Positions 1-64,000 of a stretch of DNA of 64,000 nt are shown here, piece after piece; positions within the stretch are counted from its first letter, which is position 1; every line of letters starts with the position of its first letter. The notes beneath the pieces were generated by a model. The model had not been told where the DNA came from. It searched no databases and was given only the letters and a program-made list of their open reading frames with translations. The position numbers and the translations under genes are program-made. Location of the stretch: positions 16,571,118-16,635,117 of the forward strand of contig NC_087078.1 of the NCBI RefSeq assembly GCF_026151205.1, written 5' to 3'. This DNA is from Bolinopsis microptera. Its lineage: Eukaryota > Ctenophora > Tentaculata > Lobata > Bolinopsidae.

Positions 1-1
1 A

Positions 2-2264
2 TTGATTTCACTCATCTCCACAAAGGAAGAGGAGGGAGAACTGATAGTCAAGTTCTTGGAAGAGATGGATTACGGATACATGGACATTTGGTATCATGAA
101 CTGTCAAAAGAAATCGCGGATCACATATCCAAAGGATATTTAAGTGAAAATGGTCGTTGTGGCAGGACTCAAGGAATGTTCAAAACGCCTGAAGAGAATA
201 ATCACTTATTAAAGGATTATTATGGCCCTACAAAAAGTCGGCAACTGTACAACTCTTTCTTCAAAACAGTAAATCTCTGTCAACGGAATGGCTGAAATAT
301 GTAACCGAAAATTTAGGATTTAGGAACAAGATTTATGTTACGGGCACCTCAAATGGCAGGGATATTTACCACAAGGAATACAGCGACGTTTTAAGAAGCC
401 TCAACGGCAGCGACGACACTGTCATCTATCCTCTTTCAGCTCTAATTAACACTCAGCTATCTCATCTTAACAACGATCTGGCTTACCCATGGGAAGAGCA
501 GGGTCATGAGCTGGACGAACTATATCGAAAAAGCCAACTTTTACGAGATGAGGATGGTTGTGCCGATGGCTGCCAAACAACCAGCTGGACACCCCATGTG
601 GTTGCAGGAACTAAAATCATAGTCAGAGCGTTACAAGACAACTTGGAGAACAACCCTGAGTCTTCAAACTGCTCATCGGTGACAGAATTTCGTAGGCGGA
701 TCTTCGAAACGATCGTCAACGAAACAAGAGAGGTTGAAGTGGAACTGGATAAAAATGTCACTCTGAAAGTTAGCTTTAAAGGAAGGACAATATCGTCGCC
801 CACTAAACTAGGAATCTACAGGAGCAAGACAAACGATTACCATATTCTTGGGGAGGTATCTCCAGAGTTGTTAAAGGTAACCAATTATCCTCTTTTCCAA
901 AATATCTCGCATTATGAGAAGAGATGTTCAGTGGACTGTCTTCCAGGAACTTACAGCTTCTACAAGACCGTGGCCGATCTTACCATTCTCCCTTGCTGCT
1001 GGGAATGTAAAAGATGTTCACCCAATCAATTTTCCAACCAAACTAATCAACACAGATGCCACAAATGTGAAGCAACGAAACAACAAATGAAGATAGAGCT
1101 GGGTGTCGGGATGTGAAAGTTATCTACATAAAACCAACCTCTGGTATTTTTATGGGTGGACTAACGCTCGCAATAATTGGGATAGTCTTGGTAGCCTTAA
1201 CAGTTTTCCTGGTCTGGAAAAATGAGAAAAGGCCAGTCATCAAGGCCTCGGAACCGGGTTACTTGTACACTATTCTAGCATCGATAGCTATCGGCTTTGT
1301 AGGAAGCATCATGCCATTACTTAAACCAAATCAGTTAGTATGCAGTATGGAATATGTTATCATGATTGTTTCTTTGACATTGATCACGACAAATCTTTTG
1401 TGGAAGTGTATTAAGATCCATGCAATATTCGCAGCAGCAAACTCCTTCCAGAGACCTAAGTTTGAGATGGCTCTGAAGCAAGCTGGATATGTCTTTTTAA
1501 ACGGTGTTTCGCTGGCTTTTGTCACTGTTGTGATGTTAATCGATCGATTTGGAACCGGGCCTGGGTTGAGGTTTGAGGATTATAAAGAAGACGACCATGA
1601 GCCTATATATCCCAGGTGCAGTCTGAGGCGTGGATACCGGGGAGCTATCAGCGTCCTCCCCTTGTCTCTCCCACTCGTCTACTTTCTTGCCACCCTCATT
1701 TTCGTCTTCAAGATGAGAAAGTTTCCCCATAATTTTCGGGAAACTTTGAACATTCTAGGGGCCACCCTGATAGTCACCTTCTGCTGTGTGATGTTCCTCA
1801 GTGGTTACAGCGTCTCTCCTCCCGAAACACGGGCTCTGCTCCGATCTGTTATCATCTATATAACTTACCTTGCATTCCTTATCTGCTTGTTCCTACCCAA
1901 AGTGATTGTTCTGGTACAAAAAGATGTCGATACAGAAGAGGAGAAACGAATTATCAAAGAGTCACTTCAAGTTTTTGCGAGCAGGGCAAGTGGAAAGGGA
2001 TCAAGATTGTCAGTTATAAGCGTTGCTACGCCCATCAATTCGCCTAAGAACTCACCTAAGAATTCGCTGATGCCTTCACCAGCGCTTGGTGGTAAAAGAT
2101 CTCAAGCATCAGTATCTCCAACCGCAACTCCTTGTAGTATACGAAAAGGCGAGGCTTCCCAGTCTATGGCTCAGGCAGGAGGTCGCACTCGTCCAAGACA
2201 AGTTAGTTTTTCCATAAGCGTTGCTTCGCCCATCAATCCGCCCAAGAAACTACACAATAATTAA
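2..2264 (+). pseudogene. Class C GPCR, tandem copy 1 (5' end outside window, two frameshifts)
   Basis: This is the 3' part of a class C G-protein-coupled receptor. It has the second half of the Venus-flytrap ligand domain (to about 880), a nine-cysteine NCD3G-type linker (about 925-1110), seven hydrophobic helices (about 1130-1920) with the family's FLPK motif after helix 7, and a Ser/Pro-rich tail with repeated SPKNS blocks. Against copies 2 and 3 one base is missing near 238 (run of A before GTCGG) and one near 1068 (TGTGAAGC where copy 2 has TGTCGAAGC), so the reading passes through three frames. The body is otherwise almost identical to its neighbours. The loop between helices 4 and 5 (about 1555-1640) and the last ~15 residues differ. 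Either this copy decayed recently or the assembly carries two errors. The family call is firm; the pseudogene status is less so. Confidence 0.85.
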
Positions 2265-3629
2265 ATTTTACCGATAACTTCGATAGTGAAACCGCCAAGG
2301 TTTGTGTTGCAGAAGATGTTAAGTATCAGCAACTCCAATCGTTTCTCCTTGTAGTGGACATGACAGGATTTATCTAACTGTGGCTAAAACGATAGCTCTT
2401 TCTGATGATCTTGGGTCAGGAAAATTTCAGTGCTGAATGTTGATTGTTGAAGGACAATGGTAGAACTAGAAGACAGCAATGAGTTCAACAAAGATACTGA
2501 ATGAAAATAACAAAAAAAAAGATTTCATTTGCATTCTGGAGGGGGTTTTTTTAAACCTTTAAAACTAAGACAATTTTAAATATATTGAAATTTTTCTGAA
2601 CATTTTTTTTGGTTTCAAATATTTTCAAATACGAACATGAATGCTGAAGTCAGTTACATGACCTCATGGTTTTGTTACTTACACCATGGCCGCGAAAATC
2701 TGACCTACAAATTTATTTTAATTTCGATTTTTCAGCGGTCAGCTTTTCTCGGCCGTGCTCTAGTATCTTATTAATGTATTATATTGTATTAATTAATGTA
2801 TTATTACTGTATTATGTGGAATCTTTGAGACGCTGAAATAATTGAATACATCTATCTCTACTCGGACGTCAAAATTTGTATTTCATTCTGTCGTGCGGCG
2901 GCGAGGGTTGCAAAACAGGATTCGAAAGCAGCCATTCATGATATTTACCGGCTCGACGGCGTGCATCCCTGTAACACGCGAATTGAATCATAGCTCCCGA
3001 GACTCTAGTTACTCTTTTGTGGATCTGAAATGCAACGCAATCTCTTAATTATACCTTGGACACCAGAAACCTATTACATTTACATCCATATTAGCGTGAT
3101 GAATTACATTTAATCGGGTCGATGGTCATAGCTAGTGCAAAAACCTTGCTTCAGAACATAATCTGCGTTTCAATTTTCGAACGTGATGACCCCACGTCGC
3201 GTGGGAGACTGGATTATTATCCTTATTATAAACCAGAGTTACCTGGCACACTGGTGATTGGTATATCATGGACGAATAATGCACAATCAGGCCATAACAG
3301 CGATAAGATGTATTGTAGAACCTGCTTTTTCTGGTGTGACTTGGGGTACATGCTACATGTTAAGCAATGGACAGATTCAACGGTTAGACTCCCTCACTTT
3401 CATTCATACAATTAATGAACTAATTCAAGCACAATAAAGAAGTCATTAAACGTTTCCAACATTTTAATTGAATTGAATGATATCTCCAATAAAATCATCA
3501 CGTTTCAATGAAGCCGCTGTTGCAAAAATAATTGAAGGTTGGACAATAAGGTGAACCAATTTGACAATAAGCATATTAATATTATAAGCCTGCACACATC
3601 ACGAAACAATAGTCTAATATTTTGTTTAG
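2265..3629. other. Intergenic DNA with the duplicated 5' flank of the receptor gene
   Basis: There is no convincing coding exon here. The first few hundred bases after the copy 1 stop are likely 3' UTR. From about 3,205 to 3,629 the sequence matches 14,760-15,265 upstream of copy 3, so the tandem duplication unit includes the 5' flank and probably the promoter. The coding frame of the next exon is closed by a stop at 3610-3612, so the initiator codon must lie in an upstream exon I could not place. Confidence 0.5.
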
Positions 3630-6600
3630 GATTGCTCGCATCTGTTTAAAAACTGGACGCAAGCTGGCTCGGTTACCTCTACTTCTCAGTCTGCTACTGG
3701 CTTCCTGTGCCAGTTCAGCCTGTTCTGGTAGAGCTATAGATGAACCTATAGAATACCTAGATGGAGACTATATAGTGGCAGCGATATTTACGGTAGGCAG
3801 CTTCATACAAACGAGCCCGGACAACCAAACACATCCTGACGGATACTGTCTTAACTATACATCTAAAAAGTCTTTCTGGGGCATTCAGCGAGCCTTAACT
3901 TTCCGGAGAACAATGTTGGCAGAGAGGACTAAACTAAGGTATGATTCATATCTTTGTTTTATACCATTATAATTTTACGTGGGTAAACAGCCACCTGCCA
4001 CTTGGACACATATTACCGAGTATTGCATAGCCAATGATAACTAGTGTTTACAACGTTGTCTTGACCAAGGCATGGTGAAATGTGCCTGGCCCAAACAGCT
4101 AGTCCTTGTCTCATCACAGGGATCGTTGGTGGAGATGAGGCTCGAACTTGAAACCTTTCGATTGCCAACCAAAACGCTGTTACCACAACACCAGCCCGTA
4201 GGCTTACTTAGGAGCAATAAATTTTGGCTACAAAAAGTTTAATTGCAAAACTTTTTGGGTACCAATATTTAAGGGGACATACACCAAAGCCTTTTTTGCC
4301 AGGACCCGCGATTTGACTACATATGATGAAAATACAGATAAAAACAATAAGATTTGATACATTACAAATTTTTTCGGGAAAAAAAACATTTTCTTTTTGG
4401 AAATTTTTTTCAATTTGGTAAAGTCTGTCACTGTCATACCGATATTTTAGTCATTAAAAAATTTTTTGGCTGATTTTCTACTGAAAATTATTTATAATCC
4501 TTACAAGAAGCCCTCAAAAGGATTATATAATTGAACAATAAATGATGAAGTAAGTATTTAGGTATTGTAAAAGTGACACTAAAAGTTTCGTCTCATCAAG
4601 CTGATTACGATTCTGTAAAAATTATTTCAAAAAAACTGAAACTTTTTGAGTTATATGCATTTCAAGCTTTAAATCTTTAATTTTTGGCCCTTTTTTACAT
4701 GAATTTTACTAAAAACTCAAAATGGAGAGAAATGCGGTTCTAAAAAGTTGGATATAATCATCAGCTACACTCAAAAGAATTTGTGAAGGGATATCTTATG
4801 ACCTGGGGTATTGATAAAATGTACAACTTTAATAGTAGGCAAAATTTTCAATTTTGCTTCTCGAACTTGTTCGGTCTGTAATTTCGTCAATTGTATAATC
4901 CTTTGGAGGGCTTCTTGTACGGATTGTGCATAATGTTCAGTAAAAAATCAGCTAAAAACCTTCAAAAATATCAAAAATATCGGTATTACAGTGACAGACT
5001 TTACCAAATTGAAAAACAATTCCAAAAAGAAAATAAATGCGCACTCTCAAAACAAGAAATGCGGCCGCTTTTCTTTTGTGGATGGCCGCTCAATGATCCG
5101 TGATGGCTTATTTTATTATATTCCATACAACCTACGTCCCCAGTCTCTGCAGTTTATAAGAATGCAGATATAGCGGAGTGACAGGCCGAGCGCCGCCCAG
5201 TTAATTCCATATTGAATTTGAAAATAGTGTATATTTTATTGTTTATTGTTTAACTTTATGCAACCTGACACGAATCTGTGCAAAATAGTAATACCAAAAA
5301 TAATAATAATAATATGCTATCAATTAGTGCCTAGTGGTAGTGGGATACGTAGTACGTATCCCACTACCACTAGGCACTAATTGACTAAGCTCTGAATCTG
5401 TGCTACTCTAATATAAATGGTAGGAAAAGCCATGGTGAAATTAACAATTTACTTGGTCAGTTCATATCAGCGCCACGCGACAACAACTATTTAATTCAGA
5501 ATATCTCACAAAATAACTTTGCGCAGGCTAGTTAGAAACGTGGCAACATATTGGCGCGCGGGCACGTACGTACGCAGGAACGACAGTCGCAAGCTACCAT
5601 ATACGAAAAAAAACCTCGTTTGCTAACCCTTGTCCTTGACTCTTTTGTGCCTTCGGCACAGGAGTCATGGATCGGGAAAAAATTGTTTAATATATCAAAT
5701 CTTATTGTTTTTATCTGTATTTTCATCATATGTAGTCAAATCACGGGTCCCGGCAAAAAGGCTTTGGTGTATATCCACTTAAGGGTGGGTTTTTTGTGAA
5801 ATTTGATATCGAGATAGCAATTGACCAAAAAACTAGTTGAGGGGGTTCCGGACTGTGGGTGCCCGCGGGATCGGATAGCCACGCCCATATTTGGTCCCAA
5901 ATATTTTGCCCAATTTTGCCAAATCACCTTAACATGCTCCAAACCATACTTTGGGGTGCTTTAGCTGTAGCTACTAATCTCCTGAACACAAATATAAAGT
6001 TTTGTCAAAATTGGATAAAAATTGGCTGAGTTATGAGCAAAATACTATATGACTATATTTGGGCATGTGGACCAATTTTGATAGATTTTTAGTCCATAAA
6101 TTAGTCAATTATCAATATTTTTGGATGAAACAAACTTCATGTGTAAGGTAAGCCTATACTGCACATTCTCTATGATTATCAGCTCAATATCTACCTAACT
6201 GTGTTCAAATAACCGCAAAAAATGTACAAAATCACCCATATCTCAGTTCGCGATATTCACAAAACTAATTTCGCTCAAAACAATAGAACTCGATAGGGTT
6301 TCAATATATTTTCATGAAATTTTCATGAAATTTTCAGAATCAACGTAGAATTGCATGTTGACCTTAAGTCTTGGAGTGGAATTTTGAGTTAGGCCTTTTT
6401 AAAAATTGGCGGCCAACTGCCAAATTCTTTTGATGAGTAGTATAAACTTACCTTACTTATAAAATTCGTTTCATCCAAGAATATTGATAATTGACCAATT
6501 TATGGGCTAAAATCTATCAAAATTGGTCCACATGCCCAAATATAGTCATATAATATTTTGCTCATAACTCAGCCAATTTTTATCCAATTTTGACAAAACT

Positions 6601-9600
6601 TTATATTTCTGTTCAGGAGATTAGTAGCTATAACTAAAGCACCCTATGGTTTTGAGCATGTTAAGGTGATTTGGCATAATTGGGACCAAATATGGGCGTG
6701 GCTGTCCCGTGGGCACCCGGAGTCTGGAACCCCCTCAAAAGTTTGGTCACAGGCCCTCTTTTGTTGGTCAATTGCTATCTCGAAATCAAATGTCACAAAA
6801 AATCAAGGTGAACCCCCTTAATTCAGAAATTTTGCAAATTATTATAATTTTGTTGACAAGTTGTCCTATAATGATAAGTTTTGGCAGCTTTGCATGATTG
6901 CATCATAATCAACAATATTATGCAAAACTTTGAAGTATTTACGGGTAACCCCCCCCCCCCCCCTAAAACGTCACCTGTTTTTTGGGCCCAAATTGCCGAG
7001 TTAGGGCTAAATTTACAGGGTTCTGAAGTGTCTAGGAATAATATTTAAACCTTTTTCTAGCCTGCCAGGAAGATTTGGAAATTTGAAAATAAAATCAGGT
7101 ACAATTTTTTTGACGTTGAAATAGAGTTAGTTTTAAAACACCACCCCTAAAATGTCATTTCTATATGTGTGATAATTACAAAATGTACAGGAGGCCTGAT
7201 TTATCTTTTGTCACTAGTATAGTACTATTTATTTTGTCTTATTAAAACATTAAGCTACTTGAAAACATTCACTCACTAAAGGAAGTACCTCAAAACCGTA
7301 GTCACCCCCTAAAATGTCACGAGCACCCAGCACCGACCCTAAAACGTCAGCTAAAACAGGTTGTGTAGCACTCAGAATGTTGCTCAATTATTAATTTTAA
7401 CCACTTCTGGGACAAATGTAACCTATTTCTGAGAGGTGTCGACCAGAATTTCTCTCTCTGTTGAAAAAAAAAATGGTGGAATTTAGTCAATTTACATTTT
7501 GTGACATTTTGGGGACTTTTTTTGAATACCCAGAACTTACAGCAAAACAGTAACTCAGTCAACAAAATGTACACCTGTAGTTAGATTAACTAGTTATAAA
7601 CTAACAATTGGCACAAAAGAAATGGATTCAATGTGATTTTAACCTTTTACTTGTGAAAATTGCATGTTTTAATTGCATTTTTTGGGATTTTTAACATCAT
7701 CCTGCATCTTGGTAATTTAAGTGACCTGTAGTTAACTAAGCCAACCCAGTAATCGATCTGACCTTCTCTATAGACTAGATTTGACTGCTTTTAGCAAAAT
7801 TGAATGTCAAAAACTACGGTTTTTGGTACTTACTAGTTTATGGTAAACCTATGATATGCCCCCTAAAATGTCATTTTTTTCTCCCCTAAAGTGTCAAATT
7901 TGTATTTTGTTCGCATGGTGTGCGATAAAAGCTCTTGTTTTGGAACCTGTTAATTATTAACAATTAACATCAACTATTAACGAAATGTGAGTATGCATTG
8001 CATCTTAGGAAAAGCCTGAGTAATTTGATCAGGTTAAAATGACATTTTAGGGGGGATAATTTGACATTTTAGGGGATGTTTTTTTGCGATTAATAAAATA
8101 AAACTAATTCCTTGAGCTGCCAAAGCTTTCCAATATTACCATTAGATGCTAAATATGATGTTTAATAGGCTGGTACCTCCATTTTATGGTGCTTGTAGTC
8201 TCAAAGCCAGAATATGATAAAATGACATTTTAGGGGGCGGCCAGGTGACATTTTAGGGGAGGGTAGTAATATTGAGTAATGTATAACTTTCCATATCTCC
8301 AGTCGAGTCATATGTACAAAGTTGCTAAAATATGTAAATATCACTATCCTAGACCAAAACTGAGTTAATATTAATGAATTCCAGAGGTATAAAATTGTGC
8401 GCTATTTTTCAAAAGTAAAAAATTCGTACAAAGTGAAAAAAATGCCCTTATGGCATCATTTAGATTCAATTTCAGGATGTGGCAGGGTCTGAATGATATT
8501 TTTTTATGTTTAGGAGTTACAAATGATTACGTAAGATACTTTCTAAGAAGATGGGATCCAATCAATCAAGAGTGGCGTTTTAGGGGTGGGTGACATTTTA
8601 GGGGGGGTTTACCCGTATGCTCTGCCAAAATTTAATAGGCCATTAAATCAGTGAGTTAGTCGCATAAAATTTGATTTCCACAATTTTAGTCAAGGAAATG
8701 TGACTTAATTTGTCGCAGACTAAATATGCATTCAGTTTATAATTTATTAGGAAAAATGCTTTCCAAGCCTCAACAAATTACAAGTTTAATCCAGTTTATA
8801 CCATTTAATAGTTAAATGTCTTCTATTTTGCTTGCTAATAGACTGAAAGTTAGTGCACATATTATGCATATGAACTAACTTAATATTTCACTCCAGATTA
8901 AAGGGGATCTCTCTGGGGTACGAGATTTACATCAACTGTGACAGTGGTATTGTCACAAACAGAATTTCTATCAAGCTCGCAACAAATGAAAAAGTTGTCG
9001 GCGTTATAGGGATCGACCACGGACTTTACTCCGAAATATTTGCACGGCAGACCACCTCGTTTTACATCCCAACGGTTACCTACATTTACAACGACAAAAC
9101 TCTGATGGATCAGAAACAGTTTCCAACATTGATTTCACTCATCTCCACAAAGGAAGAGGAGGGAGAACTGATAGTCAAGTTCTTGGAAGAGATGGATTAC
9201 GGATACATGGACATTTGGTATCATGAACTGTCAAAAGAAATTGCGGATCACATATCCAAAGGATATTTAAGTGAAAATGGTCGTTGTGGCAGGATTCAAG
9301 GAATGTTCAATACGCTTGAAGAGAACAATCACTTATTAAAGGATTATTATGATCCTACAAAAAGTTCGGCAACTGTACAACTCCTTCTTCAAAACATTAA
9401 ATCTGCATCAACAAAATGGCTTCAATATGTAACCGAAAATTTAGGATTTAGGAACAAGATTTATGTTACGGGCACCTCAAATGGCAGGGCTGTATACCAC
9501 AAGGAATACAGCGACATTTTAAGACGCCTCAACGGTAGCGACGACACTGTCATCTATCCTCTTTCAGCTCTAATTAACACTCAGCTATCTCATCTTAACA

Positions 9601-11504
9601 ACGATTTAGCTTACCCATGGGAAGAGCAGGGTCATGAGCTGGACGAACTATATCGAAAAAGCCAACTTTTACGAGATGAGGATGGTTGTGCCGATGGCTG
9701 CCAAACATCCAGCTGGACACCCCATGTGGTTGCAGGAACTAAAATCATAGTCAGAGCGTTACAAGACAACTTGGAGAACAACCCTGAGTCTTCAAACTGC
9801 TCATCGGTGACAGAATTTCGTAGGCAGATCTTCGAAACGATCGTCAACGAAACCAGAGAGATTGAAGTGGAACTGGATGCAAATGTCACTCTGAAAGTTA
9901 GCTTTAAAGGAAGGACAATATCGTCGCCCACTAAACTAGGAATCTACAGGAGCAAGACAGACGATCACCATATTCTTGGGGAGGTATCTCCAGAGTTGTT
10001 AAAGGTAACCAATTATCCTCTTTTCCAAAATATCTCGCATTATGAGAAGAGATGTTCGGTGGACTGTCTTCCGGGAACTTACAGCTTCTACAAGACCGTG
10101 GCCGATCTTACCATTCTCCCTTGCTGCTGGGAATGTAAAAGATGTTCACCCAATCAATTTTCCAACCAAACTAATCAACACAGATGCCACAAATGTCGAA
10201 GCAACGAAACAACAAATGAAGATAGAACTGGGTGCCGAAATGTGGAAATAATCTACATAAAAACAAGCTCTAATGTTTTTATCGGTGGAATCACGCTTGT
10301 AATAATTGGGATAGTGTTGGTAGCCTTAACAGTTGTTCTGGTCTGGAAAAATGAAGAAAGGCCAGTCATCAAGGCCTCGGAGCCGGGTTACATGTACACT
10401 ATTCTAGCTTCGATAGCTGTCGGCTTTTTGGGAAGCATCATGCCATTACTCGAGCCAAATCAGTTGGTATGCAGCATGGAATATGTGGTTATAATTATCT
10501 CTTCGACATTGATCACGACAAATCTTCTGTGGAAGTGTATTAAGATCCATGGCATATTCGCAGCAGCAAACTCCTTCCAGAGACCTAAGTTTGAGATGGC
10601 TCTGAAGCAAGCTGGACATGTCTTTTTAAACAGTGTTTCGCTGGCCTTTGTCACTGTTTTCCTGTTCATTGATGGATTTGGAACTGGGCCTGGCTGGAAG
10701 TTCCATATTCATCAAAAAGTTCACCATGCGCCCAGATACCCCAAGTGTTATCTGAGAAATGATTACCAAGGAGCTATCAGCGTCCTCCCCTTGTCTCTCC
10801 CACTCGTCTACTTTCTCGCCACCCTCATTTTTGTCTTCAAGATGAGAAAGTTTCCCCATAATTTTCGGGAAACTTTGAGCATTTTAGGGGCCACCCTGAT
10901 AGTCACCTTCTGCTGTGTGATGTTTCTCAGTGGCTACAGTGTCTCTCCTCCCGAAACACGGGCTCTGCTTCGATCTATTGTCATGTATGTAACTTACCTT
11001 GCATTTCTTCTGTGCCTGTTCCTGCCTAAAGTGATCATTCTGGTAAAAAAAGATGTCGATACAGAAGAGGAGAAGCGAATTATCCAAGAGTCACTTCGAG
11101 TTTTTTCAAGCAGGCCTACAAGAGCCAGTAGAACGGCGGGACAAAGATTGTCAGCAATAAGTGTTGCTACGCCCACCAATTCGCCCAAGAAATCGCCCAA
11201 GAATTCACCATCAAATTCGCTGAAGCCCTCACCAGCACTTGGTGTTAAAAGATCTCAAGTATCGGTATCTCCAACTGCAAGTCCTAGTAGTATACAAAAA
11301 GGCAAGGCTTCCCAGGCTATGGCCCAGGCAGGAGGTCGCACTCGTCCACGACAAGTTGGTACTCCCAAAAATACGATAAACCCTCCTCCAAACAAAGCAA
11401 CTTCGGTGCCAAAATTAGCTGTGACAGAATGGAGGAAGCGAACGACTAACGCGAACGTAAAGATACAAATTACTGTGGATAAAGATGAAGAAAACACGAA
11501 TTAA
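3630..11504 (+). CDS. Class C GPCR, tandem copy 2 (two exons seen, 5' exon not found)
   Basis: Exons are 3630-3938 and 8897-11504, joined by a phase-2 intron (AAG^GTATGA ... CTCCAG^ATTAAAG) that keeps the frame as RTKL-R-LKGISLGYEI, a typical first strand of a class C ligand domain. The first exon starts after TTTGTTTAG and holds a leucine-rich signal-peptide core (LLLSLLLASC), then the start of the Venus-flytrap domain. The second exon carries the rest of that domain, a cysteine-rich NCD3G linker (about 10,050-10,240), seven helices (about 10,270-11,050) with conserved IKASEPGYMYT after helix 1 and FLPK after helix 7, and a ~140-residue Ser/Pro/Thr tail. Expected role: plasma-membrane receptor for a small ligand such as an amino acid. 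The ligand cannot be read from sequence. Helix, linker and splice-site evidence agree; subfamily is unknown. No in-frame ATG precedes the signal peptide. Confidence 0.88.
4062..4200 (-). repeat. tRNA-derived SINE-like insertion
   Basis: Read on the minus strand, the segment begins GGGCTGGTGTTGTGG, a pol III A-box-like start. About 50 bases later it has AGTTCGAGCCTC, a clear B-box (GTTCGANNC). The spacing is that of a tRNA head. It interrupts intron sequence: copy 3 has the same flank up to CTTGACC and then differs. A functional tRNA is unlikely because I see no acceptor stem pairing, so a SINE is the better reading. Confidence 0.6.
4269..5782. mobile_element. Foldback element 1, TTAA-bordered, with long inverted arms
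   Basis: The left arm (4269-4535) is repeated in reverse complement by 4890-5040 plus 5665-5782. Both ends read TTAA then a GGGG- or GTGG-type start and share the block CACCAAAGCC. The loop is about 4536-4890. The right arm is split by some 620 bases of unrelated sequence (about 5040-5665). No transposase is present. TTAA borders with long arms suggest a non-autonomous piggyBac-type element, which is inference. Confidence 0.65.
5320..5384. repeat. Perfect 65-nt hairpin (32 + 1 + 32)
   Basis: Thirty-two bases from TCAATTAGTGCC to GGATACGTA are followed by one G and then their exact reverse complement. I found no mismatch reading both arms. It lies within the sequence that splits the right arm of foldback element 1. 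Confidence 0.9.
5779..6821. mobile_element. Foldback element 2, TTAA-bordered
   Basis: The arms are about 5783-6160 and 6445-6817 and are reverse complements with scattered differences; the loop is about 6160-6445. The ends are TTAA + GGGTGG and CCCCC + TTAA. Its left TTAA (5779-5782) is the same one that ends foldback element 1, so the two abut exactly. There is no coding capacity. Confidence 0.65.
6942..8615. mobile_element. TA-bordered element with 6 + 6 mirrored CCCTAAAATGTCA motifs
   Basis: The ends are inverted repeats (left CGGGTAA + C-run + CTAAAACGTCACC; right the reverse complement, ending TTACCCG) flanked by TA on both sides (6940-6941 and 8616-8617). Motif CCCCTAAAATGTCA occurs near 6957, 7144, 7305, 7337, 7858 and 7882 in forward orientation, then near 8040, 8061, 8222, 8245, 8575 and 8591 in reverse. 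No transposase ORF is present. It is probably a non-autonomous Tc1/mariner-like element, judged by the TA border only. Confidence 0.7.
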
Positions 11505-12144
11505 TTTGTATTGAATAAGGAACTTCTTTCTTATGTGAAACGGTTTGACCATAAAACCAAAGTTAAAAATGAAATAGCTTAAAACCTTGTTCCCGGGAAT
11601 TTTTTTTCTTATCTTGTTTCATGTGTGAATCATCTTAGATCTCTTAAATTTTAAGATAAACTTTTTCCGTTGTTTTACTTTAATTACTATTTACTAATAT
11701 AATCATTATTCATACCTTTTGAATTGAACTTGTAGTAAATTTTATGATTAACTCAAACTGAAGTTTGCTTTACTGAATTTGTTTACAAATGTGAAGTTTA
11801 CTCGTTTCTGAGATGAGAGACCAACATGACAAGGTAGTCATTGTCATTTCAATTCTATAAAATAGCGGGAATGTTGCTTTGTGCGCGTTCCAGAAGGAGG
11901 GGAAAACTCAGTGCCTCCAGGGGATGTATTCTCGGTCCCGTCTTGTCATTTGCCTATTATAGAACTATAGCCAGTGTTATTCTGCATTATTCTAACTTAT
12001 TCTGACTTAAGCTATTAACAACTGTGTTGAAATGAATTATCGACAACTGAGGAAGTAATTAGCCCGTTAGCCGCTTTAAATCATTATTTAATTAACTTAA
12101 TTAACTCAATTAACTTAATTTACTTAATTTAGTTTGTTGAGTTT
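11505..12144. other. 3' flank of GPCR copy 2, AT-rich
   Basis: The first ~450 bases are alignable by eye with the 3' flank of copy 3 (18,460-18,900), so they belong to the duplicated unit. From about 12,080 there is a short run of TTAACTTAATT-like repeats next to the LINE. No gene was seen. Confidence 0.5.
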
Positions 12145-14033
12145 ATGTCGAAATCAGTCAACAGTTCAATACATCTAGAAGAAACTCATCCTGAGGAGAT
12201 TCTTGAAATAATTCAAGAATTCGTTAACGGAAAAGCCAGTGATATACCAATAGCAGTTATCAAGAAACCGGCTCATCTCTTATCCAACATATTAGCTAAT
12301 TTGTATAATACATGTATTCAAAAAGGCACGTTCCCATCCATATTCAAAATAGGCAAAGTAACTCCTATCCATAAAAAAGATAATAAAGAAAATATTGAAA
12401 ATTATAGACCTGTGTCAATATTGCCAATCTTTGGTAAAATATTTGAAAAAATAATATACAAACGGCTTTATACCTTTTTCACTGCTAATGACATTCTCAG
12501 TAATGAACAATTTGGTTTTCGAAAAGGCCACTCAACCTCACATGCACTCCACAAATCAGTTCATTCAATCACAACATCAACATCCAGTGGTAATCATGTT
12601 CTAGGAATCTTTATTGACCTAAGCAAAGCTTTTGATACTCTTGACCATGGCATTCTCCTGAGGAAACTGGAAAATTATGGGGTTAGAGGACAGAGGTCTA
12701 GCTCTAGGACTTCTAAAAAGCTATTTATCCGATAGATCACAGTATGTTTCATTTCAACACTACATCAGAGACTATGAATGTAAAATATGGAGTTCCCCAA
12801 GGTTCCATACTAGGCCCTCTACTTTTCTTATTATATATGAACGACATAATAAACTGTTACAAAGGCGATGAATGCAAATTTGTGCTCTATGCTGATGACA
12901 CAAATATATTTATCACTGGACCGTCCAAAGAAGCAACATACTTGAAGGCCAATAAAGTTCTTGATTTCGTATGCAAATTCATGAGAAGTAATCTCTTACA
13001 TATAAATATGTCTAAATGCTGCTACATACATTTTCTACCTGCATACGAATCTGATGAAACCTGCGCCAGGGTTAGGCCGTATGCCAATGAATATGACAAA
13101 TCACAAGGAATATTTATAAATGGACACAAAATTGTCAAGGTTAGCAACACCAAATTTCTTGGTGTAGTAATTGATGAAAAACTTAGCTGGGGCCCACATA
13201 TAGAATATCTAAGAAAAAAAATTAGATCCACTACAGAAGCACTTAACAGGATTAAACATTCAGTTCCAGGGGAACTCTACCAAAAAATATACTCTGCATT
13301 ATTGGAATCACATCTTTTGCATACGGAATAAGTGTTTGGGGCTCAGCCCTCAAAGACCAACCAAACGATAAGCTGTTCATAACTCAGAAACGTTGTATAA
13401 GAATCCTTTTTGGAGACCTAAATGCATACCTCGACAAACATGCCACTTGTGCACGAGCCAGACCTTATACAAAACAGAGGTTAGGAGCTGCTTTTTTCGA
13501 AAAAGAGCACACCAAGCCCATTTTTAATCGACTAAAATTGCTTACTGTTCAAAACTTGTACAAATACCACTGTATACCTGAGATATTTCGAATTATGAAA
13601 TTTCGCACTCCATACTCGTTGTATTGTACTATAGACTCATCAAAACGTGATACAAGCAATGTCATAATCCTCCCAAGAAAAACCAACACTTTTCTTTATA
13701 TAGCCTCCAAATTGTGGAATAGCATACATAAACGGATTCTAAATGAGAATGGGGAAATCCTCACTACTTCTGTATCTTTGGTTAAATTACGCTGTAAAAG
13801 TATCATCCTGGGATCTCAATCCATCAACAATAATAACACCTGGACTTACCACAACTTTCACATCGCCCCTCACTCAGTCACAGACCACACCATTTCATCA
13901 CTCACTCACCAAATTGCCGACCCAATATCTATTGAAGTGGCGAAAATTTTCTAGACAAATGATATTTCGATATTATTGCTGCAGCAGATACAAATATCAA
14001 CATTATTATATTCCCAAACGTTTGAACCTTTAA
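12145..14033 (+). mobile_element. Decayed LINE: reverse transcriptase of the CR1/Jockey type, 5' truncated
   Basis: The reverse transcriptase reads as NYRPVSILPIFGKIFEK, then FGFRKGHSTSHAL, IFIDLSKAFDTLDH, VPQGSILGPLLF and LYADDTNIF, which are the ordered RT motifs of CR1/Jockey-group LINEs, then the C-terminal region (MKFRTPYSLY, ASKLWNSI). The endonuclease half is absent. The frame changes near 12,690, 12,740 and 13,325, so it cannot make protein. It lies in the spacer between GPCR copies 2 and 3 and is not present between copies 1 and 2, so it arrived after that duplication or was lost on the other side. Its 3' end may reach about 14,290. Confidence 0.85.
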
Positions 14034-14699
14034 ATTAACTAGGAAAGTCAATCCTCAACTTGACTTTTACTGTTTTAAACAGATATGATGATATTAACTT
14101 AACTTATTATTTTTTTTTACATACTCCTTCTTAGTGTGGTGACCTGGGGTCCATAAATATAACAATACAAGCTGATAAACCAAAAATAACAACTGGGGTA
14201 GGTAGGTAGCCCTGGTGGGTGCGTAAACTTTACGGTCTGCTCTCTCCAAGATCAGCCTGCTTCTCCATTTTACCGTGAAGCCTAATTTCTAGTTTTTATA
14301 AAATATACAATGCAAGTGCAGGTTTACTAATCTTAATCTACTTAACAACTCAATAGCCCAAGTCACCATACCCGTAGTATATTCCATGGTAATAGAAGAG
14401 CTTTAGAGTTTTTCAAATTGTTGCTATAATTGATTTAAATAAAAATTTGTTGTTTTCTTGAAAAATTTGTTGTTTTCTTGAAGATAATGATTTAATAAAA
14501 ATTCAATTATAAATCAAAAAATAATTTTTCAAACTAACAGTTCATTGCACAATGCACATTGCAGTAGTTGCAATGGAAATAAATAAATTAAAACGTCTTA
14601 GAACATTCTAGAGTTTTTACTAAAAATTTGGCTCGACTTATAGCTCGAGTATACGTAACACATAAACTCTGATACCGCAAATAAATAAGTTTATATCCT

Positions 14700-15265
14700 C
14701 AGCGGACTAGTTCCACTAGTGAGAGTCTATTACCCCCTTGTCGTAGGTTACACGTGCAGCCGACTGGATTATTATCCCTATTATAAACCAGAGGTACCTG
14801 GCACACTGGTGACAGGCATATCATGGACGGAGAATGCACAATCAGGCCGTAACAGTGATGTATTGTGGAACCAGCACTTCCCGTCTTGACCCGGAATATA
14901 CGTACTACATATTAACTGGTACAATAGATAGACTAACCTAGTCGAACTTGCAACTTATTAGCACTTACAATACAGTCTGGGTGCATGTTTTCAAAATTCT
15001 CAGGTTAGACTCCCTCACTCTCATTCATACAATTAATGAACTAATTAAAGGCACGATGAAAAAAGAAAGAAGTCATTTAAAAAATAAATATTGATTGAAT
15101 GATATCTCCAATGTAAGCATCATGTCTAAATAAGAGCGCTGTTGAATTGAATGTTGAAAGGAAAGAATTGAAGGTTGGACAATAAGGTGAACCAATTTGA
15201 CAATAAGCATATTAATATTATAAGCCTGCGCACATCGCGACACAATAGTCTAATATTTTGTTTAG
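14700..15265. promoter_or_regulatory. Duplicated 5' flank of GPCR copy 3
   Basis: Blocks beginning GACTGGATTATTATCC (14,762), GTTAGACTCCCTCAC (15,003) and GGTTGGACAATAAGG (15,172) match the flank of copy 2 (3,210; 3,383; 3,537) in the same order. Copy 3 has extra sequence between the blocks. A shared promoter or first exon is likely to be here, but I see no decisive element. Confidence 0.4.
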
Positions 15266-18200
15266 GATTGCTTGCATCTGTTTAAAAACTGGACGCACGC
15301 TGGCTCGGTTACCTCTACTTCTCAGTCTGCTACTGGCTTCCTGTGCCAGTTCAGCCTGTTCTGGTAGAGCTATAGATGAACCTATAGAATACCTAGATGG
15401 AGACTACATAGTGGCAGCGATATTTACGGTAGGCAGCTTCATACAAACGAGCCCGGACAACCAAACACATCCTGACGGATACTGTCTTAACTATACAGAT
15501 AAGTCTTTCTGGGGCATTCAGCGAGCCTTAACTTTCCGGAGAACAATGTTGGCAGAGAGGACTAAACTAAGGTATGACTCATATCTTTGTTTTATACCAT
15601 TATAATTTTACGTGGGTAAACAGCCACCTGCCACTTGGACACATATTACCGAGTATTGCATAGCCAATGATAACTAGTGTTTACAAAACTGTCTTGACCG
15701 AGTGGCTTCAAATTTGGTTTACAACAATTGTAGCAAGACAATTTTTTGCAGACCAATTATTTCGTTCCAAATTTATTATAAAAAATGCTCCCAAAGCCTC
15801 CACAAATTATAGCTAAGAATGCCATTTTACCATTTATATACCATTTAAATAGGAGCCAAATGCAATTTCTTTTGCTCACTAATAAACTGAAAGTTAGTGC
15901 ACATATTATGCATATGAACTAACAATTGTTACTCCAGATTAAAGGGGATCTCTCTGGGGTACGAGATTTATATCAACTGTGACAGTGGTATTGTTACAAA
16001 CAGAATTTCTAACAAGCTTGGATCAAATAAAAAAGTTATTGGTGTTATAGGGATTGACCACGGACTTTACTCCGAAATATTTGCACGGCAGACCACCTCA
16101 TTTTACATCCCAACGGTTACCTACATTTACAACGACAAAACTCTGATGGATCAGAAACAGTTTCCAACATTGATTTCACTTATATCCACAAAGGAGAAGG
16201 AGGGAGAACTGATAGTCAGGTTCTTGGAAGAGATGGATTATGGATACATGGACATTTGGTATCATCAACTGTCAAAAGAAATCGCGGATCACATATCCAA
16301 AGGATATTTAAGTGAAATTGGTCATTGTGGCAGGACTCAAGGAATGTCCAAAAAGCTTGATGAGAACAGTCACTTATTAAAGGATTATTATGGCCCTACA
16401 AAAAGTTCGGCAACTGTACAACTCCTTCTTCAAAACAGTAAATCTGCGTCGATGGAATGGCTGAAATATGTAACCGAAAATTTAGGATTTAGGAACAAGA
16501 TTTATGTTACGGGCACCTCAAATGGCAGGGATATTTACCACAAGGAATACAGCGACGTTTTAAGACGCCTCAACGGCAGCGACGACACTGTCATCTATCC
16601 TCTTTCAGCTCTAATTAACACTCAGCTTTCTCATCATAACAACGATCTTGCTTACCCATGGGAAGAGAAGGGTCATGAGCTAGACGAACTATATCGAAAA
16701 AGCCAATTTTTACGTGATGAGGATGGTTGTGCCGATGGCTGCCAAACAACCAGTTGGACACCCCATGTGGTTGCAGGAACTAAAATCATAGTCAGAGCGT
16801 TACAAGACAACTTGGAGAACAACCCTGAGTCTTCAAACTGCTCATCGGTGACAGAATTTCGTAGGCAGATCTTCGAAACGATCGTCAACGAAACCAGAGA
16901 GATTGAAGTGGAACTGGATGCAAATGTCACTCTGAAAGTTAGCTTTAAAGGAAGGACAATATCGTCGCCCACTAAACTTGGAATCTACAGGAGCAAGACA
17001 GACGATTACCATATTCTTGGGGAGGTATCTCCAGAGTTGTTAAAGGTAACCAATTATCCTCTTTTCCAAAATATCTCGCATTATGAGAAGAGATGTTCGG
17101 TGGACTGTCTTCCGGGAACTTACAGCTTCTACAAGACCGTGGCCGATCTTACCATTCTCCCTTGCTGCTGGGAATGTAAAAGATGTTCACCCAATCAATT
17201 TTCCAACCAAACTAATCAACACACATGCCACAAATGTGGAAGCAATGAAACCACAAATGAAGATAGAACTGGGTGCCGAAATGTGGAAATAATCTACATA
17301 AAAACAAGCTCTAATATTTTTATTGGTGGACTCACGCTTGTAATAATTGGGATAGTGTTGGTAGCCTTAACAGTTGTTCTGGTCTGGAAAAATGAAGAAA
17401 GGCCAGTCATCAAGGCCTCGGAGCCGGGTTACATGTACACTATCCTAGCATCGATAGCTATCGGCTTTTTGGGAAGCATCATGCCATTACTCGAGCCAAA
17501 TCAGTTGGTATGCAGCATGGAATATGTGGTTATAATTATCTCTTCGACATTGATCACGACAAATCTTCTGTGGAAGTGTATTAAGATCCATGGCATATTC
17601 GCAGCAGCAAACTCCTTCCAGAGACCTAAGTTTGAGATGGCTCTGAAGCAAGCTGGACATGTCTTTTTAAACAGTGTTTCGCTGGCCTTTGTCACTGTTT
17701 TCCTGTTCATTGATGGATTTGGAACTGGGCCTGGCTGGAAGTTCCATATTCATCAAAAAGTTCACCATGCGCCCAGATACCCCGAGTGTTATCTGCGAAA
17801 TTATTACCATGGAGCTATCAGCGTCCTCCCCTTATCTCTCCCACTCGTCTACTTTCTTGCCACCCTCATTTTTGTTTTCAAGATGAGAAAGTTTCCCCAC
17901 AATTTTCGGGAAACTTTGAGCATTTTAGGGGCCACCCTGATAGTCACTTTCTGCTGTGTGATGTTCCTCAGTGGCTACAGCGTCTCTCCTCCCGAAACAC
18001 GGGCTCTGCTTCGATCTGTTATCGTCTATATAACTTACCTTGCATTCCTTCTGTGCCTGTTCCTGCCCAAAGTGATCATTCTGGTACAAAAAGATGTCGA
18101 TACAGAAGAAGAGAAACGAATTATCAAAGAGTCACTTCAAGTTTTTGCAAGCAGGGCAAGTGGAATGGGAAAAAGATTGTCAGCGATAAGCGTTGCTACA

Positions 18201-18461
18201 CCCATCAATTCGCCTAAAAGATCACCAAGGAATTCGCCATCAAATTCGCTGATACCCTCACCAGCACTTGGTGGTAAAAGATCCCACGTATCAGTATCTC
18301 CAACTGCAAGTCCTAGTAGTATACGAAAAGGCGAGGCTTCCCAGGCTATGGCCCAGGCAGGAGGTCGCACTCGTCCACGACAAGTTGCTATTCCCAAAAA
18401 CACAATAAACTCTCCTCCAAAAAAAGCTATTGCTATGCAAAATATAATCGTGGAAGAATGA
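15266..18461 (+). CDS. Class C GPCR, tandem copy 3 (two exons seen)
   Basis: Exons are 15266-15571 and 15938-18461, joined by a 366-bp phase-2 intron with the same borders as copy 2. It has the same architecture: signal-peptide core, Venus-flytrap domain, NCD3G linker (about 17,090-17,285), seven helices (about 17,310-18,090), FLPK, Ser/Pro tail. The first exon lacks one codon found in copy 2 (TDKSFW against TSKKSFW). The helix 4-5 loop is almost that of copy 2 (KFHIHQKVHHAPRYP) and unlike copy 1. The C-terminus is shorter and ends IIVEE. The reading frame is fully open, so this and copy 2 are the intact pair. Ligand and subfamily are not known. Confidence 0.88.
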
Positions 18462-18944
18462 AGGAAGCGACTGACCAACGCAAAGTTAAAACTAACTGTG
18501 GTCGAAGATGAAGGAAACACGAATTAGTTTGTATTGAATAGGGAATTTTTTCTTATCTTGGTCAATGTGTGAATCATCTTAAAATTTTTCAATCTTAATA
18601 TATACTTTTTCAGTGGTCTTACTTTACTAACAAATATAGTTAATACTCATACCTTTTGACTTGAACTTGTAAAAAATTTGATGTTAAAACTTAAACTGAA
18701 GTTTGCTTTAGTGAATGTATTTAATATTTTTAAGGTAACTCGTTTCTGAGATGAGAGATCACTGACCATCATGACAGGGTAGTTGTTACAACCTCGTCGA
18801 TCATTTCAATTCTATACTATAAAATGGCGGGAATGTTACGTTGTGCGCGCGGTGTTTATAAACAATTTATGGTTCGGCGGAGCGCGTTCCAGAAAGCCAG
18901 AAGAAGTTTCCTTGAAATAAAATGTGTATGCGATTTTGTACAGT

Positions 18945-20660
18945 AGATGAATCCATAAATTTGGAACATGGGTACATCGCAGTATTGGCCGTATTTTAGT
19001 GCTCGGAAGGCTCAGTTCGGTTTTCTAAGATGGATATAGCCGTAAGTTTTGCCTAGGAGCCATCAAAAGTCGCATAAAATTACCCATGGAATGACCAGAA
19101 ATGAACGAAAATGAACATTCTTCTCAAAGTGCTCCGAATGGTTTAAAATGGGTCGGAAAGTGTTAACATTGGTCCTAAGACCACTCAAACCTAGTTTGGG
19201 AATCACTGCATGTCTAGAACCGATGTTACCTAAGTTCCAAAATGTTCCAATTTTGGGATAATAATCCTCCTGAGAATCCAGATTTTTGGAACATGGGCAC
19301 ATCGAAGTATTGGCTGTATTTAAGTGCTGGGAAGCCTCAATTCGGTTTTCTAAGATGGACATAGGTAAAAACTAGGCCTAAGAGCCATCAAAACTCAAAT
19401 AACATTACCCAGGTTCATGTAATGAACGAAAATGAACAAAATTGAATATTGTCCTAAAAATGCTCAGAACAGTTTAAAATTGGTCGGAAAGTGTTTATAT
19501 TGGTCCTGCGACCACTCAAACCAAGTTTGGGAATCACTGCATGTCTAGAACCGATGTTACCTATGTTCCAAAATTTTCCAATTTTGGGACAATAATCCTC
19601 CTGAGAATCCAGATTTTTGGAACATGGGCACATCGAAGTATTGGCTGTATTTAAGTGCTGGGAAGCCTCAATTCGGTTTTCTAAGATGGATATAGGTAAA
19701 AACTAGACCTAAGAGCCATCAAAACTCAAATAACATTACCCAGGTTCATGTAATGAACGAAAATGAACAAAATTGAACATTGTCCTAAAAATGCTCAGAA
19801 CGGTTTAAAATTGGTCGGAAAGTGTTTATATTGGTCCTGCGACCACTCAAACCAAGTTTGGGAATCACTGCATGTCTAGAACCGATGTTACCTATGTTCC
19901 AAAATGTTCCAATTTTGGGACAATAATCCTCCTGAGAATCCAGATTTTTGGAACATGGGCACATCGAAGTATTGGCTGTATTTAAGTGCTGGGAAGCCTC
20001 AATTCGGTTTTCTAAGATGGATATAGGTAAAAACTAGGCCTAAGAGCCATCAAAACTCAAATAACATTACCCAGGTTCATGTAATGAACGAAAATGAACA
20101 AAATTGAATATTGTCCTAAAAATGCTCAGAACAGTTTAAAATTGGTCGGAAAGTGTTTATATTGGTCCTGCGACCACTCAAACCAAGTTTGGGAATCACT
20201 GCATGTCTAGAACCGATGTTACCTATGTTCCAAAATTTTCCAATTTTGGGACAATAATCCTCCTGAGAATCCAGATTTTTGGAACATGGGCACATCGAAG
20301 TATTGGCTGTATTTAAGTGCTGGGAAGCCTCAATTCGGTTTTCTAAGATGGATATAGGTAAAAACTAGACCTAAGAGCCATCAAAACTCAAATAACATTA
20401 CCCAGGTTCATGTAATGAACGAAAATGAACAAAATTGAACATTGTCCTAAAAATGCTCAGAACGGTTTAAAATTGGTCGGAAAGTGTTTATATTGGTCCT
20501 GCGACCACTCAAACCAAGTTTGGGAATCACTGCATGTCTAGAACCGATGTTACCTATGTTCCAAAATGTTCCAATTTTGGGACAATAATCCTCCTGAGAA
20601 TCCAGATTTTTGGAACATGGGCACATCGAAGTATTGGCTGTATTTAAGTGCTGGGAAGCA
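18945..20660 (+). repeat. 331-bp satellite array, forward half, with two-unit higher order
   Basis: The anchor ACATGGGCACATCG recurs at 19291, 19622, 19953, 20284 and 20615, exactly 331 bases apart, after a degenerate first unit (18966, 325 bases earlier). Units alternate: 19291 and 19953 share AGGCCTAAG / GAATATTG / AACAGTTT / AAAATTTTCC, while 19622 and 20284 share AGACCTAAG / GAACATTG / AACGGTTT / AAAATGTTCC. The array therefore grew in 662-bp steps. Confidence 0.93.
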
Positions 20661-20792
20661 TTTATATCAAAATATTGGAGGATTATGAAAACAAAAATAT
20701 TTGCCCAATAAAATAATTTCTGTTTAATTGTACATAATTCTGAATGCAACTTTAAGACCCTGTTGGACGAAAATATTGACTCTTTGCCACCA

Positions 20793-22165
20793 TTTTTTAA
20801 CCATTCTGAGTGCTTTGAGGAAAATTTTCATGTTCGTTGTTCATTCCATAAACTTGGGTAATATTATTCGACTTTTGATGGCTCCTCTATAAGGCCTAGT
20901 TTTTTATATCCATCTTAGAAAACCGAATTGAGGCTTCCCAGCACTTCGATGTCCCCATGTTCCAAAAATCTGGATGCTCAGGAGGATTATTGTGACAACA
21001 TTGGTAACATCGGGTCTAGACATGATTCCCAAACTTTCCGACCAATTTTAAACCGTTCTGAGCATTTTTAGGACAATATTCATTTTTTGTTCATTTTCGT
21101 TCATTCCATGAACCTGGGTAATGTTATTTGAGTTTTGATGGCTCATAGGCTTAGTTTTTACCTATATCCATCTTAGAAAACCGAATTGAGGCTTCCCAGC
21201 ACTTAAATACAGCCAATACTTCGATGTGCCCATGTTCCAAAAATCTGGATTCTCAGGAGGATTATTGTCCCAAAATTGGAACATTTTGGAACATAGGTCA
21301 CATCGGTTCTAGACATGCAGTGATTCCCAAACTTGGTTTGAGTGGTCATAGGACCAATATAAACACTTTCCGACCAATTTTAAACCGTTCTGAGCATTTT
21401 TAGGACAATATTCATTTTTGTTCATTTTCGTTCATTACATGAACCTGGGTAATGTTATTTGAGTTTTGATGGCTCTTAGGCCTGGTCTTTACCTATATCC
21501 ATCTTAGAAACCGAATTGAGGCTTCCCAGCACTTAAATACAGCCAATACTTCGATGTGCTCATGTTCCAAAAATCTGGATTCTCAGGAGGATTATTGTCC
21601 CAAAATTGGAACATTTTGGAACATAGGTAACATCGGTTCTAGACATGCAGTGATTCCCAAACTTGGTTTGAGTGGTCATAGGACCAATATAAACACTTTC
21701 CGACCAATTTTAAACCGTTCTGAGCATTTTTAGGACAATATTCATTTTTGTTCATTTTCGTTCATTCCATGAACCTGGGTAATGTTATTTGAGTTTTGAT
21801 GGCTCTTAGGCCTAGTTTTTACCTATATCCATCTTAGAAAACCGAATTGAGGCTTCCCAGCACTTAAATACAGCCAATACTTCGATGTGCCCATGTTCCA
21901 AAAATCTGGATTCTCAGGAGGATTATTGTCCCAAAATTGGAACATTTTGGAACATAGGTAACATCGGTTCTAGACATGCAGTGATTCCCAAACTTGGTTT
22001 GAGTGGTCCCAGGACCAATATAAACACTTTCCGACCAATTTTAAACCGTTCTGAGCATTTTTAGGACAATATTCATTTTTGTTCATTTTCGTTCATTCCA
22101 TGAACCTGGGTAATGTTATTTGAGTTTTGATGGCTCTTAGGCCTAGTTTTTACCTATTTCCATCA
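20793..22165 (-). repeat. 331-bp satellite array, inverted half
   Basis: The same unit appears in reverse complement. The anchor CATGTTCCAAAAATCTGG recurs at about 20956, 21231, 21561 and 21892. The unit nearest the centre is shortened and most diverged. About 130 bases of unrelated AT-rich DNA (20,660-20,793) separate the two halves. Near the outer ends GATGAATCC (18,945) and GGATTCATC (22,282) are inverted copies, so the whole may be one foldback-type unit. Confidence 0.9.
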
Positions 22166-22369
22166 TTTACAATTATTTTTGGCACTATTTAGAGCTGATT
22201 AGGGCAAATAAATGCATGGGACACTTTTGGGACAATTTTGGGACATGTTCCAAAAATGTTCCAAAAATGTTCCAAAAATCTGGATTCATCAACTCATTTT
22301 GTATGCGATTTGCGCGTCGCACGTACGTTACAATATTTATAATTGTAGAATTTACGAGGATAAGATTTT

Positions 22370-22530
22370 AGAGGTCTCGTTAAACTTGGTTTTTATGATG
22401 GTTTGGGACAGGTACTACTTTTTTAACCACCAAAAAGCCAAAACATGTGCCACCTACCCCGGAACACAAATCGCATATAGGGGTGAAATCGCATACAAAT
22501 CGCATACACAAATCAAGGAAACGTGCTCTC
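22370..22530 (-). repeat. Dispersed GTATGCGATTT repeat
   Basis: The reverse complement of this block matches 63,395-63,530: GAGAGCACGTTTCCTTG, then several GTATGCGATTT, then TGTTCCGGGGTA and CCAAACCATCATAAAAA. Single GTATGCGATTT copies also flank the 331-bp arrays at about 18,926 and 22,302. Confidence 0.8.
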
Positions 22531-22740
22531 CCTGAATTTTGTAGGGGATTTCGAAGGGGAAAGCCCAGTACCTCAGAAGGTTTATTCTCAGTTTGTCGCT
22601 CTTAACACATAAATCATTCTTCATTTCATTTGATACTGTGGATCTAAAATGACAAATTCACGGTACACAATTTTGTTATTTTAGCTGCATATTAATATCT
22701 CCAGATTTAATAGATCAATAAACTATTTGTATAACTGTAC

Positions 22741-25621
22741 CTGACAGACACCATCGTACAAATAGACCAGTCCAGCAGGATGGATAACAACTAGAAACTG
22801 AGATTGGGGCATGTGACCAAAGTCAGAACACGGAATGAACACTGGAGGACACAGCCCGCCGTTATCCTTCAGCTTCAGACATTGCAATGAACCTGGAAAT
22901 ACAGGAAACTTATCGCTCAACAATTTGTTTAAGTGCTTTAAGGTTAAGACAAATTCTGATTGCAGAACACCAAATTTTTATCACTTCAAATTTGATCTGG
23001 CTTGCAATAACTCGGAACATGAACACTGACAAGAAGAGAATTCGACTTACAAGTGCTTGGGTCAAGGATGGCCAGGAATTTGTCCCCAAAGTGAGAGCTG
23101 TATTTTGAAACTTTGATGTTCTTGTAGGAACCAATGTTGCTGTCACTATACACCTGAATCAATGTTACTGTCACTATACACCTGAATCAATCGAAAAATC
23201 AGACTAATTTAACTGATCATCCATTACTTTCGTTTCCATAAAAAAACCCGAAAAATCACAAAACATTATCATCATGTGTAAACCAAATCGGTACTTGTTG
23301 CATTTAGGCCTAGGGCCCTCATTTACCATAGTTACCACAGTTACCATAGTTACCTTAGTAATGTAGAGACCAGTTCCACTGCAAATAGTAGAGTACCTAG
23401 TAGTACTGAGTAGAGTGTGGTTAACAGCGCTGTGACCATCTCCTGACGTCACATTAGGTAGAGTGTGGAGAAAGGAGGACGCGTTGGTGCTCGGGGTCCT
23501 GGAGACAGAGAGTGGGTTGTTAGACAAATTAGAGCAGGTTCGGTAAAATTATTGGAATTTAACGGAATATTTACAGTTAACATATAATTTCAGCTGAGAA
23601 CTGGTTTAAAGAAGTATAGCGGTAGATTTTAATTATAATAACCAGCAAGTAACAGTACTTATGCTTCATCTAAATGGACAAATATATTAATCTAAACGAA
23701 TTTTGTTGTTGATTAAACACCCGACTCTCAATCTGCTATACTTTATAATAAATCCTCATCACATCTTCTCCTGTAGTTGAGTAACAATACCCGATCGTTA
23801 AAATTATCTAAATCAGTTAATCAACTCACCGTTCTCTGTGAACCTGTTGTTTTACTTGAGAGTTACTGATAATCCGACTTGTGTTGGAACGGGCAGAGTT
23901 TGGAGTAAATATCGCAACTCCTGAGATCAGTCAAGCTTAGATTTTGTGAATATTTCAGTCTTTGTTAAGACTACAATCTCAATACGCAATGATGTGATAA
24001 AAAGGGAATGTGTCATGCGATCTGTAATCTGTTGTTGAAGTCTTTACGTACCAATTTTTGATTTAAGTCCCTCGATATCGTCAATAGGAGTAAAGTTAGA
24101 TGAGTGCATTGTCACAGGACTTTTCTCTATCTTGTTAAGCTTCCATATAATAAGTGATGAATTTTGGCTTGTAACTATTAGTTTGGTTTCATCTGAAATA
24201 GTGCTACGGTAAAACAAATATCTAGCTAATTTTCAAATCGTTACAATTAATTAATTTCAAATTTAGGTTTTATCGCTATTGCCTTCAATAGATATTATTG
24301 TAATTCTACAATCTAACATACCCACATCCAAAAAACGCAAGTCTACAAGTATAGTTTGGAAGAAATTGTTGTTCAAAGATGAAATTTGGTGCGAACTGCA
24401 GACCTAACCTTTCTAAGAAAAGTTTTAATGGACACTAAAAAAGTAGTAAAATCTGGAAGAAATTTTAAAGTTACTGTATGTGGGCTAACCAGAAGCCAGC
24501 ACAGACAAGATGTTGTAAGAATTGTCTAGAACACTCTCTCTTCCAAAGCTGTCTCTAGAGCTGGAACTGTCCATTTGAATGTAACTGTATTCGTCCAGTG
24601 GGTCTAGTAGCGATACCGTTGAGGAATGAGTGGAGTCTCCCCTCTTACATGGCTTTTTCTACAGGGGAGTTAACAGAGTGTTAAAACTTTATTTAAAGAG
24701 CGGTGAAACTTTACTAAAGAATTTCTTAGACTCTACTTAAAGTGGGCTCATAATATCAACTTTAAAAGTCAAGGAGTATATTAATTTATTTATTAATTAA
24801 TTATTGATCTGCATAAATCACGATCACTAGCATATTAAGTAACACAAGCTTTTTTAAACTTTAATAACTAAAACTTCAACTGACTTACGTGTATGAGGAG
24901 ACCGGGATTAAGTGACCACACGTGAGCACCGTGGAATGGGAGAGCTCTGGAAATATCCTGGCCGTGAAAGGAGAAGAAATGAACATTGACATCCGTAACA
25001 ACCACTATGTAGTCCTCAGATTCGTCACGCTCGTTTGACATGCTGGCTAACATGGCTTGGTTGATGGGCTGATCCACTGTCAGACACTTCAAAAGCATCT
25101 AAATGAGATGGAGATATGTCTGTTATACTGTCTTTTAATATACAGCTTGCGTTGTTAGCGTCAACATTTTATTTTCCTGGATTAGTAATCAATATAATGA
25201 GAGCAGTTATAAAAAAAGTTCCAATCTAAGTGATACCAGCAACAAATGTACCGATTTAATTATAACTAACCTTCTGTTTGACGGTTCCTCGAGAACATGC
25301 AAGAATACATCCCTGCCAATATAACTCATACTCAATCCCATGCCTGAATATCAAAGTGATTAGATAGTTTCAGTATTTTTGGAATAATACTTAAGATTCA
25401 TTAAGATGAGGTAACAAGATATTAATGATACTAAATATCAGTGATTAAATGGAGATATCGAAAAAGAAACTTTACTTTTGAAACAAATACCTGTTGCAAA
25501 TATTCCATTGAGGTAAGGCTTGACTAAAATCAGCTATCAAGGGATGGTAACTCAAAAAGTCTTTTCCAAATAGGTGTAGTGATTTTCCTTGGACAATCAC
25601 AGCTTCTGCTTCACTTTCCAT
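22741..25621 (-). CDS. ANAPC1: Anaphase-promoting complex subunit 1, N-terminal part, nine exons
   Basis: This encodes the scaffold subunit of the APC/C ubiquitin ligase. Minus-strand exons: 25621-25491, 25343-25271, 25098-24889, 24658-24490, 24192-24052, 23920-23830, 23498-23371, 23173-23051, 22892-22741. All have GT/AG borders and the frame holds through every junction (406 codons). Matches to remembered human ANAPC1, in order: EYELYWQGCIL (DEELYVAGNMV), LTVDQPINQAM (FTVDSPVQQAL), ALPFHGAHVWSLNPGLL (SLPFQVANVWPTKYGLL), LLDPLDE (MLHPLDE), LIIWKLNKI (HSVWTLRRV), then a Ser/Thr-rich loop, then FGDKFLAIL (CGQKFLCFL) and GLVYLYDGVCQ (GNLVLYTGVVR). The start is ATG at 25621 (MESEAEAV). Human ANAPC1 is about 1,940 residues; only the first fifth is here. 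No further exon is visible before the satellite at 22.3 kb. Exon 8 begins in a 28-base tandem duplication, so its acceptor is the least sure. Confidence 0.87.
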
Positions 25622-26900
25622 TGTCCATTAACAACCCTGTTTATTATGTTGGGATTAGAAATATAATCAGCAACCACACTACATATACAAAGAGAGTTCA
25701 ATAAAACAAAAAATTTGAAATTTTGAAGACTGTTAATATTCCGCTGGAGCAGCCAATGGTCATCTTGAGACATGATTCTACGCCATATTATACTAAGATT
25801 TTAGTTCTGTGAAATATTGGATACTGTTATTATATTCTTGAAAAGTGGATGTTAAGATGAAGATACCCTCAAGTCTGAAGCAAAATATCCAACTAAAGAA
25901 CACACTGAAGTTTGGAGTGAGTTACTGGCTAGCCAAAGATATAGATGGGAAAGATATCCTTCAAAGAAGTATTCAGACTAAATTGAAGATAGAAATTATA
26001 CAGCAAGGAAGCCTCACTGTATAATTTCAGCTTAAAAAACCAAAATTTCTCTGAATTTGATCTAGGTAGGCTCATTATTATTATTAAATCTTAGATAGCT
26101 AAGAATTTAATTAATTATTAACAGGCCCCTTAACGTGGGCAGTAACATGTCCCTTTATAAATTATATAAACAAATTCAGGTCTATTTTTCCGATTTTGCT
26201 AACTGTTTCTTTAGATCTGTTTCGGTCTTTTGTGGGAGTTCCCACATCTGCTGGTTGAGAATGCTCAACATAATATACATGATGCTTGACTGCTTTATTG
26301 ACCAGGGCAGGTCCCGGGGGCAGACATCCCAACACCAGTGCGTTGGGACATAGTGTTGGTCTGTTTCAGGATGTGTTAGATCCCAGAGAAGCCGCCATCT
26401 CCTCTACTGCTTTAGCTCAGCAGGTAGGCTCAACCATTGGGGTGCCTCAAACACAAAGGCACTGTCATGTCTCAATTCCTAGAGACTTGAGAGGAGCATC
26501 AAAGAGGGGTAACAAGTGCACATTAGTAGAGGTTGAACCATTTACTAAGCTACAATATCAATGTTTAAGTTAAATTTAGACACAATTTTGTTGTTTTTGG
26601 GGCAGAAAATCAAGTGAATCATACATAGTAAATAAATGTATAATGTGATATTCACATCCAACTACAATGTCAGTAATAGTTAACTTAACAAATCAATCAA
26701 AATGCTTTGATCTTTCCTCAACTTGTATCACTAGATAATTTATAAGAGTTCTTGAAAGAGTATTCTTTCCTTGTGATTCTGATATTTAGGTATTAATTAT
26801 AGATTTAGGTTGTAGCAATCAGGGGGGAGGGGGGAGCCAACAATTGGCGCTTTTTTCGGCGGTGGGCGCTTTTTTCGGCGGGAGCGCCGAAAGGCAACGT
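25622..26900. other. 5' flank of ANAPC1, no gene recognised
   Basis: This is AT-rich sequence. A GC-richer patch at 26,280-26,570 is open in two frames but has no recognisable motif. Around 26,840-26,900 two copies of GGCGCTTTTTTCGGCGG lie side by side next to GTTACGCCACTGGC. The ANAPC1 promoter should be within the first few hundred bases, but nothing marks it. Confidence 0.4.
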
Positions 26901-26910
26901 TACGCCACTG

Positions 26911-26945
26911 GCTACAAGGATACAAGGATACAAGGATACAAAAGT
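26911..26945 (-). repeat. Decamer tail at the 3' end of the AlkB LINE
   Basis: The decamer ACAAGGATAC is repeated about three times. On the minus strand this reads TATCCTTGTA repeats just after the LINE's 3' UTR. Short terminal repeats instead of poly(A) are usual for CR1/L2-type LINEs, so it likely marks the element's 3' end. Confidence 0.6.
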
Positions 26946-27111
26946 GATAATTATTTTATTGAGTTCACAATAGTTATAATTCTGAAATAATTTAAGTTAC
27001 ACACTTCTAATCATTTACAAATGTGTAGGGATAAAATAGAAATGTTATAATATAATGCTATTTTCTTTAAGAAAATCAAATTTGTATGGTTCATGAGTTT
27101 ATTTTGAGTTC

Positions 27112-30100
27112 CTAGAGCATTATGCACTTGCCAGTATTTGAGTGGAAATCTGGGCTCTTATAATAGGCTGTATATTGTTCGTTCACAGAGAGAATTGAAT
27201 GGATTGCTCTTGCTGTGGCAGTAAATTTGGTAGGATCTAGATTTTTGTTGGAGAGCAGACCGGCTAGGTCAGTGATGTTTTGGGGATAAAAGTTGAATTT
27301 TTCCCTAACTGAGGAGTAAAGCAAACAGTCAATTAATACATGGCTTTCGTCCTCGATAGGTTTGAGCCCTTTACTGAAAAAGCAGTAAGTGCACCAACGT
27401 TCTTCTCTTGGTACAAGAGGGGTTTCGTATCTGCCCCTTTCAACGTAGAGGTTGTGGCAGCTGATACGAAACCTTGTCAAGCTTTTTCGAAAATCAGGTA
27501 CTTCGATTATTCGTAGGTATGCCTCTGGTTCAAAATCATGTTTAATTAAGTTATAGAATTCTAGTTTTGGTGAGGAGGCCTTGGCAGATTTCCAGGTATT
27601 CACGAATTCTTCCCTCATATTATGACTGATTTGGGTGGAGAGCTTAGATTTTGATGAAGATGAGTGGGGGAAGTTGTATTTGGTGAGAAGCTTTGAGATG
27701 TTGGTATACCAAGGAAGGCCCAGCTCAGCATGATCTGCTCGTGAAATGCAGCACAAAGTAGTTCATTTTCGGTGCTTTCAAGGCGACTATAGTAATCTAT
27801 TGCAAGTTTGCAGGCTTCAAAGAATAGGGGGTGGCGCCCACTTTCGCCCCAGCAACCTATATTTGATGCTTTTGAATGGACGGACAAAGACCACTTGATA
27901 AATTTTAGGTGGAATTTCTCATAGTGGTCCTGTGCAATGTACTTCAGGGTATGCTGGGGGCTGGCTTTGTCATCTATTTTTGAAAGGTATCTCATTGTTT
28001 TAGAGTGGGGGCATAAGACTTGACAGCCATAAAGCAGGATTGGTTTGATTAAGGAATCAAATAGAATATTAAGGGCACGGTGAGAGAGGGCATCTTTAAC
28101 TATATTGCCTTTAAGGCCATATAGAGCACGGAGAGCTTTGGCCCTCAGCTCAGTATTTGCTGCCGTAAAGGATCCATTTCTGTGGAATATTATGCCAAGA
28201 TAGCAGTACTTTTCGGTGTGCTGGATGGGCTGACCTCCCAATGTAAATGTTTCATGGGACTGCTTCTTTTTGGGAGGGCTGAATATGACAATCTTAGTTT
28301 TCTTTATATTTACTTCAAGGCCCATGGAGTTACAGAAGTCAGATAGAATGTTGATATTGACTTGCAAGGCCTTGGGACTTAGAGCAAGAAGGACAAGATC
28401 GTCAGCCCAGAGCAGATGTGATATTAGAACGTCAGCAAGAACTGGATAATCACCAACAGATTTCAGAAGAGATGACAAGTTATTAATATAGATTTTAAAA
28501 AAGTCTGGTGATAGGGGGTGTCCTTGCTCCGTTCCTTTGCCAATATCAATTTTAGGGGACAAGAGTTTGGAGATTTTTATATGAGCAATTGAGTTTTTGT
28601 ACATATCACTTAAGCAGTTAAAGAAGTTACCGGTAATTCCAAGGCATGTTATTTTGTGCAGAAGAAGGTCCCTACATACAGTGTCAAAGGCCTTTCTTAG
28701 ATCAACAAAGCATGCATAGAGACGAGCTTTTTTAACTTTAGTGTATTTATCAATGACTGTCTTAAGGGTGAAAACGTGATCATTAGTTTGAGCACCCTTC
28801 GAGAAACCGAGCTGTTCTTTTGGATCAGGACAGTAGAGCTTTTTGAAGTATAACAGACGTTCAAGTAAAATGCTAGAGAACAGCTTACCCATACAACTGC
28901 CAACTGCTATTGCTCTGTAATTGTCTGGGCTGAAGGGGTTGCCTGATTTGTAGATAGGAGTGATAATACTGGTATGCCATGGATAGTAACCTGAGACCAG
29001 AGAGTGGTTGAACGTTTTGAGGATGACTTGGAGACAAAGCGGAGTTAGGCTCTGAAGCATTTCGTTTGAGACCAAGTCATTTGAGCAACTTTTACCCTTT
29101 TTGAGCTTTTTGATTGCAGAAGTTAGTTCGGGTTCAGATATGAGCTTGTTTAGGATATCCAGATCTGGTGGTTCAGGGTAATGATTGTGATTGTGGTGAG
29201 TGGGATCGGGCTCCTGGTCTGGTTTCTTATAGAGGGATGCAAAGAAATCATGAAAGCTAGCTAGATCGAATTTGTCTAGTAGGGGGCTAGTGTCATGTTC
29301 TTGTTTAAGCCTTTTAAATTTTTTCCAGTCAAGAATATGACCCTCTTCAATAGCTTCATTTAACTTCCTAAGAAAAGATAATTTCTTACTGTTAACAAGA
29401 TTACTGTGCTTATTGCGCTGCTTGTAATATTCACGTCTGAGAATATCGTTGCAGTGCTTACTACCTAGCCGGTTTGCTAGCCTATTCAGGTTTCGCCTCG
29501 AGGAGTTGATTTGTGGGTCAAACCATTTCTTGTGGGCGGAAGTTTTAGGAGGTTTTTTCACTTTTAACGCTATATCAGCAGCACTGTGGAGACAGTTAGT
29601 AATTGCATCGTTCAGTTCATGATTGCCCTCCAAGGTGCTGCTAAATTCGTTTGCTGCAATGTTTTCCAGGCTACTAACAATTTCGGGCGAGTTAAGGGCT
29701 GTTTTAAATAGTGAGTGAGAGGTGTTGCTGTCCCACTTATAGCCACAAGGAAAATTAGAAAAGTCTGGGAGCTGGAAGTTGGCAACAAATGGTTCAAATG
29801 TGGTAAGTTTCAAGACTAATGGACAATGGTCAGAGTATGATGTAAACTCCTTCACTTGGAGAGAGTTTACATGATCCCTTGCCCATGAGGTGATTACGAA
29901 ATAGTCAACCACACTGCTCCCATTGTATTTGTGACAGGTCATTTTTCCAGTGGTGTCCCCGAGGGTACGGCCATTAAGAATTTTGAGTTGGTTATTAATA
30001 ACCATGTCAAGAAAATGTTGGCAGTGGGGTTCAGATATAGTCAGGTCAGAGTTGTTTCTGGGTTCTTCGATGTCATGTTCAAGTCCAATGTCATTGTAAA

Positions 30101-30605
30101 TGTCATGCATGGCAGGTGCATTACAAGAGAGGATATAGTCTGGGAGTTTTCCAGTTCTTGCATTTGCATCGCCACACATGATAACCTCTCCCTTTTGACG
30201 TAGTCTGATACAGATGGAGTCAAGAGCGGAGAAAGTATTAGCAGTATAGTCTGGATTTTTTTTGACATAGGACGAATATGCAGGGCTAATATAGTAACAT
30301 ACTAAAAATAGGTCAAAATCAAGCTTAAAAAAGTTTTTGTCAAGTTTGACAACAATAATATCGTCAGATTCGCTACAAGGCACACAAGAAACACCTTTTC
30401 TTAAATCATTTTCAGCAAGAATGCAGACCCCTCCTGAGCGAGAATTTTTGCGGTTGCTATTAAAAGAAAGGTATCCTTCAATCTTAACTTGTTTCTTTGT
30501 TTCTTGGAGACACAGAATGTTAGCTTGATTGAGGATTGAAAGAAATTCTTTATTTTCAAATTTGTTAGACCCATCTCCTGTGCTGTCCTGAATGTTCCAG
30601 GACAT
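27112..30605 (-). CDS. LINE ORF2: APE-type endonuclease + reverse transcriptase (one frameshift)
   Basis: ORF2 belongs to the LINE whose ORF1 lies at 30658-33080; 52 bases separate the ORF1 stop from this ATG (30605). The N-terminal ~240 residues are an apurinic-type endonuclease (MSWNIQD, LCLQETKK, MCGDANARTG, YSDHCPLVL). The reverse transcriptase follows: NYRAIAVGSCMGKL, LGFSKGAQTNDHV, CFVDLRKAFDTV, GTEQGHPLSPDFF and the catalytic LLWADDLVLLA. The frame slips once near 27,750. The rest of the C-terminus (27756-27112) ends in a CTYC...HVLIDC zinc-binding pattern and has its own stop. The element class is CR1/L2-like by layout. This copy is inactive in cis unless the slip is an assembly error, and it is otherwise well preserved. 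Confidence 0.88.
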
Positions 30606-30657
30606 TACAGCGAGTTAATCTCGTGAGGCTTGTTTTTTATTGAATTTCATGGTTATT

Positions 30658-33080
30658 CTAACGCTCTGTGGGGGGCTGCTTTCTATAGGATCTCATACCA
30701 AAGGCACGGTATAGGCCAAGTTTGATATTCATACAGAGTTTTTTTAGACCATACTCTGAGACATGAAGTTGGTCTTCCTTCAGAGGGTTAGGAGAGTCTT
30801 CAGATGACTCAGCAGCAGAGATGGCTCGGGAGAAGTTTCCAGTGTTGTTTACAGTGAAGAGGCGCCGGTATAAGTCACTAAGCTCTCTTTTAGTGGAGAC
30901 AAATTGGGTGATCTCCGAAACAAATTGATTTGTTAGATCACTTATTGGGCCAGGAGTTGGAGTGGGCAGGGAGACAACAATTTTAGCACTGGAACTTGAG
31001 AGGAGTGTGTCGATGGCTTCTTTTGCATCCTTGACTGCTTTATTAACACTAGCAGGAACCCGTCTAACCCTAAAGTGGTGTCAAGACTCGAGAGACTAAA
31101 ATAATTATTATCTATTTAATTCGCGTTTTTGACACCACTTGAGAGTCCAAATTTTGGGCACTAAAATTATTATTCCTTGGCCAATTTTTTATTTTTTCAT
31201 GCTGATTTGAAGGCCATTAAAGCATTTGACCCAGTCAAAAAAGTTTCAGTTGTATATGTTTTACGGTTTTTGCGGAAAGTCGCTCAAAAGCTGATGCCGT
31301 GGTGTCAGTAAAATGGCACGGATATATACACATATATATATCGTCTCGCTTTATATATAGTAAGATGACGGTCATTATATCTGTAATCATTAACTCCGAG
31401 CTGAAGAATGTAGCAGTCAACTTCTGGTTCTTTGATCACATCTCTCATGTGTTTACCGTTCAGGTCAGTAAAGGAACCTACTTTCTTTTTTTCAACCTTG
31501 AACCCAGAAGAGAAAGACTCGGCTATAAATCCGTTCATCTGAGAGTCATGAAGGAGGAGCACTTTTCTCTGTTTTCTGGTTTTTCTATGGGGGTTCTGAG
31601 TTGTGCTATTTGAGCTTTCACGGTTCTGGTTTTGAGCAGGATGAGGCGAGGGCCTTTTCTTTTGGGGATTTTTATGGCCATTGAGCTGGAGAGACTGCAG
31701 GCAGGCCTTAGAGACCTCAACCTCGTTTTTAATAGCAGTGATATTTTCTTCAAAGGCTTTAAGGGAGGTAGCAGTGTCTTGTTGATTTGAGTTGATGCTA
31801 CTCATGATTTCCTCAAGCTTTTCAAGTCTCTTGTCCACAGTATTCAGCTCGTTAGACAAATTAGGGGAGCTGGGGCTACCTTTTTGATTGGATTTGTAGT
31901 CAGAGCACAAGACAAGAGTTTGCAGGGTGGTATGTTGCAGGCTAATTTTAGCTTGAAGGTCAATAACAGAGTTTTCCATGGTTTGGAGGGAGTGGGTGAT
32001 GCAGTCAGGCTCAGCTGAGGTAGATGGAGGCTCAAGAAGAAGCAAGCTGAGGCGTTTGTGACATGCTTTCACAGCTTTCTTTAGTCGTTTCTTACAGTCA
32101 ATGAGGGACCCTGAGTTTGAGCTACCATGACGAGAAAGTTCACTTTTCACCATTTTTTCTTTTAATGAATCAACGGCTTCTAACATTGCTTCTAGACTGA
32201 GAGGGAATGTCTCACTATCAGAGACTGAAGTTTTACTGCTGGTCACGGAGGGAGAGCTTGAGGCCAGAGGAGATCCGACTGGGGAGCTTCCAGTGATGAT
32301 GGTTTGTAGTGATGTTAGTGTAAGAGAAGATCTACGTCTGTTTTGAAGCGACTGGGAGCTTGCGGAGTCTCCTGGGGTCTTGGGGGCAGGTACAGTTCGC
32401 GAGTACAGGTTCGCGAGTACAGGAGTGATGGCCATATCAATAAGAGGTGTAGATAGAGCGTTTCTGGTACGCAGGAAGCTGGAGTTGCAGGTCCTATAGG
32501 TCACTGAAGTGCGTGCAGCAGTGATTGCATTGTCTTTGGGTATTTGGTGAGTGTACTTTTTTTGGAAATCAGTACCATGCATAACGAGAACTGAGCCTTG
32601 GTCAAGTTTGATTGTGATGGCATTTCCAGAGTTCTTAGCCTCTCTAATGAGCATACAGCGTTGTTGACCGAGTGACAGAGTAACAACAGGTTTAGAGAGG
32701 TCAACCTCTGGCTCATTATCGCTATGTTCGCTACAAGAATCTCGACCTGTCCTATACTGGTTGATCAAAAAGCAATCAGAGGAACAATCGATGTTGTTGG
32801 GTTGAAAGATGTTTTCCGCCATGTGCTGATATGCTGCAATAAGACGAGGACATTCTGACACAGAGTTGGCTTTCATTACAATTCCTGAGAATGCGTAGTC
32901 AACAGGGCCATACCAAGATGACAGTCGTGGGAGCTGTACTTGAGCCTGCTTGTGGATTGTGGTGTACTGTTTGAGGGCACCAGTGTTTTCAATTTCACAA
33001 GCGAACTGATCACATAGCTGACTTGGAAAAACATCCTGGAAGAGACTAATACTACAACCAGAGTCAGGGTTACAACGAGC
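30658..33080 (-). CDS. LINE ORF1: AlkB-like dioxygenase + coiled coil + SGNH/GDSL esterase
   Basis: The frame is open from 33080. The first in-frame ATG is 32876, but homology begins before it (LPRLSSWYGPVDYAFSG, about 32,960-32,900, like ALKBH2/3 PRLTAWYG). Numbering from the 32876 Met: SEHSDNEPEV gives the HxD iron ligands H51 and D53, TLSLGQQR and LDQGSVLVMHG are the core strands, YTHQIPKD supplies distal H110, and R122 and R128 (ARTSVTYRTC) are the 2-oxoglutarate arginines. The H+12 and H+18 spacing is that of ALKBH3 as I recall it. A Ser-rich linker and Leu-rich, probably coiled-coil stretches follow (about 32,250-31,650). The esterase then has block I LLLHDSQMNG, block III LGVNDYR and, beyond a ~240-base insertion, block V DQLHVSEYG. 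The stop is at 30658. No initiator ATG precedes the AlkB domain in frame. Confidence 0.82.
31078..31325. mobile_element. Small insertion splitting the esterase domain of the LINE ORF1
   Basis: On the minus strand the esterase reading runs to LGVNDYRYNDR (near 31,365), then meets AT-rich non-coding sequence and a stop. It resumes in frame with RVPASVNKAV from about 31,068. The intervening ~250 bases contain GGTGTCA/TGACACC three times and no coding sequence. This is probably a short non-autonomous element; exact borders were not fixed. Confidence 0.5.
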
Positions 33081-33116
33081 ATTTTATTAACACTTTTAAT
33101 TCAATCCTATAATGTG

Positions 33117-36100
33117 TGTTCTGAACAAGTGGACAACTCTTGCGATAACTGGAAATTTGTCTACATGCCTAACAATGATAAATGGTTAATAAATAAATTA
33201 TAACATACACCCCCCGTAAAAATCAAATAAAATTTAAAAATTTAACAAAAGGAAACGCGCAAATGCGCGCGTCAGCTGAAAAATTGTGCTTTTTATACGA
33301 ATTAGCGCCATTTCAATGCGCAGATAAAGATACATTTGATAAAACATTGATAAAACTTTTCAAAAGTCACATACCCGCAAGAAACCAAATAATCGGTTCA
33401 TATAAAAATACATCTTTCATAAACATGTGTTGTTCTAAAAGGCACTCATAAAACATGAATTTGTAAAACACGATTCAACATGAATTTGTAAAACCTCAAA
33501 TCTACCAAGTTATAAATCCGATTAATACCATAAAAATCACAATTCCAGAAAACATATCATTCATTAAACAGCAAGTCAATAACGTTTCAACCTGCCTCAA
33601 ACCGCGGAGGAGGTACTCCCTTATTAGTCCTCTGTGACCTACGTAATGCAGGGGTAAAGTCCGGTACCACAACATCCAACGGCGGAACAGCAGGGTTACA
33701 CGTATTCTTAGTAGGAACAGAGCCACTATCTTGTCCGATTACAACAGGTCCTGCGGTTAATTCCCTATCAATAGTCTGTACTTCACCGCAATCAACAACA
33801 GAATTTTGTCCAGGGTCAATCTCAACTTGACCTGCCAGAGGAGCAATATCCCGAATCGATACCGAGGCCTCCCTTCCGGAAGCAAACCTAACTTTAGCAG
33901 ATTCAGGCTGTAGTGAGACAATATCCACCTCTTCGCACAAATCATCGTACTTATTAGACCTCACGTGTTTCTTAAGAAGAACCTTGGATGCCCCGATAAG
34001 CCAAGAAGGTAGAGAATTACCTGTGGCAGATCTCCTAACATAACTAAATAATCGCTCATGAGGTGATTGATTAGTTGAGGTACATAATAAGGTGCGGATA
34101 GAGTGCAGAACTTGAGGGAGGACCTGTTCCCAGTGACATGGTGCTAATTTCTTACTAGCCAACGCCAGTTCAATTCCTTTCCATATAATGGCATTATATC
34201 TTTCAACTTGGCCATTTCCTCTGGGATTATACCGGCTGCTATTTGAGAATCCAATGTTGTTCTCAATTAGGAATGATCTGAATTCGTGAGAGACGAGTGA
34301 TGGTCCATTATCCGAGTGAACCATCCCCGGAGTACCGAACAATGAAAATAAATTCATGAGCGCCTTAATCACTGTCCTAGACTCTTGATCACGGCACGGA
34401 ATGGCAAACGGGAACCTCGAGTACTCGTCAACTACAGTTAATATGAACCTGTTCCCTGTACCACTTGGTAAGGGTCCCTTAAAATCAATGCTCAATCGTT
34501 CAAAAGGTTGTGTTGCCTTAATCACAGGAGAGTTCTCGGACTTACAGAAACGTGGTTTAATCTTAGAACACACCACACATTTCGCGATGGTCTCTTTTAC
34601 CTCCGCTAGAGAATAGGTAAGATTCTTACTCCTAACGAAGTGATACATTCTAGTGACCCCAGGGTGACATAGTTCTTCGTGAATCCGAGAGAGGGAAGGA
34701 CCTGTATGATATGTAGCAGCACTAAATGCTCTTGACAAGCAGTCCGCTGTGACATTAAGCGGGCCTGGTCTGTACTCTATGTCAAAGTCTAGACAGCTGA
34801 GTTCAATACGCCATCGGTCTATCTTGCTGTTTTTAGTCTTTCCATGATTCTTTTTATCATATATGTACGAAACAGCCTGCTGATCCGTAAGTAATTTAAA
34901 GTGCCGGCTAACTAAGTAGTGTCGCCACGCACGACATGCCTCCACAATAGCACAAGCCTCCTTCTCCACTGCATGATGTTTCCTTTCATGAGGCTTCAAT
35001 GTTCGAGAAAAGAATGCCACCGGTTTTCCTCCTTGATTCAAACTGGCCGAGACTGCAAAATCAGAAGCGTCAGACTCTAGCACCATCTGCTCATTAGTGT
35101 TAGGGCAGACTACACAGGAACCCTCTATACACGTTTTCAGATTATTAAATGCCGTGATTGCCTCTTTCTGTAGGGGGAATTCCGGGTCTATCAAAGGTCG
35201 TACCAAGTCCGAGAATTTTGGCACCCATTTAGCATAATAAGAGAATAAGCCCATGGCCCTTTTTAGTGAGTCAGCATCATGTGGTACCGGCAAGTCCCTC
35301 AACGGCTGCATGCGCTCAGGATCAGGACGGATAGTGCCGTGAGAAATTTGATAGCCCAAAATGTTGATAGTTTCAACTGAACTTATAGTCTTATCATGAT
35401 TCAACGTTAGTCCCAACTTCTTAATAGTCGACAATAACCCCTTGACGTTTTTGTCGAAATCTTCCTGATCATAGCCCCCAACAGTTATATTGTCCAGATA
35501 AGGAAAAACACTATCTAACTTATTTTCCTCCACAAGTATGTCCATATTACGTTGAAAAACAGGCCCACCATTAGTGACTCCAAAGGGAATGCCATTAAAT
35601 TCAAATAGTTTCCCAGCTGCTTCAAAGGCTGTGAGTGGCTTTTCTCCTTCGAGAATCGGGATTTGATGGTAGGCAGACTTAAGATCAAATGTGCTATAGA
35701 TCCTGTACTTAGCTATCTGCGAGGCCATAGTATCAAGGTTTGGCAGAGGATACGCATCTAAGTGTGTGAATTTGTTGATCGTTCGAGAGTAGTCTACCAC
35801 CATTCGGGGCCTTGCTGAATCTAAACCTGTAACGAGGACCTGTGCTCTCCAAGGACTATTACTTGGCCTAATAGTGCCCTGTTCCAATAACTCTTTAACC
35901 GATTTTGCTATAAATGCTCTCTCTGCATCAGAGTACTTTCTGGACCTACAAGCGATTGGATTGGTGCCTTCCATTAATGTGGAGAATAGAGGTATGGGCT
36001 CAAGGTTCGACATTGAAAGCTGTGCACAGTTCCTACCAGCTTCATCTATCACCAAGGGATCTCTATTTCCTCCGAAATTAACCACAAAATTCGTATGACT

Positions 36101-37426
36101 TCGGAGTAAATCCAAACCCACGATTGCGTCGCAACATAGTTTGTCCATAACTGATAATTTACACTCTGAATAGGTGTGGCCTTCAATCACAATATCTACT
36201 ACACAGGACCCCTGAGTGTTTGTTGACATTGATTCCGAAGCTAAAGTTATTTTGTTCGTACCAGGGCCTATCGTTATGCCATTTCGCCTAGCAAAACCCA
36301 AGTCAACAAAACTCTCTGAGCTACCAGTGTCAATCAAAATGTAAGCGATATGATTATTTACCTTTGCGTTGACGGTTGTCTGAGACAGCGTTGAAGGTGT
36401 CGATGGAGACATAGCACAAAGATAAGAGAATGGGGATGATTGCTGGGGCTGATCAGCAGACGGGACGTTGTAGGCGTTGTTAACTGGAGTATAAGCGTTG
36501 TTTGCAGAGTTCTTCTTAGAGAAGTAATCATTAGGTGCGGTCTTCCCAAGACCCGTCGCTGATCGACATACTCGTGCCCAATGTCCGCGCTTACCGCAAG
36601 TTTTACAAGTAGTATTATTAGCAGGACACGCTGTTCGAACATGGTACTCCTTACCACAATATCCACACTTTATATTAGGACTAACTGAATTGCCGTGAGT
36701 GGCAGCTACAACCGCATGATCCTTTGAATCCAGTCCAGAATCGTTTCCCTTAACAATACCATTTAGATTAGAACCGTTATACTTTTCATTGTTTGAGATT
36801 GATTGCTCCAGAGTACAAGCCAGAGTGATGGTATCATCTAAACTTTTAGTGTCCTCCATTAGGCGCTGCCGAATTTGCTTGTCCCTTAGCCCACTGATAA
36901 GAGCTGTTCTAATGCTCTCTTCCCCATGAACAGCAGCTGATACTTCGGTAAAATTACACTGTTTCGCCAGTGTCCGCAACGCCAAGACGAATTGATCAAC
37001 TGATTCAGCTTCAGTTTGACTCCGTGTAGATAAACAAAATCTCGCAAAGTTAGTATTCTTTGTTTTAACAAACAAACCATTCAAGATCTTAACTGCCTCC
37101 GAAAACTTTGTTTCACCCTTGATAGTTGTATATATTGAGGGGCTCACATAATTGCAAAGCACCATATATTGTGTCTCTTCGGTGTTAGCTTTTTCACCAA
37201 GAATAGTAATAAAATTGTCTAGAGTCTGTTTCCAGTGCAGGTAGGTATCTGCAACTTCGTCACCTTTATCTGTGAGGGTGATGTCCAAGCGCTGAGGGCT
37301 TAAAAACTTTTCCATGATGAGGGATGTAGACAAATATGTTCTGAACAAGTGAGACAACTCTTGCGATAACTGGAAATTTGTCTACATGCCTAACAATGAT
37401 AAATGGTTAATAAATAAATTATAACA
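33117..37426 (-). mobile_element. Ty3/gypsy LTR retrotransposon with very short LTRs, looks nearly whole
   Basis: The LTRs are 33117-33205 and 37337-37426 (about 90 bases, TG...CA ends), flanked by the 5-base target duplication ATGTG (33112-33116 and 37427-37431). A single long gag-pol frame runs on the minus strand between them (about 37,310-33,587). It holds a gag region, paired zinc knuckles, aspartic protease (IDTGSSESFV), reverse transcriptase, RNase H and integrase, in the Ty3/gypsy order. The two LTRs are almost identical, so insertion is very recent. It sits just upstream of the LINE ORF1. Confidence 0.9.
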
Positions 37427-37431
37427 ATGTG

Positions 37432-38127
37432 CCATGAAATAATATTAAATCGTTATATCTTTGTATTTAATAAACTTCTTACCGGCCATGTAACACGGAA
37501 AATGTGTTGCTGTTAAAAGATAAGCAGCGACATCACCCCAAAATCAACCCTAAGATAATAACAAATTTAAAATGGAGGAACCAAATTTTGAATTGTCTAT
37601 CTATCACAATCTGACGAATCAGTTATACTCAATACTGGTGACATGTATCCTAGTGGTGGTCATCAATTAAACGTTATATGATGGGGTAAAAGTGGTCTGA
37701 GTTTCTTTTCCTTTTTCTTAGTTTCTTCTGCACTGCTACTTTAGATTGTTGAACTCGTCGAGAAAATGTCCGTATCTTCTACTGATTTTACTCTAAAAGA
37801 ATATTCAAACAATATACACATAATATAGCAATGGCCAATTGGCTGACTATAAGGTCATGGCCTGAACAAACAATTTTTTTTAAATAGTCAAGTGATGCTA
37901 AAGCAGAGCACAAATGTGTAATAAGTTAATAGATTAAAAAACTGATTCATGTGATGCATTCGCAGAGCACAGATAAAAATACTGATTCAATGATTAAAAT
38001 TATAGCTGTGAGTGTCAATAAATTACTGTGTCGTAAAAAAAGGATCGATGTACACGTGATCTGAAATACCAATAACTCAATATCAAAAGGATAGTGTCTA
38101 GAAACATTCATAGTCCATGGTGGCAGG
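37432..38127. other. DNA between the two LTR elements
   Basis: This is non-coding and AT-rich. It is the continuation of the pre-insertion locus, between the target duplications of the gypsy element (left) and the Copia-like element (right). It could include the LINE 5' UTR, but I could not show that. Confidence 0.4.
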
Positions 38128-38961
38128 TGTTGGAACCCTGTTCTTGGGTTAATTAAATAACAAATAATACTCAATTATTATAAATACAAATTAGATGAAT
38201 AAAGAGGTTATACAAATCTTGTGTCAAAAGTAACCTTGTTACTCTACAATGTACTCTCTTAAATAGTGAATGATTGATATGGTGTGACTCAGTAACTCAC
38301 ACTACTCTGCTCTGACTAATAGTTAAAACACATTTCAATACTAAACTAAACAATGTCTTTTTTACTATTAGATTAAACTACTATTAAATTAAAACTACTA
38401 CTCCTGATGATGATGTTCTTCTTACTATATGAGGGACTTCTGAATGATGAGGACTTCAAGTAAAACTGGAACTGATAACTATAAAACAAAACCCTGGGGG
38501 AAAACTACCGTGAGTAAAGTGAAAGGTAATCCACGTGAAACTATAAATGAAAGTGAAAGAGGAAGCGGGAACACCTAGACTAAACTACTAAACTATAACT
38601 ATAAACTACTTACCACTCTTTCCACGTCACAGAACACAGATAGTATCTGTCGACTGGAATCTGTGGGATCACTAAAACAACGTCACTCCTCTCCCTTCTG
38701 CTACGCTAGAGTCTGGAGTCGACAACGTCACTCCTCTCCCTTCTGCTACGCTAGAGTCTGGAGTCAACTAAACACTGGACACTCCTCTCTCTTCTGTTAC
38801 TTCAACTAGAGTCTGGAGTCGAGCCTTGTCTGCCTTCTGGAGTCCCTTTACCCCAACACTGTATATACAATCACTGGAACTAAACCTTTGCTAAAGTGAG
38901 ATACAGGGTTAGTAATATGTAAGTACAAAAACAAGCTACAAATAGAATTAAGATTCTAACA
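38128..38961 (-). repeat. LTR of the Copia-like element (left, uninterrupted)
   Basis: This LTR matches 42964-43701 plus 45937-46032. It contains its own short tandem repeat: three blocks with GTCACTCCTCTCCC or a close variant and AGAGTCTGGAGTC (about 38,680-38,825). Confidence 0.9.
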
Positions 38962-40790
38962 TTCCCCCTACTTTAAAAAAGAAAAAGTACTTACTAATAA
39001 TTTAACTCATGACTTTTACAATCTTAAAGTCATAGCTCCCTATACTTTCTTTGTTAAAAAATAGATATCCGACTATCCGAGTTAAATTAGGAGATAAACT
39101 CTAGAAAAAATGTTAAGTTAAAAATATTCTAGTCCCGCACGCTGCACAAAAACGTGTCGTGCGCGCTAAACATACTTTCTATGAGTTTGAGCTACAAATG
39201 CTCGGCTCAGACAAAGGCAAATCTAATACGTGTCATGTCCACTGTCATAAAAGCAGATAACTAAAAAAGCAGTTAACGATTATTCCATATTCGGCGAGTC
39301 ACGTGGTACAAGTGGATTAAATCTCTGTTAACGCGGGAAAAACATCCGCTGTAAAACAGGCTAGTGGCTAAAATGACTGCCTTCCACGCTGAGCGTGAGA
39401 TCTGAGAGATATAATACTTGTACAAAACGTCCGATAGAATTAATACAGTCTAACTATTAGCTAATTAACTATCAAAGTTCTTAATACGAAAATCTCTTTT
39501 CTATGAACGGAATTGAAACATCGTTCTAAGACTGACAGGTGCAACAAAAAATACCCGTCCAACACTGTAATCAAGTGTGATCTTTAGAGATTTCTGTATC
39601 GAGTTATCGTAATGACAGAAAAACTGCGTACTAAAACTAAATATTAGGAGCTATTCAAGCTTTAAACACAACCTCTAGAGAGTCAATAATGAGTCACTAA
39701 CAAATCATTGACACACACCACTGTACTAAACAGTTCTAAAACGTAAAATACATGAATTCTGTCGTTTAAAAACAGGTTCAAACTGAGTCCCTAAAGGCTC
39801 GGGATCAGCGAAGAACATGTAATAGCATGTTGATCGAAACGACAGCATTCTTATAAAACCAAAAAACTCACGCTGAGCAAGCTGCTCCTAACTCATCCCA
39901 ACAGAAAATACCAAACATCCCCTGTTAACACTTCCTACAGAAGATGCAAGTTAATAAAGTAATATCAGGTAAACACTTTCATGTCTTTGAGAAGAAAAGG
40001 ATCGTCTTTCTGAAAAGTAAGTTTGAAACTGAAATGTTAGACTTTTAGAAGTAGGAATCTGAAATATTCTGTTAGCGGTAATTTTATTACACATGTCACG
40101 TACAAAATGTACTTTAAATTGTATCTATTAATCCTTATTATCTCTACACCATGTAATAGAAAATTTAGCAAATCAACTGACAAATGTGACCGTGCGCTAC
40201 AACACAAAGAAAAGGAGCGCTAAAGCTGGTACACACGTCTAAATTCGCTAACTAATCTATCTTTCTCCCAAAATTGTTGAAAATTTAGCAAATACAACCA
40301 AAGTTCAGTTACCAGACTAAGAGAAAAGAAAAGAAAGGATAGACTGGTTCCTAAAAATGGGATTCACTAACTTTTCATCAAACATTCCCAACTTACTACA
40401 TTCTCAGTAAAAAATTTGAACTAACGACAAAAAATTGTCAAAATATCCTTCCCAAAACTTCTGTTCGAGAAACTTCTCTAGAACATAAAAACACAAAATT
40501 AATATACGTGTAAAGAGTTACAAATGTTTAAAAGATTGTTAAAAGATTGTTAAATACAAACACCTCGTGCATGTTAAAAGTCTCTGAATAGAAAGGTTAA
40601 AAATGTAAAAATGACTCGTTACAAAGTTGGTAATTCTAACAATACTAATATATACACACACATTTAAAGTTAAAAGTTTATTACAAATGACGTTAAAAAG
40701 TTATTGTTTAACCAAATTGACATTTCAAACAACAAATAATCCGAGCAAAAATATTTAATCTCTTTCTACAACATAAAGTCCAAAACAGTT
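38962..40790. other. Non-coding internal region of the Copia-like element
   Basis: About 1.8 kb lies between the left LTR and the end of the gag-protease frame, with no open frame over ~60 codons and no recognised domain. Confidence 0.6.
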
Positions 40791-43701
40791 CTACTCTCTC
40801 TGACATATACACAGTATCCTTGATCTATGACTTAAGCGAGCTTGCTGAAAACTGCACCTCTCCCTTCGTGAGACATCCTGAACAATCTTTAATTTCTGCA
40901 CTTGTACAGAGTTATCCAACTCAACTGATACGGGTTCACCGATTGACTCGTCCAGTCGTACATTGTAACGATTTTTGTTCTTCCCTGTTGGTTTTCCGGC
41001 TCTACCTATCACCAAGGCATTATTCCAATCATCGCTCTCCGAGGATCTGAACCTGATAATGTCATTCTTCTTTACACCCACGCCTGTTCTGGTTTGACAC
41101 ACACTTTCCCAATCCGACTGATTCACACTCCCTGAAACTGAACTTACAGTTCCATGGTCATCTGGCTCAATTTCTGTCTCAATTTCTGGCTCACTTTCTG
41201 GCTCACTGTCTTGATCCACATTACCTGAAACTGAGCTCACAACTCCATGGTCCTCTAGCTCACTATCTGGCTCAATTTCTGGCTCATTGTCTTGCACACT
41301 CTCATTGTCAGCTCCACTGAATGTTTCTAACTCCTCCTCTTGATCACTTTCATCGTCACTTAGTGACCATGGCGAAGTAATCTTCTCCTCTAAAACAGGA
41401 CGGACCTTAATTTCTGTTGCATGATTAGTTCTTCCAGAATCTGTTTGGCTGATAGAACTTTCACATCGTCCTATGGGTATCATCATGTGTCCTGACTTAG
41501 TGATCACTAGATTCTCTTCTCCTCCGAAAGCATAAACTTTGTCAGTTTCAGTATCGATCTTCATCTTCATCTTTTTCATGGACTCTCTAGACAGTAACAG
41601 AGGAATATCATTTTCCACAATAAACACGTTTAAAGTTACTTTCTGACCACATATTGTTACTGGGAGTGCTTTTTGTATCCTGGCTGTAACTGCATCTCCA
41701 TCCCCGAAACAAAAATTCTTCTCACAAGGAGTCACGTTGACCTCTTCTTGTTCAGCTGATGTCAGAGATTCCTCGAAGGCTGTCAGCCATTTCTTCCCAC
41801 ACACTGTGGAACTAGCACCTGTATCTAAAAGTGCTCTATTTTTCGATTCTCCCATAAGACACTTGTCTTCGTCTTTTAGTTTAAAGTCAGACTCAAAGAA
41901 TGTAAGCTTCTTCTCTCCAAATGTGTTGTACTTACAGTCTCTCATCATATGGTCTGTTTCCTTACAAATATGACAACGTAAGGGTCCTGATTGTTGGGCT
42001 TGTGCTCCTCGTCTGGATCTAAATGGAGCTTGTTGATACACGTTTCCTGAACTCTGTCCTTGAAACGCAGGTCTTCGTCCGAAGGGTCTTTGTCCGAAAG
42101 GTCTCTTAGATGAATAAAAATCCCTGTGTTGGTGGTATCTTTGTTGATAAAAAACTTTCTGAGGGTCTTCCTCCTGGTTGCTCTGGTCCTCACCAAAATG
42201 TTCTGAATTGTTGATGTCGTACTGTTGAAAATAAGTATTTACAGGCTCTTCTTTAATCTTTGGTTTTCCGATGGAATATGTTTCATCGCTTGCGCCGCTT
42301 GCGCTTGATGAAGAAGAAGATGTATTAGTATAATCTTCTCCGTATGCTCTCTTAAGCTGGGATTCCATATTCTCGTAGCTTAACTTAGAGACCGTTGCCC
42401 TGATTAACGTCTTTTGATGGTCCGAGAGATTAGCATGATGTAATAAGAAGTACGCTAGTACTCCATCTTCAAATACCACAGTAGCACCACGCTTCTGCAC
42501 AAGGCTCTTGTAACGATGGCTAAATTCTCTCACATACTCTTCCATGGGCACTTCCTTGGGTCTTCTGTAGTTCATGAAGCTGTCAATGGACGTAAAGACT
42601 GACTGAGTCTGGTCTTTTTCATATAACTTGTCCAGCTCAGCAATGAGAACATCTATTCCTCCTGCTTTGGACAATTCTTCCACGTCCAGCTGTATAGCAA
42701 CAGCTTCTGGTTTTCCAGACATATTCATGATTAATGCAGCTGCTCCTGCCTCAGGCTTGACCGTGGTTACCTTCTTCCACCACTGAACTCTCCGTTTCCA
42801 ATCTGAATAGTTGGACTTCTCATCGAGAACAGGTACTTTGTCACTTCCCATGATGGATGTAGAAGAATCTGAAAGCTGAAATCGGGTGTTAGGTGTTAAG
42901 TGTTAGTTAAAATATACAAAAAATAAATACGGTCCGGTGTAACGTAGTTCTTCCTGCTACCACTGTTGGAACCCTGTTCTTGGGTTAATTAAATAACAAA
43001 TAATACTCAATTATTATAAATACAAATTAGATGAATAAAGAGGTTATACAAATCTTGTGTCAAAAGTAACCTTGTTACTCTACAATGTACTCTCTTAAAT
43101 AGTGAATGATTGATATGGTGTGACTCAGTAACTCACACTACTCTGCTCTGACTAATAGTTAAAACACATTTCAATACTAAACTAAACAATGTCTTTTTTA
43201 CTATTAGATTAAACTACTATTAAATTAAAACTACTACTCCTGATGATGATGTTCTTCTTACTATATGAGGGACTTCTGAATGATGAGGACTTCAAGTAAA
43301 ACTGGAACTGATAACTATAAAACAAAACCCTGGGGGAAAACTACCGTGAGTAAAGTGAAAGGTAATCCACGTGAAACTATAAATGAAAGTGAAAGAGGAA
43401 GCGGGAACACCTAGACTAAACTACTAAACTATAACTATAAACTACTTACCACTCTTTCCACGTCACAGAACACAGATAGTATCTGTCGACTGGAATCTGT
43501 GGGATCACTAAAACAACGTCACTCCTCTCCCTTCTGCTACGCTAGAGTCTGGAGTCGACAACGTCACTCCTCTCCCTTCTGCTACGCTAGAGTCTGGAGT
43601 CAACTAAACACTGGACACTCCTCTCTCTTCTGTTACTTCAACTAGAGTCTGGAGTCGAGCCTTGTCTGCCTTCTGGAGTCCCTTTACCCCAACACTGTAT
43701 A

Positions 43702-45934
43702 TGGTCATTGTCAATTTTGCTTTGCCCATTTTTCTTACTTTTTGATTTAAAATTTTGAGCAGGTTGATAAAGAGCAATTTAATCCTTTCTGATATCATTT
43801 TCATCTGAAGATTCCGAATTTTCTGAATTCTTTGGAATGAAGTTTCTATCTCATGTGGAATAAAAGTTATGACCTGGTTTTCGATGTGGAGCAAAAAAGT
43901 GTGGAGCACCCCAATAAAATCTATGCTTTTTGACTATTTTGATCGCCATTTAACAAATAGATCCTGGACGTTGATTGCAAAATATTTTCACTGCCAAATC
44001 ATAAAATTGACCTCAGCCAGTGTGGAGCAGTCGAAATATCCTCATATTTTTCGTCTCAACCAGGGGTAAACATTACAGTAGAATCTCCGTCTTTTCACAA
44101 AATCTTAGTTTAAAGGAATACGCACCAGATAACATTATCAATAATGGTACACCTTGCTCAACCGATGCGGAGCACGAAACTATTATACCTTAGTTGGGAA
44201 TACTGATTGGGAAGAAACTGAGTTTTGAAAGTGAGTGTGATTAAAAACGATAAATACATCTAATCAGGCCATAAAAATATCATTTTTTCTTGTGATTATG
44301 TTCAGACCCCCTGACTCTATTCTTTGGAACTGCTGATTAACCTAGTAATGCTCAACCATGTGGAGCAGAGGACTTGTACAGCATAACATGACTCCTCATC
44401 GGCTGATATGACTTGGATGAGAAATTAGAATGAGTATTTTAGCTTTTACAATAAATCACTAGCAGAACAGATTGAAAAATTGTATTTAATAGGCTCAACC
44501 AGAGAGGAGCAGAATGGAATGATAGATTGATAACACAACTATTTGTAAGGATCAGTTTTGTTATATTAGGATAAAGGATGAATGATATCATCAATACTTA
44601 AGAAGCTGTTGATGTATGTAGTACTGTGTCCTTTAAAGAGAAATATGCCACCATAGAAAAAGACAATATGCTCAACCGTGAGGAGCAACAGGCTTTTCTA
44701 CGGTAAAAAGAGTCTCCATGATGGTCGATCTGTAGCCAATTTGTACGTAATCCAATTTAAAGTTTACTGATACACTTTAAATACTTTTCTTACCATGATT
44801 GGGCCATGATTGATATTCCAGAACTGTTCAGCCAGAGTGGAGCAGAGCTAGAAATGACATGTCATGTACGGGATTCCTCAACTGCCTAACATTTGATGAA
44901 TATCTCTCTTGCATGCGGCTGTAGAATGAAGTAGTGAGCTTCGAAAATCTAATACAACAGAAATCATCTCTGCTCCACACAGGTTGAGCACTGAATAGTT
45001 CCCGTGAAGTAAGTTTATTGACCACCAATATTATAACATATTTTCTCTAGAATGAATAAAAATAATATCCCATGTAGCACTTAAAAGTTGTCTCGATTGA
45101 TCAAAAGGAAGACCTCTTTTTGCTCCACATGGTTGAGATAGGCTGTTCTCGACTAAAGAGTCTGCATCAACGGTGAAAATATAGATACAGGAGTCAAGAT
45201 GTAAATCACAGAAGTCACTTTATCTCAACCCAGAAAGAATTTAAAAGTTAGCAAATTTTTAACCATTTTGGGCTCCACAGGGTTGAGAGAAGTGTACTGA
45301 ATATAAATATCCGTTTCAGTACTCAAAATAGAGTTAGTAAGAGTTACCAAGCTAAAAAAATCTTACAGATCTAAACAAAAGCATTATGAAAAGCTAATAA
45401 ATTAAAAATTTACAAATTTCTACATTGCCAAAACCTCGCTCCAGGTTGGTTGAGACATGGTGTGTTATCGCAAATAGTCAAAAACTCTTGAGAGGGGTTT
45501 CAGCTAAAAAGTTCATAGAGTTTCAACCAAAAACTTGACTGTTTAGCGTATGATTTTTGGTCTTGAAAATTGCCTAACTTTCAAGCTACTGCTCCACACA
45601 GGCTGAGCATTAAAAGTTGTCTCAACCGGGGCTTTCTGTGTAGATGGGATCTTTTTCTGAGAGTCTCAACCTGTTTTGACTGCCAGATTCAGTTACCAAC
45701 GAGATTGCAAAAAGTTTTAAAATGTCACTTTGAAGCACTGATATGCTCCACATTGGCTGAGTAACACATATAGATTACATGTTAAAGTGTCCAGTGAACA
45801 TTTGTTTCCATCTGGGTGAAATATTAACAAAGGGTGAACACCAGGTGGCATGCTAGCTCACTAAATAGCTCAACCGGTCAAATTGTACCAATTTTGGCAG
45901 TCAAATTTGGGCAAAGCAAACTTTACAATGACCA
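43702..45934. mobile_element. TA-bordered element with 6 + 6 mirrored CTCAACC...GTGGAGCA motifs
   Basis: The element is inserted in an LTR whose intact twin shows the empty site, so borders are exact: TA duplication (43700-43701 and 45935-45936), inverted ends TGGTCATTGT...TTTGCTTTGCCCA. Inside, GCTCAACC-NN-GTGGAGCA occurs at 44012, 44156, 44350, 44493, 44670 and 44828. Its reverse complement occurs at 44971, 45121, 45272, 45438, 45591 and 45744. Spacing is mostly 143-177 bases. The flip point (~44,900) is close to the centre (44,818). Half-motifs lie near both ends (43,883/43,901 and 45,868). No ORF looks like a transposase. Confidence 0.85.
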
Positions 45935-46315
45935 TATACAATCACTGGAACTAAACCTTTGCTAAAGTGAGATACAGGGTTAGTAATATGTAAGTACAAA
46001 AACAAGCTACAAATAGAATTAAGATTCTAACAGCAGGTATCAAGTTAAACGAAGTTACACTGACTGGCAATGTATACGATTGCCGTCTCCCTCTCTCACC
46101 CCTGACCGCTATCAGGGTGCTCCTACTACTGATTTTACTTGACTGCAAACTGCACCATTCCTGATAAAATAATTTTCGTTTGGCGTTTCTCGAGCTTTCT
46201 CCCTCAGCTGTGCTACCAGTTTCCGATATTCTGGATATTCTACTCTCTGCTCCGAGAGTAGGTTCGATCAGGTGTCAGATACATTTTTGAAAACATTTTT
46301 GAAAACCGTGTTTTT

Positions 46316-46578
46316 ACACGGGTCCGTATATAGCCGATTTTGCAGAATAAGTTACAGAAAAGCTAGCGGACCTAGCGGCAATATCGGATAGCTAGCGGAA
46401 ACTAGCGGGTGTGTTAATGAAGCTAGTACTATTCTCTGCTATTTTGCGTGCGGCGTCCGCTATACTCCGCTAGCCATCCACTAGGTATGAATGCTGCATT
46501 TTAGTGCATCTCCGTTAGGCGCCCGCTAGCCATCCGCTGGCTTTTCTGTAACTTAAATCAGGCAATACGGACCCGTGT
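46316..46578. mobile_element. Small inverted-repeat element (MITE-like)
   Basis: The left end ACACGGGTCCGTAT and the block AGTTACAGAAAAGC are repeated in reverse complement at the right end (GCTTTTCTGTAACTT ... ATACGGACCCGTGT). The interior is rich in GCTAGCGG and its complement. It is about 263 bases with no coding capacity. Confidence 0.75.
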
Positions 46579-49250
46579 TTAGCTCCTTTGACTTTCTCAG
46601 AAGATCTGCCAATGCGGTTGAAATATCCAATACGACCTTGAAAGGCCTGGAAATGTCTAGTCACTACCATACTGTTTACCAACCCTTTTTACTTTCTAAA
46701 AGGATTTCTCTTCACAACAAGAACCAGTTGTGTTTCCCAAAACAGTCTTTGTTTACTGTTACTTTGTCGCAGAGTGATCAAGAAGGGGAAGACAAATTTT
46801 AAGGAATACAAATATAATATATAGTAATTCATAGTTATATAAGTGATAAGTTCAAATCGTAGTCAATACTACCATTTCACAAAAGTGGTTTTAAGAACAA
46901 CGTTTTTAGATTTAATATAAGTGTAGGTCCGGGTCGTGCTAACAAACCGAACCCACAACAAAATTCACTGATTAACAAACAAAAGCAATAGGAAAACAAG
47001 TTTTAGGAAAAATATAATTATTATTTAACTTAACATCAGACCGGTAAAATAACACCAAACTAGTAAAATTGTTAACGGGTGATACTCGCAAAATATTTAT
47101 TTCAAATATTTGTTCCATCGTCGACGAGTCCAATTCAGCGCGTGTTTTGGTAGGTTATAAATCTATTAAAAAATCAGATTTATATGTTTTTCAACTGTGG
47201 TACACCCGGTTTTTATAAAACTGAAAACATTTACATAACTTTTGAACAAAATTTGCAATTTCTATTTTCGATTTTATATTCAGGCTAAATTTGTTACACG
47301 TTGTAGACCTGCCGCGCACGAGTGCGCGGCTGTATCGTGGATTTTCCCACAATACTAGTGAAATGACTTGTATCACGTTGTGACCCCCACGGTCGTTTCA
47401 CTATGCAATGGTAGAGTTTCTACGATACAGGGGAGCCGCGCACGCGCACTCGTGCGCGGCAGGTCATACAACGTATGACAAAATGACAATAAGGGTTGCA
47501 CGACGTAGTGAAACAAATTTAGTGAAACAAATTTAAAATTTTATCCTTTATTTTACAATCATAATATAATAATATTTATAAGCCTCCGTTTTGAAAGTTT
47601 TAAATTTTAATACATTCACATTTCTATTTAAAATTCAATTTTATGTACAAGTCAATAACTGGCCGCCAAAGCCGCGCATTCTTGAAAACAGGATTAACTT
47701 GATTATAGTTATACGACTATGTAAATTAAAAACTATCCGTGGTTTTTTCTTTTAAATAAATAAATTATAATTTTACCTAAGTCCAAAGCCAGCTTTGAAA
47801 AATTTACTATTAAATCATAATATATCGTCAACTTTAAATATTTACAATGCAACAATTCATTAATCTGTAAACACGCGTACTCCAGCCCCTAAACGCATAA
47901 ATTGTTATGCGGCGCGGCTCAAGCCGCGCACGCACGTATTATTTTATACTGTTTGCTTTCTAATAAATATCGTGCCAATGTGTACGTCTAAATTGTAAAC
48001 GTTCATGTTTTGTGTAAAGTGAATCCAATTGGGACTAGTGACAAGGATAAGGACCCAAGTGCCTGTACGGCTTTTTCGGGCCCCTGTGGACCACTACTCT
48101 TGAAATCACTCTACAACATTGAACATCTATATCTACTACGTCATTTGGCAATTATTGTCATTAATCTAACTTTCTAATTAATTGCCGAGGGGGAAGAGTA
48201 AACGCTTCACATTAAAATTCAATATACAAAATTCAAAACCATCAATACGGTATTAAATATTATGGACAAGTCTATAGATCTATTTCGTAGTCATATATTC
48301 ACATGATTTGCTTTATATTATATTATCTTAATCATTAATACTGTAATGAAGTACAGTAGGATTTGTGTTTCGAGAAAGAAAGGTTGCGGTCAAATTATTA
48401 ACAAAAGTAAACAAAAGTCCATCAGGGACTCCGTGGAGTCGAAAAAGGTACACGGCTGCTGTCTGGTGCGTAATCAGTAATACAAAGCTAAAGAGGCCAA
48501 AAACTTTTTTGAGCAAGTTAACTTTGCTGTTTTATTGAAAATATTTGCATAACGACGCGATAGCCGATTAATGATTAAAAAATTTGCAAGACAGTTGTAA
48601 AATTAAGCACAAACGGTGTTTAAAATTTAAACTTTTCGCAATAATATTTTGTAAACATGTGTGATGCAATAATGTGTTATAAATTTTACTTTACTTTACT
48701 TTACTTTTACTTCATTTTGAAACTTTGATACAATGTGATGGGCCTATTTTTTATTTGTTTTGTTTTAAGGTTAATTCAAATTTATTTAATATGATCATGA
48801 TTATGGCCAAATAATTATTTTTTAATTATACTAAAATTTAAAGCGCGCCGCGCATATTTTCGCCAATTTACACCGTAGTACGAAAATTGAGCGCTATTAA
48901 ATTTCTACAACAATAACTATAGAATTTTCAATGTTATCATTGCTGATTGCATTTCATAACTCTATTTGCCTCTATCTGATCATCGTTTCGTTGTGTAATT
49001 TGATTGTTAACTATGTTGTCATGTTTCCCCATTGATGTGGGGTCCTCATCCACATTGTTTCCCATCGATTTTATCATGTGTTAGATTATCCCTTAAAAGC
49101 CGGCTCAGCATGTGACATACTTTTTAAATTCATCATACTTTATCGTGATTTGTTGATACTGGATTGGTTTTTCGTGGATTCTCTACGGTTACACTGTTTA
49201 CGTTTGAAATGTAGGATTTGTCTGAACTAGAGAAACAAAATTGTTGAGAA
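46579..49250. other. AT-rich non-coding stretch
   Basis: I see no gene apart from the inverted-repeat element at 47,299-47,475. Short GC-rich islands (GCCGCGCAC-type) occur at 47,665, 47,910 and 48,845, resembling the ends of that element. A TTTAC repeat lies at about 48,690. Confidence 0.5.
47299..47475. mobile_element. GC-rich inverted-repeat element, ~177 bp
   Basis: The left end GACCTGCCGCGCACGAGTGC and the inner block TGTATCGTGG are mirrored by CTACGATACAGG and GCACTCGTGCGCGGCAGGTC at the right end. The arms are about 35-40 bases and far more GC-rich than the surroundings. It is probably a MITE. Confidence 0.75.
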
Positions 49251-49366
49251 GAGTTGTGGCCATTTTTAAATATTCAGAGAGATCATTTTTTTCGAAAGTT
49301 GGAGCAAGGGAAACCTAAACCTCTCAAGACCAGACTTGTGAAGCACAGATTTATGAAGCACAGGAA

Positions 49367-49693
49367 ATGGCAGACCGAGAGTACAATTTCTCATGTAGAG
49401 CCACAAAACGCCTTAAAGAAGCTATTCTCAAGCAGACAGACAACTACACAGAGGACTGGAGACACAGTAAAGGAGTGAAAACTGAGATAACGACTGAACG
49501 AAATCTCTTTTATCGACAAAAACAAGCAGAAATACGCCAGGAGCTCGAGTCAACACCACTGGCAAAGTTGATGTTCCAACTAGCGGCTGAGAAAGTTCCT
49601 CTCCAGACCCGAGAAGTCCTGCTTCTCCTTCCCCTCTTCACAAATCTATTAAGGGAGTCAGACCCACAAGTTCTGAACCTTTCCGGTTGGTGA
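49367..49693 (+). CDS. Short ORF upstream of a LINE, 108 residues, function unknown
   Basis: The charged N-terminal half (MADREYNFSCRATKRLKE) and Leu-rich C-terminal half (EVLLLLPLFTNLLRES) have protein-like composition, but I do not recognise them. It lies 87 bases before the PHD-finger ORF1 and in the same direction. It could be a 5' ORF of that LINE or a host exon. The frame ends LNLSGW-stop next to a possible GT donor. Confidence 0.35.
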   Translation: MADREYNFSCRATKRLKEAILKQTDNYTEDWRHSKGVKTEITTERNLFYRQKQAEIRQELESTPLAKLMFQLAAEKVPLQTREVLLLLPLFTNLLRESDPQVLNLSGW

Positions 49694-49780
49694 TTAAGTT
49701 TGATTTTTTGATAGAAACAAACCTGTTCCAGACGTGTTCCAGCCTTCGTTTTTGGTACTACATACCTAAATAACTTCATC

Positions 49781-52085
49781 ATGGTTGAAACAATCCCAAA
49801 ACAAAACGTCAATAATGCTAACACTTCCTCTACCCCCCAGAAAAAAGCTAAGACCCCAACAATAGTTGCTGCTGGAATGCTACGACAACTAGACACCAAC
49901 CTGCTGAAAGCTGTCCAAAGTTACTTTGCAATGGAGGCAGATAGTACTGGAAGTGGTGCATCTTGTACTGAAAGTGTCACAGGTATTTTAGGAGCTGCTA
50001 AAAATCTTAGTGGCTCTGGTTCTTCGGATTCTGAAATAACCTCTGACACTATCTGTTGCTTTAATGCCAGTGGGCAAATGTTATGTACCCTTTTATCTTT
50101 CGATGAGCATACCTATAAATTGTTACTACCAGCAGAACTGAAGTCTGATGCAACATATCTCTCTCCTGCTGAAAGGGTCAAACTACTTTCTCAGCTAACT
50201 TACTTCAAAGACCCTCAAAGCAACGAAATTGCTGAACTGGAGTGGATAGAACTGATCAGACCACAGATGTTAAGTGTCCTTTCTGACCATGGTATCACTC
50301 CTACTAATCAAGATACTGATCAGGATCTAAGACGCAGATTATATGGAAAGCAATCCTTTCGTAGCAGTCACGGTGCTGAGGATAAGGTGGCATTATTTGG
50401 TTTTACCCTTAGAGAACCTTTGGTCTGTTTGTCCACTAGCTCCTTCCCAAAGGAGGACTACACCTACAAAACTAAACTTACAACTAGCTTCGTCACTGAA
50501 AAAGTTGAATCTGCTAAGACTCAAAGCTTAACACCTAAGCATGATATGCTAGAGTCTGGCAAAAATAACTCTGTTGAACCAGGATCGAAAGAATCTCCAC
50601 AAAGATACAGGATGGAATCAAGTGAAAGGGGCACTCTATCATCAACATCATCTAGCTCACTTGTACTTGAAGGCAGTACACCTGACATCAACGAGATGGA
50701 TCAAGAAGATGGGGATGCATTCACACCTCCCAACATAACATTTAACAACACTTTTGACTACAGAATTGAATCTAGAGCTGAGGAGGGTATCAATGATACT
50801 GGTGGCTCATGTACAATCTGTAACCAAGATGTTAGCGCTGATCAGCTTCTTACATGCTATCTATGCAAACTTTCAGTTCATTACACCTGTTACAAGGTGA
50901 AACAAGTAACAGCTCACAAACAAAAGATGCGTAACCTGAGCCACACAAATTTCACAGCACTTGGAATCTCCCAGAACAACAAATGGTTTTGCAATGGCTG
51001 CAACTCTATTTCCTTTGATGATATCCTGGAAAAGATATCTCTACATACTCAGGAGAAATTCATAGATGCTGTTGAGAAAAAAGTTAAACTGGTGAATGAT
51101 ACTACCTCAAGTTCCCTTGAAGGAGATTTTGATATCTCCCAATTTTCACTCCCTGACTACCAAGATACGAAGTCACAGCAATCTGAACATGAGATTACCA
51201 ATATTCAGCAACTCAAAGACTCCATCACAATGGAACTAAGAGCTGCGCTAAAAGAAGAAGTAAAAACGTTAATCTCCGCCATAACACTATCCCATAATCC
51301 AGCTCAGAGCAAGCCCTTTACAATGTCTGCAGAAAATGTATACAAACCACCTGCATCATATTCTGAAAAGGCAAGACCACCTCACTCTCATTTGAGCACC
51401 AACACTTTCATAGAACCCCCAGTGGTCAAAGAGCTTACAAAAAAATCAGCTAGTGCAGTGCATTAAAAAGACAAGATATGGCAACATCATTCTTCAACTA
51501 AACTCTGAGGATGATATCAAACAAGTACTAAATGGATGGCAATCCCACTATTTTAAAGACACCAGTGCAAAAATAGGCACAGCGATATTCAGAATGACTG
51601 ACCAGCATCTGACAAAGCATGTAGGCATCATAAGGCATGTCCCCATAAACATTGATATGGGCTCTATCTCTGATGGACTTAAAAATGCCAATTTGAATAG
51701 CACTCACGTAACTCGCTTGGGCAAATCATCAAACTCTGTTAAAGTCATCTTTAAGTCACATGAGGATCTTACACAAGCAATAAGCAAGGGATTCGGTCTT
51801 GAACACTTATGGCTAGAAGTTGCTCAATTCAAGTTCACCAAAAAACCAATGCAATGTCATGGCTGCAAAAGATTTGGACACCCTGTGAAATGGTGCCGCA
51901 GCAAAGCAGCATGTGGATTCTGTTCCTCAGAAAACCACACTGATAAAGAATGCCCGGAGAGAACCCATCCATCAAATTACTGCTGCCGCAACTGCAGAGG
52001 AAATCATACAGCCTTCTCAAACCAATGCCCACATTTCATAGAAAAAATGAATCTGATTAAACAAAGTAACCACCATGATTACTAA
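49781..52085 (+). CDS. LINE ORF1: PHD finger, RNA-binding-like region and three zinc knuckles (one frameshift)
   Basis: Two overlapping frames, 49781-51466 and 51453-52085, read as one ancestral ORF1; the switch is near 51,460 (KSASAV / CIKKTRYGN). A C4HC3 PHD finger lies at about 50,810-51,005: CTICNQD, CYLCKLSVHYTC, WFCNGC. After the switch there is a gag-like region (IKKTRYGNIILQL) and three knuckles: CHGCKRFGHPVKWC, CGFCSSENHTDKEC and CCRNCRGNHTAFSNQC. ORF1 proteins of this kind coat element RNA. PHD fingers are known in ORF1 of CR1-like LINEs. The last codons overlap the ORF2 start by 11 bases, typical of coupled translation. One slip aside it looks recent. Confidence 0.85.
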
Positions 52086-55000
52086 AAACAACGGAAGTCT
52101 TCATATCTGTCAAATAAATGTCAGTGGGCTATCAAACAGGTCTATTACAGCAATTGATAGATTCAACTTTAAGTTCAAAAATGACATTGTGGCTCTACAA
52201 GAAACTCTACTGGATAACTCCAGACCCCACTTAAATACCTTTCATAATCTGGATACATTTTCGGTAAACAATAGCAGAGGAGTGTCCACCAGTGTTTCCC
52301 CCAGGCTTGTCCCACAACAAATCAGTGAACTTCAAGATACAACCACTGATGCACTCTGGGTCACTGTTAGGTACAATTCAACGGTAGTAATGATTGGTAA
52401 TGTATATGTAAACCACTCCCTAACTTCTACAAACAACCTGAGCTCAGCACTTACCAACATCACAAAAGCTCTCCAATACTGCTCCAAGTTCAAAATCAAA
52501 GATGTAATAATAATTGGTGACTTCAACAGTAGGCACATCTCCTGGGGAGATATCATCACAACCGACCGTGGAAGACAGCTGGATTCATTCATCGCTCAGC
52601 ATAATCTGACATGCATCACTCGCACTCCGAACACCAATACATTCGTCTCCCATAATGGTGGGAGTATCATTGACCTTGCTTTGTTGAAGGGTAAAGTATG
52701 TAGGCTATACCAATCGTCCAGCATTGACAGTGAAAGTGAACTCTTCACAGGTGCTCCAAATAGAGGTCACTTACCAATCATCCACCAATTCTGTCATGCA
52801 CAAACTGCTCAATCTGCATCTCCTCTTCTCTACTGGGACATTGATAAAACAGACTGGAATGCTTGGTGTGGATCACTTAACAGGGCCCTTCTCCTTGGCA
52901 TAACAGGCAGGATCAACTCTTACATAGACCCTCTAAAGCTGTGGCAAGACTTTAAAAACATTTTATCTGCGATTGGTAATGAATGGATTCCTCTCAAGAA
53001 AGTCAGTACCCACTCAAAACCTTTCTGGAACTCTCTCCTTACAGACCTTTCACGAACTCTTCAAGCTGCGCAGGAAACCATGAAAACCAGCTACACACCG
53101 CATAACGTCTCCCTCCACAAACAAGCAAAGGAGGAGTTTTCTAATACCTTGATATCCGAAAAAAACAAATGGATTCATCAGCAACTGGAAAATCTCAATG
53201 TTGCTCAGTCTCAAATATTCTGGAAAAAATATAAGAAGACATTGACCAATAAGCCTAACGAGTACATGGGAAATCTTATGGATGGTGGTATCCTCCACTC
53301 TGACAGAACTCAGAAAGAAAACATCTTGTACAAATCATTCTTCTCGGGTGAACACATAAATGGATACAGTTTTGATCATGTCTTCGAACAAGAAATCAAT
53401 AGCTGCTATGACAACATTATATCGACTCAGTTCCCTACCGACCAATTAGATGCAATCATTAATGATCATCTGAATGGGAAAATAGGTCTAGAGGAAGTTA
53501 CTTTAGCACTGAAGGCTCAAAATAGCAATGCCAAAAGTTTTGACACTGATAATCTCCACCCAAAAATCCTGAAACATCTGCCTGTGTCAGCTCTTCAGAT
53601 TCTAACAAAACTATATGACCTTGTCCTTGAGACTGGTGTATGGGTCTGGGAGGTATCCAATGTCACTTTCATCAAAAAGGATGGGAAGGATAACTACATG
53701 AACCCCTCTGCTTATAGACCAATATCGATATCATCATATGTTGGAAAGCTGCTAGAAAAGATCTTGGAACGAAGAATAAAGCTCCATTGCGAACTAGAGG
53801 GCTTACTCGACGAAGAGCAAGAAGGCTTTAGACCTCAAAGAAATACTGCAAGGTATCTTTATAAATTAGTAGCTACTCTAGATGAATGCAAAAGGAAAAA
53901 ACTCACTACTTTCCTGCTATGCATCGATTTTAGCAAAGCATTTGATAGTGTATGGGTGAAAGGCCTGATTTTCAAGCTCAGCAAATACCAAATACAAGGG
54001 AACATTTTGCGGATAATAAATAACTTCCTGTTATCCCGCAAAGTACGGCTGAGGGTTAACAACAGTCTCGGATTTCAACGCTCATGTGGATGGTTTGGGC
54101 TTCCCCAAGGCTCTGTCCTTGCACCCCTGCTATTTATCCTCTACATCTCGGATATGTTATGCAAGGACCAGCTCCCACTGGAATGCAGCTCTAACTCAAG
54201 CCTCTTCAAATATGCTGATGATGGAAGCATAGCAGTCTCTCACATAGATCCTATATATGTGCTCATCGAATTATGCAGTTGATGTGCAAGTACCTTCATG
54301 TCTGGTGCAGTAAGTGGAAACTTATCCCAAACTGCGACAAAAACAAGACTGAGTGTATTATGATCACACCAACATCCTCATCTGCACCTGATGTCACAGC
54401 CTTTGGACCACTCATTATCGGCAATAGACCCATAACATATACATGTCAATCAACTGTTCTTGGACTGAGGATAGACGACAAACTTACGTTCAAAAGTCAC
54501 GCAAAATTTAAATTGAAACAATGCTGGTTTGCCTGGTACAGGATCACTCAAAACTCCACCCGCCACAGAGGCCTGAATGCAAGCTCACTCAAAATGCTCT
54601 TCAAAACAGTAGTACTCACAAAACTTCTATATGCTGCTCCAATATGGCTAAAAGATAACCTAGATACTTTCAAAGACTTCTATGCCAGGGTCCTCTTGAA
54701 AATAAGTGGATCCACTCACCATCCTCCCAAAGATTTGACATCTGTCGCGCTTGGAATTCCACCCCTTGAGATATCCTACAAGATGATCACTATAAAATTC
54801 ATAATAAAAGCACTTACAAGTGACCCATTTATGCAAGGATTCATCTTACAGCTAGAGGAGGCAAAGGCCCATCGATATCAGCACCATATTGATGAGATAC
54901 GTAAGTTCCTAACGTGGACAAGGGGGTCCAACGAGCTCAACAGAAGCAGAATAGACCTTCTGACTAGTGTCCACAACGGTGTTGTCAGCTATTCAAAAGA

Positions 55001-55421
55001 CGAAATAACCCGCTTTATGGACTTCACCTGGAATAAACATCTCCTACTGAACCCTAGAATAAATCCGGGTGAGATACTGGATAACATCGATGAGAGGAGC
55101 AAAAAGTTGTTTCCTCGCTATTCAAGCAGGAGCACAGACACTAAAGTAATGTCTCTCTTGCATGGCCATGACATCACCTTCACAGCATTCAAGGCAAGGG
55201 TTGCCAACAACTGCGACCCTCAGTGTCCGAATTGTCAGATGTTGGACAACAATTACCATCGAATCTTCTCTTGTCCACTGTACCGCTGTTCCTACAGAGA
55301 AACCATTCAAGAGCACTCCACTAATGACCAACCATGCTGGTCTATCTTAAGAGATGGTAGTGATGGCAGCATCACTGCCTTCCGATCTTTAGCACAGATC
55401 GCCATCGGTGAACTATCATAG
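52075..55421 (+). CDS. LINE ORF2: endonuclease + reverse transcriptase (one frameshift)
   Basis: The frames are 52075-54282 and 54273-55421; the switch is near 54,275. The endonuclease has QINVSGLSNRS, ALQETLL, IIGDFNSRHISWGD and NRGHLPI. The reverse transcriptase has AYRPISISSYVGKLLEK, GFRPQRNTARYL, CIDFSKAFDSVW, LPQGSVLAPLLFIL and FKYADDGSIAVS, Jockey/I-like in style. The second frame holds thumb and connection regions and ends with a zinc pattern CPNCQMLDNNYHRIFSC. No RNase H domain was seen. The 3' UTR runs to about 55,900, with AAATAAAG near 55,866. Confidence 0.87.
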
Positions 55422-55945
55422 AATTGATACTTATACTTATAGTGCTCCTTCACCTCCATCCCCCTTCATGTCCTACATCTCCTTATGACATCACTCCCCC
55501 TTCAGCCTCTACTACTCCTTTACTACTCCATCTACTGCCTCATCTTCTGGACATCATTATCTTCTAGTTTAGTTGAGAATTCTCAACACCCACTTCCAAG
55601 TCGAGTACTCTCGATCCACTTAGTCCACATACCTTGCAAACTTACAGCAGGGTATTTGTAATGGTCTAAGTCCCTAATACACACCAAAGATGGTTCCTCT
55701 ATACTCAACCGTAGGAGAAGAGAATTAGGTGACTGTATTTTGTTCTAATGTTGATATTAATATAAGTATGTTCTAGTTGTTACTCCTTTTGTTTTAACGT
55801 TTTTATGGTACTCTCCTTAAATTATTTCAATGCAGTCACTCAGATGATTTTAAATCAGGACACTTAAATAAAGACACATACTCTGCCCACAATAAGGGGC
55901 CATAATTTTTAAATTATGTAACAGTATAGAATTATTATTATTATT

Positions 55946-56821
55946 GAGAAAGGGGCAAGTGCTTGGTTAACAGCACTACCTTTAAAAGAGTGTGGATATC
56001 TGATGAATAAACAACAGTTCTCAGATGCAATAGCTCTCAGATACAACCTGAACTTGAAGGACTGCCCTAAAACATGTATGTGTGGCCAGAAATACTCAGC
56101 AAACCATGCGCTCATCTGCAAACTTGGTGGATATGTGTCATTGCGCCACAACTCGCTGAGAGACACCTTTGCAGAACTAATGAGAACTGTGAAATGCAAG
56201 GATGTGCAGACTGAGCCAGTTCTTCTTCCAGTTGATGGTCTAGAGTTACCAAGGGGAACAGTCCTAGGAGACCAAGCCAGGCTGGACATTTCTGCAAGAT
56301 CGATTTGGAATGCTTCAGAGAGGGCATTTTTTGATGTAAGGGTATTTCATGCCCCAGCCTCCTCCTATGCATGCAAACCGATACCAGCAATGTACCTGTC
56401 CCATGAAAATGAGAAAAAGCGATGTTACAATGCAAGGGTTCTTGAAGTGGAGAAAGGAAGCTTCACACCTTTAGTGTTTTCGACTTCTGGTGGAATGGGT
56501 GGTGAAGCTGAGAGACTGGTCAAGAAGCTGGCCAGTAAGATGGAGTACCACACTGGCCAGAGATACTCAGACGCCGTAGGATACATAAGAAAGCGCCTTC
56601 GCTTTGAAATTCTTAGAACAACAGTGATTTCTCTCCGTGGAGACAGAGGTGCGAGAAAAAACATTGTTGATATAAACAGTCTAGATCTTAACTTGGAGCC
56701 ACAAGGCCAAGGGTAATTTTTAATTGTCAAGGGAATTTTTTGAATTCTTAAAGGGTTGATTTTATATAGGGTCATTGCTATATTATTATGTGTATGTTGT
56801 TTGAATAATTAAAAAAAAAAA
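55946..56821 (+). mobile_element. 5'-truncated retroelement: zinc-binding + restriction-endonuclease-like C-terminus, poly(A) tail
   Basis: The open frame runs from 55,949 (EKGASAWLTALPLKECG) to the stop at 56716. It has a zinc pattern CMCGQKYSANHALIC, then RHNSLRD, then ARLDISARSIW, AFFDVRVFHA, HENEKKRCYNARV and FTPLVFSTSGGMGGE. This arrangement resembles PD-(D/E)xK nucleases fused to the C-terminus of a group of invertebrate reverse transcriptases, as I recall it. A 12-A run ends it near 56,820 and TTATTATTATT abuts the 5' break, so it looks like a 5'-truncated retrotransposition. The 771-base frame is unbroken, so the insertion is young. Domestication cannot be excluded. Confidence 0.65.
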
Positions 56822-57415
56822 AGCACAGGTAGTCTCAGTCTTAATGTATAATTGTAGCTATTATACAAACTTGATACATGCTACAGGAAACATCTAAGGC
56901 TAATCATAAGAATGACCTATCCTAATTTGCAACAGAGAAGTGATATTATCCTTGACAAGACATGTTTTGCAAAATCTTGTAAAAGTTATTTATAAACCTC
57001 TTATTTATATATCTCTTTGGCTACTACATTGTTGAAATTTGTCTGTGAAATGGTTATTTTGACTATAAGTGTTTGAACTAAATATGAATTGATTGTGATT
57101 AAAAAATTTTGTTTTATTTTCTTGATCTTGGTGTTCAAGAATTCACTTCTAATTATATTACATGCTATTACTGTTTTTTATTATTTTATAGTTTCTATTA
57201 AATATTAAGGCTATCTATATAAGATAGAGATTGATTTGTTACTTAATTATAATCAAGAAAAATCAACAATAAACTATTACAGGTTAGATGTTTACCTGAG
57301 TTCTATATCTTTCGATAGCAACTCCATCTATAAATCTGATTAGCAAGTCATTCTGTATTCCACCAGTACTTGTGATCCTGGTTGCAGCTTTCAACATGTT
57401 TTATGGGCCCAACAC
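56822..57415. other. AT-rich spacer
   Basis: No gene was seen. The right-hand ~110 bases may be the 3' UTR of the minus-strand LINE that follows. Confidence 0.4.
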
Positions 57416-60115
57416 TCAGCTTTCACAGTTTATGACTTCTGGCCTCCTTGCGATGTCGTAGCAGGTAGACCATTTCTTGTTGTCGCGGGCTAACCAGATT
57501 GTATAGGAACATCGAAGAGCGACCAAAGCAGCCTCATTCAGGGCTTTATTATTCGTTCTCTTCTCCAATTCAAAGTAGTTGAATAGAGCTGGTACAGTAT
57601 GGTGCCAGAAGCCCCTACACCCAATCTCTACCGTAAAGAGCAGAGCTTTCCAACCGCACCCGTTGATGCCAGGAATCAGCTCTCTGTTGTAGCGTGCTTC
57701 TTTACGTGCTACTTGGTCACTGAAGTTACTCGTCACCACAAGTCAGTTCAATTAGAACTACTTCTCTCAAACTATCCGACCATACTACAATGTCGGGTTT
57801 CTCCGCTGTGTTGTAAATGTGCTGTGGGAACTGGGCAGGTAGTGTATCCTCGTCCCATATCAGCTTCCAGTCTTTCGCTCTCTCAAAGGGCCTCTCCTTC
57901 CTCAACTTTGGCTTTGGGTGTTCATACTTCCCATCCTTCGACTTGAACCGTATCCATTCTTTGTCGGAGGTCGTGGAACCTGAGGAATTGTATGTCTCCA
58001 GTTGTACCTTTAAGAGTTTCTTGCTACACTGCAGACGGCTAGGATGTGCTTGATGTTGCACGTCTTCCAACCACAAAGTGCACAATTTCCTGTACTCAAG
58101 TAGTTCCACAATTTCATGTTTGTAGGGGTATTAGCCACGTCGTGTGTCGAGTTTAGGTGGAGAGCCGGGCTCATCTTGTAGTTGTAGATAAGGCTGTTCC
58201 ATCCTAAGTCTAACTGCATCGTGTTCTCCCATGTCAAGAACTTGCCCTGTACTCCCTTGTTACCAGGGTGACTAGCATGTCATTCTCTGACACCGATTCT
58301 ACCAGTTGTCTTAGCTTCTGCCTCTCAGTCAACTTTGGTTTGCATCCGAGTCCTACTCGGTCTTTAGTCACTACTCCAACCAACTCCTGGAAGTAAAGAT
58401 CTCGCTCTCTTGCCGTCAGCTCCGTTGTATAAGACCATCTCGGGCTGTTCTCCTGTTTCTCTCTCTTGTTATTATAGGCTTCTACAACTTTGGTGTCATC
58501 ACTGTTCTTCAGGGCGTGTCCCTTTGATACCTGAAGAGACTTGTATAAGTCACTCAGCTTCTTCAAGTTTAGCCCGAAGTAATCCTTGCTCCTGTACAGG
58601 ACTGTCACAGTAATTGATCTAGTAACACCCAACCACTTCTTCAAGAATCTGGTGCAGATAGCATCCAGTTCGTACACAAAACTTACAGGAAGGTTGTAAA
58701 TCATCAGATCCCAGGACATCTTGCTAGTCAGCATATTATTGTAGATCCAACACTTCATGACACCGTTGAGACCACACTCATCCACTGTCTGAAACAGAGT
58801 TTTTAGTTTGTCTTCAATCCGTTGTTTAGTGTCATTTAACCCTAGATCGACATAGATCCAGTGGCCCAGGAACTTAATCGGGTTGTTTCCTACATAGCTG
58901 ATTATCTGGCCGTCAATCAATATCTCTGGGTCATAAGCCTGGTACGTACCATCTATCACCTTCATTCCCAGGGAGACACACTTGCTAGGCTTGGCCTTCA
59001 TTTTCCTACTCCAATCCAAAAACTGCTCCATCAACTCTATATGCTTCTTTACCTTCTCTAGTCTGGAGGACATAAGTGTTAGGTCATCTGCAAAAGCCCG
59101 ATTCGATGTAGGTTGCGAGCTAAACGAGGGCTTATAACCCAGTTCTTTTTGATCTTGTAGAAGATCTAACAGTAAGTTGAATACAATCAGGAACAACACT
59201 ACTGAAAGAGGGTCTCCTTGAAAGAGGCCTAACATGTAGTAGAACCAATTTGACTTCCAGTCTTTGGTTACCACCCTTACAATCAGTTCATCATAGTACT
59301 TAAACATGTAATCTATGAGCCATTCAGGGAATTTGTAATGCTGGAGGGCATAGAGGGTCAAGTTGTGTGGGACTCTGCCATATGCATATATTAAATCCAC
59401 CCAGACAACGAATATCTGACGTCTAGTAGATTTGGCGTCTTTTAGTTCTTCCATAAGCACTTGGGTGTGTTCAAGACAACCAGGAGTCTTCTTCAGAAAG
59501 CCCTTCTGAACTGACTTGTCTATGTACTTATTAGACACCATATAATCCAGCATCTTGTCTGCTAGAATTCCCATGTTCAACTTGCCGCTGGTGTTTGTCT
59601 TTGTAATATTCCTGAACTTGCTTGGGTCTGACAGATCCTCAGTCTTTGGGATAAGGACTGCTTCACCAAATCGCCATTGTAGTGGCACTATCTTCTTGTC
59701 CCACAGGGTAGATAGGGTTTGGAAGATCATGTGTGCGGTTCTCGGGCATCTCTTATACACCACATATGGTACACCGTTTGGACCAGGGGATGACTTATTA
59801 CGCCTGCTCTTCAGCTTTGCATCGAAATCTTCCCTGTCCAGCTTTGTCAGCTCGAACTTAACTACTGGGGGCTTGGCTTCAGGAAGACCTTCCAACTTAG
59901 TGTAGATTGCACCTCGGTCCGTGTCCTTATACTCCTTCTTGAAGAACCTGTCTGCTTAGTGCTTCTTCCTTAGAGAAGCTTGGCGGTGCGTTGTTCTGCT
60001 TACCATTAAGTAGCTTCTTGCTGTAGTCATACGGGTTTTTCTTAAACTTATCCTGCTCTTTCTTCTCCTGCTTGCCCCTCTTCTTCTTGAGCTCATTGCG
60101 TCGATATTTGTTAAC
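57416..60115 (-). mobile_element. LINE with restriction-like endonuclease (R2/R4/NeSL-type), decayed, 5' truncated
   Basis: Read on the minus strand, 60,115-59,940 is a Lys-rich lead-in (NPYDYSKKLLNG). Then 59895-58234 is the reverse transcriptase: KSSPGPNGVPYVVYKRCP, WRFGEAVLIPK, FRNITKTNTSGKL, VWVDLIYAYGRV, LFQGDPLSVVLF and RAFADDLTLMSS. At 58237-58010 a CALCGWKTCNIKHILAVC knuckle follows. At 58109-57726 comes KPDIVVWSD...VVLIELT, and at 57739-57416 KEARYNREL...VEIGCRGF. The last two together are the PD-(D/E)xK core that follows RT in restriction-endonuclease-type LINEs. There are at least four frame changes: lead-in to RT near 59,930, and near 58,235, 58,060 and 57,730. It is not functional. 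Confidence 0.85.
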
Positions 60116-60559
60116 TTAATTTGAGATTAAAGTATAATGAAATTTATAATTTAAAGCACTGTAAATTTTAACATATCTATACTCTATAGCTTATGATAAC
60201 CATTGATACAAAGTTCATCATCTTTTGCCAGCCTTCCAATAAATCATATCCACTTTCAAGTTGCATTTTATAATTTAAATATTGACATAAATTAAAGCAT
60301 ATAGTGTGCAGACTTTCTGTCGCAACAGGACAGGTTCTCTATCTTTCTACTATTAATTCATCAGTCGGACAAAAATCATACACCAAATGCAAATGGGCAA
60401 TGGGCACTGCATTATGTTTTAGTGAATTGTTATAAATTTGTTGATTCTGTAAAGTTTACTGATTGAAACAATATCGTATTTTATTTTATATACAAATTAT
60501 TATTCTAAATTTAATTAAACCTGTTTCATGCAATTGTTTGATGAATCATATTTTGCAGG
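60116..60559. other. Non-coding DNA or upstream intron of the lysine-rich protein gene
   Basis: AT-rich. It ends in TTTTGCAG (60,559), a good 3' splice site, so a 5' non-coding exon probably lies further upstream. Confidence 0.45.
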
Positions 60560-63293
60560 AATAGAATGTGGTGAAGCTCTGGTTTAAAGCAATATGGTAA
60601 CTCAACATGAAAATCACAACCAAGCTCAGGCTATGCTGCTGATCAACAAATTGCTTGGTCCAAATGCAGCAGCTAATGCACCTGTACCGCCACCACCCCC
60701 TCATTTAATGCCTGGTGCTCCACCTTTACCTCCACCTACTAATAGCTTTGTCCCTTACAATTCTTCAGCTTTCCCTCCTTTCTTTCCTCCTGCTCAACCC
60801 CCTCTACCTGTACACGCCAATCAGAACATAGCTCCTGAAAAAATGAACTATCCTATTGCAGACCAGTCAGAGCGCAGTAGATCTGGTAAATCATACAAAC
60901 GAAAGTCACACAAACGGAGGTACGATGAGACAGTTCACAGACCATCAAAGGTATCACCATTTGATGCATTAATTGCATCTCATGGCACCAGTAGTGCTAA
61001 TAGAAAGTCAAGGGATTCTTTCAACACTGACCACAGTCAGAAAGTTATGGGAAAACAAATAAGAGAAATCTTGTCACAACCTAAATCAGAAAAGGATGCT
61101 AAAATGGTAGACGCAGATGAAAAAAAGGAGAAAATGAGAAAGAAGACTAAAAAAATCAGAAGTGAGAAAAGTTATAATGATTTAAATGAATTCCTTTCTA
61201 ATGATCCTGTTGCAAGGAAGCGTAGGAAGATTCAGGAGAGAGTTAGAAGTAAAAGGGATTCTGCAATTGAGGCTGATAGTAAGCCAGAATCTATCTATGA
61301 TTACATGCACTTTGACCCAGATAAAGAGGCATTAAAAAAGAAGACAGAGAAGATTTTGAGTGGAACTCCCAGCTCTCAATCTAAAGAATCTGCTAAAATT
61401 GATGAGATTGATGAAGCCCTGATGGAAATCGAAAAGGAAACTAAAATAGATGACAATGAGGATAAGTCTGAACCTGTGCCTATGGCTCAACCAAAAGACT
61501 TGGAAGCTGGCGAGCTAGTAGAAGAAGGTCGTAAATCTGTTTCCACTCCAGCAGTTTCTGAACCCAAGCGCATGGGAATAAGAGGATCTCTCTCTAGACC
61601 TCCTTCACCAAAACCATCTGAATTAGATATCAAAAAACTTTTAGAAGATATGGAGGAAGGGGAACTGAGTGATGATGAACAGGAGTATAATAAGCTAATA
61701 AACGATGTTGAAACAGTTGCAATGACCACAGAAGAAGCCCCAGAAGCTACAATAACCACACCTGTCAAACTTAATGTTGAAAACATTTCTCCTGTAAAAC
61801 AACAACCTATGTCCATCACTCCCTCTAAAACACCATCCAAGACACCATCCAAAACACCATCTAAAACACCAACAAAAACTTCAGACACAAGTGCAAGTGC
61901 TGCTGTGATGAAGAAGTTAAACTTAAATACAGCTTCCTCAGCTGATTCTGGGTCCAAACCTAAGTCTATACCTTTCCTTACAACATCCAAAGAAGATGGC
62001 AAGAAAGAAGTGTCTATCCTAGATGATATGGCGTTTTTGAACTCTATTAGAAACAAATATACTGGTGGGCCATCTGAAGCACCCAGTCGGCCTCCTCCCA
62101 AAGACGCAGATGAGAGCATAGAAATGAAGTCTAAGGAACTCATAGAACAACTTCTAAGACAGGATAAAATAAGTAAGGAAAAGGAAAAACAGAGGAGAAA
62201 TAAAGAAAAACAGAGAGAAAAAGATAAAAAGGAAAGAGACAGGATCAGACAAGAGAAACGAAGAGATAAGCTTGAGCGGCGGGAAAAGTTGGAAAAGGAG
62301 GTTTCAGATCTGTTTTCTTCATTGGCTGAACCCACAAAGCAGAAGACAAAAACCAGTAAAGCGTCCGCAACATCCAAACTGAAGAAGGAGTTCAAGAGTA
62401 ACTTTGTAAAAGCCGCTGAGGGTTTTGAAGGTACTTTGATGAAGAGTACTATTGATAACTCTGTTCTACCAGCAGAAAGGCTAAATGAAGTCGAAGAGTT
62501 CGATGAGACAAAGGAACACAGGTATTGGGCTATACTCGTGTAGCGTTAACAAATTTTGAACAATACTTTTTGAAAATGTGAGCAAATTTACCTCACTTTT
62601 GCTACAATTTACCAGCTCTGGATTTAACGCTAAACTTGCAATAGTCCCATCACAACGAGATTTAATAATATAATTACATCTGTCTGATAGAGAAGCAGTA
62701 TTAAAACATTTGGGTATATTTCCCTAGTTGAAATATGCTGGCTCACTTAAATTTGAATTGGCATCTGCAGGCTCAAAAGGTGGTATTAGATGATTTACAA
62801 TATCATACTGAAGAAAGACTTCGTATTGTGTTACCTAATTCCCTCGGTATAGCTTCTTTAACTTGGGTCGTAGTGTCAAATTTTTCTCATTGGTGTAGAC
62901 TATGTTAGTTCTAGTAGGTAAGGAAAACACATTTTTAAGGAAAAAATATTTCATCATTTCATGAAAATGTTATTCTCCATAACGTTCTCCATAATTTGCA
63001 GTAAAAAGGATGTCCAAAATGGGCCAGTCATAATAAATTTCTTGATGTCGATTTTTCTCTAAACCTGCTGCTCTATCGGACATGATGAATGTAAAGAATC
63101 CAAACTAACAGTGCAAACAATTAGATTTGAAGACGGGCTTGTTATTCAAACAAGTGTTCCTAAAGTGGACGAAACTGAATTGTACCAGAAGAATAAACCG
63201 GTTCGATATGACTACAGCAAAGTCAATGTCGAGTATCCTGAGTACGCCGTTGCTGGCGCTATAATCTACAGACTCAAAGAGGTTGGTTATTGA
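60560..63293 (+). CDS. Lysine/serine-rich, probably nuclear protein, not identified
   Basis: The main exon runs 60560-62521, between an acceptor TTTTGCAG and a donor CACAG^GTATTG. The ATG at 60594 is the first in frame. A second exon 63125-63293 (after CAATTAG) keeps the frame as DETKEHR-FEDGLVIQ and ends with TGA; this junction is my inference. Residues 30-75 are Pro-rich (VPPPPPHLMPG). From about 90 on come basic nuclear-localisation-like runs (KSYKRKSHKRR), acidic patches (MEEGELSDDEQE), a TPSK repeat (about residues 410-425), and a strongly charged helix (about 530-590, KEKEKQRRNKEKQ) likely to be a coiled coil or single helix. No enzyme motif was seen. The composition resembles chromatin or RNA-processing factors. 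The intact long frame amid dead elements supports a host gene. Confidence 0.65.
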
Positions 63294-63394
63294 CTTTGTA
63301 ATTTAATAAATCTCGGAACACCTTCGCTCTGAAATCACGGAAATCTTTGCACTCTGGGTCTCCAGCAGATTTGTTGGAAATTGCATCTTTTGAG

Positions 63395-64000
63395 AGCACG
63401 TTTCCTTGATTTGTGTATGCGATTTGTATGCGATTTCACCCCTGTATGCGATTTGTGTTCCGGGGTATTTGGAACAGGTTTAGGGTTTTAAATAGTTAGT
63501 ACCTGTCCCAAACCATCATAAAAATCAAGTTTCGACCTCCCAACCCACTCAGGCCACTCCCAGGGGCCACGCCCATCCCAAAATAGCTGAAATCCAGGTC
63601 AAATCCCATACAAATCCAGACTGAGAATCTTTACCCCCGTATGCGATTTATGTTCCGGGGTAGGTGGCCCATGTTTTAGTATAAAAATGGGTACTGCCTA
63701 TCCCAAACCATCATAAAAACCAAGTTTCGACCTCTCAAACCACTCAGGCCACTCCCAGGGGCCACGCCCATCCCAAAATAGCTGAAATCCTGGTAAAATC
63801 AAGATTGAAAATCTTTACCCCCGTATGCGATTTATGTTCCGGGGTAGGTGGCCCATGTTTTAGTATAAAAATGGGTACTGCCTATCCCAAACCATCATAA
63901 AAATCAAGTTTCGACCTCCCAACCCACTCAGGCCACTCCCAGGGGCCACGCCCATCCCAAAATAGCTGAAATCCTGGTAAAATCAAGATTGAAAATCTTT
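63395..64000 (+). repeat. 184-bp tandem repeat of the GTATGCGATTT family
   Basis: TTACCCCCGTATGCG occurs at 63631 and 63815, 184 bases apart, and the next unit begins at the window edge (ATCTTT at 63995-64000). A diverged first unit starts near 63,395. Each unit contains TGTTCCGGGGTA, CCAAACCATCATAAAAA, CCACTCAGGCCACTCCCAGG and CACGCCCATCCC. The array continues beyond the window. Confidence 0.9.

Follow-up and report, generated by a model that had tools for sequence, protein, structure and literature searches.

The window (the whole stretch of DNA analysed, 64,000 nucleotides of Bolinopsis microptera) carries on its minus strand a 5'-truncated LINE copy at 26913..33073, spanning 6161 bp including an insertion of 312 bp, and delimited by blastn against L031 (contig C9) and L032 (contig C13), two copies of the same family, here called family A. 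The window copy is 99.7-99.9% identical to these copies across ORF1 and into the beginning of ORF2, in two blocks of 1713 and 1048 bases, and its last 488 bases are 99.8% identical to both. Homology to the intact copies begins at 33073 and ends at 26913; since it starts only at 33073, the window copy is 5'-truncated and the N-terminus of its ORF1 is missing. Measured from a shared methionine, ORF1 reaches 743 aa in L032, 745 aa in L035, and 730 aa in L042. What remains of ORF1 in the window comprises an AlkB (2OG-Fe(II) dioxygenase) domain (32487..33071, minus strand), a coiled-coil-like stretch (31686..31970, minus strand), and an SGNH esterase placed by alignment with intact copies. The coiled-coil-like stretch was assigned from Pfam alone, through weak coiled-coil matches at residues 372-466 of P0001 (best E 0.02, every match below cut-off). 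The first part of the esterase, with the Ser and GxN blocks, runs up to the insertion (31361..31587, minus strand), and the second part, with the DxxH block and the end of ORF1, lies beyond it (30658..31048, minus strand). The insertion itself (31049..31360, minus strand) is absent from L031 and L032 and contains an 18-nt imperfect inverted repeat (31067-31084/31129-31146). It splits the esterase, and the AlkB-bearing minus-strand frame (33083-31305) stops at 31305, so that the whole AlkB-coil-SGNH frame is not open in the window; L031 and L032 are examples of copies in which it is uninterrupted. The original prediction of a single frame for AlkB, coil, and esterase therefore holds in the window as far as the coil-like stretch and the start of the SGNH domain, but not for the esterase as a whole.

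The predicted distance of 52 bases between ORF1 and an endonuclease/reverse transcriptase ORF2 was found exactly, with the ORF1 stop codon at 30658-30660 and the ORF2 ATG 52 bases further on (ORF2 27615-30605, minus strand). This second frame encodes an APE-type endonuclease domain (29817..30605, minus strand; PF14529 E 8.5e-7, above cut-off; PF03372 E 3.3e-4, below it) and a reverse transcriptase (RT) domain (28188..28943, minus strand; PF00078 E 4e-27), the protein of the latter showing 100% (rounded) identity to seven further genomic copies. ORF2 is interrupted near its end, with 999 aa open versus 1191 aa in L031 and L032, and its C-terminal part continues in another frame (27112..27756, minus strand), where the C-terminal residues are the same as those of the 1191-aa ORF2. 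The copy closes with short tandem repeats of the TATCCTTG type (26913..26945, minus strand), and all ten further copies compared at this end have the same 3' repeat. The window LINE copy is young and broken.

The AlkB assignment was borne out by profile search, in which PF13532 (2OG-FeII_Oxy_2) matched residues 33-197 of the window frame at E 2.4e-21 (77.3 bits versus a cut-off of 31.2), and the nearest solved chains were ALKBH3 (7.1e-16), then ALKBH2 (8.2e-9). The same profile scored above cut-off, at 51.4-80.9 bits, in all of the ORF1 families read (A-F, described below), with E values of 4e-22 in A, 9.9e-21 and 1.9e-22 in B, 3.6e-18 in C, 2.1e-13 in D, 2.1e-14 in E, and 6.8e-16 in F. In an alignment of 15 rows, comprising 12 LINE AlkBs and the ALKBH-like loci L022, L025, and L027 of the same genome, the residues H116, D118, H175, R187, R193, E120, L102, Y106, and Y59 are invariant (15/15), and they align with ALKBH3 H191, D193, H257, R269, R275, E195, L177, Y181, and Y141, respectively. 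Among these ALKBH3 residues, H191, D193, H257, L177, and Y141 are named in PMC10816986, and R269, R275, E195, and Y181 were counted here. In human ALKBH3, the aligned counterparts of the five residues singled out in the original prediction (H51, D53, H110, R122, and R128; the ATG at 32876 is residue 1) bind iron and 2OG, and the anticipated conservation of these five across copies was observed both in the 15 aligned rows and in 25 of 28 scanned LINE loci (15 of family A, six of B, and one each of C to F), in addition to the window copy; the scan of 28 loci left out L019-L021, which are degenerate or partial. A motif scan matched 14 of the 18 fetched family A loci and missed L033 through one non-ligand change, so that the five ligands are kept in 15/18 with L033 included; the exceptions are L046, which is interrupted, and L047 and L048, which are without a complete AlkB domain. 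All five are present in 6/6 family B loci and in each of the single C, D, E, and F loci. The AlkB domain of the window is 20-27% identical to those of families B-F, and at this distance the five catalytic ligands are still invariant; the equivalent of the 2OG-binding Asn is nearly invariant among the aligned AlkBs, and the Tyr and pocket Leu are invariant.

In ALKBH3, the iron ligands are H191, D193, and H257, and the mutant data of PMC10816986 indicate that activity is nearly abolished in L177A and H191A, and that Y143F keeps up to 30% of it. The Tyr143 position is Phe in family A, and the N-terminal recognition region is partly shortened in families B-F, so the substrate may differ from that of ALKBH3. 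A profile built from LINE rows only (A2, 10 rows) matched ALKBH3 (4.9e-26), ALKBH2 (3.8e-21), and ALKBH8 (4.2e-11) among solved chains, and more weakly AlkB (2e-8), a DNA N6-methyladenine demethylase (5.7e-4), and ALKBH5 (0.008); ALKBH1 was not among its matches at E 0.01. In sequence, the LINE AlkBs are closer to ALKBH2/3 than to other ALKBH proteins. A single-sequence AlphaFold2 model of the window AlkB had a pLDDT of 37, too low to judge the double-stranded beta-helix fold.

The second domain of ORF1 is recognized by S15, G64, N66, D166, and H169, which are invariant in 8/8 aligned rows. SGNH esterases have a separate oxyanion Gly in block II; the eight aligned rows show no invariant Gly of this kind. 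Against the PDB, the SGNH profile matched PAF-acetylhydrolases and 4c1b, the ZfL2-1 esterase (3.8e-9). The Pfam GDSL family scored below cut-off (A 0.071; B-E best 1.3e-5 to 0.001; no match in F), and in family F the SGNH call is based on the aligned Ser, GxN, and DxxH.

The genome searched comprises 264.65 Mb in 232 contigs, 13 of which, of 15-26 Mb each, sum to about 258 Mb. A search with the window AlkB, in which the best 150 of 601 candidates were scored, gave 147/150 without an internal stop, and its top 17 matches (window included) were 81-100% identical; a search with the family E AlkB, scoring the best 150 of 784, gave 143/150. Both searches together place AlkB at no fewer than 270 distinct sites (at least 270; 29 found in both searches, one listed twice), three of which are the ALKBH-like loci L022, L025, and L027. 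Six LINE ORF1 families were read, each with AlkB followed by an SGNH-like domain, extending the AlkB-before-esterase architecture proposed from the window. Family A consists of the window copy and loci among L031-L046, and family B of L023, L024, L026, and L028-L030; C (L051), D (L049), E (L050), and F (L052) are single loci. Family A is a LINE, with an APE-type endonuclease and RT (both by Pfam in its ORF2), dispersed copies, a common 3' end, and 5' truncation; its RT occurs on all 13 large contigs. We take the esterase/PHD ORF1 and the 3' octamer repeats to be only suggestive of the CR1/L2 clade. An endonuclease-like frame follows ORF1 in five of the six families (A-E) and in 6/10 non-A loci (L028-L030 and L049-L051; by reading and blastp, without Pfam); at L023, L024, L026, and L052 the flank is short or has no endonuclease-like frame listed. 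A PHD-like finger opens ORF1 in families D (E 0.0016, 18.9 bits) and E (4.3e-5, 23.9 bits), both below the cut-off of 24. Family copies lacking AlkB, which the original prediction had named as evidence against a working module, did not appear among family A copies whose ORF1 frame reaches 700 aa or more, since 10/10 have an AlkB match. Two family A copies whose frames measure 591 and 508 aa (C8:10015413 and C7:17578050) are without AlkB among the best 150 of 601, most simply read as 5' truncation, and the remaining family A SGNH matches lie in shorter or broken frames. Single-protein scans of IMG/VR with the AlkB of L028 and that of the window found no relative.

Selection on the domain was estimated in family A from three subfamily pairs of L032, L035, and L042, over 195 AlkB codons. 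The dN/dS of AlkB was 0.05 in each of the three pairs by NG86 and 0.07-0.08 by YN00 (dS 0.29-1.07), while in the same pairs NG86 gave 0.04 for the endonuclease, 0.04-0.07 for RT, 0.10-0.18 for the 45-codon N-terminus, 0.11-0.14 for SGNH, and 0.24-0.28 for the linker and coil. The AlkB domain thus belongs to the element's most constrained parts, and the ratios show strong purifying selection on it in family A; in family B it is constrained less tightly. The dN/dS below 1 anticipated for a working module was accordingly obtained in both families (about 0.05 in A, 0.12-0.44 in B). The family B values are 0.12 for L026 versus L023/L028, at a dS above 1.6 and near saturation, and 0.29 (NG86) or 0.44 (YN00) for the closest pair, L023/L028 (dS about 0.1); family B and C comparisons with dS above 1.6 are near saturation or not computable. 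Purifying selection would also be expected were the AlkB domain a nucleic-acid binder.

The endonucleases fall into groups by blastp, with A joining the esterase LINE L053 (1.5e-24), B joining C (4e-84), and D joining E (1e-72). Between groups the best match was 5.5e-6 (B-D), A-B reached 0.003, and A-D and A-E gave no match at E 10. In the tree of the 15 AlkB rows, the LINE AlkBs lie on one side of a branch versus the ALKBH2/3-type rows with a support of 62/55, which becomes 69/75 without the long-branched family F; joining family A with the ALKBH3 rows was not rejected (p-AU 0.38). By blastp, the family A AlkB matched the ALKBH2/3-like loci L025 and L022 of the genome at 1.5e-19 and 4e-19, and families B-F at 5.6e-15 to 4e-11. 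Thr131 and Ser189 are present in 10/10 LINE rows, at positions where human ALKBH2 and ALKBH3 and the loci L022, L025, and L027 have Ala and Asn. ORF1 types are described as exchanged between LINE lineages (PMC4120745; PMC3905857), and these sequence relations fit both one ancient module passed between LINE lineages and two or more captures. For L054, whose RT is 54% identical to that of A, 667 aa of ORF1 upstream of the SGNH match were read and gave no Pfam domain, and so no AlkB; the whole frame is 1001 aa, and about 130 N-terminal residues, in which a small AlkB might lie, fall outside the 667 aa, if the SGNH domain is of usual length. The module is therefore probably not universal in esterase LINEs, and given L054 we regard such universality as doubtful; if L054 is AlkB-free, a gain or loss of the domain would have taken place even close to family A. 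In L053 (a 2331-aa frame with SGNH twice by reading), no AlkB was seen by eye in the 725 aa read.

The suggestion that the element carries a demethylase protecting or unmarking its RNA or cDNA is plausible on these comparisons. The domain order, the ligand conservation, the intact copies, and the recurrence in six ORF1 families are read directly from the sequences, and we consider it probable that the ORF1 particle contains an apparently competent ALKBH2/3-type dealkylase, which would keep element RNA or cDNA copyable. ORF1p would assemble with the element's own RNA, and the AlkB domain, as an Fe(II)- and 2-oxoglutarate-dependent enzyme, would oxidise alkyl groups off that RNA or off single-stranded cDNA. 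The groups of N1-methyladenine and N3-methylcytosine block base pairing and reverse transcription; since such groups on the base-pairing face stall reverse transcription, the element would be carrying a template-cleaning enzyme into its RNP. These two bases would be the likeliest substrates, as for ALKBH2/3, and both are given as ALKBH3 substrates in PMC10816986. More tentatively, and as a possibility to which we give less credence, the ORF1s could represent a type not recognised so far, in which AlkB is combined with SGNH and in some cases also with PHD. LINE lineages with barely alignable endonucleases would then have retained this type or passed it among themselves, and it would act as a nucleic-acid demethylase borne by the element, repairing or unmarking the transposition intermediate as a weapon against methylation or alkylation of the element's RNA by the host.

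Other roles for the domain have to be weighed against this one. The AlkB could erase host regulatory marks (m6A on element RNA, 6mA on DNA) as a counter-defence, and not damage-type m1A/m3C. For this the domain's retention in six LINE families may be counted, as may 6mA, which in one report is said to occur in ctenophore DNA, and the weak match of the LINE-only profile to a DNA N6-methyl adenine demethylase chain (5.7e-4). The AlkB of orchid Gypsy elements is, moreover, an m6A RNA demethylase in vitro (PMC9289625). However, the LINE-only profile is far nearer ALKBH3 and ALKBH2 (4.9e-26 and 3.8e-21) than ALKBH5 (0.008), with ALKBH1 absent at E 0.01, and for human L1 the m6A eraser ALKBH5 is described as suppressing mobility and the writer METTL3 as helping it (PMC7873242), and we judge mark erasure to be rather unlikely. 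Equally, we think it unlikely that AlkB owes its retention mainly to a nucleic-acid-binding or structural role in ORF1p, in place of an RRM or CCHC, with catalysis secondary or lost. A domain that only binds would have no need of HxD...H and RxxxxxR, so that ligand invariance counts against a binding-only role, and the iron and 2OG ligands, the pocket Asn/Tyr, and the Leu are invariant or nearly so at 20-27% identity; on the other side, Pfam scans of ORF1 frames from all six families matched no RRM or CCHC family at E up to 0.1, and according to PMC3905857 ORF1 proteins that contain an esterase have no structural RNA-binding domains.

It is extremely improbable that the AlkB arose by a single fusion with a host ALKBH gene or through an accident of assembly or annotation. 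By blastp, the family A AlkB is slightly nearer to the genome's ALKBH2/3-like loci than to families B-F, but the loci that resemble host genes (L022 and L025) stand apart, all five ligands are present in 15/18 fetched family A loci, and AlkB recurs in five further families and at 270 or more places; the one-off host fusion was rejected on this recurrence. Of the two halves of a LINE, ORF1 is understood least, and a conserved domain whose enzymatic chemistry is known gives ORF1p a biochemical function that can be tested. The probable dealkylase is kept in family A about as strictly as the endonuclease and RT, which points to methylation or alkylation of bases in the RNA or cDNA intermediate as a limit on retrotransposition in the host. 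Beside the plant LTR case, the elements described here would set a non-LTR case, probably from an animal and spread over several divergent lineages, which makes a conflict between transposon and host over RNA modification testable by a simple demethylase assay. No description of AlkB in a LINE was found in the open-licence PMC literature (titles and abstract starts); Repbase and most subscription journals lie outside that search, so novelty is provisional.

AlkB domains occur in some plant RNA viruses, likewise on a genetic element copied from RNA. Among retroelements, AlkB in orchid Gypsy elements and SGNH or PHD domains in LINE ORF1 are known already. The esterase-type (type IV) ORF1 of CR1/L2, RTEX, and some Penelope-like elements, as in ZfL2-1, likewise has a coiled coil followed by an SGNH esterase, with endonuclease and RT downstream in LINEs, and known ORF1 types, some of them with a PHD finger, are scattered over LINE clades (PMC3905857; PMC4120745). 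In the six families described here, AlkB lies upstream of the esterase, whereas the type definitions given in PMC4120745 (RRM, CCHC, PHD, CTD, and esterase) are without AlkB, and the term AlkB has no occurrence in PMC4120745 or PMC3905857. Human ALKBH3 and ALKBH2 share with the LINE AlkBs all catalytic ligands, the 2OG Asn/Tyr, and the equivalents of Leu177 and Glu195; the LINE domains differ in being embedded in ORF1, in the recognition region shortened in B-F, and in having Thr131/Ser189 for Ala/Asn. Phalaenopsis orchid Gypsy elements likewise encode an AlkB with intact ligands, which in the account of PMC9289625 is a separate extra ORF of a plant LTR element, ALKBH5-like, with m6A activity in vitro and seen in one lineage, whereas the domain described here is ALKBH2/3-like and lies inside the LINE ORF1 of several divergent families.

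Between the A1 copy L032 and the A3 copy L042 of family A, whose ORF1 carries AlkB before an SGNH esterase, synonymous divergence (dS, NG86 method) was 0.75-1.12 in the ORF1 parts and 0.41-0.62 in the endonuclease (EN) and reverse transcriptase (RT) of ORF2. The higher values in ORF1 hint at recombination between these subfamilies. L053, an esterase LINE related to family A (contig C4:13069500-13072400), has an ORF1 that, judged by eye, appears to encode two tandem SGNH domains within a 2331-aa open frame.

Within the window, the family A LINE lies downstream of an LTR-type retroelement on the same strand (33587-37357, -), which has zinc-knuckle-like, protease, RT, RNase H, and integrase parts in one 1256-aa polyprotein frame. 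A further LINE (49781-55421, +) encodes a 561-aa ORF1 frame with a PHD finger slightly under the Pfam cut-off (E 5.2e-5), followed by a knuckle-like cysteine-rich frame lacking a Pfam match and then by EN and RT; its scanned frames gave no Pfam match to AlkB. The window also holds a tandem of highly similar class C GPCR genes, the first of which (598-2264) is broken into two frames, while the two scanned with Pfam (9105-11504 and 16146-18461) contain 7tm_3 (E 1.3e-29 and 2.5e-29, respectively) and NCD3G, the latter slightly under cut-off.

Among other ALKBH-like loci of the genome, L027 carries an ALKBH3-like frame (1084-1971, +) and, 0.7 kb downstream, an SGNH-like frame (2683-3462, +; PF13472, E 3.4e-4, under cut-off). 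In the tree, its AlkB is placed apart from the LINE AlkBs, in a group (support 97/93) with L022 (448-1962, +), a single-frame ALKBH3-like gene with a Gly/Arg-rich N-terminal extension, which is probably the host's own enzyme.
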